DNA of 64,000 nucleotides from assembly GCA_029891345.1 (NCBI GenBank), contig CM056993.1, forward strand, positions 276,846,016-276,910,015. Reading direction: 5' to 3'. Of this stretch, positions 1-64,000 are shown in pieces. Position 1 is the first letter of the stretch; the number at the start of each line of letters is the position of its first letter. The stretch comes from Dryococelus australis (Eukaryota > Arthropoda > Insecta > Phasmatodea > Phasmatidae). The notes beneath the pieces are model-generated. The model ran no database searches and had not been told where the DNA came from. It saw only the letters and a list, made by a program, of their open reading frames with translations. The translations under genes and the position numbers were made by a program.

Positions 1-317
1 GCCAGTATAGGGCTTTGATGCGAGTGTGACCTTGAGTTGGCGAAGCGCATGCGCGATGTGTGGGTGGGGGGCCCGCGGGCTAATTACGAAATATCTCGTC
101 TGCATGTTATATGCCGATTTACGCCATAAAAGCTAAGTATCGGTTTCGTTACTTTCATTTCATTCCCACGTCCTAAAAGGAACGATTACCCGATAAGATA
201 GAAGTATCCTTGCCACAGCCACACCCCGATTTATTTATTTTTCGCGCGACCTTGGAGTCTACTTATCGTTCAGGAAAAGACGTTCTAGACAGTAAACTAC
301 AAGCCACTTCTCTTCTA
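1..317. other. Unassigned sequence
   Basis: No open frame, RNA gene or repeat is recognised here. The sequence is mixed in base composition and ends at the first short TA-MITE. Confidence 0.5.
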
Positions 318-536
318 TAGGTCATTCACGGTAAAGTGAGCAGTTTTTGAAGCCTTCTCATTTGGAATAGTAGTCAATACATATATTTTATTGTAGCTTT
401 AAATGCTAACTTTCGGGTATGGTGAAATCTATACACTGTGTTTATAACATTAATGGCAATATTTATTTGAAAAAGTAATGGAAGGATAAAAAATGGCTGC
501 TACGAAAAAAGTGCTCAATTGACCGAGAACAGCGTA
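318..536 (-). mobile_element. Short TA-MITE, copy 1
   Basis: This 219-bp element is flanked on both sides by TA (316-317 and 537-538), the target duplication of Tc1/mariner elements. Its ends are imperfect inverted copies of the family terminus (consensus TAGGCTGTTCACGGTAAAG). The interior matches, in reverse, the short class at 36,306-36,540, including the region around AAATGAGAGGGC. It has no coding capacity. Confidence 0.8.
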
Positions 537-896
537 TATGCTTCATATTAGTGGGTTTGTTGAGAGGTCTCCCTTTCGGCGACTCTTCATTTGCTGCATG
601 TACGTACGTCTCGTACGCGATAATCGCTATTGATTAAACTTTTCTAAATCCTGTTCTGGCAGCTGCCATCTGAAATTATGATTTCGATTACGCACCACCA
701 GTCTCTTCGTTTCTTCTGGATCCAAGTGTTCTATCATGTTTGTAACCGTAATGTTGTAAACAGCTTTATGCCGTTTTATCGACTTTGGGTTAGTAACTTA
801 CTTTTTCTCGCGTCCGTCACTCTAAGGATATATGTGTGAGACGTATGTAAAACCCGTTATTTTCAGGGTGAAGTTTTCGTTTAGTTTTCTTGTTTA
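537..896. other. Unassigned sequence
   Basis: AT-rich sequence between two TA-MITEs. Nothing coding or repetitive is recognised. Confidence 0.5.
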
Positions 897-1300
897 TAGG
901 CTGCTCAGGGTAAAATGAGCACTTTTGAAAGCCCTGCTTATGATCTACATGTATACACGTTGTGTATTATTCCATCTTATGTACAATTAACATTGCCATG
1001 GGCCTCATCACTTTATTCATTCGTCGGCCAAATGAAAATATAAAATTATAAAGATAGTAAATACTTTACAAATGTACTCATTTTTATACTTCAATGTATT
1101 AAAAAACAGAAAGCGAAAGAAATAATTTTAAGTTATCACACACCTAACACTTTTTATTCGACGAACTACTTTCTATCCATCGTTACCAACTTTACTGGGC
1201 GAATGTCACTCAGCGCGCCTATTAAAATATACGCATGCAGGGGCAGTGACTGATTTCTAAGGTTCATTTCTAAATTGCTCACTTTATCGTGAACAGCCTT
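897..1300 (+). mobile_element. Long TA-MITE, copy 1
   Basis: This 404-bp non-coding element begins TAGGCTG and ends CAGCCTT. TA precedes it (895-896) and a decayed TC follows. The left arm reads toward a CCTGCTTA block and the right arm carries the CGATAAAGTGAGCA variant of the terminus in reverse. The long class (about 400-420 bp) shares only its ends with the short class. The TA duplication and lack of coding sequence fit a Tc1/mariner-type MITE. Confidence 0.85.
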
Positions 1301-1375
1301 TCAATACTATTCTCGCACCGTTTGGTAAACCAGCCGTAATCTTCTCACATACAATAGGAATTCTCGATTGTTAAG

Positions 1376-1635
1376 GGGCCGCGGTGGCGTAGAGGCCAGA
1401 CTACTCCCCTCCCACATAGGCGAACTGGGTTCGATTCCCGGCGGGGTCGCTCCCGAGTTTTCGCATGTGGGAATTGTGATTGTGACGGACGATGCCGTCG
1501 GTCGGCGGGTTTTGTTGGGGATCTCCCGTTTCCCCGCCCTTGCATTCCGGCGCTGCTCCATACTCACCTCACTTCACCTTCATTCATCGGCTCTCAGAGC
1601 CTCGATGTCAAGAGCCGTCCAAATCTCTCCACTCC
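1376..1635 (+). mobile_element. tRNA-derived SINE, family A, full length
   Basis: The head is a tRNA-like Pol III promoter: an A box around GTGGCGTAGAGG and a near-consensus B box GGTTCGATTCC. A conserved non-tRNA body follows, ending around AAATCTCTCCACTCC. The flanks ATTGTTAAG (1367-1375) and ATTGTGAAG (1636-1644) match at 8 of 9 bases, a target-site duplication typical of LINE-driven insertion. Related copies lie at 13.8, 21.7, 35.0 and 57.3 kb. It is not a functional tRNA gene. Confidence 0.9.
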
Positions 1636-1781
1636 ATTGTGAAGCTGTCATGTCATAGTTGTCATAGTCGTGTAGCTGCGGCGCCGTTTTGAGAGCGGAA
1701 CGCGTGCAGCAGTAGCAACTGCGACTCCTGCCTTCGTTCAAAGGAAACAGATGTCATGGCAACTCGACGCCACCCCGTTAA

Positions 1782-1933
1782 AGTGATATTTCACTTCTTT
1801 TTATTTGTTTATCTGAAAGAGCTTTCGAAAAGTGCCCCCTTAATGCAGTTATTAGTTCTCCAATCATTATAGTTTTCAAAATATTACACTCAAAAGTCTT
1901 AATTTTCCGAATTCGCCAGCATAGTAGGCTTTG

Positions 1934-2000
<67 letters not shown>

Positions 2001-2429
2001 ATCAAATTGCATTTAATGCAAATCTGTGTGGTGTGCAGAACATACTGATTCAGTATGAGTGCGACTTATAAACAGGTGAGCAAGTATTAGCATTCTGAAT
2101 TTTGTGGAAAATAGGGGTCAGACTTGTAAATATCTTTTTGTTCATTCAAGCAAAACTATCCACATTCATTTAATTAATATTTTTAAACCATAACATGTAG
2201 AGGAAAAGTTGTTTTTGTTCTTTCGTAGCTCGTAACACAAATGCAGTTTGCCAAGCTTAGACTCTTAATTCAACTTTTTGAAGCTGCCTATAACACTCTT
2301 GTGTCGGAATTTGAGTGTTATATTTTGAAAACTACAATGATTTGACAACTAACAACTTTATTACGGGGGCATTTTTCGAAACCCCTCTCAGAAAACCAAA
2401 TTTAAAACAAAGAAAAGAGAAATATCACC
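1782..2429. mobile_element. TTAA-flanked element with long inverted arms, copy 1
   Basis: The element is bounded by TTAA at 1778-1781 and 2430-2433. It starts AGTGATATTTC and ends with the inverse of GGTGATATTTC. Each arm extends roughly 130 bp inward as an imperfect inverted repeat (blocks include CTTTCGAAAAGTGCCCCCTT and GTTTTCAAAAT). No transposase is encoded. The TTAA duplication is the hallmark of piggyBac-type elements, so this is probably a non-autonomous relative. It contains a (TA)n tract absent from copy 2. Confidence 0.75.
1937..1998. repeat. (TA)n microsatellite
   Basis: A pure AT dinucleotide tract of about 31 units inside the TTAA element. The sister copy near 13.4 kb lacks it, so it expanded after insertion. 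Confidence 0.95.
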
Positions 2430-2433
2430 TTAA

Positions 2434-3474
2434 GGCTTTTGTGATGCAAAACTCACCGATATACTGTATGTACCCACGTTCGAGACTGTACGACGTATGC
2501 TTAAACTATTTTTCAGTTAGTACTGTTTCGTGGTTTCGTTGCCGTTACCATGTAATCTCGATAACATCCAACGTAAGATTATTTCCCTTGTATTATTTTA
2601 CCATTCAATGGACGGACGTGTAAATAAAATTAAAGTATGCAGATATATGCAATTGTATTAATAAAATTCATCGTGAAGTAAAAGACAAGTTGCCTGACTG
2701 CGAATTGGATTTACAATAATGACTAAATATAGAATTTTACATTTCAAGGATTGCCAATTGTTGTTTTAACCGCCTATTGTTTTCAGGTATTTGGTGCAGC
2801 CTGAAAAATAACATTAACTGGTGGAAGGAACGTCGACTCAGCCTAAGCACTCGTACAACTTCTTACTGTGTAAAAGCATCCCAGTTTGAGTAAGAGGTAT
2901 GGCCGCGTAGAAATTCTTTTCTGAAGTGTTTCGTGAAGAGCAAGGCAAAGAGTGCATTCTTTTGAAACTCGAGCTATCCTTGTGTAACCACTGATCTAAG
3001 GAAACTACACCGCGGGCTCAAAGTTTCATTTTTACACGGCTGAAAGTAATTATATCCGCGCGCTCGTCTGGAGAACTGCATCAAAGCAAAAATTCACCCT
3101 CAAGGAAATTGCGAGTTGTTTGGGTATTTGTAAAATAAACAGACGTTACTCGAAAAGAATTAACCACACACCAAAGTAGGTAACATCTGTCCCTACATTT
3201 CCGTAATGTTGTCAGGTAAATCAATAATCTGTCTAACACTCAATAGAAACTGTTAGAGTTTTTTGAAGAGATGTTTTCTAAAAATTCAGCAAAGAGTTGT
3301 TTGTGCAGTGTTCCCTTGAATACGAAAAAAACTAGTTGTTGATTATCACTGAAACATATCCATTGTAATGACTGCTGAGCAATTCGTTGCCCCACTTCCT
3401 TTCCTTGTACGAAGGACATTTTACACTGTTAACAAAATTCCGTGAAATCACAAAAAATCTCCGTAAACTTGATA
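2434..3474. other. Unassigned AT-rich sequence
   Basis: No gene, RNA or repeat is recognised between the TTAA element and the next TA-MITE. Short open frames here are within chance expectation. Confidence 0.5.
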
Positions 3475-3891
3475 TAAGCTTTTCACGGTAAAATGAGCAC
3501 CTTTTAAAGCCCTGCTTAAGATCTACTTGTATGCTCGTTGTGTATTCTTCCACTTAATGTAATATTAACATTGTCATGGGCCTCATAACTTTATTACTGC
3601 GTCGGTCAAGTGAAACTGTGAAATTATTAGAAAAGTAAATATTTAACAAATCTGCTCATTTGTACAATTTGATGCATATAAAAAAAAAACAGAAAGCGAA
3701 AGAAATAATTTAAGTTATGATAAGAAACACTTTTTATTCTTCGTTGAGGTACGGAACTGCTCCCCTTCCACCGTTACCAACTTTACTAAGCGCATGTCAC
3801 TCACAGTGCCAGTTAAAATATATGCAGGTAGGAGCAGTGACTTTTTTCTAAGGTTGATTTCAAAAGTGCTCACTTTATCGTGAACAGCCTT
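3475..3891 (+). mobile_element. Long TA-MITE, copy 2
   Basis: A 417-bp long-class copy beginning TAAGCTTTTCACGG and ending CAGCCTT. TA lies on the left (3473-3474) and AA on the right. The interior matches copy 1 throughout, including the CCTGCTTAAGATCTACTTGT block. Confidence 0.85.
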
Positions 3892-5334
3892 AAGTTGATA
3901 TTTCTGGTCTTAAAAATGAAATTACCGAAAAATAAAAATTAAAAAATTCAATTTAGCTACAGAGTATTTCACAGCCTATAAAAACGAAATTGAAAGGAGT
4001 TGGAATACTGTATCTTATTCTGGATCGAGATTTGAACACGAATAAAAAAAATTAGCATGTGTGACTCTTACCACTCACCTACAAGCTTCTTGTAACAGTG
4101 TTGTGTATAAATAGGATATCTCTGGAAATATGACACGCGTAACTTTGTCAATTTTTCGTTATGGTTGAGTGTTTTAAGTGTCACATCTAATGCACGTATA
4201 TTAATCATTAAAAACTCGTCCATTGATTCGCACGAATCAATATTATTGCACGCCCTTTGTCACTAAAATCATTTACATAATCCTTCACTAGTAATGTGTT
4301 TATCCCTCTCATTGTGTACTAGTTTATAGTATGCAATAGTGACCAAGATGTTGCCAGGATAGTTGAGTCAGACGAAGTAGTTTTCACGAGGCAGCAAATA
4401 AGTGAGCGGTAGCCATACATCGAGGCATTGGTGTCATAAAATACTCTCCTTACAGGTCTCGATGTGTCTATTAAAGTTGTTATTTTAAGCAATCTGTATA
4501 GAACAGTTCTCGCAATTATACTCTACCCGAAAGAATATCGCAACTCATTTACTCATCTCATGTTGGCGGGCAGTGTTTCGGAAGATCAAGACCCCATCAA
4601 GAGAGCAGCAGTGACGGCAGTCTGGTTATGTTGATGATGTAGGTCGTGGCCCCAAGTCATACCAAGGGTAGACCAAGCCATCGTACGCACAGCTCATTTT
4701 TGTAAAGGTAGACAGAATTTCCGCTAGATTAATGTTCACTTCTCAACATCCGAAAGCAAATCTAAAATGTCAATTCTATTTACAGCAATTTAACTATATT
4801 GGTTATCGAGGTAATCTCAAGTTTCCATCTTATTACAATATAATACGTTTACAAAAGATTCACAGCGACACCACAAACCCATTGCGTTATGCGCAATGAT
4901 TCTACCAGCACGAATATTGCCCTCTTCACTCAGTACACGTCAAGGAAATTTATGCAAGTCGGCCAGGAACGACCCTCAATTAAACAGCCGCTGAGAATAT
5001 AACTCGCTACTGCCAGACACTTGATCGTTTTAACAACACCCTGCCAAATACGCTAAGTTATTGTGGGTGCTGCAACAGTGAATTTCAGAAACCATTTCCC
5101 GTTGAGATGCCTTGCGCAAAATGAGAAAGGAAACATAATAGGACTGAATGACCTACAACAATTAGTAAGGGAGTGTCATGTCATTGAAAATAAGGATTTT
5201 TCAAATTACCACAATTAAAAATAAATGTTAACTAACTGTGGTGAAACAATAAACTCCTGAACCTGCTTATTCACGAGAGGGGACTCCTATAAGAACGAAT
5301 ATAATACAGGGGTTGGAGACCTGCCAGTGAAGAA
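3892..5334. other. Unassigned AT-rich sequence
   Basis: No coding region or repeat is recognised with confidence. Part of the last few hundred bases could be older LINE sequence, since coding similarity begins just downstream, but no reading frame supports that here. Confidence 0.4.
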
Positions 5335-5671
5335 AGTATAATTGCATGAGAAGAGGCACTTGCTGGGAAGGTGGGATGGCTCTGAAAAGGGAAAGTATAT
5401 GCATCAGATATTTCTCAATGTCAGGGAAACGCTTAGGAATAGGTGGCTAGATATAGGGTTGGATTGGATTGGAAAGGGCTTATTAACGTTTCCCAGGTGT
5501 AATGACTGAAAGATTATCCGGGAACGGCTTATAAAATAATTTCTTAACACTGCGCCACGGGAGGTCAGCTACTAAATGTGGGCTACAATCAAGCTCAATA
5601 CCTTATAAGCAAAGCAATTTCAAAGAAAGACTTTTCCAATTTGCTCTAACTAACACGCCACTATGTCCAGT

Positions 5672-5722
5672 TGAGCTGAGAGATTTGGGCGGCGCTTAGC
5701 AACGGGGTATCAAGAGCCGACA
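5672..5722 (-). mobile_element. Tiny 5'-truncated SINE family A insertion inside the LINE
   Basis: These 51 bases match only the 3' end of SINE family A in reverse (GATTTGGGCGGC followed by a decayed CTTAACAACGAGGTCTTGA). The flanks 5660-5671 and 5723-5734 match at 10 of 12 bases and both read as the same LINE codons for cysteine-proline-valine. Insert plus duplication is 63 bp, so the frame is kept. This identifies a target-primed insertion later than the LINE. Confidence 0.8.
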
Positions 5723-6973
5723 ACTCTGCCCAGTGTGCAAAGTGAAGGATACTGCTGGTCATGTTATGCCAGGGTGTGCAAAGGTAAGACACATATGTAC
5801 AAAATATCGGCATAGAATGGGTGAAAAACAACCCATCGAAGTGTCCTTATTAGTACGTTGCAGGTCGGGTTACCAAATCTACACAGACTTTGTCGTTCAG
5901 TTTTGGCGGGAGATTGATGAATAGTATTCAACTTGGTCTAAAACTATTACTAGTGAAAATGACGACTGAAATTTACGGTGGCCACTTATTCTGATATAGT
6001 CACCTATTCTGAGATGGTCGTCTATATGACATTACTATGTCTTGTGCGGAGCATGGTAGAAATATGGCAACATTAGAGCTCATTTTAATGCTGACCAGGC
6101 TTATACAGTAATGTTATGGAAGAGTGCAGTACGTTATGCGATGTTCCCACTGTTCGACGATTCACTGAGTAGTTCGGCTGCACGTGGCGGATGTCATGGT
6201 AGTTGCGTCTATGTGCTTGATGACGGGAGGAGTTGTGCCTAAGAAAGTATTGGTACGGATGTCCGCTATTGGCGATAGTTGGATGAGTGGTGTGGGACCT
6301 GGTTCCAGTTAGTTTGGGCCAGTTTTAGACCGGCTTGTTTGAGGAAGAGGGAGCATCCTAGGATTTGGCTGAGGTTTTAAACTTGGGACCTCCTACTTGA
6401 TGCTGGAGAGGCGTGTCCCTACATGCTGGGCCTGTAATTGGCAAAAGAGAATTGCAGGGTACCATAGCAACACTATTGTGAGTTATTTTTGCATGTTAAT
6501 CAGACTGAGTCAGGCTGACATTGATATAAATGAAACTGTAATCAATGGAATGCAGGGTTTGGCTGGAGCCAACAAGGATTACAAAGGAGGTGGAAATATG
6601 AGAAGGAAATTCTATGTCGACTGGTGATTGGTTAAGGCTAATGAATGCAGGGCGCCGTGATTCATAGTCACCTACCTGTATCTGTTTTTCTCATGTCGCC
6701 TAGCTGGGCGACTTACCTATCGTGACAATTCCCAACTAAAACTAATCACTAAACTGACTGTGACAATCACACTAAATTCGACAACAGAGGATGGAAACAG
6801 AAGAGTTATTTGGATAATTGAGGTGGTAGTAGCTATGATGTGGCATTATTGGTAGTTGATACTAGAACCCCAACTTTCAGAGCAGGACTGGAATGATTAA
6901 AGAAAGGTCTTTCCTTGAGGAAGGATGATGTTCCAGGTTATGTGTAACAGGCCTGCTCTATTCTGGACAATGA

Positions 6974-7330
6974 TTTCCCGAGAAAGCCATGAGACCTAAC
7001 AAAATCTGTACGATCCACAATAAGTATGGTTTCAAGAAGCAAAGTAATGCTTCCAGTATACCCCATTGGGTATTGGTTCTACGATGTGATAGAGGAGAGG
7101 ACAGTCTTCGGCCGGGAAGCATTGTAGTAAACTTAACGGCTCGTTTATACGGCACTGTTTCTCGGGGAAGCCGAAAACACCTAATAAAGACTGCATAATC
7201 TTAAAAGAATTATATAAAGGAAGAAATAAAGCTCTAGGTATATCTCATTGGGAATTGGTTGTGGGAGGTGGTGAAGAGCAGGCCAGGCCTGGCTTCTGCC
7301 GGGATACGCTGCAGTAAACTTCCGATAGGG
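6974..7330 (+). repeat. Two diverged direct repeats of about 175 bp
   Basis: The segment at about 6,974-7,150 is repeated at about 7,157-7,330. Shared blocks in the same order are GAGAAAGCC/GGGAAGCC, ACCTAA(C/T)AAA, CATTGGG(T/A)ATTGGTT, GCCGGGA and AGTAAACTT. The pair sits about 100 bp upstream of the LINE poly(A) run. 3' UTR repeats are known in several LINE families, so this may belong to the element. Confidence 0.65.
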
Positions 7331-7449
7331 GGTAATATGATTGGCTAATTAATTGCTATGAGATGGGTGGTGCCAAACGAGAGTGAACTCACAGTCGTAT
7401 TTCGGCTGCATACGATGCAGCATTGCTAACCTAAAAAAAAAAAAAAAAA

Positions 7450-8650
7450 TCAACCCCAGATTTGGGTGAATCTCAGCTGTTCGATATAAACACCACATTT
7501 TTTGGTGAATGGCTAGAGTTCAGAATAGTATGGCTCCGCCCACCTCCCAACGCACGACGCCGAACTGACCAACGAAAGCAGCCTCGTTCACAAGTCAACT
7601 GTAAATGAAATCCCGTAGGCACATCCACAATGGCAGTGTGAGCCGCTGATCCGAAAGGCTTGGTTTTGTCCAGCAGTCGCTCTCGTTTCTGTGTTCGGGG
7701 TTGGCTTTTTAGTTTTGTCATTGTTCTGTCGATAATGCGCCGCCGCGCCGGTCGGGGCCTACACAGCCCACAACTGCTACGCGAGGCGAGACAAGCACGG
7801 GTGACGTGTGGGGAAAATCAATCAGAATTTTTCACCCTTTTTTTTTTGTACGAGACATCTTTATTCATGGTATTATTGCATTGTAACTGTCTGTTACGTA
7901 TTCTTCGTTTTTCAGTATGCTTTGTGCGTTTTAATGGTCCTTGTTTACTCTATTCACTGGCACTGAAGTGTTTTTTATTATTGTTATTATTTCTCCCGTA
8001 TGTCATTCAAGGTTCATTTCTTTTGTTCCAATAACTTTTCTCGATAGACAATATACTGGCATTTCCAACAGAAGGGCTAATACTTCAAGGGCGAGTTCAC
8101 AATAACAAGAAACAACACAGAACAGAGGATGTAAAAGTATGTAGAACATTCACACAACCAGAAACATTGTGCGAAATTGATTAACAATTGAATAATACTA
8201 TCATTTTCAGCCAATGGAATTTCGTGAGCATGACGTCAGTTGGCAGTGTTGGTAAATAAAGTTTGAATGTTCTGGTTGTCTTTAAACACAAAAATGGATT
8301 TTAGTAACAGAATAGATTTTAAATGTGTTGGAATTGCTTAATTTTCTTTAAAATATTGGCTTTTACGATCTTAAAACTGCCGATAACCTTAAAAAATACC
8401 TGATAGTACACTGTCACCTGTTCTTTCCCCTAAATTTATATCTGCGAAAATTTCTTCATTTCTGCAACATAACGATGTTCCTAACATTTTAAATAAAAAA
8501 CCTTCACTGGACATTTTATATTCTGCTCTGGCTGGTTGTTGCCCCATACGCCTACATACGAAATTAAATAACACTGCTGTAAATAGGAATGGCTACACCC
8601 TATTTCTTTACATGAAACTTTGCTAAACCATCGAAAGGTGATATATGATA
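7450..8650. other. Unassigned sequence
   Basis: No gene is recognised. Open frames around 7,470-8,030 overlap on both strands and resemble no known family. A short imperfect inverted repeat (ACAACCAGAA arms near 8,154 and 8,279) is present, but it is too weak to call an element. Confidence 0.45.
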
Positions 8651-10036
8651 TTACAAATGAGTAATGACTAGTCTTTCACTCGTAGAGAGCTCGTTGTTTA
8701 GCATAGGCAAAGCATATATTCAGTGTCGAGCAGTCTCCTGAGGCACATGCCACCATGCTTCCTGCAACTGCACACGTAGACCGGCCAGTGTTTGGGAAGG
8801 TGGTCGCCCCATCATAACCCATGCGTGTTAAATAGAGGACAAAACTCGAGAATTGACAAGAGACCAAGGAACGGCGTCTACATCTTGTAGAGCCTACTGG
8901 ATCATACGAGACATACTGGAACGAGTATTCTCTTCCAGCATGATTTCACTGGGCATGCTACACAAACATGGCAGAAAATGAGCTGGTAGAGTCTATTAGA
9001 CATATCACTGTGCTGTCTCCGTGTCTTCAACAACCACGAGACGTGAGAGGGAGTCGTAACTGATGACACCCGACCCCAGAACACCTGGTGTCCGGGATGT
9101 ATGGCGTTCACGAATCAGTGCAGGATCATTGTACTGTCCACTGCGGCGCCAAAACCTGCTGCGACCATCATCTACATTGAGATTGAAACGGGACTCATAT
9201 AGGAGAACACAATGCGTCTTCATTCCTCTCTCTAATGCTAAAGTTCCTGGGAACCATTGACGGCGTGTAGCACGATGTCGAAGGGTCAAAAGGCAAACGG
9301 CGCAGTGTACGCCGTGCCTGTAAGTCAGCCTCATTTCAAAGGGCGACGAATGGTTAAGACTGGCAAATGCAGTGCAGGCCCCACAGACTGAAGGATTTTC
9401 CTAGATGTGGCGCCAAAGTACGTCGGCGATTGCGACGGTCTTGCCTACCTGCAGTGTGTCTGGCAGCACGAGTAAAGGCTGTTCACGATAAAGTGAGCAC
9501 TTTTGAAATCAACCTTAGAAAAAAGTCACCGCTTCTCCTTGCATATATTGTAACGGGCGCACTAAGTGGCATGCGCCAAATAAAGTTGGTAACGATGGAT
9601 GGGAAGTAGTTCCATACCTTAACGCTGAATAGAAAGTGTTAGGTGAATATTTATAACTTATATATATATTAGCTTTCTGTTTTTTTAATGCACCGAAGCG
9701 TAAAAATTACCAGATATGTAAAATATTTACTTTTCTGATATTTCCACAGTTTCACCGGGCCGAGGCATGAATAAAGTTATGAGGTCCATGACAATGTTAC
9801 TCTTACATAAGGCGGAAGAATACATAACGTGCATACAAGACTTTCAAAAGTGCCTATTTTTCCGTGAACAGCCTATATTTACTCTACGTGATGTACAACC
9901 TGTATGTACACATAATGTTACAGTGGTGACTGCACGACCAAGATTAACAGCTGTACGACGAGCCGAACATCCGGCTTCGTGCAGTCCGAACACACGACCT
10001 TGTTCAAATGGGTCTGGGTGTTGATATTATTCGCGG
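8651..10036 (-). pseudogene. Tc1-like transposase, decayed, interrupted by a MITE
   Basis: Read on the minus strand, the N-terminal end gives a helix-turn-helix segment (GRVFGLHEAGCSARRTAVNL), typical of Tc1 transposases binding their terminal repeats. After the MITE at 9,475-9,875 comes RHRATRRQWF, then the catalytic-domain block LLYESRFNLNVDDGR, whose YES takes the place of the usual SDES, then RTPGVLGSGVISYD. The C-terminal part carries IEHAW-like and VPQETA-like blocks and stops at 8,651. Without the insert the span is about 980 bp, close to the usual 330-345 codons. Several stops and frame changes make it non-functional. The terminal repeats of the parent transposon were not found. Confidence 0.8.
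9475..9875 (-). mobile_element. Long TA-MITE, copy 3, inside the Tc1-like transposase gene
   Basis: A 401-bp copy in reverse orientation, starting AAGGCTGTTCACGATAAAG and ending CAGCCTA, with TA on each side (9473-9474 and 9876-9877). It splits the Tc1-like transposase between the helix-turn-helix and the catalytic domain, so it inserted after that transposon. Confidence 0.9.
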
Positions 10037-10739
10037 GCACGACGACAAGGCACACTGATCTGTATATTAACACGCAGACTTCTGCTTTTCTAGCCTGCTG
10101 TATGGCCTTTTTAAACATTGGGTACTGGCCACAAGCGCTACGTATATCACGTGTTGTAGTGACGTTTTGCGGCGTCACTTAAACCATTTGCATTGCACTA
10201 CTGGCACTGTATGTGGTCTTGATTTTATCGAAAATGGATGACGCCTCGTGAGTTTAGCATTTCCATGTCCAGCAGTGTACAACCATTCACTTTTATTCGC
10301 TGTCAGGACCTCTCTCATGCACACAATATATTATAAGCAGTTGTGAATCAACAGGTTCGAACTTGAAGCTTGGATTACGTGTAACGACTTAGGCGAAATG
10401 ACTGTTGAAGTACGTTTGTAGGAGGAACGATAGTGTGTCCATGGCCGCGCGCCCGCCAACGCAACGCGCATGTTTCTGCACGGAGGCTGCGAAGTAGAAC
10501 CCAGCCGTGTACTGTAGGTCAACATTTAAATGTGGGTCGGATTGTCAGCCTTCAGGCAACATTGCGACACGCCTCTGTCAGAAATACGGCTCCCAGTGGC
10601 CGTGGTCGCCGAGACGTCACGCCCGTATGGAGAGCAGGCCAAACCGGCCGGTGATGATGTTCGAGCTCAATCACCACTATGACTCACAGTTACACGAGTA
10701 TACCAGTCAGCACACTGCCATCTGTCGCGCCAAGTTTTC
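10037..10739. other. Unassigned, partly GC-rich sequence
   Basis: This lies between the Tc1-like N-terminus and the next MITE. The part at about 10,430-10,700 is richer in CG and open in several frames, but no protein family is recognised. Some of it may be the outer part of the Tc1-like transposon. Confidence 0.4.
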
Positions 10740-11162
10740 TGCGCATTCTCACGATAAAGTGAGCACTTTTGAAATCAACCTTAGAAAAAAGTCACTGCCC
10801 CTACCTGCATATATGTTAACGGGCGCCCTGAGAGACATGCGCTCAGTAAAGTTGGCAACGGTGGATGGGAAAGTAATTCTGTATCTTAACGTCGAATAAA
10901 AAGTGTTACGTAATCATTTCTGTTAATTTTAATTATTTCTTTCGCTTTCCCTTTTTTGAATGCATTGAAGCGTAAACATGGACAGATCTGTAAAATATTT
11001 ACTTTTCTAATAATTTCAGAGTTTCACTTGACCGACGCAAGAATAAACTGACGAGGTTCATGACAATGTTAATCTTACATAAGGCGGAAGAATACACAAT
11101 GTGCATGCAAGTACGTCTTAAGCAGGGCTTTCAAAAGTGCTCATTTTACCGTGAATAGCCTA
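10740..11162 (-). mobile_element. Long TA-MITE, copy 4
   Basis: A reverse-oriented long-class copy. Its right end is TAGCCTA followed by TA (11163-11164). The left terminus is eroded (CGCATTCTCACGATAAAG in place of GGCTGTTCACGATAAAG). The interior closely matches copy 3. Confidence 0.85.
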
Positions 11163-12417
11163 TACCTGAGAAAACTGCCATACTTCAACTTTCTCCTACG
11201 ACTCGGACCTCCTCCGGAATACACGTTCGACATACACTGTAAAAAAATTGTACAATTTTATACAAATGTGGCAGCAGAATCCCTACCGAAGTGGATGTAT
11301 TTTTGCACCTACAAAGGTGCATTTGTTTATTCTACGTCGAAGTAAATTTATTCAAAAAGTTAGTTAAATAACATTTAAACTGTATTGCTATTTATACATT
11401 GAATAGTTTCAATATACTGTTTCTATGCAGCAGAAAATAAACTGTAACTTTCCCTTTTTCCTCCGCGACAAAAATATTTACACAGACATCGCAATTGTAT
11501 TTTCACCACATTGTATGTATTTTTTTCACCAGTACGAAAGTAAAATCATAAATTCATCGTAATTGCAAATACACAATGTCTGTACTTTTTTCCCTCCTCA
11601 ACCAAGTAAATTTACACACACCATACAAGCATTATTTTACCTTCTCTGTCAACTCCTTTACAACTGTATCGTGCTAATCCTCCCAATTTGAATGTAATTT
11701 TATTATTTTTGTCTTATTCCAAAGTACTAAAAACTATCTTCAAAATCTGTGTAACAATTGACTTCAGATATATAATTCTTATATGCAAATAGCAAACTGA
11801 TTTTATCAGCAGAAGTTCAGTTTCTATGTGAACACACAAACGAAGTTCGAAGTAGTTCTACTCCCTACCACTGGAAGACATTCTATACAAGTAGGTACTT
11901 TTTCTTCGTAAATTACACATAAAACATGTAGGATTATCGAAAATACGTATTGTACAATTTAAAAGTATAGTACTTGAAATATTGTAATTTTGCACATTTT
12001 AAAAGATGTGTGATTGAAGTCTTGATGCTACTGTCAAGAAACCAATACATTAAATTGTTTGATACAAAAAGACTGGCAGTCGTCTTTGAATTCCTAGAAA
12101 CATTGGTGTTCCTTTTTGCAAACTGAATATTCAAATATGAAATTACCGAAAATTTGAAAGTGTAACTCTGCACTCACATACACTCCAGGACGTAACTGAA
12201 ATTCGTACGAATCATGATAAGCTAAAAGCCTTATTTGCGCTAAAAAAAAATACATGGATGCAACTTTTTAAAAAGAGTTCGGTATTTTATCAAGTTATCA
12301 CCGAAACCTTGTCACGAAACAACGTAGTGTCCTCAAAAATTGAAATAAAAATCTGCTCTTGAACTACCTTACTTGTAACGACCATCGAGCGACTACATTG
12401 TAAAAAAAAAACTGAGG
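11163..12417. other. Unassigned AT-rich sequence
   Basis: Strongly AT-rich, with no recognised gene or repeat family. Confidence 0.5.
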
Positions 12418-12560
12418 TAATTTTACATGTAAGGTAATTTTACCTTACATGTAGACGTAAAATTCCCTTACATGTTAGGGAAGCTAATTACCTCTACATG
12501 TAAGGTAAAATTAACTCTTAAATGTAGAGTGAATTTATATAACAAGTAAAGTACAATTCC
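12418..12560. repeat. Cluster of palindromes built on TACATGTAAGGTAA
   Basis: A near-perfect palindrome with 14-bp arms and a 2-base centre lies at 12,424-12,453 (TACATGTAAGGTAA, TT, inverse arm). A second one (TTCCCTTACATGTTAGGGAA) is at about 12,462-12,481, and further ACATGTAAGGTAAAATTA-like units follow. Such a run could form hairpins or be a nest of small inverted repeats. No function is evident. Confidence 0.8.
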
Positions 12561-13250
12561 CTAATTGTACGGAAAAGTACCTGGCAAAAGTGGGAGGCAA
12601 AAATCCCATACAAGTAAGAGGAAATTAACTATAATATATAATAAAATTATATTAAAAATTATCCCGGAGTATTAGTACTGTTTACTATTTTATTATCTAT
12701 ATCCTCTGACGAATAGTAACAGAAATCTGAATATTAAAATCCTCGACAGTGAGTATAAGCGAGATAAAAGATTGTTTCTTCCACCCGTCCCCCCCCCCCC
12801 CCCCCCCTTACCGGCCGCTAAGCTATTGGTAATGCTGAAGAGATGCACGCATTGTAAGTGATTTCCCCATCCACGTATGTGATTTTCCACTACCACGTAC
12901 GCGAATTTTACTCCAGAGTGCGGTAATCTTATTATCTGTAAGAAAAACTATCTTTTCCCCACACGTTTGCGAATATTAGCTTACACTTGTCAGGTAATTT
13001 TCTCATTATTTTTTAAAGTGTACGTAACGTGACGCGGTCTTCTTCTCGCGCCGATGTCCATCCCTCTTTGCGCCATGCTGTTCAGGAAAGCACACGGCTT
13101 CCTAGTGGTGCATTCTCAGCTCAGCATCCATCCACGCTGTGTGCTATTGGTTGCCTTCCTGCAAGGAACCAATTGCAGGACCTCCCACTTAGCTCGCCGA
13201 CAGTGCGATTGTCCCGCAGACAAGTGAGTGAAGAGTGAGTGAGGGAGGCT
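12561..13250. other. Unassigned sequence with a C-run
   Basis: No gene is recognised. A cytosine homopolymer lies at about 12,786-12,807. A moderately GC-rich patch at 13,030-13,240 is open in one frame but resembles nothing known. Confidence 0.5.
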
Positions 13251-13254
13251 CTAA

Positions 13255-13836
13255 GGTCATATTTCACTTCTTTTTTATTTGGTTATCTGAGAGAGCTTTC
13301 GAAAAGTGCCCCCTTAATGCAGTTATTAGTTGTCCAATCATTATAGTTTTCAAAATGTAACACTCAAAAACCTCAATTTCCCGAATTCTTCAGCACACTA
13401 GGTTTTACTCCTATATTCTTTTTTCCAATCAAATTGCATTTAATAACATATGTATGGTGTGCAGAACATACTGATTCAGTACGAGTGTGATTTATAAACA
13501 GGTGAACGAGTATTGGCACTCTGAATTTTGTGCAAAATAGGGGTCAGACTTGTCGTAAATATATTTTTGTTCATTCAAGCAAAACTATTAACATTCATTT
13601 AATAAATAGTTTAAACCATAAACTGTAGAGGAAAAGTTGTTCTGTTCCTTTCGTGGCTTGTAACACAAATGCAGTATGCCGCGCTTAGTCTCTTAATTCA
13701 ACTTTTTGAAGCTGCCTATGACACACTAGTGTCGGAATTTGAGTGTTATATTTTGAAAACTACAATGATTTGACAGCTAACAATTTCATTAAGGGGACAT
13801 TTTTCGAAACCTCTCTCAGATAAAAAAAAAAAAACC
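13255..13836. mobile_element. TTAA-type element, copy 2
   Basis: This copy matches the element at 1,782-2,429 over nearly its whole length. CTAA (decayed TTAA, 13,251-13,254) precedes the start GGTCATATTTC. The right arm breaks off after CTCTCTCAGAT into an A-run. A TTAA at 13,837 follows, but it may belong to the adjoining SINE. The copy lacks the (TA)n tract of copy 1. Confidence 0.75.
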
Positions 13837-14032
13837 TTAACAGCGAGGTCTTGAGAGCCGATGAGGGTGAAGCAAGGTGAGTATGGAGCGGCTCAGGTAT
13901 GGGAGGGCGGGGCATCGGCATCGTCCAGCACGATAACCACATGAGAAAATCCGGTAGCAACCCCGCCTGGAATCGAGCTCGGTTCGCCTAGGTGGGAGGC
14001 CAGTAGTGTAACCACTGCACCGCCGCCCCCTC
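13837..14032 (-). mobile_element. SINE family A, reverse copy
   Basis: A reverse-oriented SINE. Its 3' region (CAGCGAGGTCTTGAGAGCCGA) abuts the right end of the TTAA element, and the tRNA-like head with the inverse B box lies near 13,970-14,030. The extreme 3' tail is absent and no clear target duplication is visible. Confidence 0.8.
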
Positions 14033-14736
14033 CTTGAAAACAATACGCCATGGAGTCCATTATCTTGGAGACTGACGGCTTCTGTTCAGCATACAGTCGC
14101 GTGTAGAGGCGACCATCTAAATTGTTAAACAAATATTTTTTTTAAGACTAATGGGAAATCTTAAATAAAAATTAGACCCAGCAAAACATTAATTCGAGTA
14201 GTGGCAAACCAAATACAAAAGGTTATTTCAAAGATTTAACTAGTTTTGTATGATATTTTTGTTGACCTACCGAAGGAGTTTGAATGGTTTAACTAAATAT
14301 TATGTTAAGTGGCATTAAAAACTCTTTCTTTTCCTTCGTGGTATTTTGTTTAGTTCACAATATCTTCGGTGACACAAATGGCTGTAGCTTATTGAAATAC
14401 TTCCCTGGTCCACACAAACATTTTTTTCGGTTCTATGATATGTACTTCAGTTTTCATTAAATGTACGAGATGTACAACATCAAGGAGGAGGTTTTCTGAA
14501 TCCACATCGTGTGTGTATGTGAGGACACGTAATATGTGCTTGGATCGTGGCCGGAATAAATGAGAGAGCAATTTCCGCCTCTCCTTTACGAAAGTTGTCA
14601 CTTAATTAGTAAACGCCAATTCCAAAGTATAATATTACTTCGGTATGCATATAAAACGATGGTCAAACCTATCAAAAGTACGCCACTGTAATTCTGCAGT
14701 ATCCCTGACAATCTCTATAAAATATACGTATTTGTA
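14033..14736. other. Unassigned AT-rich sequence
   Basis: Nothing recognised between the SINE and the next TA-MITE. Confidence 0.5.
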
Positions 14737-15156
14737 CAGGCTGTTCACGATAAATTGAGCACTTTTCAAAGCCCTACTTAAGATCTACTTGTATGCATAT
14801 TCTGTATTCTTACACCATATGTAAAATTAACATTGCCCTGGAGCTGATCACGTTATTCGTTCATCGGTCACGGAAAATAAAATAATTAGAAAAGTTAATA
14901 TTTTACAAATTTGCTAATCATTCATTACACCTATATACACTACAACTGAAAGCATAATAAATCATTTCAGTATTCCCAAATGTTTACCTAATACATTTAA
15001 TTCGACGTTAAGAGGTGGCGCTAATTTCCTTTCGTTGTTGCCAACTTTATTGTGGCGCATGTAGTCAGTTGTGCTCGTTAACATATGCGCATGCAGGGGC
15101 AGTGACATTTTTCAAAGGTTTATTTCAAAAGTGGTCAGTTAATCGTGAAAAGACTG
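14737..15156 (+). mobile_element. Long TA-MITE, copy 5
   Basis: A 420-bp copy beginning CAGGCTGTTCACGATAAA and ending AGACTG, with TA on both sides (14,735-14,736 and 15,157-15,158). The interior retains the CTTAAGATCTACTTGT block. Confidence 0.9.
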
Positions 15157-17430
15157 TAACGTCAGTTAAGGGCAGTGCTACATTATTTGTCATTCGTAGG
15201 CCTGTTTTTGATAGTCTTTAGCCGCACGGATAGCTGCCTCCCCCCTCCCCCTTCAACAGGAGATGTTTCGGGATATTGAGAAGATAGGAAGCAATAAGAA
15301 CAGCACTCTCGCCAACAAAATAACGCATTTTTGAGTACCGCATTTAAAACAGTATGTGCAGCCTACTTTAGATTGTAGCCTACAGAGGGCAAGCGAGTTG
15401 CAGAAAGACTGCATCGAAGACCAGCAGATTCATCCCCACACTTATTGAACGCATTTTGTGCTTTACATCATACAACAGTTTTAAAATACTGCTTTTTGGC
15501 TATTTGAGGCTGTTTAAAAATATAACATCAGATTTTTTTCCACCAAACCCTACACTATGTTTATTTTTATGTCAATAAATGTTTCAGTACCTTCCAAAAA
15601 CGTATACTGGTGACAAGATAAACAAAACGACATAGACCAAAATATAAACCGCAAAGAAATGTTGATATTACACACAAACAAAACTTGTAAAGTGATAAAC
15701 GAGTACTGTCCGGATTAACGTTACTATTCTGCCGATTCAAAGCAATGATTTCTGACTTCGTACCTGCAGGATCGTGGGGATGTCTTCTCGCCAAATGTTC
15801 GTCTTCAAGCAACACCAGCAAGAGTCGGCGGGAAAATGTCTTCCGTGAGGCGAGCAGTGTACGGCACTGCGAGGCGACTTCGTGTCGATAACGACAACAA
15901 AGGCTTGGAGGCACGTCAAACAAACAGCTCCAAGCGCAACACAGCAAATGTTGGCTGGCTTGCTTGCCTTGCGCGCGCTGTCGCCACTTCGCAGTACTGG
16001 CAAATCATCGCTGGCCTATCAAGTACATAAAGAAAATAGCGAAAAGAACTACTCGCAGTCTGTTACACGACGGCCTTTTGTTAGCGGAGTTGACGATCCG
16101 TCCAGAACAAGACGTGAATTTACGCAATGTGGGGACAGGAGTAATTTGCGATTTCACACAGTAATTTGTGATTTCACACCCTGACAGTAATTTACGTAAA
16201 CGCCAGACGGTGCACATAAATAAGTAGACACGTGATGGACTTCTTTTTTTGTGTTTAAACAAAGAAAATTACTGGCGTTGATTTTAGTCGGATACAGGAA
16301 ATATTATTTTAACTGCTTTAGTTAATAATTTTTTTTTACGCAAATGAAAATAAACTAGCATGCAGTTAGCCTCTAAACCAAAGCGATGGGTCGCTGCATA
16401 CGTCTTTCGCTTCTCATCCTAAAATACACTTGCAGCTTCTGTTTTTATTCTGCCAGTCTCCTTCCTTTCCACACTAGTCGCAGACTGGGTAAGAGAGTAT
16501 TCCCATTTACGTTTTAAGAATGGCAACTTGAATAAAAATGCATTCTGCTAATAGGGTCTACACGAACACCTTCTGTAAATGGTAACCAGAAAGTTAACCC
16601 TTTTACACTTACTTCACGTGTTGTAAATAAACTTTTGGATATGTGCTGTACTTTGACTGACAGAGCACTTTGTTTCGTTGTCAGAACCAATCTGCTGCAG
16701 GCTTTGTGTTTAGCTATAGTAATATGAACCACTCATAACCTAGACCGGTTTAAGAATGAATGGGTCATCTAGACAGACCTGTATGTGTGTAACACAATAA
16801 CTGTATTGCCAATATAGATTAGATTAGTACTCTAAATCCCCTCCCCCCTTACAACGCATAGTCTCAGGAGGTCATAATTTGTTTCTCGGCCTCTGTGGGG
16901 GAGAGCAGGTAAAGTGGTAAGTACGGATAAGTTGCCATCAGCTGTTACTTCGCTGGGAAGTGCTGCAGTCTAGTGGTGAAGATTTGAAACAGTTTAGAGG
17001 GAAACAATTAGTGTTTCGAGAACATCAAGGCTGGCTGTCTTGCCAGTTATTGGTTTTATCAAAGATTTTGTGGTTTTCGTTCAAGTCTAATGCAAGCTGT
17101 GATGAATACTGATCATTTTATCTCAGTATGAAGTAAGTTTATAATTATTTACTATAGTCCACATTAAAATACTGTCTTAGGCTTTATAACGATGTGTCAT
17201 TAAATGTAAGATATTAGTTTTTACACTAGTCAAGCTTTTGTGTAGTGGCGTCTAAGAGGGCAAAGTGGCCAGCCATCTACTTTGAACTAATGGGATGAAA
17301 CATTCGCCACTACTGACTACAATGATTGCAATTAGCAACGTGAGAGGTAATACTAAACATGAAAAGTAACGCTACGATACACCACCAACGGTTCTAGCAG
17401 ACAGTCGCAGGAAAAAGTAGCCATTTTGTA
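15157..17430. other. Unassigned sequence with one CpG-rich patch
   Basis: Mostly AT-rich. The patch at about 15,760-16,030 is richer in CG and open on both strands. A CTGCAG/GTACGA splice-donor-like site can be read on the minus strand near 15,767, but no protein family is recognised. A short tandem (GTAATTTGCGATTTCACAC-like, two units) lies at about 16,140-16,180. Confidence 0.4.
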
Positions 17431-17802
17431 TACAGGATGATTCTAAATTAGACCGACAAACTTCGGGAGGTGATTCTTTATGAAAAAGTAAACGACCTAA
17501 ACAGAATATCAAGGGAGGTATGAGCCCTTAGAAAACGGAGGTTTTACACAGTATTTGTGCAAAATATCGGTAACCAAGTAAAATGCAATGACAACTCTCG
17601 GAACAATATTGTACGTTATCGGGACCTTCAATGTAAGTGCCGATATTCAGCACAAATACGGCTAAAAATCTCGTTTTTTTTAAGGGTCCATACCTCGCTT
17701 AATATTCGGTTTAGGTATAAAGTGTCACATATGTTTTCATTTGTTTTTTTCATGAAGAATCACCTCCCGAAGTTTGTCGGTCTAATTGAGAATCATCTTG
17801 TA
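17431..17802. mobile_element. TA-flanked MITE with about 58-bp terminal inverted repeats
   Basis: The left end begins TACAGGATGATTCTAAATTA and the right end is the inverse of TACAAGATGATTCTCAATTA. The arms remain nearly identical through GACCGACAAACTTCGGGAGG and GTGATTCTT. TA flanks both sides (17,429-17,430 and 17,803-17,804). There is no coding sequence. The TA duplication suggests a Tc1/mariner relative, unrelated in sequence to the other TA-MITE family. Confidence 0.9.
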
Positions 17803-18834
17803 TAAAAGAAATTAAAAAAAAATCAATAAAAATAATAATTTGCAATACTTAAAGACGAAAATGTTTTGTTGTATATACAATAACTAATTATATTGCATGG
17901 GAGGTGATTTTCTATTTTCGTTTTATTTACAGCAGATAATATTACCTTACAGTGGCCAGTTTATCCTGCTCTCCTCTACTTTACTGTGTGTAATGCGTGT
18001 CAGAGTGTTACCTTTAAGAAAAAGCTGATTTTTTTTTTGACAGAAATAGACAGTAATCACCGTTCTTGATGCTAGCCGAGGCATGAACTAAAGCGCAAGT
18101 TCACCAAGCAGCCTATGTGTGTATATGTATACACGCGAACACCAACACACACGATAACTATGTTTATCCGTTACGAACGTCTGGCGGCGATGATTATGTA
18201 AAGTTGAACTAATCAACGTGTGAACTTGCACAACAGATCGATTAAAAGTGTGCATTTTTAACAAACTTTATGCATACTTCCATTCTGGATGCTTCAGAAA
18301 GCAGAATTTGCAAGAAAATCTTAATCATGGAGTATCGTCATAATGTTTACTGTTATTGTATGTAAGAAAATTGTAATAATAATGTAGGAAAAATTTTTTA
18401 TAATTGATTTTACGTGCGTCCATTTGTCACAAACATTTATGGCTGAAACTGATGTAAATCAAGTTAATTATAAAATTGATATGATATATTATTACTATTG
18501 CTTTATTACATATGACCACAGTAAATATTACGGTCTTTTTTGAAGAAAATTTTCTTGTAAATCTGTTTTCCGAAGTATCCAAAACGGAAATGCGCTTAAA
18601 TATGGTTAAAAATGAGGACTTTATCGATCAATTAATTTTTACATTAAAAAGTATATTTAAGTAAAATATTTTATAACGTTGCAAAATATATATATTCTTA
18701 TTTCAGATACAGTATAAATCGCACTTTTTGGACAATTTTTATGGTGTATGTAGGCCTACAACTTTTTTTATGAGGTCTTCACATTGTAAAGTCGGGTCCA
18801 GTACTCCATATGCAGCAGCTTTACTTCAACCTTG
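17803..18834. other. Unassigned AT-rich sequence
   Basis: No gene recognised. A stretch near 17,955-17,990 is weakly inverse to one at 16,897-16,926 (GAGAGCAGG core), hinting at an older element around the MITE. Confidence 0.4.
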
Positions 18835-19349
18835 ATGCCGAAATCACATAGCCCCGACCAACACAGCACGACACGACCAAAAACGCAACCACGACACATT
18901 TCAATGTGACTGCTTGTACTTACAGCACGACCGACACCACGCTCTCGGCATTTAACCTAACTATTTAGAAGGCGCTGATAGACTACGTTAGATTCAAAGG
19001 CAGTGAACAAGAGGGAAATTTGTAATGCATAATGGTGACAAATTGGTATCGCTAATGCATACAAAGGAAAAATTATTATTTTTAAGAAATATATAAAGTA
19101 ATTTTCAATTTATTTTTCTTTTAAGCTGCGTATTTACCACTGTAGGGAAAGCTTGCAATGCGATTTCATTTTTCAAGGTTGTGCATTCTCTGAGTCGTGC
19201 CACACAATACGACGAAGAATTTAAATGATTTCTAATCCGAAACTGGTGGACAGAAGACAGAATTGGTCGGACTTACGACGATCTATCTTGTATTTCACTG
19301 GCTGTTGGCCGTCGTGTCGTGCGCGTCGGGGCTACATGATTCCGGCATA
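18835..19349. mobile_element. Non-coding element with terminal inverted repeats
   Basis: The left end (ATGCCGAAATCACATAGCCC, then CGAC) is matched by the inverse right end (ATGCCGGAATCATGTAGCCC, then CGAC). A further shared ACGACACGAC block gives arms of about 45 bp. The body of about 515 bp encodes nothing recognisable. No target duplication could be fixed, so the superfamily is not assigned. Confidence 0.7.
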
Positions 19350-19827
19350 AGACATTCTTGACTTTCCTGCGCCACGCTACGACCTGTGCTCATTCTCTTC
19401 AGCACGCGTTCAAAACGAAAACATCGCGACGATCAAGTTCCAACGACACACTTGGACGGGCAACGGTGCGGCTAACGAGCCTTGTAGCACTAAAGCCTTT
19501 GTGTGAAACATAACGTACCTGTTTCTTCTTACTTGAGTCGGCACGCGACGCAGTTAATGGACGTGTAAACTGTATTCGCGTCTTAGTAACTGCTGACACT
19601 GTAATGATAGAGTTTTTTTTTAAATTAATTTCTGCTAACTAACCAGACAAATCCAAATGTTCTTTGTAACGGTATTTCAAAAACGTTTTAACGCATTCAG
19701 ATAGTTTCTGCGACCACTGTGGTACTTAATAATATTGCAAACGCTACGTTTAGTGTTTGAGTTATTATTACTTTACGTTAAAATCCAATGTTTTCACAAG
19801 TATCATAACCATGCTTGGAACCAAGCA
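19350..19827. other. Unassigned sequence
   Basis: A frame of about 66 codons on the minus strand (19,399-19,599) has no recognisable similarity. Otherwise nothing. Confidence 0.45.
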
Positions 19828-20005
19828 AGGTGGAGCAGTGATAAGGCACTGAACTCGTATTCGGGAGTATAAGGCTCTGATTGCTGGTCCGGCTATTCTG
19901 ATTTCGGCCCTGGTTCACTCGCTGGGATGATTCCTACAAATAAAGGCAATAATTGATTCCTTTGCCAATTCTTGCTCTCGACGAGATGTTAAACCCTACC
20001 TACTC
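19828..20005 (+). mobile_element. tRNA-derived SINE, family B, decayed
   Basis: The head GGTGGAGCAGTGATAAGGCA resembles a Pol III A box, and GGCTCTGATTGCTGG sits where the B box would be. The body continues CCGGCTATTCTGATTT and GGGATGATTCCT, a layout known from SINEs of polyneopteran insects. The copy is diverged and its ends are not sharp. Confidence 0.6.
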
Positions 20006-20423
20006 GCATGCTTGGAACGACCCTTAGTAAAACGCTACTGAAGAGACTGCGGGTAGATATAAAAGTTCTAGAATTCTTCGCAATATTGATCTCGTAGATT
20101 GAATAGTTTTTCTCATCTATTGATCAGGCATTCTACCCATTTAATGCCAGGCATCACAGCTAGAATTAAATATACCAGACGCGAGTGGTTAAAAGTCTTC
20201 CTTACCTAGCAACTCTGTTTACCCTTTCGCCTTTTCCAGAAAACACTAAGTAGAACCACGAGTATTTCGCGAATTAATTCGGAGGAGATGTAGACTCTAA
20301 ACACTTGTTCTTTCTTCCTATTGTTGTGATTGGACGACAGTTCTTTAGATACGCCCCGTTTAACTGTGAGCTAGTAATAAGCAGGAAGCAATAGTGTGAG
20401 TGAGTGTTTAACAGTCCTGTACA
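20006..20423. other. Unassigned sequence
   Basis: No gene or repeat recognised. Confidence 0.45.
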
Positions 20424-20545
20424 GCGGCCTCACTTGATCATAATAACCAATAAGCAAACGACAATGTCTCGAGTGTGTAGAGGGCTGTCCAGCCTAGCTT
20501 GCTGCCAACTCAATCCGCGAAATACTCGGAGCTCTACCAATAAGA
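20424..20545 (-). repeat. Dispersed repeat family C, copy 1
   Basis: On the minus strand this matches 23,012-23,190: both read CGAGTATTT-GCGGATT, CAGCA-GC, then CTCTACACACTCGAGA and TGTCGTTTGCTTA-TGG. It is non-coding as far as can be seen. The class of element is unknown. Confidence 0.75.
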
Positions 20546-21651
20546 CATATTGTAACATTGTCGTTCGCGCATTATCGGCAGCCTTCGGAAGCAGTCCGGT
20601 CTGCTTCGGCCAACAGCTATTGATTTCATGCATGACCATACGTGCATAATATTCCTCTATGGTGTGTTGGTTATATCGTGCCCTTAGACTGCGTACAGGT
20701 GCCTGTTTCACTAATTGTTAGGGCCACCTGTTTTTGGCGAAAATATTTCAGGACTACTTGAACTCCAAAACATTAGAGCTCAGATCCACTTTCGCAATTG
20801 GATGATTTTAACTGTCTGTCTGTGCAGGTGTTTGCCCGCGAGTTATGGATATTCAGTGTCGCAGTTACTTAATTCTTATTGGCCCAGTCAGGTAAGGAAC
20901 TGTCTCCCGACAAATACACGTGGCCAATTACCGAACGAAAACTGCACGTATTATATAGGACATTGGAGTCTAGCCTTCGCGTAAATCTTTTCGCGAAAAA
21001 CCAGTGGTCCTACTAATTGTTGAAGCGGTGATGATTGGTGATCAATAAGTGCACCATTACATATTTCCAGCATACAAATGGAGATTTTAATAATGTGAAA
21101 TATAATGCATGTGTACTACTTGGAAAACGGTTGTCGTATATTTCTTCTAGCAGGATGTGAATTAAATTATTTTTGCTGAAGGAGGGAAACTTCTTACGGT
21201 GAACTCGAGACTTTCGGAGATTTTGTACAAACACTATATGACATACTATTTAAAGCTAAATTAACGTGCAAATCATTTGCACATATCTAAATTTCTTACT
21301 AGTCGCACCTTATACAAAAAGATAATTCTGGGGATATATTCCGTTAAGAAATTTGAAATCAATTACGTATTTTATGGATATACGTTATTTTTAACGACAG
21401 TTTTTTTAGCAGTAAAAACTATGACAGGCAATGTAAAATAATCCAACAATGATAACTGCACAGACTTAACAACGATGGAGAAAAAATTAAAGAACTTCCA
21501 TTGTTTAATTTCACTATCACGCATTATTACACCTAACATCAGGAAAGGCGATCACTTTCCTTGGCAGGAAAACTAATTTTTCATACATGAGCCAGAGGAA
21601 GACATTTATGAGAGGGGAAATTCCCCGCCACCCCCCCCCCCCCTGATTCGC
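20546..21651. other. Unassigned sequence
   Basis: Overlapping open frames at 20,430-20,980 have no recognised family. A C-run lies at 21,631-21,643. Confidence 0.45.
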
Positions 21652-21903
21652 GGGACCGCGGTGGCTTATTGGTTAGACTGCTTGCCTCCCACAAAGGCGA
21701 TCAGGGTTCGATTCCCGGCGGGGTCGCACTAGGATTTTCGCAAGTGGGAATCGTGCCAGACGATGCCGCTGATCGGCGGGTTTTCTCGGGGATCTCCCGT
21801 TTCCCCCGCCCTTGCATTCCGGCGCTGCTCTATACTTAACTCGCTTCAACCTCATCTGCTCTCAAGACCTCGCTGCTAATATCTTCACTCACTATCTCGC
21901 CCA
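21652..21903 (+). mobile_element. SINE family A, full length
   Basis: Head GGGACCGCGGTGGCTTATTG with A box, perfect B box GGTTCGATTCC, and the family body. The perfect 9-bp duplication CTGATTCGC lies at 21,643-21,651 and 21,904-21,912, which fixes both ends and shows retrotransposition. Confidence 0.95.
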
Positions 21904-21912
21904 CTGATTCGC

Positions 21913-22559
21913 AAACTGTCTGCTATCAAAGAATAAAGGTGGCATAGCATAATATATTTAAAAAATAAGTATTGTCAGCGACTGTGTTCGAAGTGTAGCC
22001 GAGATAATATTTTGTTAAATAATTTTTTTTATTTGATTTGGAAAACCTTACTTTATATCTCAAGGCACTGTTTTCCTCGTTCAGTGCAAAATTTCATACA
22101 TCCTATATTTTTTCGCAGTGCAATACAATCGATGCAGTGTTCAAGTCGAATATTTAAGTATTTTGAGTTTAGGTTACAATGACAAACTACAAACAATATT
22201 CGAGTTTGAATGTTGTGGGCATTTTTTGTTATAACCCCAATCGTCACACCACCTCTTCGACAGTTAGACAGAAGCTTTTTGTGTTCCATAACTAATTCTC
22301 CAACAACAAATACAGAACAACTTTTTATGAAGCCGTGTCACCGAAAATATGTTCAATCTTGTTTATATATTTTTTACATGATACATATTCTGCTGAAGCA
22401 CAGCCACCACTCTAACGGCAGCCATGTTGTGGAAGAGTACATTGTCGACTGCGCATGCATATGCTGCGTGAGCAATCGTGCTAGTGCTCTGGTACTTGCT
22501 CGGCGCAGAATGCTCGTCATTTTGCACCCATCACGTGACCTCTTGCAACACAGTATGCA
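21913..22559. other. Unassigned sequence
   Basis: An open frame on the plus strand (22,210-22,593) has no recognisable domain. AT-rich otherwise. Confidence 0.45.
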
Positions 22560-22721
22560 CGTATTTTATCCCACATCAGCGCAACATTGGTAATACACAC
22601 AGTGTATATACTTGACCTGACTCATATGTTAACGTACAAGGGTACAATAAAATACACTTATTGACTATTATTCCAAATGAGAGGGCTTCAAAAAGTGCAC
22701 ACTTTAGCGTGAATAGCTTAA
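22560..22721 (+). mobile_element. Short TA-MITE, partial copy 2
   Basis: The right part of a short-class copy: ATTATTCCAAATGAGAGGGC leads into the eroded terminus GTGAATAGCTTA. The left terminus is missing or too diverged to see. Confidence 0.7.
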
Positions 22722-23011
22722 AGCAATATTTAATCGACCCCCAGGTTGTTCATAGTTCATTAACAACTGCTAGGTTCTACTTTTGTTCCTAGCTTTTGGT
22801 CATGATCTATTTGTTTTATTGTTTTTTCGTGTCTTTGTTTTACTGTTCGGCTTATTTTCGGCAATGGACACAGTGCATTTACTTACTTGCAAACATCTTC
22901 TGCCCGAGTTGTAACGCACGAGAGTATAGTAAATTACCTACAAGTGTGAGACTATAGTAAAAACAGACGTAAAAAAAAAGGCACGCCACTGTTCAACAGG
23001 TGATATATTAA
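22722..23011. other. Unassigned AT-rich sequence
   Basis: Nothing recognised. Confidence 0.45.
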
Positions 23012-23190
23012 TATATATAACTAAAGCCTCGAGTATTTGGCGGATTTATTTAGCAGCAGGCAATACTGTGCAGTTCTCTACACACTCGAGATACTGTCGT
23101 TTGCTTAGTGGTTGCTGCGATCAGAAGCAAGAGGGCGATAAGGGCGACGTTGACATATGTGTCTAGTGCCCCATCGCTCCTACTCGCAAG
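23012..23190 (+). repeat. Dispersed repeat family C, copy 2
   Basis: The most complete copy in the window. Its first two-thirds match 20,424-20,545 in reverse. Its last part (GAAGC-AG-G-GCGATA-GGGCGAC, then CATCGCTCCTAC) matches 31,010-31,100 in reverse. Confidence 0.75.
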
Positions 23191-23526
23191 ACTATCAACT
23201 ACCGTGCTACGTGTAGGCCTACAATGGGACTTTAAGCAGTGACCCTACAATTTTATTGGCGGAGAGTTAGCAGCGAACTTCAGTTCTCTATAGGTCTCAA
23301 TAATAGTTTATCGTTTTCCCGACCAGTACATTTTGAAATACAGCAGTGTGGAAAAGCCGCTTTAAGCTATAGTGGAGGGTATGGACATAGTATTTATAAT
23401 GTGCGTAACGTCATCCGTCTAAAGTGTGTTTTCTTTCCGGATGTCGGTATAATGGGAACACATTAATTAGTTTCGTTAAAAAACGCAAATTTCAATTACT
23501 AAAGAACTGCCGTTCAATCACGATCT
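23191..23526. other. Unassigned sequence
   Basis: An open frame of 75 codons (23,239-23,466) has no recognisable similarity. Confidence 0.4.
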
Positions 23527-23534
23527 ACCTCGAC

Positions 23535-23802
23535 CAGTGGCGTGTGGTGAAGTGTTGCAAGGTGAGCTGGTGCTTGCTCACTCCTGTACATTTCCGGTGC
23601 ACGCAGCAGGAGCCAGTAACCACCGTGCTGCCTGGGGAATCTGAATGTATTTCTGGCCACTCACAAGCGAGCAGCAAGGGGCCCGTTACACGCGTCCTGT
23701 GGCGTCAGCTGCCGAGCTACGTTTTACTGGCAGAAGTGTAAACTAGCAAGAAACATAATACAGCACAGAGCTTACCCTGCTACAGTTCATCACACGCCAC
23801 TG
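23535..23802. mobile_element. hAT-type MITE with 8-bp target duplication
   Basis: The left end CAGTGGCGTGTGGTGAAG and the inverse right end CAGTGGCGTGTGATGAAC are terminal inverted repeats extending through GGTGAGC/GGTAAGC. The flanks ACCTCGAC (23,527-23,534) and ACCTCGCC (23,803-23,810) match at 7 of 8 bases. An 8-bp duplication and CA...TG ends are hallmarks of hAT transposons. At 268 bp with no transposase it is non-autonomous. Confidence 0.92.
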
Positions 23803-23810
23803 ACCTCGCC

Positions 23811-24067
23811 GCAGAATGAACTCACGAAATACTAGGGGCTATAGTTATAACGGAAATTCATGAGATAATGTTGAATGTACACAGAAGACGAAATGGGTCT
23901 ATACATTATTCTTAATCTATATGTAGGTCTAAGTAACTAACTTTTCCTGAGTAATTTAAATTCAAACGTTTCATTTTTAATTATAAGCCGATGCTATTCT
24001 TTTGAAGTTTTGAAAAAGCATCATTACGGCGTACAGCGTTCTAGAGTGCCAATATAACACTGCATTT
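23811..24067. other. Unassigned sequence
   Basis: Nothing recognised. Confidence 0.45.
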
Positions 24068-24310
24068 TAGGCTGTTCAAGGTAAAGTGAGCACTTCTGAG
24101 GGCCTGAGGCCCTACTTACTTTTTCCTTTCAGAAATTTTTTTTACCCTTTAACCACCTTTTAAAATAAATATTGTCATTAAGTAATAAACACAGTATGTA
24201 TATTCCACCGCACTCTGAAGTAAACATCTAAGGCTAAAATAAAAAACATTTATAGACTATTACTCCAGACGAGAGGGCTTTCAAAGTGGTCACTTTACCC
24301 TGAATAGTAT
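24068..24310 (+). mobile_element. Short TA-MITE, copy 3
   Basis: Begins TAGGCTGTTCAAGGTAAAG and ends with the eroded inverse terminus (CTTTACCCTGAATAGTAT). The interior matches the copy at 36,306, including CTAAAATAAAA and GAGAGGGCTTTC. Confidence 0.85.
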
Positions 24311-26618
24311 GTACATATTTAGTTTAGATGACCTTGTATGCCGTTTACCGAGAACGAGACTTTGCATCAGACATTTCTACAACCTAAAAGGATATAAAAA
24401 ATGTTTGTCGAGCCAAACTGAAAAAAACCTTTGTGACGAAGTTAGCTACGCGAGTCCGGAAATAACACCAAAAATTTTCTTACTTGTAAAGTCGCTGAGC
24501 TTCACAAAAGCAGCTTCGCCATACTGGTGTAAGAACAGTATATTCATATGACCGAGTAGGAAATAATGTCATGTATGCCTCTCACATATCCTTCACAACC
24601 AGCTGCTGGAAACAGACTGGCTGAGCTCACGGAAATGGTGCATTGCATTCTGATAGACAGTAACTACTGATTTAAAGAAACTCGTAAATAGCTTCGTAAA
24701 CTTGAATATTACGTGATTGTAAAATACTTTTACAACTATATGGTGGATAACATCCGAGTTTAACTAGCGTGATTGTTAATTTTGTTATATTTTTCATTGT
24801 TTGGCATTTAAATAAAAATATTGTTAATGTCTGAATATAGCACCCACTATCAGAAGTGCCACTTTAACCAATTTTAAAGTAGTGACTTTTAAATAATCCA
24901 TGATCATAGCGAAGCATGAATAAGACTTTTGAAATAGTATTTGAGACGACACCATGCCTCTGCGTTCTCCTTATGGCCATAACCTATGGGCCTAAGTTCA
25001 TTCTGTCATTAGGTATTCCAGTTATGAAAGATGCATTTGTGATTATAACATCAAATCATGCAAAGCATGTGACTCAAGACATGTACAAAAAAATGTAACC
25101 TCTACATTTCTTACTGCAGATTAATACATACGAAGTACGAAATAAACAACAACAACAATCTACGAAATTAATTTCCTTTGTGAGGAGACACGTTTCCGTA
25201 AGGCTGTTCAAATGTTCAAAATTATTTTCTATATTTCTAGTACTATTTCTTTTTTTTTTGTGATATGGCATCAAATACCAAACCAACAACGTACAAGAAA
25301 AATTGCGTATAGATTTTCAAAACTAAATTCAAAGCAATTATAAAAATTCGTGTATATTTTACAAAAAAAATTACGACTATACGCAAGTAACATTTTGGGC
25401 TACAGCTCAAAATATCTCTTAATATCATCGGGATACTTTTAAGAAATTTCTTGGGAATTTATTATGTGATTTGCCATTAGTTTCATTTCAAATTTTACCA
25501 AAAAAGTTATACCGAGAAAATCTATTAGTTAAACTCTAACCGCAGGCGAAAAAGCGTTGCATTTGAAAGAAACTGATTTGATATTCCAATGACACTTCAG
25601 CTGAACCAAAATCTGTGTGTTCAATTAATTTTTGGAATTTTTTTTGGAATAATATGTATAGTCACAATACAACTTACTTTAAAAATGGAGAAGAAATATA
25701 TTCATTATATTGTAGATAGTTTTATATCTATACCATGTAGCGAATATAAAATATATTCACAGCCTACAAAAAAATTTGACTCTTAAAGCCTTTAACGTGT
25801 CTATTTAGACACGATATTCATATATGTACAAATAAATTATTTCTCTTTTCCCTGTCTTTACCTATCCAGCTAATCAATTTGACGGTATTTCTAATCAGTT
25901 AATGTAATGGTTGGACAACCAGATTTTTTAAACGTAACACTAATTAAAATTTATAAATAAATAAATGCAACATTTAGTATGTCAAAATGGTGTAAAATCA
26001 AGTCTTTACTGCAAACACATAGACCTAATACGGCTTAAAAAAATTTGCAAGAAATATTCAGATTAATGTAATTCAATAAAAACCTTATTTGCCCCTTTTC
26101 TGCATGTGTATACACCGATAACGACACCATTTTGTGGACTAGAGGTACGGATATTCCATTTTTAAATTTTATTTGACCAATTCCGGAGGTCGTTAATTTT
26201 TTTTTGTTAATTACATTTCATAACATACCAATTTTAGCGAATAAAAAATTATTTTTTCTCAAAACATTTTGACTAAGAACGTCGATTACCGGTGGTTACG
26301 TAGATGAAAGACTTGAATAATGGCGAGTGCTCGAAACGAAATATACACGATCGTTTTGCCTTTCAACCCACGCCCGATGGCGTGCTTTACATTCCGGTAG
26401 TACGTACCCCATTAAGTTGTTATTGTTCTGCAAGGTGGCAAAACGTTCCGCAACAGCTGCGGGAAGAGACAGCAGCCACCCGCGTCTGGTGTTGTTGACA
26501 CCGCATTCCGTGTCGACAATGCATCCCACGCGTGACACAATGCAGCAGCTGAAGTCTTGTTCGTAGCGCCTGCTGAACAACGGCCGGCACAAGTCCGCTG
26601 CTACATTCAATGTTACAT
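24311..26618. other. Unassigned AT-rich sequence
   Basis: Very AT-rich with several A/T runs. No gene is recognised. The patch at about 26,310-26,600 is more GC-rich and open on both strands but matches no family. Confidence 0.45.
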
Positions 26619-26700
26619 GCCCTTCACGGTTAACTAGAAAGTTTTGAAAGCCTTGCTTAAGACATTCTTTCCTTTTCACTTTGTATCCGCTGTACGTATA
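26619..26700 (+). mobile_element. Long TA-MITE, left-end fragment
   Basis: CCCTTCACGGTTAACTAGAA, then TTTTGAAAGCC-TGCTTAAGA, matches the left arm of the long class. The copy fades out after about 80 bases. Confidence 0.6.
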
Positions 26701-27685
26701 AAACTTACTTGAATGGTCACTTTACTCACGCGTCAATCTAGCAAACACATGAAATGTGTTTCTTACTCATATGCCATTTTGTAATCGAATGCTGGATTTA
26801 CAATGCCACGACGAGGTCTTCCCGACAGTCAGACACGACGTTACATCCCGACCATTTCCGCCACCAAAATTAGTTCAATGTTTACAATACCTCGACAGTT
26901 TCCTTACGGACAAGTGTTGCGTGACTTTCGCTAAGATCCTAGAACGGCTAGTAACTTGCTATGGAGAGTGAAGAAATCACAGACCACTGCACCCTAATTT
27001 GGTTTGATAACTTTGTAAACGAAATATTTTTGGCTTTTGGCGCAGTTTTTTTTTACGAATATTTATTTTCGTCAATTCATTAGCTTTCTGTTACAAGAAA
27101 AAGAAAACCAGGATGTACACATAAATACATAATGTGGAATTTACCACAGCAGTGAAATCCGCATGACATTTTCTTTTGTAAGGTTATGTTTCTGTTTTTT
27201 TTTTTTTTCTACTGCCAAGCGAGGCCGACCGGTCCGACGTCCGACGAAAGCAGAAATAAAATCTACTTTTGTCGGGGCTACGTTTATCGCGGTGACCTTG
27301 CTCCCGATTGGCTGATGAAAAATTTCCGTCTGTGTCGGGGCTGTTTTGTCGAACTGTCGGGTTATTGTAAATCCAGCTTAATGAGATTAAAGCAGAAAAG
27401 CACAAAACTGACTTACCATAAATCTTAACATATTACTCTCAATAACGTCAAGACTTTGAACTAAACGCCTCACAAAAAACTCTGGATTATATAAAACGAA
27501 AACATAGCAACTAGAAGTCACCAACGGTATCGATACAAAACGTGAAATTCAAAGTGTTTCTAGCAAAAAAGTATTTTTCCCAATATCACAGACAAATAAA
27601 CACGAAAAAAAAAACACAACTGAATGGTGTCTCTGACTAGGAAGGGTTCCTTTATTTCCACGGCAGCTTAGAACCGTGTATGCCC
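26701..27685. other. Unassigned sequence
   Basis: No gene recognised. A T-run lies at about 27,194-27,208, followed by a GC-richer patch to 27,370 with repeated GTCGGGGCT motifs. Confidence 0.4.
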
Positions 27686-27868
27686 TCAATGTGCATTGTA
27701 CAGGTCCCTAACACGCCGTGGCATGCTTGTAATCAATGTGTTTATGTTATCTCCCGGACGAAGGTCTCGTTCCATCTGGGCAGCTCTTATCAGATCTGGA
27801 AGTGTTTCTGGAGGTTGTGGACGATTGTAAACTGCTGTTTTCAGCTTGCCCCAGGTGTGTTCAATGCG
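27686..27868 (-). pseudogene. Tc1-like transposase, C-terminal fragment
   Basis: About 60 codons on the minus strand read IEHTWGKLKTAVYNRPQPPE, then ...TLPDLIRAAQMERDLRPGD and INTLITSMPRRVRDLYNAH before a stop at 27,686-27,688. This matches the end of Tc1-like transposases, where IEH-W precedes the last catalytic helix and a SMPRR-like block precedes the C-terminus. The HTH and most of the catalytic domain are missing, so it is a 5'-truncated relic. It differs from the copy at 8.65-10.04 kb and belongs to another Tc1-like lineage. Confidence 0.8.
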
Positions 27869-28235
27869 TTAGTGCGCTCGCTCTCTATTGATCACAAATG
27901 AACTACGTAACTGCTACCACCAATACTAGTGCCTTATCTCACAGTATTTCCTTTTATTAATTCGCTAGCAACTTTAATAGAAGGCCACATTTCAGCGTGT
28001 ACGTTATAGTCTGTGCAGTTAAGGAGCAGTAATTTCCCCCCCTCCCCCAAAGCCAGTATTTTACTGAAGCCATATTACTGCTGATTTTTTTTTTTTTTTT
28101 TTTTTTTTTTAACTGTTGTGTTGTTTTACCTTGCAACTTCTCAAAAGTAATTTGCTGTTATGGAAATATAATAATAACAATATGAACAGTTGATGGGCTA
28201 CATGCAGAATGAAGTGGGTAAGTCATTAAATTGGT
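27869..28235. other. Unassigned sequence with a T-run
   Basis: Nothing coding. A thymine homopolymer lies at about 28,085-28,110. Confidence 0.5.
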
Positions 28236-28385
28236 TCTAGTTGATGCGATGGTCACAGTGGTTACCTACGAAACGGGAGGTCATGGGATCGAATACCATC
28301 TTAGATAATATGTGATTCGATTATCTGACTCGTACCTGTTTAGCCATCACGGAGGATTGGCGTTAAACTGCAACAGTACTTTAAA
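28236..28385 (+). mobile_element. Possible tRNA-derived SINE, decayed
   Basis: GGTCACAGTGGTTA resembles an A box and GGGATCGAATACC a B box, spaced as in a tRNA head. The tail includes GGATTGGCGTTAAACTGCA, like other insect SINEs. No target duplication is visible. Confidence 0.5.
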
Positions 28386-28469
28386 AAACATATTAAAAAA
28401 ATTATACGCGTGATCCGCCTTAGTTTTCAGTTATTCTGTGGTGAAATTTTATTTTTCTTCATCTTCTTA

Positions 28470-29600
28470 GTGCATTATATCTTTCGATCAGTTTCATTTT
28501 ACTGATCTGTTCATTTTATTTTGGTCTTTCAATACTCGTCTTCCATCTCTGGGGTTTTCCAGGTATGTTAGTGGCTTCCGTCCTTTCGAAACATCTTTAA
28601 AAAAATAATAATCTTACCCGTTTGTATATTAATGCATACACTTTTTTGCCTATCGTTGAAATTAACTTCCACTTAATCAACGTGGGACTGTCACAGTTCT
28701 TTTTTTTTAAGTTAATTTACGTGTTTCCTATGTATTGCCGTTTAAAGTTCTGACTGTTCAGCATATTAGTTTCTTTTTTCTATATAAATCTATCTTACAT
28801 AAGACATATATCTTAGAATATTTAAACGAGTTAACTTGTTTAATGCACTGACTGTATATTATTAGTTAGTAGCCAACACAACTTTTCCTTTGAAATATCG
28901 TCGACTTCATTCTCTTGACAGAAATATTATTACTTGATCATCCGTAAAGAGAAACTCGACAATACATTTATTTATAATGGAAATTTTCTTTAAAATTCTA
29001 AATAGTCAACTGCTTGCTTTCATATTCGTATAGTATAGTCTAGCGAGAGATTTTAAATGTAGACTACACAAAGTAGATAGGTAATACACAGTATCCTTAT
29101 CACGTCTATTTTCATTATATCCTTAAAGACCTGTTGTATATTTAATTCAATATCAATCATTTTAGCATTCACCATATAGGTTGTATTTAATATATTAGTA
29201 GCTCTGTAGTTCTCACATGCTGTTCTTAGTCCTTTTTCAAACATCGATATTAGCAGATCTGTTATCCATTTATTTGGTATCTTCCTTTGTAGCCAACACC
29301 AATTAAATACATTAAGTGGCCCATCTTTTGTTTAAACTAAGAGATATTTAACACTTCTACACTAAAATTACCAAGCTTTCGTACACACACATTTTTACTT
29401 TTTATTAGAGCTGTTTCTAACTCATGACAATATAATTTATCTTCTGCGTCACGAAAAATTGGTTCAGTATATTATTTTGATCCTCCTCAGTGTATTCGAT
29501 GTATCGCAAATCTTTGCGCTATTATAGCCCGTCTTTATCATTCCAAACTTCCAGATTTGCTCTGCGTCCTTTTCATCTTCACTTAAATGTTCCATTTTTT
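28470..29600 (-). mobile_element. Decayed LINE reverse transcriptase
   Basis: On the minus strand the order of motifs fits a non-LTR reverse transcriptase. KIPNKWITDLLISMFEKGLR, then CENYRATNILN, is near 29,150-29,290. EFLFTDDQVIIF, equivalent to the catalytic FADD box, is near 28,920-28,960. GKPQRWKTSIE near 28,540, like the GRP-RRW block, is at the C-terminal end. Stops and frame changes are frequent, so the copy is long dead. The endonuclease, 5' end and poly(A) were not found. The family clade is not assigned. Confidence 0.75.
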
Positions 29601-31009
29601 TTATACAACATATTTTGCCTTCCATAAGTATAACGATCAACTATTGTTTATCTCCCGAAAATGATCCAAAACAGATAATGTACTGTATACAGTTGAAAGT
29701 ATACGACAAGTACGTTTTAAAGGTGACAACACATGGGGTATGGATGCAGGAATGTCCGGCAAGGAACAAAGACAAACACGGCTGCTTGAAATCGCTGTTT
29801 AATTTATTTATTCTCGTACACTCTATATACATTCATTTGAACGGATACGCATCGTACATGTACGAGCTGTTTAACATCCTTCAAAGTAGTCTCCAAGGAA
29901 TTCTGTATAAATAGAAATTTTCGGGGTTTATGGAAGACAGAGAGAACCTGGCTTTGCGGAAAGACATTTAGGGGGATTTTTCTTCCGTTTGAAATATTTT
30001 GGGGAAGGTGACGTAAGAAAGGAGAAAGATAGGTATATTCATACATGCACGTTTTAACTTTTTTGTAGGGGGTCTTTGAAATAATTGTTAAAATAAATGT
30101 TAAAGATTTTTCAACATTTTAAAGTTGTGTGTGATAACCTTGTTGGTTAATGATAACAGTTTTGTAGCATCACTGAATTATACAAAGTTTTGGAAAACAG
30201 ATTTCCTTGGGGTTCTTCTTCGTACAACACAATTACTCAGGGTTTGTTCACCGCCTCCAGACGGTTGTTTTTCTCTGCTCGAAGTAAAAACTATAAAGGT
30301 TAGGTATTACAAAAAAGAAGGGGGGGGGGGGGGAACAAAACCTAAAGGGAAGGAAGGACGTATATCGCCTGTCTAATGCTTCGGAGGCTATCCGTTGCAC
30401 CATCTACTAGTCGTTTAATACTTTAGTATCTAATTTGTACTATGTGCTATTTCCTGCTTGCAAAAATGCAACAACTTATTGATAAATTTTAATGTGATCT
30501 CGACTTTTTACAATTATAGCAGACAATATTCGATTAAAGCGCAGCACAGAAAAATTAAACAACTCATAAAATATAAGTTTTCTATAAATAATACATTGTC
30601 AGTAATTACTATGGCAGAAATTCTCTGTTTACGCAGCACAATTTTGGATTCAAAGGGGTAAAGCCAAACCTCAAAGAGTCCTATGTACTGAAACGTTTTC
30701 TGAGAAATCGTTGTTTGCGCATAAACCCGTATCTCGGTAAATAAAAGTTCTGGAAATATGACAATTTGTCAGAAAAGATATCAAACAATTATCTATAGCC
30801 CTATTCTTTTAATTTTTTCATATTAAGTGCATTCTTGGAGGAAAAAATCGGGAAATACATCGTCAAACATCGCATTTTTAAAACTTGTCTATGCAGTTTC
30901 CTTAAGCGGCAAGAGAAAAGTACAAAGATACAGGCGTAGTTTAATCTGTGGTCTTTCATCGCGTGTAATAAAACCCCTATGTTACAGATCTCATTTGCAC
31001 AGTACAGCG
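29601..31009. other. Unassigned AT-rich sequence
   Basis: No gene recognised. A G-run lies at 30,320-30,334. Overlapping open frames at 29,615-30,046 on both strands look random. Confidence 0.45.
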
Positions 31010-31110
31010 TTACGGCGGAAACAGTGCACGCCCTGCACGTAGGAGCGATGAGGCGCTAGGCGTGCGTGTTAGTGTCGCCCGTATCGCTCCCTCGCTTCTT
31101 GACCTTGGAC
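31010..31110 (-). repeat. Dispersed repeat family C, copy 3 (partial)
   Basis: In reverse it matches the distal part of 23,012-23,190: GAAGCGAGGGAGCGATACGG, then CATCGCTCCTACGTGCAGGG. Confidence 0.65.
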
Positions 31111-31462
31111 GCGCAGCTCCATAGTCCCCTAAAAGCCGGCCAAATCACTCAACTCAACTACTCGAGGGATGGAGACGGTGGCGAGGCACAGCACCACGGC
31201 ACAGAATACCAAGTCCGACACGACCTCGAACACTTCTGCGATTATCACGCGACGTTCAGCGACGGATTTGTTCCACCCCTGCCCCTCTTCCTATTTCCGG
31301 CCTCCGTCCAAGGAGGTTCCGCTTCCGGAGCGAGGGACGCCGCTTCCTGGAAGCCGGCCGAGAGACGCGCGTTCTCAAACTCGCGCGCCGAGCACTCGTC
31401 CAAACACTCGGACGCGAATTCGGGAACTCGTCGATGAATCACCGAGCGAAGCGGAGCAGTCG
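31111..31462. other. CpG-rich unassigned patch
   Basis: A sharply GC- and CpG-rich patch in AT-rich surroundings, open in two plus-strand frames for about 100-120 codons and in one minus-strand frame. No family is recognised. It may be an unmethylated promoter-like island, part of a repeat, or an exon. Confidence 0.35.
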
Positions 31463-31516
31463 TAAATCAATGGACTCGCATTTGGCAAACCACGGGTTCG
31501 ATACTCGGCTCCCTCA
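31463..31516 (+). mobile_element. tRNA-like SINE head remnant
   Basis: AATGGACTCGCATTTGGC followed by the B box GGGTTCGATACTCGGC is the 3' half of a tRNA-like head. Nothing SINE-like follows clearly. Confidence 0.45.
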
Positions 31517-31907
31517 AACAAAACGGTTAGGGACGTTGAAAAAAATATCGATATATCGGAATTATGATATATACAATATATCTATATAAACAGTTCGTAT
31601 GTTAACTATATCTTATCGAAATCTATATCTTTTTTTAGGTATATGAACGAAATATTTTTTAATGCTCTTTTGTTTTGAATTCAAAAACTGAATATAAAAA
31701 GTAGTATGTTTACTTTGGAAAAATGCACCAACACAGGCGCCACATCTTTCTGCAATGCTCCGTGTCCTCAATATTCCAATCAATCTTACATTTGTCGATT
31801 CCTTTAATCCATAAAATACCGGATTGCGGTGTACCGAAAATCGTTATTGTTTTTTCGATGTATGGTTCTGTACGATACTTTCACAAATAACCAGTATAAA
31901 TTATATA

Positions 31908-31944
<37 letters not shown>

Positions 31945-32480
31945 CGATATCAACATTTCTAAAAAGAGTACATGTTTTTAAAACTGCTATCTCTTGTTTG
32001 AATTTATTCGAGAAACCCTCACGCCAAAAATTATGTTTCCACTTGCTGCTATAAAATAAATTAACTGATGTGTGTTATACTTCAAACAAGAGATAACAAT
32101 TTAAATAACATAAAACCTTTCGTTTGAGAGAGGACGACGTAAAAAAACACCAAAACGAAATAATTTTAAAACACATACTAACCTCAATCTCAGCAATTTT
32201 GGTTACATTAGGCCTGTAGCCAGTTTTATTTTGTACGCAATATACCAGTGTGTCAGCTTTTCAACAGTATTTGCTTTTACTTCGAAATGCAAATTAATTC
32301 CGCTGCAAAAAAATTCCGAAAATCCCATCACTACTTGCTACTCTCGGTTCTAGGCTATATTTGAACGTGTTATTTCTTTTTTGCTTGTTTTATGAGAAGT
32401 GTTCGAAAAATTCATCGACTGATGAACTGTTGCAAGTTCACCAGATAAGCCAAATCCAGGCAGTTGGAACTGGTGGATAC
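31517..32480. other. Unassigned AT-rich sequence with a (TA)n tract
   Basis: No gene recognised. An interrupted TA microsatellite lies at about 31,901-31,942. Confidence 0.5.
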
Positions 32481-32486
32481 ATCCCT

Positions 32487-33530
32487 AGTAGATGGAAAAG
32501 GGGGGTTCGTGAACCAGGATGCTGGATGCGGACACGTGGACACACGACCACCATCTTGAATGACATCACGAATTTGCCAATGCCAATTCGCCTATGCTAA
32601 TTCCAGCTATGCCAATGACGCCAATGCCTATTGCGATTATGTTAATATCTCACATGTCAATCACGCACACATCAATAACTCGCCGCAATCTACGTTCCCC
32701 TGGCACCCATTAGGGGCGCCACCAGCTTTGTTTCTCCCTTTGACCACCAGAGCGCAACACCACCACACACCCTTGCTTCCCCCACTGCCCGCCAGAGGAA
32801 TTGTTTCCATGTCATCTGCTACAACACAGCACCTTAACCGTCGTTCGGTTCCGCCATCTTCGCTTCCGAAGTCTGCCGCTAGGCGTAGTGCTGAAGGACG
32901 AAGTCCAGTGTGCAGTAGGTAGGATCCTCGCCCTTGCACAATTGCTATTCGGCGCAAGTAGAGCTCAAAGAATTCCGGAGGAACACGGGATCGTTCTGCA
33001 TATTAACCGCCATATTACTGTGACAGCTAGGAAAGGAGAATGGTGTATGTCAAATACATATATAGTTATTAGCATCCCGGGTATTCGAACAGGCCCTCCA
33101 TGTTATTTATAAAAGTCGCCATTGCATGGTTAGGAGAAGAAATAAATTAAATACTCGCATCGGCCTACGCACTCCCCAGATAATAAACTTGTCATCGCAA
33201 AAAAAGACGATGTTTATTGACGAATACACATAGGAAAAAACTGCAAGCACCATGCGCGTACACGCACATTTTTTATACGAGTAAAAGTTATACTGAAAAA
33301 ATTCCTTCACGGACCAGGATGTAGGATGCGAACCGGTCGCCTACGCTATTATACCATGCGTCAATCACAATATAAGAGCAAGAACAGAAATAAATAAATG
33401 TATTGAAATATTAGTCTTAAAGCTACCAACCTATGGTGAAATGGAATATATGCACGCAACATGCCGGCGCGGGGCGAAACAGAGCATATACTACCTCCCG
33501 CCTCTGCCTATCAGAGCGAAGCTGTCATGT
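32487..33530 (+). repeat. Left terminal inverted repeat of the Polinton-like element
   Basis: It pairs with 44,155-45,556 in reverse. Long blocks coincide, for example GCATCGGCCTACGCACTCCC, and around 33,130-33,195 about 61 of 64 bases agree. Subterminal sequence includes repeated TATGCTAATTC/TATGCCAATGA-like units. Confidence 0.9.
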
Positions 33531-35020
33531 TGCACACACTTGGGAAACAATTTCCTTTTCTGTAACAACTAGCTGAAAAGAATCTTGGCCCCTCTCCATC
33601 CTCCCTTCCGCATCATTCGGCTGATAATGAAGGATCGACCCTAATTCCTGCCTGACCATACAGTCTCACAGGTCATTTCAATAAAACATCTCAAGACGGC
33701 AATGAATATGTGGAGGCCTAAGAAACGACGTGAGAAAGGACTAACGCCGTCAGGATGGCAATGGATAAGTGGAGACTCACGAAACAACACAATAAAGGTC
33801 CGTCGCTGTAGTGGCCCTCCCCTCAAGAATTCCTGTGGAATGTACGTCGACCAATTCACAGCCACATATAAGTACCAGGCCGGCGACACACAGCGGGACA
33901 TACATAGAGGACTGCAATAGCGTCGTGCACTGTCTGTCGGCACACGAGCCTGCATCGTACGATGCCTGGTCAACAACTGATCGGGTGTACGATGTACGGC
34001 AAGTTTGTCGTGTTATACGTGTGGGAGGACACGCCACTGTCCTGCACGGAGGATTAAGTCCTTGCCGTCTCATGTCTGCGTGACACAGTGGCATTCCACG
34101 TGCCAGGCTATGTGGCGGCTGCAGCGGACCCAGCCTCGGTCCAGGAAACTGACCCACAGCCAGCAGCGGCAGCAGCAGTAGCAACGACCCCTGTCCACGA
34201 CGTCGACGACGGGGTACGCAGCTGCCGGCCGTCGTTTCCACGTGCGTGATATCATCAACACCAAGACGTGATAGAGCAGCGAATACTACGGTCTCGGACG
34301 TCGCCACATCGGCTGTGTCGATGGCGGTGCAGCGGAGACATCCCCGAGTCGCCCACAGACGTCGCAACGTCCATCACTGCTGCGGCGGCCATAGTTGTGC
34401 CAGTCGGTGATGGCAACGACCACACGCGGACCGTACACCCTACACGTGACCTGCCAGCAGCAGCAGCAGCTATTCCAGGCCTTGACACAATGCCTGCCTC
34501 CGAGGTTAAAAGAGTACCTGCGCCTACTTATGAACTGCCTGATCGATGCTGTCTAATATGTGATCCGTATGCTACGTAATGTTTTTTATTTCAAGTATAT
34601 GTGTAATCACACACACGCTCCATTATGTTTTAAAATTAATATAAGGTGTAGGTTGTCATTTCAGTATAAGTAGAAAGTGTGTGTGTGTGTGTGTGGAGAG
34701 AGAGGGAGAGAGAGAGACTATTTTTTTCTTCAAGTATATGTGTAATGTATTTCAACTGTCATGTTCGTAATTGCAGATATGTAGTGTGTGTTTGGTGCAT
34801 GAGATAGAGGCAGGCCCAATAAGTTTTCTGTACGTCGAGTATGCGTTTAAATGCATGTATTTCCAAGGACATCATGTCTGTACTGGTATATATATGTATT
34901 GGAGAGCAAGAGAGAGAGAGAGAGAGACAAACAGAGAGATAGAGAGAGAAAAAAAAGAGAGAGAAGCTGGTCTAACAAGTATTCTGTATGTTAACATTTT
35001 TTAAAAGTAAGTGAATGAAG
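33531..35020. other. Polinton interior, left, unassigned
   Basis: The part at about 33,680-34,560 is GC-rich and open in several frames on both strands but matches no Polinton gene I can recognise. Beyond it are GT/GA-rich simple repeats (34,677-34,719 and 34,901-34,967). Confidence 0.45.
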
Positions 35021-35230
35021 ATATTTGGGCGGCTCTTAACAACGAGGTCTTGAGATCCAATGAGGGCGATTGAAGTGAAAATAGAGCAGAGCCGGAATGA
35101 GGGGACAGGAGAAACGGGAGATCCCCGAGAAAACCCACCGAACAACGGCCTCGTCCGGCACGATTCCGGCTGGGGATTAAACCTGGTTCGCCTTGGTGGG
35201 AGGCGAGCGTGCTAATCGCTCAGCCACTGT
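35021..35230 (-). mobile_element. SINE family A, reverse copy inside the Polinton
   Basis: The 3' end (ATTTGGGCGGCTCTTAACAA) is on the left and the tRNA-like head, with the inverse B box region GGATTAAACCTGG, on the right. The last head bases are lost next to a GA repeat. It inserted after the Polinton. Confidence 0.85.
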
Positions 35231-35271
<41 letters not shown>

Positions 35272-36305
35272 TGTGTGTGTGTGTGGCTCGTTTAACAAAT
35301 GTTCTGTATGTCGCTATTTATGCAAGTATAGTATTAGTATATGTGTGTATGTAGCTATGTTTATTCAAGTATGTGTGTCAACGCACAAGTCTTTGTCGTT
35401 TCGTTTTAATTTGATTTAAAAGTATTTCCAAATATGTATGTGAGGCGAGGCGAGTCTCATATGTTGGTACATCAGTTTTGAATTTATTGCCATGAATATT
35501 TGATCTTCTGTCTTGCAACGATTTGTGTTTGTCTGTGTACGTGGAGAGAGCTACTGTATGTCGATCATTGCAGCAAAAAATAAATGCATATATATTTGTA
35601 ACCATATACAGTACGTTTTTTATTTTGTTACTTACCATTGATATTATAGTGGTAGCATATATATATATAATCACCTGTATAGTGAAGGTAACATACATAT
35701 TACTCATACAGCTGCTTGTTTTCCTTAAAAGTTCCCAGTACAGTAAAGGTAACATTATTCACTGTAGAGAGAGAGAGAGAGACTGTGTACATACACGAAA
35801 CACAAGTACCTTGAATGGTAACATATACATATAACATGTACGCTGGAGGCTGCAACCACTAAGTCTGTAGGGGGGGGGGAGAGAGAGAGAGAGAAGGTGG
35901 GTGTCATACAGGCTCCTTAAGTGTTATTCCGACGTTCGTGGGTGCGACTGTCTCCTCTGCACAAGTGGTGGGGAGGTGGAGCTCTCCCTCCCTCCATTCT
36001 GTGCGAGCATGCAATGTATAAAAGTGCCACCAACCTGTAGTCCGTCCACGTCCAAAGTTAATTGTGATCAGCCAGCTCGTTCTGGTGTAGCCTGTTTGTT
36101 TGCTGCCATACGCTGTCTTCACCTACGCACATCGTAATTGCCCATACTTCGCATCCAATGCTTGTGGCAAGTGTATCATTTGCATCTCTGTGCTAGTTTC
36201 CCGGCAGATTTAACACATGTATTTAATTTTGTTTGCTCATGAGTGTAATCGTCACTTGTTGTCTAGCTACATTAGCACGCGTGTATGTCTGTATGCTACT
36301 CGTTA
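35231..36305. other. Polinton interior with simple repeats
   Basis: GA and GT tracts at 35,232-35,284, 35,767-35,782 and 35,871-35,895. No coding region is recognised. Confidence 0.5.
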
Positions 36306-36540
36306 TAGGCCGTTCACGGTAAAGTGAGCACTTTTGAGGCCTTAGTTACTTTTTTCTTTCAGTCATCTTTTATCCTCTGACCACATTTATAAATAAATAT
36401 TGCCTTGTAAGTAATAAACAGTGTGCGTATATTCCACTGCACTCGGAAGTAATGTCTAAAGCTAAAATAAAATATATTTTTCGACCATTATTCCAAATGA
36501 GAGGGCTTTCAAAAGTGCTCACTTTACCGTGAACAGCCTT
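36306..36540 (+). mobile_element. Short TA-MITE, copy 4, inside the Polinton
   Basis: The best-preserved short copy, 235 bp. It starts TAGGCCGTTCACGGTAAAG, ends CAGCCTT, and has perfect TA flanks (36,304-36,305 and 36,541-36,542). Confidence 0.92.
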
Positions 36541-37137
36541 TACCTACTTGCACAAGCCGGTCATTGGGCGCCGACAGACAGGCGGGGAGGACCCTGCAGT
36601 CAATGGGCGAGCGTGCACACAGACGGGAAGCCGCGAGTGCGTGTACATAGGGGAGGGAGATGGCCACGACCATGCATTCTGCTAGTGAGGGCGTGCCATT
36701 CGCTGGTCTCTGTTGGGGTGGGGGACGAATTATGTCAATGAATCCCGCTGGCGGTGGCCTTCCCAGGCCCTTCTATAGGTGGGGGGACCTGTATAGTCAT
36801 GCCCCCTTTGCAGACAGGGCCGTGGAGGTGAGGGCCTACAAAATAGAAACAAAATGCACCATCCCGTCATAACTTAATGCTCCCTCATGGGTCGACGGCA
36901 GATTCCTATCTATTTACAGAACTTTTTTAATGTATGTTGTTACCATGGCACAGCACAGTTAATGCAGCACACACACTCTGTAACGTACCTAACTGCTACT
37001 AACATTATTCATATTAGGGGGACGCACGAGTGGCAGTGTTGGTGATTGAAGTTAGATATTTCACTAAGAACAAAAAAATTTATGTACACCCAGGCTGCAT
37101 ATATATGCCATTACACACACAAACACGCGCGTGCACA

Positions 37138-37172
<35 letters not shown>

Positions 37173-37609
37173 GCTGTACTAGGCCAGAGGGCTGCATTCA
37201 TATGGTGTCTGAGACTATGCAGTACGAGGTAGGGATGGACTGTGAGCACACAGAGTGAAACCTGCCGAAGTTTCTCCCATACAGCTTTCCCTTCAAATAG
37301 CATGGTATAGTTCAAGTAGTAGTATGGACGTTAGGTGATTAATTTATGCCCCTTGTGTGTGGGAGGGTATTCGATCGATCAGTATGGCTTGCTCTTGTGT
37401 GTGCAGACCCATGAGTGTTTGCAGCTGGAAATGACAGTGCATGTCTAGTGGCTACATGTAGCTCCCTGCAGTGCAGGGTAGGGATGATGCTGTGATGGAA
37501 TGGAATGGCATACAGGGAGCACCTCGTGTGGACCTTTTTTTTCATTTGCACGTTACCTATATTGTGTTGGGGTACTCGATCGATACATCTTGTGGGTGCA
37601 TTATGCTAG
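36541..37609. other. Polinton interior, unassigned
   Basis: A GC-rich patch lies at 36,550-36,800 and a (CA)n tract at about 37,111-37,170. No recognised gene. Confidence 0.5.
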
Positions 37610-40600
37610 ATGTGCGGCATGGAAACATCGTGTTTTCAGGCTAACTTAGTGGTATGCATTTTTCCCATTCCCTCCTGGTCGTCCGGCATCGAGTGGTCCT
37701 TAGCACATTCTGTCAGACTGGCCAGTCGAGACATCCTTCGTTGTTGGGTTTCCTCCATTTCTTCTTCTACAGCCTATGTGGATTCATGCCGTTATTCAAT
37801 TCCATCTTTCCCTTATTTTACATCAGATTCGCAGTCATCATCCATTTCTTCTTTGTCTTCCACATCACAGCCATCTCCATTACCTAACACACCTATGATG
37901 CGGACACCTGAACTGCAGTGTGGGTTCTGTGATTGGCTGTTTACCGATCATCGCAATGGCTTGCACCATGATCATAATTGTGGGTTCAACCCTCTCAGGG
38001 CCATGCTTCTCATGTGCGAGAGGTGCAGGGCATCATTTGCCCACACAGATGACATGCACAGACATCTAACCACATGTACTGGTGTTATCCAGTGGCCTGA
38101 AAAAACTCATTGCGCATTTTGCAACCAAAGTTTCACTCACACTGGGAATGCAATGCAAGGCGATATGAACATGGCTACTGGATGAACACTGATGCTGAAA
38201 CCCTGGAATGTGACAAGAGTGGAGACAATTCACTAAATATAACAGTTTGAGAGCACACAGTGTCAAATGCAATGGTTCCACTGCTCCTCCAGCAAAGCAT
38301 CAGTGTACTGATACTGCCTCCCCCCCCCCCCCCACACACACACACAGCTCGACCATTTAATTCCTGCCCGCCTCATTGCAGCAGATGGCAGGTCTTGTCG
38401 CAGAGTGCAGAGTAGCCATCGGTGCTGGTAAGGCCAATGCCTATGGCTTTGTGCAGGCGGAGAATGCCTTTCGAGGTACAATTGTAACATACATGTTCGA
38501 GAATACCTCGAGCGAGGCAACATATATTTGCAGCTACCTGGAGAACACGAAAGAGAGTATTATCAGTCAGCTGGAGAATGAAATCGACGACAGAGGTGCA
38601 GTTAAATTTAATATATTTCTTGAATTTCTGTATGGCAAGCGAACCCCATGACAGCAAACCGTACCCCTCTACAATGTTTTAGACACTGAGGCCAGTGTTG
38701 AGGCAAGTATACGGAAGGTCTGTCAGGAGGAAGACGAGTATATGGGGAAGAGAAGTAGCTGAACCCTCACCTATGTGGAATGTCTTCAACTCAGAATCAA
38801 TATGCTGGACCCACTGAGAGCCTCGTCGTACATCGATTTACTAACCAGCATAAATGCCAGAGAAGCCATCATTAATCCTCAGAACAACGATTATCGATGC
38901 TTCATGTGGGCGATCCTGTCAAGGTTCATGGAAGCCTTGCACCCTGAATGCATCGACCAGCAGTATTATGCTCTTGAGGTATGATTCGATTTCAATGGGT
39001 TAGAGTTTCTCACTCCTCTGTGCCAAATACTGCTGTTCGAGAGAAACAATTCAGGGATCAGCATAAACGTATATGCTCTCGACGAAAATAACAAGGTGGT
39101 TCCTATATGCATGTCGAAGCACGAACTGGCCCAGCACTTCGACTTCCTCCTAATGATAATGTAAAACAAGTACTCACATTATTACTACATAAAACATTTA
39201 TCCTGCCTGATACATTCGCAGGTAACATCACACAGAGAGATGGTGCACATCTGCAAGCAATGTCTCAAGAGGTACGATAATCGACCTCGAGCGATGGGGC
39301 TTACAGGTGCCGAGACATTGGCCATGCACAAGAGGTACTGTAACAAGCACATGCCAGTCTGTACCTATATACCTCATCCAGAGACCAACAACAAGCCTCC
39401 TGGGCTCAAGGTTGCCAACTACCAGAATGCCAACAAAGAACATATAGAGGTTTATGCTGACTTTGATGCTGTTAGTCCCGGTACAGTTGTGCATGCCAAA
39501 CCCAGATATCTCATATATGTACAGGTATCAAAAACATGAATAGTACAGTTATGGTATTTACATCAAAATAGATGATAGTATGAATTCTGCCTCAAAGACA
39601 TCCCAACGTCATCATGGCGTTGGTATATATCGAGGGGAAGATGATGCACAGAAGTTAACAGAAGAGATTGTTCACATTGGCAATCAGGTGAAAGATATTT
39701 ACACTCAGTCTGAGCCTATGATAGAGCTAACAAGTGATGAGAAGATCGCCTATTCTCTAGCCAGTGCCTGCTGCTACTGTTTCAGTACCTTCACTCAAGT
39801 GAACTGTAAAGTGCCTGATCACTACCATTTTACCGGCAACTACATTGGGGCAGCATGTAATAATTGTAACATGCTTTGTTGTCTCCCCAAGAGATTGCCT
39901 ATATTCTTCCACAATCTTACCTACAACAGAAACTTTATAATTAAGCAGCTGGGCTATGATACACAGGAAACATACATTATCCTGCACACTGACGAGAAAC
40001 ATATCACCTTCAGTAAATGTGTAAGCGACACATTCACCTTACAGTTTATCGACACGTTTAGATTAATGTCTACCAGCCTCACAATGCTCTTACAGAACCT
40101 GCCATCATCTGAGTTCAAGGTCATTGCACAGTTCTTCACTCCAATAAGCTCGAGTTGGTGAACAGGAAGGGTCTTTCCCTATGATTATGTGGACTGTCTG
40201 GCAAAACTTGACGAGACACAGCTACTGCCCATTGAGGATTTCTATAACCACCTCATTGACAGCAACATCAGTCTCTACGACTGTCAGGATGCTCAGATGG
40301 TATGTAAGAGGTTTAACTGTCGTAAATTAGGAAACTACAGTGACCTCTACCTCAAGATAGATGTACTGCTGTTGTGCGACGTGTTTGAGAACTTCTGAGC
40401 ACTGTGCCTGTCGTGTATAGACTAGACTGTGTCCGGTATGTGAGTGTCCCCAGATTCTCATTCTATGTCATGCTTAAGAAGATAAATATAGAACTTAAGT
40501 TTATTAGTGGCTACTATGTACATTTATTAATCGAGGGTGGTATCCAGGGAGAGGTTACTCAATCCATAGAGGCATTTAAATTCCTAACAATAAGGATGGG

Positions 40601-41800
40601 CCTCCAGTATGTAGATGCCAATAATTTGAATGGTTGGGCTATGTAACTGACTGCCTTACTCTGGCTTCTAGCGGACTGGCACAGATATCGACATCATGAC
40701 CATGTCCGACACTAATAATGTGGGATACATACTGGAGGTGGATGTTGGATACCCTGCCAAACTCCACGAGACTCACAAGGGCCTCCTGTTCCTGGCTGTG
40801 GACGAGTACCCTCCTGGATCCAAACAAACTAAACTCATCACCATGCTTGAACCTAAATCCAATAACATCATACATTATATTACCTTAAAGCAGGTGATTG
40901 GTCATGAGTTATGGCTCACAAAAATACATCGAATACTGCAGTTCAATCAGAAGGCAAGACTGCAGCCCTACATAGCACTGAATATGTAGATGCACAAGAC
41001 AGCCACAAACGAGTTCGAAAAAGACTTTTATAAACACACGAATAAAGCTACGTCCGGGAAACTCATGGGAAACAAGAGGAAGCATCAATGTATGGAACTC
41101 ATGTGCATGGAATGACATGCCAAGATAATTATTGCTGAGCCCTCATATAAATGTCGAATTCTATTCAATAAAACACTATCTCTTTTAAACTGGATCATGA
41201 AAATATCCTTCTCCATAAACCTATTTATGTGGAATTTGCAGTACTCGACCAGTCAAAAACCCTCATGTACAGGTTTCATTACAATGTCATGCAACCTAGG
41301 TGTGATAGAAGCCAGAGTTGATCTACATGGACATGGATTCCTTTGTAGAACAGATAGGGACAGACTATTTCTACATGGATCTTGCCTCAGACACAACACG
41401 CATGTCTGAGTTCTACACGAGCAACAACTCACCAACCTATCTGTGTTATTCACCCACCAACAAAAAGGTGATTGGTAAATCTAAGGATGAGTATGGTGGG
41501 GATGATATGATCGAGTTTGTTTAACTGATGGCCAAGCTCTACACGTACCAGTGCACTAGCAAGGTGTTTAACTGGTCAAGGGAATCCAAAAATGCATAGT
41601 TAACAATCATATGACATTTGAAGATTATAACAATGTACTGATGAACCAGCAGGTAATGAGTAATTGTGAATAATATTCAGTCACACAATCATGTTGTTTA
41701 TAGTCAATGTTCCAACAAATTTTGTGGATGGACAACAAACACAAGATCCTGGACAATGGCATTCAAACCATTGGTTATGGTTATGGTTATCATGGATGGA
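37610..41800 (+). pseudogene. Protein-primed family B DNA polymerase of the Polinton-like element (fossil)
   Basis: The region encodes, in order, a serine/proline-rich stretch, C2H2/CCHC-like fingers (CERCRASFAHTDDMHRHL), the NDYRCFMWAILS block seen before the exonuclease domain of these polymerases, a CKQCL finger, exonuclease-like sequence with FHNLTYNRNFI and FIDTFRLMS, then polymerase-domain sequence with VGYILEVDVGYP and LTKIHRILQFNQ, and finally a DNGIQTIGYG end block. Such polymerases replicate Polintons and adintovirus-like elements using a terminal protein as primer. The frame is broken about ten or more times. A host replicative polymerase is unlikely because the layout and finger-rich N-terminus are of the viral/Polinton type. 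Confidence 0.85.
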
Positions 41801-41896
41801 TCCTTATGGTTATCATGGATGATGTTGTTCTGTATATGTAAGTACTTCTGGGACACACATGTATCATCACATATGTGTCTGTCCCCAGGAGAGCAT

Positions 41897-43184
41897 CAGG
41901 GGTCGGGATGCATAGTAAGAGGTCAAGGATGGTGCCAGTTATTTCGCTGCCCTGTGCAAAATTCTAATTGCCACCCCGCCCCCTAACTTTTCTTTTTCGC
42001 GAAATAGAATTCAATCCCCGTAATTGGAAAATATAAAATCTAAGCACACAACTACAATTATTATTAGCCCTAACATACAGTAGTAGTAGTATGTAACATA
42101 TTATTTTACCTACAGTATTGATTGTTTCTGCTGTAAGCTCTTTATTTAAAGTAAGCCTACTAACTACTTAGTCTTGAAGAACACAATAAACATTTTTTCC
42201 AAAAATAAAACCAATGGTATCATCAAGAATCAAAAGTTGTGTATTACAAGTTATGACAGATGACATTAAAATCTTGCAATAGAGGCCTACCATAATTTAT
42301 CCCTTTAGCTAATTGAAAAATGCTTAAAATAATGTTTCCACCATGTTACAAATGATAGAAATAGGAAGTAGCATTGGTTGATTAAAAATAAAGAAACAAT
42401 TAAAACATGTTAAACTCTACTTTATTTCAATTGTCATACTTAAAACTTTGAAAATTATTCTTACTGTTTTTATATGGCTCATAACAAAAAGCATTTAAAA
42501 AAAGTTATTTTGATAAAAATGAATATTACAAAAAAATCATTGACTAGTTATAGTTGCTTCAAATTCTTCAAAAAAGACTCTTAAATAATATATTTAACAT
42601 ATTTTATAAAACAACAACAAACAAAAATATTTTGTAACTATCATAGTTTTAATGACACATTTACCTTTGCTTTAATAGCAGCAAAGTATTTTACTAAATC
42701 AGAATAGTTTAACTTTTCACCCAGTTTGTGTTCAATTGAAATTTTTGCCAAATCATTTAGCAGTGTTTCATACATCATAAATCTTAAGTAGATCTTGATT
42801 AATTTGAGCTTTGAGAAACTGTGTTCTCCACTAGCTAGTGCGATTGGGAGAGTCAATAATATTCTGAGTGCAACTGAGACATTTGGTGCAAAATCATTTA
42901 CCAATGTATATTTTAATACTTCCATCAACGTTGACATATCTTATATAACTTTACATAGCACTTTCGGTATATCTGTAAGTTTGTTACGACAGGGTAAAGA
43001 GTAATAATTGTGTTGTTTAAAACTTAATGTCTTAGAGAAATTCGCAGTAAGACATACGGTAAACAGTGGATTTTCGTTTCGATTTTTATTTTTATTTCCC
43101 CCGTCGATTTCCCGCCATGCCACTCCCTTTGGCCTGCTACCTTGTACACTTGCACGGATTGCACCCCTGGTCTCGCCGACCCTG
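41897..43184 (-). mobile_element. Internally deleted hAT transposon inside the Polinton
   Basis: The ends are CAGGGGTCGGGATG (41,897) and, in reverse, CAGGGTCGGCGAGACC (ending 43,184). Subterminal CTGCCCTGTGCAAAATTCTA resembles ends of hAT elements of the ZMYM-like group. Only the C-terminal transposase remains between them. At about 1.3 kb most of the gene is gone. A clean 8-bp target duplication was not found, so the exact left end could be some 27 bases further right. Confidence 0.7.
42641..42937 (-). pseudogene. hAT transposase, C-terminal dimerisation domain
   Basis: An open frame of 98 codons reads FAPNVSVALRILLTLPIALA, then SGEHSFSKLKLIKIYLRFMM and LNDLAKISIEHKL. This is the hAT dimerisation domain, in which SGE-SFSKLK and L-LAxISIEH are diagnostic. 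It ends at a stop at 42,641. A full hAT transposase has about 600-800 residues, so this is the last one-seventh or so. There are no stops inside the piece, which suggests a later arrival than the Polinton polymerase around it. Its closest known relatives are the zinc-finger MYM-type-like transposases. Confidence 0.88.
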
Positions 43185-43288
43185 TAGTTCGTCGCCCAGT
43201 GCTTGTCGAAGCTGAAGCGCCTCCACTTTCCGCTCCCACAACGAGTGATGTGTGCGATGATTTATTCCTCTTATGTTTTTTTTCCGGC

Positions 43289-43650
43289 AGCATACTATAG
43301 CTCATGCAAGAGCCATATTCATATTGCCAGGTATATGTTGACAATGGATGGTGGCGTTCTGTAGCCCGTGCAAGAGGTATCTTTATCTTGTCAGGTATGA
43401 AACCAATATGTCCTGCTGTGTGTACTATTTCTGCAATCACTCGAGTACGTATATGTGCATTGTTCCAATTACGTGCTTTCTTCCAGTAGCATTCTGTAGC
43501 ACATGCAAGAGTCCTATTCGTCTTGCCAGGAGTGTTGGTGTTGATGGATGATGATGCTGTTGAATGGTGGCATGCTGTAACCCGTGCAAGAGGTATACTT
43601 ATCTTGCCAGGCATGCTACCTATATGTCGTGATGTTTGTACTATTTAACA
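43289..43650. repeat. Nested tandem repeat in the Polinton interior
   Basis: Four units of about 48 bp (core CGTGCAAGAGGTATA-TTATCTTGCCAGG) start near 43,289, 43,353, 43,488 and 43,569. Units 1-2 and 3-4, with their spacers, form a higher-order dimer of about 160-200 bp. After units 2 and 4 the trailing sequence also matches (ATATGTC-TG-TGT-TGTACTATTT). Confidence 0.85.
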
Positions 43651-44154
43651 TTCCACCGTAACTCATGCACATACTTATGAACTGGATTTGTTATCTATAT
43701 TGGGTCTCAGACCTGGGATTTATAGCCACTTCTTGGGGGACTCAAAGATTATCCTAGCGAGGGTTGTGAATATGAAATGGGATTTTTTGTATTACACTAG
43801 CACTGCAGTAACTGGAGTCGAATAGTACTTGCATTTACTCTTTACTTCAGCATTGCCCCCCTTTCTCTCTTCCTCTACCTCTACTGCACTCTTTTTCTGT
43901 GGCTGTCATCTTTCTGTGCATTCCTTAGTCCGCTTTTAATTTTTTTTGGTGGAAGTTTTTCCTTTCTGACGACTCATAAGCCACCTACCTGTACACTATT
44001 CTTACGACAGTACTGGGGTTTTTCACTATGCAGTCATGCTCACATGTTTGCATAACGAATCATCCTGGTTGTGTTTGGTGGTGTAGTGTACAGCCCTGGT
44101 CACAAGTCCGGGAGCCGTGCACATGCCCATGGCCATGCAGATGGTGAAGTGTGG
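43651..44154. other. Polinton interior, right, unassigned
   Basis: AT- and pyrimidine-rich sequence with no recognised gene. Confidence 0.5.
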
Positions 44155-45556
44155 GGGCGAGTGATATGCAGTGGCAGGAGGTAGTATATACTGTTTCGCC
44201 CTGTGCTGGCATGTTGCGTGTGTATACACAGTTTCATCATAGGTTGGCGACTTTAACACTAATTTTTAATATGGTCATTTATTTCTATTTTTGCTTTTAT
44301 AGCATGACTGACACGTGATATATTAGGATTCGCGACCAGTCTGCAACCTGCAGCCTGGTCTGTGAAGGAACTATTTCAATATAACTTTTACTTGTACAAA
44401 ATGTGTAAGCAAGCACATGTGTGGTGCCTGCAATTTTTTCCTATGTGTATTCATTATTAAACATCCTGTTTATCGCGATAACAAGTTTATTATCTGGGGA
44501 GTGTGTAGGCCGATGCGAGTATTTACTTTATTTCTTCTCCAAACTATGCAATGGCAATTTTTATATATAATGTCGGGGGCCTGTCCGAATATCCAGGATG
44601 GTAATACCTATATTCCAGATTCAACATACTCTTCCCCAAGATGTCACAGTGGTGAGACTGTCAAGATGCTAGACTGCCAACCCAATAGGTGCCGGAAGGA
44701 TCCCTGGTCCTCCAGCATTTTTGAGCACTGAATAGCAGATGAGTATGGGCGAGGGTCACGCCTACTGCACACCAGACTTCGTCCTTAAAGCAGATTCCCA
44801 CCTGTCATCTTGGATTTATGGAATTGTTGCGATACTATGGAAATACAGTTTTCTATCTTGTTTTTTTGGAATGATAAAACACAGAGCATTGCCTAGTGCA
44901 TTGCCTGAAGTCAGTCTTTCTTGATTACTGCTAATATCGTCATGTTTGTAATCATTCACAGGAAATAATCTCTCATGTTTCGCCTCCACAGTTACCAGCT
45001 AAAAATTAATAAATGTAGTGAAGTTGTGGCAGTTTAATTACGTTTGGGACACTGTTATTTAGGATATGTCATGCGGGAAATTTCAATACACCTTCTGAAA
45101 TAGAAGTTTTAGTGGAAAATCGATAAATCCAAGATAGTGGGTGGGAACCTGCCTTAAGCGCTGCGCCTAGCGGTATACTTCAGAAGTGAAGATGGTGGAA
45201 CCAGACGACAGCGAAGGTGCTGCGCTCTAGCAGACGATGTGGAGACAACGATGTCTCTGGCGGGTGGTAGGGGAAGTGTGGGTGTGTGGTTGGTGGTGCG
45301 CTCTGGTGGTGAATGGGAGAAGTGAAGCTGGCGAAACCCCTGATGGGCGTAGCGAGAAACATAGATGGCAGCAGCGGGTGATTGATGTGCGCGTGATTGA
45401 CGTGTAAGATATTAGCATATTCGCGATTAGCATTGGCATCATTAGCATAGCTAGAATTAGCATAAGCAAATTCGTGACATCAACCAAGATAGCGGTCGTG
45501 TGTCCACGTGTCCACATCCAGCATCCTGGTTCCCGAATCACCCTTTTCCATATACT
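44155..45556 (-). repeat. Right terminal inverted repeat of the Polinton-like element
   Basis: The inverse of 32,487-33,530. It is longer than the left arm because of the 365-bp MITE at 44,789-45,153. Without that insert the two arms are nearly equal in length. Confidence 0.9.
44789..45153. mobile_element. TTAA MITE inside the right Polinton arm
   Basis: TTAA flanks both sides (44,785-44,788 and 45,154-45,157). The ends AGCAGATTCCCACC and, in reverse, GGCAGGTTCCCACC continue as inverted repeats through TATCTTGGATTTAT. The left Polinton arm near 32,895 reads GCTGAAGGACGAAG with no insert, so it shows the empty site with a single T(G/T)AA. The element is 365 bp, non-coding and piggyBac-like by target choice. 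Confidence 0.93.
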
Positions 45557-45562
45557 ATCGAT

Positions 45563-46610
45563 TCAAGCCAACTCACTGGAAATGTCACTTTCTAATATCT
45601 GATTATATGTGTGGTCAGATGAGGGTTGTATGCGACAGCTGATTACATTAGTGTGTTTTAACACTTTGTAAATGGGTGGTACCCTGCATACCCAGGATAC
45701 TCATTAGTCATCACACCGATGTGTCCGATGTACATCGATGGAGAAATGGGTGATTTTCAGCATTTCTGGTGGCCAGTCAACAATAGTATAAGCCAGTTCC
45801 TGGTAAATCGGCACTTATTAAAACCTTCCTGCCCACTGAGTCAGTGGTGTCCACACACATTTTTAGGAGAGAGCAATCGAAAAAACAGGGGAAATAATTT
45901 TTTGGGAAGGGGGTGGTAAGAGGGGTGGGAGAATCGCTATCAAATTCAGAGATTTGCTAATGGCCACATAAAAACTTGGGGTCTAGTGGGTTTCTCTTCC
46001 TGGATTTTTTTAGTTCTCAAGTTTAAAATTTAGCAGTAATTAAACTTATTTTATAAAAAAAACAGCATGTTCCTCTTGATACTAATTAATTTTATGAGCA
46101 AAACTGTGCAACTTCATTTTTCAAATTTGAAAATTTTATTTAGCTGGAAGAATGCATAAATTATGAAAATAAAAAATATACAAATTTGCAGATTTCCTTC
46201 ATGCAAGGCCAATGAGGCATGGAAGATGCTTTCAATCTGACACTATCATACTCCGATAACTATTCAAAAATTCTAACTCTTGGGGGATGCAATCACCCCG
46301 ATCGTCCTCCCCTTTCCCTGGTGAGTGAGCCCCTTCACTGAGTAACATTTCACACCCGCATGTAAAAATAGTGTATTTATGACAAACAAGCGATGTTTGT
46401 ACACTCTAAATTAGACATTGTTAAAAATACTCCAAATCGGTTAGTTCGAATAAAGATCTGTTAAAACTGCTCCACTGGATCACTAAAGTTCTCCTGAATA
46501 GTTTAGTAACTTGTATTCACAGACATAACGGTGATGTCTCCTGATACATAATGTATGTGAAAAACATCTAGAATGTATCGCAAAGTACTCTAAGAAATTT
46601 TGGGTAAGTA
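45563..46610. other. Unassigned sequence between the two polymerase fossils
   Basis: No gene, terminal repeat or known element is recognised. Confidence 0.5.
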
Positions 46611-46654
46611 GGTGTGAGTGAGAGTATCAGTGCAGGGGACTAGTTCTATGTGTA

Positions 46655-46722
46655 TGAGAGAGATAGAGAGTATGACAGAGAGAGAGGGGGGAGAGAGAGA
46701 GAAACAGAAAGAGAGACATAGA
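46655..46722. repeat. GA-rich microsatellite
   Basis: An imperfect GAGA tract. Confidence 0.85.
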
Positions 46723-46810
46723 GATTTTTCAAGTATTTATAAGATTCAGTAAATTTTACTTCTAAAATGCATGATTGTATAGTTGCAAGAGTATTGCATG
46801 TTTAATTTCA

Positions 46811-47030
46811 TAGTGTAAAATATTTGAATTTTAAGAATTAAAAAAAATTGTCCAGATTATAGCGTAAAATGTTTGAATTTTATGAATTAAAAACAAATGT
46901 TTAAATTTTAAGAATAAAAAAGTTTAGTTTATAGAGTAACATGTTTGAATTTGAAAAATAAAAAAAAGTTTGAGTTATAAGAATTTTTTAAAATGTTTAG
47001 TTTGTAGTGTAAAATGTTTGAATTTTAGAC
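46811..47030. repeat. AT-rich tandem repeat of about 70 bp
   Basis: About three and a half units, each beginning TAGTGTAAAATGTTTGAATT and followed by AAGAATTAAAAAA-like and GTTTAGTTTA-like segments. They start near 46,811, 46,860, 46,932 and 47,006. The repeat lies directly upstream of the second polymerase fossil. Confidence 0.75.
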
Positions 47031-47182
47031 AAGTCTTTTAAGTTCTTTGAGAGTAACAGAGTAAATCCCCTTGCTAAAAATATCGTAATTAAACTTATTT
47101 TCTAAAAATTTATAAAAATGTTTTTACACTGTAAATTATTTTGACGGTGTATCACTACTTAAAAGTTTTAACTTTGGTGAAA

Positions 47183-50100
47183 ATGGGTGAGCATAAGCGA
47201 TCCTGTATTGACATCTTGGTTGAAGATCTTTATGCACGCAATTCCGATTCGGAATCGCAGACGGAAAGACAAACAATCTGTCAAGACAGTGTCCCTTCGC
47301 CTAAGCGGACACGAGTTAATCTATTGGAGGACAATCTCTACTTAAGCGATTCGAGCACAAATTCGAATACAGAGAGATTGTCAAAACCAAAAGGTCAAAA
47401 TGTGTCCACCCCCCCAAACATGAGAAGGTTGTTCTTTTGAATGACGACTTATTTCTATCAGTCTTGGAATATTCTTGTGATTCAGAAAGTGCTGCAACCG
47501 TTTTACAACCGACTTTCATCTCGATTAGCTATTTCGCCACAAGAGCCAGAAAATAATTCCTTTTCCGATTCCCAAGCCTCAGTGAAAGCTTTGCCAGACC
47601 TGATGTACCAACTATTGGCTATAGTGTTCATGGGAAGACTAAATGATGTGCGGATACTTAATGATCAATTAGAGTCTAATGCAGATTTTTCACATTTTTT
47701 CTAGAGGTGTAAAGTCACTTTATTAAGCTTAATTATGGCATCATCCCAGCTACTTAGATTATCCATTTCTGTAATGGGGAAAGTACTTGAAATCCCCATG
47801 GCGGAAGAAGGCACTGCGGAGACTTTTTATTTTGAAAGCAAAGCACTCCTTGTCCTCCATTCATCTGATGTGGGTTTAATCTATGATGATATCATTCCTT
47901 ATCTCACTAACAGAGTTGAAGAGTTTAGTGTGTGTGGTTCTGGCTGGAGTCTGCAAATGTTGACGTACATGGACATCCATGTGACTCAATATCGGCCGTT
48001 CACTGTCGGTGCTGCACACACAAAACTGTCCATGTTTATTGCTAACAGGAAGGCTTGTGTCGATGTAGACTGCCCAGAGGGAATGTGTTTTCACTATACC
48101 GTCATAGCATGTGTGTTTACAGCCAAACAACATGTTTATAGAACTACTTCATATCCAAAACCTCTCCAGGTTTTGAATATCGATGGTCTGTCGACACCTG
48201 TACTCATTCAGGATATTCGCAAGTTTGAGGAGAACAATTCTATTCGTACCTATGTCTACTGTGTGGTAGACAAAGATAGCAATATAATTGACGAAACTTT
48301 CGAAAAGGGTGGGTTGTAGTACCCATGTGTATTTATGCTGTACAACATGACAAACATGTTAATATTTTGGCACTTCATGCGAGTGGAAATGTCGCTCATT
48401 TGCATCTTGTTTGTATTAGAAATTTATCAAAGCTGGTTGGTAGTCACCTGAGTAAGAAGTGTAAAAAACACATTTGCAAGCATTGTCTCCAGTACTTTTT
48501 TAGTGAGGGAAATTCGTTAATCCCACTATTCTTTGCCAGCAAAAAAGGGCTGTTTGAAGTACTTTCCCCACTGAAAATGACAAGAACTTGGAAATTAAAG
48601 ATTACAGCAAACAGCAGAGATTGTGTTTCGTCGCCTATTGCAACATAGAAAGTTGCCTGAAACCCATGTCCACTTGCTTGCCTAATGATGAAACAAGTAA
48701 TACAAATACCATCAACCAACATGTTCCATATACTTGTAGCATTTTGTTGGTCTGCTAATACATTCCAAGTTTATCTCAGTATTTCGAGTTTGTGGGTGCT
48801 GATTGTATGTAAAAATTAGCTGATAAATTAGTTAAACTTACAAAGTGGATTGCAGGAATTTACAGTGTTCCGATAAAGCCAAAAACCCCTGCTAATGAAA
48901 CTAGGTTGGCGGCTCAAAAAAGTTGTTACATTTGTAAAGAACTGCTATGTACAGATGATATTGTGGTCGGCCGTGACTATCTGACGAGCGAAATCAGAGG
49001 CAGCGCACATAATAAGTGCAACTTGAATTTCAGACTACCCAAAAGACAACTTGTTGCTGTTTTCCATAACCTGCAGAATTACGATGCTCACTTTCTCATA
49101 AAGCCTGTGGCTGAACGTCACATAACGTTATACAGCGGAACCATGGTAATTGAAAATCCTGGAAAAATTCAAGTGATTGGAATGACCCTTGAAAAATACG
49201 AATGTATCACAAAACAGATTCCCAATGGGACTGATTGCAATGGAAAGGCACAATATTTAAAGTTAAGATTTATTGATTCATTCCAATTCATGAGTGCCTC
49301 TCTGGAAAATTTGGCACATAATTTACTACCTGCGAAAATGAGTATAAACCGCTCGATGTTTCTAGACAACAACCAGTTCAAATTGGCAAAATGGGAGTTT
49401 TTCCTTATGACTTTGTTAAGTCGCCACACAGTCTGATGTGCAAGTCACTCCCACCAAAGGACGCATTTCATAATGTGATGAGAGGTGAAGGCATTAGCAA
49501 TGAGGATTACGCACATGCCCAAGCTGCATGGGATGTGTTCAACTACATTAACTTGTTGCAATATGCAATTCATTACCTACGTGCGGACACTTGTTTGCTG
49601 GCTGATGTTTTTGAGAATTTCAGAACCATATGTTTGGCTTATTACGGTCTTGACCCCACCATGTATGTCACAGCTCTGTCTCTTTCATGGGACGCTTTAT
49701 TGTCAATGACACACACATGGTTAGAGCTGTTGAATGATCCTGACATGTATCTTTTTGTAGAATGTGGGGTTAGGGGTGGAATTACCCAGGTTTAAAATAG
49801 ACATGTGGAAGCCAACAATATTTACATGGGCGAGGACTATGACCCCAGTGTGGCATCGAAATATATATGCTATTTCGACATCAACGGGCTGTACAGTCAT
49901 ACAATGTGGTCGAAGCTTCCGATTGGTAATTTCGAGTGGGTTGAGGCTGACGTGTTCTCTTCATGTGATTTCGCAATCATGGTGAATGATGGTGACACTT
50001 GTTTTTTTCGCAGAAGTTGATCTGTCTTTTCTGGAGGAGTGTTATGATAAACTATCTGATCTGCCTTTGGCCCCAGAAAATGGCATACTCCCAAACAGTT

Positions 50101-51090
50101 TGCATGAGAAACTTCTTTTAACACTCACACCGTGCAAGAAGTATGCTATACACAGGTAAACACTGATGCAGTGCTTTATGTACGGGGCCAAACTTGACTC
50201 TGTTCATCGCATTTTGCACTTTGAGCAGAAGGCATGGGTGGCTCCATACATCGAGTTTAACATTGAGTAACGTGCCCAGGCTGCGAACGCATTCGAAAAA
50301 TCGTTTTTCAAGTTGATGAATAATTCTGTTTATGGAAAAACATTGCAAAATGTCCGTCGAGAAAGGGACATTAGAGTCGTTTCGAGGTATGACACAATAT
50401 ATGGGGCTTTAGAGCTGATATGAAATCCGACATTCCAGGTGCGGCAGATTATTCTATGAAAACTTGGTCCTTATCGAGATGTCAAAGAGTTCTGTTGCAT
50501 TCAACAAACCTTTGTACACTGGTTTTGTCATTCTCGACCTTTCAAAATCAACTCTCTATGAATTTCACTATCAGTACATGTGTACAAAATTTCTTCCGCC
50601 GGCTTTGCACCTCCTCTATTGTGACACCGATTCCCTAATCTATTCTGTTGCTTGTGATGCCATATATAAAGTAATTACCCTAGATTTAAAGGCCCAGTTT
50701 GATATAGCCAACTACGTGCCAACACGTACTGGTGTGATAACAGATGAATGTGCTGGGCGCATAATCACACACTTTGTGAGTTTATGTCCTAAGCTTTATG
50801 CTTACGTTGTTGCGAATGAGCAATGTATTCGTAAGGCAAAGTGTGTAAAACCCAACGTGTTGCAATCACTCAGGTACGAGGATTATCGAGATTGCCTCGA
50901 AAATTGCACAAGGGTAATACGGACCCAATATCAGTTCCGTTCATGTGCTCATCAAGTCTACACCGAACGCATAACAAAGGTAGTGTTGTCAGGTATGCAT
51001 GATAAGTGCTACACTGAGGCAGATGGAATATCAACCTTACCTTGGGGGCACTATCGAATACCTGAGTTTTTTTTTTTTTTTTAATTTTCC
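47183..51090 (+). pseudogene. Second fossil protein-primed family B DNA polymerase
   Basis: The N-terminal part is acidic and serine-rich with a repeated motif (VEDLYARNSDSES, LEDNLYLSDSSTNS). An N-terminal domain typical of these polymerases follows, then the finger CKHCLQYF, exonuclease-like sequence with FHNLQNYDAHFLI and FIDSFQFMS, VECGVRGGITQV, YFDINGLYSHTMW, the catalytic YCDTDSLIY, and a C-terminal LPWGHY block, ending at a T-run near 51,066. This is the protein-primed type carried by Polintons and related virus-like elements. It clearly differs in sequence from the polymerase at 37.6-41.8 kb. It is broken about ten times. No inverted repeats bracket it, so the limits and family of the parent element are open. 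Confidence 0.85.
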
Positions 51091-53474
51091 TCCATATAAC
51101 AGTTTCAACACCACAATAAATAATGTATAGACCTTCCTTCACTACACAACGCCAAGGACATCTATCTGCCGACACCACACACACCTCCTGTTCCACACTC
51201 ATCGCAGTTGTCTGCAATGATTATCACAGCTGACTACAATCATCATTGCAGCTGACTACACCAACTACAAATTGCATCACCATTCAATGATGCTACTCCC
51301 TGTTTGCCTAACAAGATTACTACTATCTTCAATATATTTACCCTTTGTCAAAGATGAAAATTAAATTCACTGTGGAAACTGCACATGTGTGTGTGTGTGT
51401 CTATGTCTGATAAAAAATACAGGATGTGACACGAACAAAAGAACACTCCACAGTAAGCATCTACGAACACACCTACTGAATGTATCGTTACTGTAAATAT
51501 TGTAAATAATTAGGAAAGAGATGACCTACACATTGACAAAATGTTATTAATGAACTGTATTTTAGTTTGTAAGATGATTGCTGTTAAAAATGTAAGCTAT
51601 GAAATATCTTGTTTTTTGTAAAAATGATTTGTTTTCATAAAAAAAAATATTTGGTCATTTTGTTGTAATATGATCGTTTTAAAGTGTGTGCAATATTGTT
51701 TTGTATATACTTGTATAAAATTGTGATTGAAAGATGACTTTTACTGTGTTCAGAAGTTTGTTGTAAAGTGAATATTTTTGTGTGATATTGTAAATACTTA
51801 GGTTTAAGGATGATTTGGAAAAGAATATTTTATGATAAAATTTCAAAAAAGGAATGGTGAGTGACTATTTTTTTTTAAATTCCCCATGTCACCAACTTTT
51901 TTCAATAATATGTTAAGTATAATGAGTGATGGTTTAGTAGTAGTGAAGAGAAATGAGTAGGTGTCCATCAGTAATGGTAAGCTGATGACTTGTATTTAAA
52001 TTCCGGATAACTGTTTGCTTACTTTCATGAATAAGATGTAATATTTTTGACTTAAAAACTTACAATCATTTAAATTAAAACTAACTTTGGAGGGCTGAGG
52101 GAAAATTACAAAAAAAAAAAATGGAGAAAATCAAACATAGATGAATGAAGTTTTGCAAAGAAACGAAGCAGGAGGTTAAAAGTCTTCGTCCACTCCGGCT
52201 ATTCAAGTTGAAGGTTGGAGTAGGACACTACACTGTGCTGACCAACTTTTGTGACATCCCAGAGGGACATATTGGAAGCGAGTCCCGAATACCTTTACAG
52301 AGGCAGATAGCAAAGAGCTCTGTCCCTCCTTGCCTACAAGAAAGTTTCGCCAGATAAAACTTTTATGTCTGCACCAAACACAGTCCAGCAAACATTTAAA
52401 AAAAAAATTTAATTTTACAAACAAGCACACAAATTACAGCTCTTCAAGATACAACACGATGATGTCTAGAGAAGAAGACAAACATAATATAGTATATTTA
52501 AACTACTTTTTAAATAAATAAAATTCAACTCAAGTTATGTGAAAATAGCAGTAGGCCTACATTTTCCAGTGAATTTGCAAGAGTCTGGTGTACCTTCATC
52601 TCTAATGATAGCCATGATTAACATTTTATAATGTACACATTTTAATATAAAAGCATTTCATCGTGAAAATATAAATTTTCGTGAGTTAAGTCAATATTGC
52701 AATAAGATTTTCAATTTCTGAGCTCTGTCTACGAAAATTACTTACAGTTTAAAAATACCATTTGTGTTAAGAAGTGCAGTGAATTTCATAAACATTTATG
52801 AGTTTTTACTGTAATTTAAACACAGTTGGCTATCGACAGCGCTAGCCGTATCTACTCACAGCTACACGGAAGTCCTATTCATTCATACATCGAACGGACT
52901 TATTTTAATACAATTTGGGGTAAGATTTTCTATCGTTAATTCCACACTCACATAATTGTCTCATTTAACATTTGTCGACACCAAATGTTATTCAAGTAGT
53001 TAAAATTCTCTCTCGTGCAAATTATATTTCTGAGCTCGAGACTCGTGTTACATTTCAGACTTAGGTAATTGCACTTATTAACGTATTCGTTTGAAATTTG
53101 CGATTCAATGCGTGTAATTTATTCACATCTAGAACACTCTGAAATTCTCTAATGTTTAATTGCATTCGGAAAACAAATTGTTTGTCATTACTAACACGTA
53201 AATCCCATCTTTCAAAGTCACCTATCTCCCACTATCGTCTACGAGCAATATCCACAAAAAAAAAAAAACATAAAATTAACACTAAGCCCACTCTTGCACT
53301 TAACTCTACACCTATATAACACATTGCAACCCACCACTCTGGTCAGTCGCCTCCAGAACACCACTCTGTCAAATCGTATAGAGCTCCTGTTACCCCCTCC
53401 CCCCACCCAAAAAGAACGAAAGAAGAACAAGAAAAATAATTAACCCTTTAAATACATTTAACCATTTCAATTTT
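51091..53474. other. Unassigned AT-rich sequence
   Basis: Low-complexity AT-rich sequence with no recognised gene. Short frames at 52,145-52,430 are open on both strands without similarity. It may hold the remote end of the second polymerase element, but no inverted partner was seen upstream. Confidence 0.45.
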
Positions 53475-53568
53475 TGATCGGATTAAAATCGGATTAAGAA
53501 AGTTTTAATCGGATTAAGAAAGTTTTAATCGGATTAAGAATTTTTTGATGGGATTAAGATCGAATTAA
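53475..53568. repeat. 20-bp tandem repeat
   Basis: Four to five units of AATCGGATTAAGAAAGTTTT with small changes, in an AT-rich context. Confidence 0.85.
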
Positions 53569-54022
53569 GGACTAGCCCTTTCAATCAATTTAATTAACCC
53601 TTTGATATCAAATTGATAATGCGATTAATCGAAAGTTGCCTAGGATCCCTCCGGTCCTACTACTCTGATCACTGTACGGGCACTTCCGCTATTACCGACC
53701 TTGCTACTTAGCAAAATAACGCCCCGGGGTTGGATTCAAACCATCACCACACGAGGGAAATTAATCCCCTGTGAGAGCTTGTCACCTGTACCGGATAGCA
53801 CAAATAACACTTGTTTAGTTTTTTTTTTTTTTTTTTTACAAAGAAGTGCGCGAAAAGATGTAAATATGAAGCTGATATTCACGTAGGCCTACCAAACTGG
53901 TTGGAGATATAACAACAGTAGGCCAAATTAATACGCTTTGCCATTTAAGTGTGTAGGAGAATGATATTTTATTAGTTTTTCGACAACTAATGAGTTTTCC
54001 GTGTTTCGTATGACCACACATT
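53569..54022. other. Unassigned sequence
   Basis: A T-run lies at about 53,820-53,837. Nothing else is recognised. Confidence 0.5.
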
Positions 54023-54033
54023 TCGAAATGTTA

Positions 54034-54075
54034 CTGTCAAGAGCTCGCTGTTACGAGCCGTTCAAATCTCTTCAC
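54034..54075 (+). mobile_element. Tiny 5'-truncated SINE family A insertion
   Basis: Only the last 42 bases of the SINE are present (TCAAGAGCTCGCTGTTACGA, then GCCGTTCAAATCTC). A perfect 11-bp target duplication TCGAAATGTTA lies at 54,023-54,033 and 54,076-54,086. Confidence 0.88.
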
Positions 54076-54086
54076 TCGAAATGTTA

Positions 54087-54787
54087 TTTCAAAACAGAGC
54101 TTTATCTCGCTCTCTCAATGACAATGAAACGTTCCAACTTCGAGTGACAAAATGACAAAATATTGTTTTCCGTTCGTGTATAGTCGCAATTGTTGCACCT
54201 GAGACGGAACTTTCCCGAAAGAAAGTAGAAGGCAGCACGGACGAAGGCAGTCCAGCGCTCCATTTGGAAATCGGGAAAGAAATTCGTCCAGTTGCTGACG
54301 TCACACCGTGGGGGAAAAAACACGAGTTATTCTTGGACAAATCCCGGAAATGAAATTAAGGTTTGTTCCAAAAACAAGCTGTGCAATATCGCGGATATTT
54401 TGTTCCTTTCCTATCCGTGGCTAAACAACAGCTTTAACATAGGAAGCCCTTCGACTCCCGTTTGGCATATTTACTCTTTTTACGAATTTAATGGAATATC
54501 GGCGCGAGTAACACTTGAATGACATAAAAGATAAATCATATCTGAAATCTACAAGCCAAGATGTATACAGAAAGTAGAAACACGTACATCCTCACCTGCC
54601 AATAAAAAAAGTTCTGAAAAAATTGTGTTCCAAACGCTTTAACACACTAGAGATTATTTACTCTCATGAAACATCTCGCCAATGCCAAGGCAGTCAACAC
54701 GATATTGCCACGTTGCGCTGGTGTAAAACATATCGTTCGACCTGTGATAGATGGCGCTGCAGGCAGCGAGAGGTGGGTAAGCTACTG
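54087..54787. other. Unassigned sequence
   Basis: No gene is recognised. Frames at 54,089-54,340 are open in two registers on the minus strand without known similarity. Confidence 0.45.
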
Positions 54788-55203
54788 TAGGCTGTTCACG
54801 GTAAAATGAACACTTTTGAAAGCCCTGCTTGTATGTACGTTGTGTAATCCTCCGTCTTATGAAAAATTAACATTGCTATGGGCCTCATTACTTCATTCAC
54901 GCGTCGGTCAAATGAAACTGTGAGATTATTAAGAAAGTAAATATTTTACAACTCTGCTTTATTTTACACTTCGATGGATTAAAAAACAGAAGTGAAATGA
55001 GAAATGAATAATTTGAAGTTATCACAAATGGTTACCTAACACTTTTTATTCGACATTAAGCTATGGAACTACATCCCATCCATCGTTACCAACTTCACTG
55101 GGCGAATGTCACTCAGTGCGGCCGTTAATATAGATGCATGCAGGGGCAGTGACATTTTTCTAAGGTTCATCTCTAAAGTGCTCACTTGATCGTAAACAGC
55201 CTT
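54788..55203 (+). mobile_element. Long TA-MITE, copy 6
   Basis: A 416-bp copy from TAGGCTGTTCACGGTAAAA to CAGCCTT, with TG on the left (decayed TA) and TA on the right (55,204-55,205). Confidence 0.9.
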
Positions 55204-55205
55204 TA

Positions 55206-56744
55206 CTTAGGTATTTTTGCAAGGAAAACCATAATGATGTATAGCATTGCGTATCAATGTTGATAACATGCAACCTTTAATGTTCCGAAACATCTGATGT
55301 AATAAATGTTTGCAGAGATTTCGTACCGCATATTTCTTCTGGAATGCAACGTGGCGTTTCCCAATTGATGCAATCCGGTTACAGCGTCATCTACAATGAA
55401 TTGCAAAAACTGTTTCTAATACATCTTCCGTACATACTGACGTATATTCCTAACCTGTAATGAAACAAGAAGGTTCCTGTTTGATATTTCAACGTTACCC
55501 TTTCCTTCCCCCTTTTCCCGATAGGACGACGGTGAGAAAACTTTAGCAACCTTGGAATGCCCCCTCGAAAATAGTGACGTTTTTCTTCGACGCGTATTGT
55601 CGCACGACGCATCTATTTCGCGTTATTCCGTGATCTCAGGTTTAATGAATCATCTGGTATGTAGTTATTTTCAGCAGAGGAGAAATTCGTTCCGCGACAC
55701 AGGATATCATGTTAAACAGAAACAGAAGCAACACCTTCAAAACTTCAGAAAACAATTATACACATTATCACAATACATCTCTGAGAACAAAAATAAAAGT
55801 TTTGGCGTCCATTTACTCTCCGTTTTAGGGTGACCTGGTGCTCCATAAAAATAAAGAATAATTGGGGGGGGGGGAGGTAAGTATGCCTTACCTCCCCCTC
55901 CCCGTGTTGTCATGCCACTGTTTCCAATAAACGTCAAAAGCCTGCAAAATGCTAAAAAAAATTTTACTCGCTGCTGGAGTCGCAGATGTATTGTGGTCCT
56001 GTGCTCATGGGTACCACAGAAAAAAAATCGATTGTGATGTCTGTAGGACAGCTGAAGAATGCAAGATTAAATCAATATCTAATTTATTATGATTTTTCGT
56101 TCGTACGTTCGCAGACCAACAAAATTTGTCTCACGAGGACCCAATCTAGGTAAATATTTTACCAATTGAAGCAGAAAACCTTTCCTTAGAGCAGCAACAC
56201 AAATTACGTGCCACACATCCGGGGAGTGAGGGGAGGGGGGAGCGAATAACTTCGCACGTTTCGTGTAAGGAAGAATGGAAGGGAGCTAGGCCACAGAACA
56301 GTAAGTATAAAGAAGCGAATTGGCTTGGCGATTTCTTTCAAATAAGCATACTCGGTCGCTGATTGACGCCGCGAGACTCTCTAAACAGGCCTTGCATTTG
56401 ATAGGATATATAGCGCATGCTGTCAATAATTTCGTATTGGATGTGCTGTTTAGGCGGTTATTCCGAGATCACGTCCGAACTTGATCTAAGATCGCCACAG
56501 ACTACTGTTGCACCATTCGAGTTAGTTCAGATCATGACTGGAGATCGAGACGAACATAATTTCCAACCGCCTAATATAGTGGTTCAAAGACATTATCTAA
56601 GATTAGTGTACAAAAGAAATATTAAATATATTTATCTACCAGTATTTTCTTAAAAATATAAAACAATATTATTATTAAGAGAGATTTTCCTCAATACAGA
56701 GGTTTTTCTCCAACATAACAATAAACTCATTTTGGAGCCAGGTA
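55206..56744. other. Unassigned sequence
   Basis: An open frame of 93 codons on the plus strand (55,552-55,833) has no recognised domain. A G-run lies near 55,865. Otherwise AT-rich. Confidence 0.45.
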
Positions 56745-57180
56745 GTTATGGGTCGTCCTATTCTTCTCCTTCCTACAAATTCCCGTTACTGTATAAATTT
56801 CATCTTTGTATCTTCCATTCTTCTTACATGACCATGCCATTCAAACCTTATTCGTTCTATAACTTCATACATTTCTTCTCCCACTTCCATTAGCCTTATT
56901 ATTTCGGCACTCCTTACTTTTCCTTTTCTTGAAATTCTGGCTGATCTTCTAATGCTTTCAGCTTCTTAATATGTTTTTGATTAATTATCCAGATCTCTGC
57001 TCCATACAAGACTATACTCTATAATAGGGACTTAAATATAATTATTTTTGTTCTATTCATAACATTCCTGCATCAGAAGATTGAATTGAGCATCCCAATT
57101 ACTTTCCGTCCACTAGCAATTCTTTTATTGATCTCCATCTTTGTTTTTCCCTTAAAATTATTCAGTGCGATTCGTACAAC
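56745..57180 (-). mobile_element. LINE, C-terminal reverse-transcriptase fragment
   Basis: On the minus strand the fragment reads EINKRIASGRKVIGMLN, LYGAEIWIINQKHIKKLKALE, then RSARISRKGKVRSAEIIRLM, FEWHGHVRRMEDTKM and GRRRIGRP. These blocks follow the catalytic core in many arthropod LINEs (LYG-E-W, W-GHV-RM, GRR--GRP). Several stops and shifts make it dead. The catalytic domain and endonuclease are absent, and the break beyond 57,180 leads to a SINE 130 bp away. It may be the same lineage as the LINE at 28.5-29.6 kb, but the overlap is too small to tell. Confidence 0.8.
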
Positions 57181-57311
57181 TTATTTACTTCAAACAGATA
57201 GAGATCGCAGTATCTAGTTTTTTGTCCAGCGCCTTCTTCAAAATATTGGTGCTAAAAATAATGAAACGAGTGTTTGTAAAGTGAGTTACCAACCAAGCGC
57301 ACGGCGGCATT

Positions 57312-57551
57312 GGGACCGCGGTGGTACAGTGGATAGACCACTCGCCTCCCACCAAGGGGAACCGGGTTAGAGTCCCGCCGCGCCGCCCCAGGATTTTCGC
57401 ATGTGGGAATCGGGCCGGACGATACCGCTGGTCGGCGGGTTTTCTAGGGGATCTCCCGTTTCCCATTCCGACGCTGCTCCATACTCGCCTCGCTTAACCC
57501 TCATCGGCGCTCAAGACCCGATGTTAAGAGACGCCCAAATCTCCCCACTCC
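57312..57551 (+). mobile_element. SINE family A, full length
   Basis: Head GGGACCGCGGTGGTACAGTG, a weakened B box (GGGTTAGAGTCCC) and the complete body to CCCACTCC. No clear target duplication. Confidence 0.9.
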
Positions 57552-58117
57552 ATTATTACAAAAAATATGTATGTTTAAGCTTGAGATAAGTATCCACTTC
57601 AATTTTCCCTCTACACCCCCGAGGTTTAATATGTATCAATAATTATTAATTTGAAAACTTTGGTCTTACGAAATATAAAGTATTTCTTTTCTTGTTTGCT
57701 CATTAAGGCTACAGGAACGTAAAGTAAGTGATACCAGTAACGAGAAATTATTGCGACGAAATACGCGCGTCATTTGCTGTGTAAAACTGATTTAGCAACA
57801 ACGAACATTTGTGCGTAGAGGTCAACAACGTTTCTTTACGTGTGTTCGAAATTGCGAAAAATAGGTAATGTCACCTGTCCTGAAAGCGTTATCGGAACTG
57901 TCCAAAACGCGAGTGAAATAAAAAGAAATGCGCGGGCAGGAACATGATTATTCTTGTGCCCTTGCAACGTACCTGGAAATTGTATTTGCGTCATTATTAT
58001 AATCTTCAATAAGCTACTCACTAAATTTAATTCAAACTCAAACTTAAGCCTTCTCAATTAAAAATAATCAATAAATATATTTTATTTTAGTCATAGACGT
58101 TAACTTCCGAGTGCTGT
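57552..58117. other. Unassigned AT-rich sequence
   Basis: Nothing recognised. Confidence 0.5.
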
Positions 58118-58152
58118 GAAACATACACACACACACATACACACACAAACAT

Positions 58153-58210
<58 letters not shown>
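58118..58210. repeat. (CA)n then (TA)n compound microsatellite
   Basis: An ACAC tract with interruptions passes into a pure AT tract. A TA-MITE end follows 25 bases later. Confidence 0.95.
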
Positions 58211-58213
<3 letters not shown>

Positions 58214-58235
58214 AGATTGAAACGAAAAAATAACG

Positions 58236-58272
58236 GCCACAAAAGTGCTCACTTTACCATGAACAGTCTATA
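58236..58272 (+). mobile_element. TA-MITE right-end fragment
   Basis: AAAAGTGCTCACTTTACCAT and GAACAGTCTATA match the common terminus of the TA-MITE family. The rest is missing on the microsatellite side. Confidence 0.7.
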
Positions 58273-60415
58273 TCACATGTGATGCATTTATACTGTGTCA
58301 GACTTTACTACACCAGAATTTCTTTTTAAGATGAAATCGAGACATGTTGACGATGTTTCACCGAACATAATACTTTCCAAATTGATATTAATAGTTGTGA
58401 ATGTAAATTACAGTTTAACGATATAAGTATGCCTAAGTATGCCTAATCGATACCAAGAGGTTCAAAAACCGCCTACATTCGATTCGTGCTTACTTCCAAT
58501 TTTTTTTTGAAGCCGTGCTAAAGTTCTACTTCCAGGATATCTCTCCGCCTCATGCTAGCAACGCTTAAGACTGTTCAAGTGCCTAACAAATTTTTTGCAT
58601 TGTAAAGTTATTTTGCGATGTATCAGTAACTATTTGATAAAAATGCCAAATAAATTTAAAAATAACTCTCGCATACATATGTAGTAAAATAATAATAGGC
58701 ATTTTGATCTTAAAACTTGTGTCAAACCAATTTCAAAAAGTTATACCCGTACAGTGTTTGATTTCAGCTAAAGTGTTTTTTTTTTTAAGATTTGGGAATG
58801 CCACAAAAATTTTCTTTGAAGTGTGGCATTTTGGTCGCCTGCGAATAGGGTTTAACTTCTAGCTATTTTGGATTTCAATTTTACTGTTAAAAAAAATATA
58901 TAAAAATTATGGCCGAACCACTGGATGCAATTCCATGAAATTTCTTCATCTTATTCTGATGATATCAACGAAATTAATTTGAACCAAATAGATAGCTCAC
59001 CGCATTTGTGCGCCCTCAGTATAATATAATTTTGCACCTAAGGCCGAAGTTATCGTGAATAAACATGCCTATTTTCTCCCTGTTTTATTCATATCAATTA
59101 TAAACGAAATGTTCTATACATAAAATATAAGTTCAAATTTAATTTAATTAAAAATAAGGTACTTTTTTATGTTCACAAGTATAAAACGCGTGTGATACAT
59201 CATGCATGACATATTTACGAGACGCCCAAGCATTTCATATATGGGGTGAGTTTTAAAAGGTTTGATTCAAAACGTGTGAAGAAACTGCGGAAAGACTATA
59301 CCATTAATTCCCTGAAAGACTGCGACTGTACTTGCTTCCAGCAAGTAGCGAGCCCCGGGCAGGGCACAATCGATATTGCTTGCGTCACGCCAGACAGGAC
59401 GAGTGCAGTCGTTGCATACTGCGATCCTCGCATCGATCTACCTGCTCCTCTCGATAACACCACACACTCAGCCTTGTGAGCCCAAACAGCTACAACTTGC
59501 AGATTTATGTCTTACAACTGCCACCTTCTCATTTCCACTGTCACGGGACAAACCGAAAAAATTTAAAAAATAAAATTAGAAATTTAAAAAATTGCTGAAA
59601 TAAGTAAATGGAACTGTTATACAAAACAAATTACAATAATCTTTTAATGATAATTTCCAAATAATTTTTGTCCAGGGATACAGCTGAAAGCTTAGAATTA
59701 CATACAAAGAAATAAAGAAAACACTCTGCCAGCATGGATAACCAGTTTTCTTTACACACTTAGGAAAAAATAATAATTTGCAAATGTTTACTATGGATCT
59801 CATTCATTTAATTCCTATGTAAATAAAATGCAATAGAACGATTGAATGAATAATAAAATGACATCCACGAAAAATATACCAGGCTCATGTTAAATTTAGT
59901 CGTTGCTCTGCCAATATGTAGCAAAAATTTCTACGAACTCAAAAACAACATAAAAACCACGGTATAATTTTCTAACGTTCTAGGAGAGATCGCAGAATCA
60001 CATTTATTTGGTACAGCATCTCTTTGACGTAGATTACTAAACACAATTCTGTGAGTATCGAACTGGAAATATGGAGTATGAAAAATATTTTATTCATTGT
60101 ATTAAACTTGTTTTCCACTAGGCATTAGCGTACATACTCTAACAACATTATTGCCGAAAATTGACAACGTATGTGTTCCGATAACGGAAAAAAAAAAGAA
60201 AGTGTTTAAATGATATTTTTAATCCAATTTAGTTTTATTAGTCACTGTGAGCATTTCAATATAATTTATGAAATTGTTCACAGGGTCCAACCAAAATTTC
60301 TGCGATTTTTCTTTTAATTCATTGGTCAAGCAATGATGAATAGGAATTAATTGAAAGAGCAAACTTGCTTCTGCTTCAACCTCTGCTGACACAGAAAGTA
60401 TGCCAACACTAATAC
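58273..60415. other. Unassigned AT-rich sequence
   Basis: No gene or repeat family is recognised. A GC-richer patch at 59,330-59,480 is open on the plus strand without known similarity. Confidence 0.45.
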
Positions 60416-60602
60416 CTGCTCAACGAAACCGCGGTCGCCGCCGGTAACTTCGAAGACAAAAGTGGTCTCATAACTGCTATGAATGGTGGTCCTGTTTACT
60501 ACGGCGCCGCGTAAACATTTCGTGCAAGGGCACTTGAAACCACGTGCACAACGCACGCATCTCGTTGATTCGCATTTATATGATCTAGACAAGCACGCGC
60601 AT
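60416..60602 (-). CDS. Candidate internal exon encoding a cysteine-rich segment
   Basis: On the minus strand this 187-bp stretch lies between an acceptor-like TTATTTACTAG (upstream side) and a donor-like GAGCAG/GTATTAG. One frame is open for all 62 codons and encodes a dense cysteine cluster (CACLSRSYKCESTRCVRCAR, then GFKCPCTKCLRGA) with eight cysteines in about 30 residues, followed by TTFVFEVTGGDRGFVEQ. A donor-like CATCAG/GTAAGC at 60,694 would define a 91-bp intron with compatible phase, but the exon before it has no start codon before an upstream stop. The cluster could bind zinc or be structural. No family is recognised, and chance is not excluded. Confidence 0.3.
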
Positions 60603-60693
60603 CTAGTAAATAAGGTTACTGTTTGTTCATTGCGGTACCAGCAATGAAATAAATAATTGGCACAACAATCTCAAGAACAAAATCAGAGCTTAC

Positions 60694-60910
60694 CTGATGG
60701 CGGTCTCTTGAATGCTCCACCACTCAGACAAATATCAGCCAACAGCTGACACCGCGAACGCACGCCGCACACTGCATGCACTAGAGCATTATTCCGCTGT
60801 ATCCAAACATGAGTATTTCTACCTCCCCACTACCAGTTCTGCATTGCCATGGCCTCGTTTCTCACGATCAGCTGACATTACTGTCACCATCACAAGGCTA
60901 GGCAAACACC
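60694..60910 (-). other. Possible upstream exon or leader of the cysteine-rich candidate
   Basis: A GC-richer stretch ending on the minus strand at a good splice-donor match (CAG/GTAAGC). It is not open from a start codon in the matching phase, so it would be an untranslated leader or simply coincidental. Confidence 0.2.
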
Positions 60911-63103
60911 GGGTAACAAGACTTCAATAAATTGAGCGCAAGTTCTTGCAAGCTTTTCAACACATATTCGGTTCGTCAAATTGACATGCCTCATAACTAC
61001 ACCGGCATATCTGCATGTTGTCCTACACTCTCGAAGAACAAATCATTGTTTCTCAGTTACCCTCATTGGTCTGATTTTGTGTGCACATAAAAATTCTTAA
61101 AGGTTACAAAAGATAACTTTACCGCCATCTCTTAAGGAATAACTAAACTATCTATATTTACTTTTATTCCCAGCAGATTGCATGAAAATATACGTCAAAG
61201 AGCAAAATTAAATTAACTAAAAACCTATTTGTCAAGTATAAAGGTAGAAACAAATACAAATAATGGCGGAGGAAAGGAGAGTTTTCAATCTTTCCCTTGC
61301 AAGTGGGTGAAATAAAATATAGTACTGCCATGCTCATTTTGAGTATTAGTACAGCGTTTTGGACAGTTAAATAATTAGTTCTGGAAACAAGAGATTTTTT
61401 TCCGTGAATAACAGCAAAAAATACACCAGTTAGAATGGTTGAATAAATCTGAAAAATGTAAATCTTTGCCAGGGCTTCAAATCAATTTCACAATGAGAAA
61501 AGTTTACATTATTAGTTATAACTATCATCTGCAGGACTGTATTGCAAATTAAAAACTATTTGAATAAAATGTTTTGTAACTTCTAGAATTTTGCAACATT
61601 GATATAATTATTATATAAAACTTTGTGTTAAAACATTCTGCTTTGTAAAGTGATTGCATTTTGTTACTTAAGTTGTTAATTTATTTAATGCTTTACTAAT
61701 GTTCATTAAACTGAGTGTGAGAGTGCGTGTATATCGTTTAAGGGACTGTGAAATGAGTATGTTACACAAGCATAGAAATCTTAAATATTTGCCGGATATT
61801 GACGTGTAACACATCACATCTTCCTGACACTTTTCGTCCCGTCGCCTGCCTCAACACTGGTCAGGACTATGCAGCGTTCGTCATTCACCCGCACGAGCGC
61901 AGTATACCAATTAAACTGCAATTGAAGTATTGTGCAACATAAATAAGGCTATGTAAGGCAACCCACAAATGTATTATATTTTGTGAGCTTCCAGAAGTTA
62001 AACATGATGTTGACATGTTCCACGTGACGTCTCCTCGAGACCGTTCAACACGTCCCCAGCCACCGCATCCAGTAGGAGAAAGTATCACCAGTCACCCATA
62101 TGAAGACAGAACAATATTACAGTGTTGTGTATTTAGTGGCTCAAGCATGGTTGCGCCGGGACGTGCAGGGCGTCCTGACCTCTGGGCTATGAGTTCTTTG
62201 CGGTCTGGTGAGGGAAACTTCCTCAGCCCGCAGAGAGATACAATTGCTGCAACCGTATGGGTGGTATAAGGGCCGTCACAAGGGCCCGAGCACACCCCCC
62301 GCTCTGAGCCTCGGCAATGATGAGAGAGATGGCTCAAGCATGTGCAAGTGTTTTCCATTGCCTTTTTAATATTTTTTTTAGATTAATTATTTTTGTGAAG
62401 TGTCTACATATAAGTAGGTGCCACATGTTTTTCGCGAAAAAGATTTGCGCAGAGGCTCGACTTCAATATCCTATGTGCACACTTGCAGTCTTCATTTGAC
62501 TATTGGCCACTTGTCTTCGTATGACGAGAGTCTGCTACACAAGTGAGTCAATCACAATTAAGTTTGTCCGGCACTGACCGACTGTGATCATAGTAGACAG
62601 ATAAGACACGTTACAATTCAAATGATCTAACCACGAGTGTGGTTCTGAACTATAGTGCATTGGACACTAACTAGTTCTTAAAATATTTTCGCGAAAAACT
62701 GGTGTTCTTACATATTACGTGGCGCCATGGTGCCTCAGTGGGCAGAGGCAGGATTTTAGGAGCCGTGAAATTTCGAAGTTTATTTTACACAGGGCACCAG
62801 ATATCGATGAACAACTATTCCAAATTCGTAGCACGCAGTGGCTTGTTCGGGTCAGCTCACTCACCCATGTTACATAATATTGTGGCATACAAAAGCTCGC
62901 CGATTAAGTTGACACAGTACCTTATCGGCTAGTCACACCCCTACATTTACACACACGATACTTGCACATTACGAATAAAGAAAATACATATTAAGACATT
63001 AGGGGAAAAAGGTCCGGGTATTCTAAGGGCCCGTGGCCTGAAGAACCCGAAAGCGACGAAATAATATCCACATGAACAGTTTTCAGTGTGTAAATTATGC
63101 AGT
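60911..63103. other. Unassigned sequence
   Basis: AT-rich to about 61,800, then mixed. Open frames at 61,885-62,358 lie on both strands without similarity. No repeats were recognised. Confidence 0.45.
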
Positions 63104-63660
63104 TTATTTACCAAGGCTTTCAAGCCCACACTTGCACTGCACTGTACTTGCTGCTCCGCTCGTCGAGTGCGCATCCCAATTGCGCAGCTTGGTGGCGCCG
63201 TGGCAGTCAAACAGGTCTCGGACGGGACATGTGACACACGTCGAATGCTCCCCCCGCCACCCATACTGAACCCATTTATGGCCGTGTAACATTACATACA
63301 GCCGGGGCACTTCCTCCTCGGCTGTCTCCTGGGTCACAGTTGGTGGGAACTCCTCACAACCTCCACTCGGTCTCGTAGTTTCGCTGCGGTACCCTTCTTC
63401 TTCGACGGTGCTCATTACAGGACATGTTCCCACCCTCGCAATCTGTAAAGACCGCTGACGGCCTCCTCTGCCGATGTGATTCGCAGAGGCAGTACGTGCC
63501 GGCCAACCCCCTGCCCTAGCTGTCACTGCTGCTGCTCGTGCTGTCTTCTTCCTTTCTACCTCCATGCGTAACTTTCCAGTGATGGGTGCGACCCAAGCCA
63601 CTGGCTTCCAGGTGGGGTGGACCACCCTGGTGTGGCTCTTCCGCCTCCTTCGCTACTCTT
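63104..63660 (-). CDS. Unassigned GC-rich open frame
   Basis: The minus-strand frame is open for about 185 codons, from just after a stop near 63,661 to a stop at 63,104. The product is rich in Arg, Ala, Thr and Glu (for example KKTARAAAVTARAGGWPART) and then contains VPRLYVMLHGHKWVQYGW and CVTCPVRDLFDCHG with several Cys and His. A conserved start is not evident, and the frame has no ATG in its first 30 codons or so. Other frames across the same stretch are also open because of the base composition. It could be an exon, a mobile-element ORF1 or a chance frame. Confidence 0.25.
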
Positions 63661-64000
63661 GCTATCTATTGCACTGTAGTTCCCCTGCCTCCCAGTGGTG
63701 CCTCTTCAACGGGTGTTGATTCATCCATCGTCGGAGCTGCTGTTGGCCGTGCAGGTGTCAGTAACAGCACTGAATCTGACACAGTGGCGCTTGTCGGAGC
63801 TTCGCTGTCAAGTGTCATTGGGGTTGCTTCCTCCCATGTATATTGCTGTCTTGCTCCCTCGCTTGCTTACACACTTGCTCCTTCACTTACTTGTACATCT
63901 TCCCTTGCTTGCTATTCCAGGGCGGTAGTTCCGGCCTGTAGTTTTCCAGCGCCCTGCTTCCTGCCTGTGTCCAATCGACTCCTGGAAGATGTTGCTACAT
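63661..64000. other. GC-rich window edge, unassigned
   Basis: Continues the GC-rich patch, with frames open on both strands. The region runs off the window. Confidence 0.4.

Follow-up and report, generated by a model that had tools for sequence, protein, structure and literature searches.

Two long stretches in opposite orientation, with a broken gene for a DNA polymerase B (PolB) between them, raise the question of whether the ~13 kb that they bound at 32487-45556 is a single mobile element, of what kind, and how it came to its present state. The window, that is, the whole 64-kb stretch of DNA analysed, corresponds to C1:276846016-276910015 of a host assembly of 3.415 Gb in 646 contigs. The original prediction, drawn from the letters of the window, saw here a Polinton-like fossil: an old integration with long matching inverted blocks, patchily diverged arms, AG-starting termini, 6-base flanks agreeing at four positions and a PolB of the protein-primed type, which had lost recognisable integrase and capsid genes. 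Its observations held up, as did the patchy divergence of the arms, and 32487-45556 is very probably one old Polinton (Maverick) insertion, internally deleted and decayed. The Polinton reading is supported by the long inverted arms, the AG/AGT ends and the polymerase, by the recurrence of arms and PolB together in other copies, and by a gene, here called gene X, that links the family to capsid genes. The window copy is non-functional today.

Self-comparison revealed ten inverted ungapped blocks of 31-145 nt, 76-87% complementary, between 32481-33513 and 44162-45562. In the alignment of the two arms for which the original prediction had called, gapped matches extended beyond short patches: one spans 420 columns at 77% identity (327 bits, E 4e-93), the other 646 columns at 74% (410 bits, E 5e-118). 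A chance origin of the pairing was ruled out, since the left arm scored at most 28.3 bits against 200 letter-shuffled versions of the right arm. The arms are mutually best matches in the genome search; the top match of the left arm after itself was the right arm (best 40 of 857 candidates scored). Their identity is 82% in the outer block and 76% in the inner block, and the K2P distances between them, 0.22 for the outer block and 0.29 for the inner, mark the insertion as old. Both are farther from the arm of a related copy on C3 (K2P 0.23-0.25 in the outer and 0.39-0.40 in the inner block) than from each other.

The outer ends are AGTAGATGG and AGTATATGG, the arms opening with AGTAGA and AGTATA, and the junctions read ATCCCT followed by AGTAGATGGAAAAG on the left and CTTTTCCATATACT followed by ATCGAT on the right. 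The predicted boundaries, 32487 and 45556, are exact to the single base. The flanks are identical at 4/6 positions, an agreement that is weak by itself because 4.7% of random 6-mer pairs drawn from the rest of the window agree this well. Concerning the target site, no tRNA was found in the 64-kb window, and when an empty site was sought via repeats, the first 284 bases to the right of the right arm matched themselves only; beyond them lies a dispersed repeat. The right arm is longer than the left because of a TTAA-bounded insertion at 44785-45157, presumably of piggyBac type, which accounts for the extra length; a right arm longer by design was thereby ruled out. The features of the element are collected in Table 1.

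Table 1. Features of the element and its flanks, in window positions.
Feature	Positions	Strand	Remarks
Left flank ATCCCT, candidate target duplication	32481..32486	.	4/6 agreement with right flank
Left arm, starts AGTAGATGG	32487..33513	+	1,027 bases; block, gapped and genome-wide comparisons
Gene X remnant, 3' part	33796..34250	+	23 and 30 residues, 57-60% to L032 (E 6e-7, 3e-8); collinear with L046:5164-5375
Left interior, no protein family found, shared piecewise with C4 copy	34041..37438	+	collinear blocks with L046
Zinc-finger-like frame directly 5' of polymerase	37601..38300	+	weak zinc-finger matches, all below cut-off; conserved in L032, L045, L046, L054
Broken DNA polymerase B gene	38361..41920	+	PF03175 on one piece; collinear at 75-77% with C3 copy; at least 37 other loci
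Later insertion	41921..43185	.	holds hAT dimerisation piece; stretch missing in C3, L039, L041, L042, L043
Spacer, polymerase to right arm	43186..44161	.	common to relatives
Right arm, ends CCATATACT	44162..45556	-	1,395 bases = 1,030 + 365-base insertion
Insertion within right arm, inverted ends, TTAA at both edges	44785..45157	.	42-nt inverted ends, 81%
Right flank ATCGAT, candidate target duplication	45557..45562	.	compared with left flank

PolB is read rightwards between about 38361 and 41920, with stop-free pieces in all three forward frames. One of the ten pieces scanned matched PF03175 (E 2.5e-4, 20.5 bits), under the Pfam cut-off of 25.8, and the identification therefore leans more on relatives that pass this cut-off, to which the window pieces show 40-79% amino-acid identity. 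A solved-structure search with the PolB piece returned nothing credible (four matches, best E 0.13). Among 44 interior pieces scanned against Pfam, a subset of the open frames, the only match above cut-off was a hAT dimerisation piece at 42644-42940 on the reverse strand (PF05699, E 4.9e-7). It was ruled out as a component of the element, the stretch that holds it being missing from the relatives given in Table 1. Neither an integrase nor any parvovirus-type family was found in the interior pieces scanned. When the window was searched with L061, a locus carrying ATPase and capsid-like pieces, no open frame matched at E 1e-6, and the ATPase and capsid pieces had no match at 1e-4, although diverged remnants could escape such queries, which are short pieces of a single locus. 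Dispersed repeats were located by self-comparison in the left interior at ~34996-35167 and 36303-36549. Four stretches fitted a pattern for viral contigs and none was confirmed.

Searching the host genome with the PolB DNA, with 40 of 719 candidates scored, yielded 59 matches; apart from the window itself they fall at 37 loci, a lower bound, where single matches range from 67 to 93% identity. The C3 copy is collinear with the window over the left arm (73-82%) and PolB (75-77%), and showed no right arm in the ~7 kb read past its PolB region. We also read the 3' flanks of seven further PolB loci. All seven are collinear with the end of the window PolB and at least part of the spacer, and six then match the window arms, oriented as expected, L038 merely in patches of 38-61 bases and L044 over the inner arm alone; the L041 flank matches arms of other loci only. 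In a copy at 118 Mb of C2, a left arm lies 2.2 kb ahead of the zinc-finger region. A more distant PolB relative at C1:151.7 Mb had no arm match within 8 kb on each side. Within what is a very large family in this genome, the window copy seems unremarkable.

The left arm gave 47 genome matches (40 of 857 candidates scored), the weaker places mostly through arm positions 517-817 alone. The original prediction had regarded arms scattered through the genome with no polymerase between them as evidence against itself, and this was found in part: arm-like places are many, and when two arm-only loci (L033-L036) were read for 20 kb inwards, the queries used detected a Polinton gene in neither, so that solo or gutted arms exist. 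Yet arm-like DNA stands beside PolB in seven of the eight PolB loci read, the C3 copy being the exception on its 3' side.

As the original prediction had also proposed a search for further copies with AG ends, the window end was sought, allowing up to three edits, on the seven PolB 3' flanks and on 17 arm loci, which represent 16 places (L025 and L027 overlap); the ends of L045 and of the window were read directly. Many such fuzzy matches arise by chance, and ends were accepted by their following bases and position. Twelve were accepted: both window ends and those of C3, L045, L039, L041, L014, L021, L022, L024, L028 and L029, with 2/7 PolB flanks and 7/16 arm places contributing. Eleven of the twelve begin with AGT, the window's two included, in a search whose pattern itself favours AGT. 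The ends of L014, L022 and L028 begin with AGTAGT; in vertebrate Mavericks the commonest end motif is (AGT)2, according to excerpts of PMC8097293.

Gene X was recognised upstream of PolB in the C3 copy (L032:3169-3663) and has at least 151 matches in the genome. It is a repeated, cysteine-rich gene located directly downstream of the capsid gene, and showed no Pfam match above cut-off and no solved-structure match. We counted co-location as pairs within 25 kb among the top-ranked lists, with 150 gene X places entered and expectations that assume an even spread. Gene X and PolB formed nine pairs against 0.18 expected. In eight of these X lies 1.2-7.1 kb upstream on the same strand, and in the ninth the two are on opposite strands, 20 kb apart. 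Gene X and the capsid gene formed six (0.28 expected), all on the same strand with the capsid 1.7-6.6 kb upstream, and gene X and the ATPase two (0.09 expected), on opposite strands ~5 kb apart. Arm-X and arm-PolB gave one pair each, both being the C3 copy, and PolB-capsid, PolB-ATPase, capsid-ATPase, arm-capsid and arm-ATPase gave none among these lists. At L061 an ATPase above cut-off, a piece like the double-jelly-roll (DJR) capsid gene (20.6 bits, cut-off 27) and gene X lie within 7.9 kb. Gene X thus ties the polymerase family to the DJR capsid gene and the A32-type ATPase far above chance. The ATPase model PF04665 matched at 41 places genome-wide and is not specific, because it also matched in 2 of 14 control genomes. 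From these pairs we infer a composite order of ATPase (-), capsid (+), X (+), zinc finger and PolB (+), and right arm, assembled from neighbours across loci and not from one locus.

In the window, the left arm ends at 33513, and the first family DNA recognisable after it, starting at ~33796, belongs to the 3' part of gene X; hence the genes that lie to the left of X in relatives are missing here. Polintons are copied from their ends by protein priming, and their integrase joins them to host DNA with 6-base duplications (PMC8097293 and the known biology of the family). The intact ancestor would accordingly have been a linear DNA, replicated from its arm ends with a protein primer, and an integrase leaving 6-base duplications would have inserted it into the host genome. 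This copy probably lost, either before it inserted or afterwards, the whole region that began shortly inside the left arm and reached almost to the 3' end of gene X, and would then have accumulated point changes, frameshifts and nested insertions. An integrase was seen in no copy, the 44 interior pieces having been scanned in the window, and no arm-bounded copy among those read held capsid genes.

This raises the alternative that the short form (arms, X remnant, zinc finger and PolB) was itself mobile, as a capsid-less Polinton subfamily whose deletion predated this insertion and whose integrase and capsid came from full-length relatives. Neither a capsid nor an ATPase piece was found between left arm and PolB in the three copies with both read (window, C3 and C2:118 Mb), and no capsid piece was found upstream of gene X at L046 or at L062, the region upstream of X and PolB at C3:237.59 Mb, where gene X is present. 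However, the left interiors of the three copies differ, C3 retaining the whole of gene X, C2:118 Mb none of it and the window its 3' part only, which fits separate deletions, and the capsid/ATPase queries, short pieces of L061, could miss diverged remnants. We consider this alternative unlikely. Equally speculative is the wider proposal that a capsid-less Polinton lineage kept its arms and polymerase and spread as satellites of full-length relatives, and that gene X encodes a protein of the virion or of entry that is new for arthropod Polintons.

That one old, internally deleted Polinton accounts for the locus could also be questioned if arms from two different Polintons had come to face each other by chance across a PolB fragment. 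Such a composite could draw on arm-like DNA, which is dispersed in the genome and includes solo arms, and a second PolB does occur 1.6 kb outside the right arm, but each arm has the other as its best match and is less diverged from it than from the C3 arm, and PolB, spacer and right arm keep the same order in other copies, all of which makes this origin very improbable. A bidnavirus-like or other PolB-bearing element is scarcely credible: PolB and arms are the sole recognisable features of the window, and bidnaviruses have a Polinton-derived PolB and terminal repeats (PMC4061559), yet this family has AGT ends and links to a DJR capsid gene and an A32-type ATPase, and no parvovirus-type Pfam family appeared in the pieces scanned.

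The single decayed Polinton favoured here resembles the vertebrate Mavericks, as described in PMC8097293 (length 12.7-24.6 kb, repeats of 46-1,447 bp, ends frequently (AGT)2), in its long inverted repeats, AGT-type ends, PolB and size within that range, and in the link of its family to DJR capsid and ATPase genes. It differs from them in that no integrase, capsid, ATPase or protease was found in the window copy with the pieces and queries scanned, and in the presence of gene X, without Pfam match, between capsid and PolB. Its PolB is directed at the arm nearest to it, the right one; most vertebrate Mavericks, by contrast, have both gene modules facing the centre (PMC8097293). With the Bidnaviridae (PMC4061559) it shares a PolB of Polinton origin, terminal repeats and arthropod hosts; these viruses carry a parvovirus-derived capsid protein and helicase, in contrast to the DJR capsid gene linked to the window family.

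A 13-kb virus-like fossil could here be delimited to the base from raw sequence. None of the papers listed by our literature search had the Polintons of a cockroach genome as its subject, although such a paper may exist. The locus also points to a host genome rich in Polinton-type elements, a very large population in which the DJR capsid model PF21738 was above cut-off at 126 of 126 scored places, with 18,148 first-look candidates, and matched in 0 of 14 control genomes. Such a population would help to date bursts and to study the origin of polymerase-only copies, and gene X and the possible capsid-less subfamily are leads. The second PolB of the window, at 47.16-51.08 kb, belongs to another lineage.

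The second broken DNA polymerase B (PolB) gene, which lies beyond the right arm of the decayed Polinton, belongs to a lineage other than that of the element's own PolB. In a Pfam scan, three of its seven pieces matched the DNA polymerase B model PF03175, each below the cut-off, and the pieces were 37 to 80% identical to four other loci of the host genome (L001, L002, L004 and L007). Its 5' part (from about 47162) was matched at 85-88% nucleotide identity by at least 39 other places in the genome among the best 40 scored of 3,271 candidates, so the second-PolB family is the more recent and the more abundant.

Gene X, the conserved gene that ties Polinton PolB to the DJR capsid gene and the A32-type ATPase, is located between the capsid genes and the polymerase genes, is preceded by a small conserved frame and has at least 151 matches genome-wide. 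Its product is cysteine-rich, with domains seemingly repeated two or three times, and showed nothing over the cut-off against Pfam. In the C3 copy, a relative elsewhere in the genome, open frames lie between the left arm and gene X (L031 and L032:112-489); judged by eye, they look like reverse transcriptase and piggyBac-type transposase sequences.

Self-comparison of the window also revealed a repeat some 400 bases long, dispersed as at least six copies with 70-83% mutual likeness.

Locations of the second PolB, gene X and the dispersed repeat (window positions unless a locus is named)
Feature	Location	Strand	Remark
Second broken PolB	47162-51081	+	Outside the element's right arm; PF03175 matches below cut-off
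Gene X	L032:2319-4657
Gene X	L055:109-1053
Gene X	L056
Gene X	L058
Gene X	L061:6999-7524
~400-base repeat copy	883-1301
~400-base repeat copy	3473-3891
~400-base repeat copy	9471-9878
~400-base repeat copy	10746-11167
~400-base repeat copy	14734-15158
~400-base repeat copy	54788-55219
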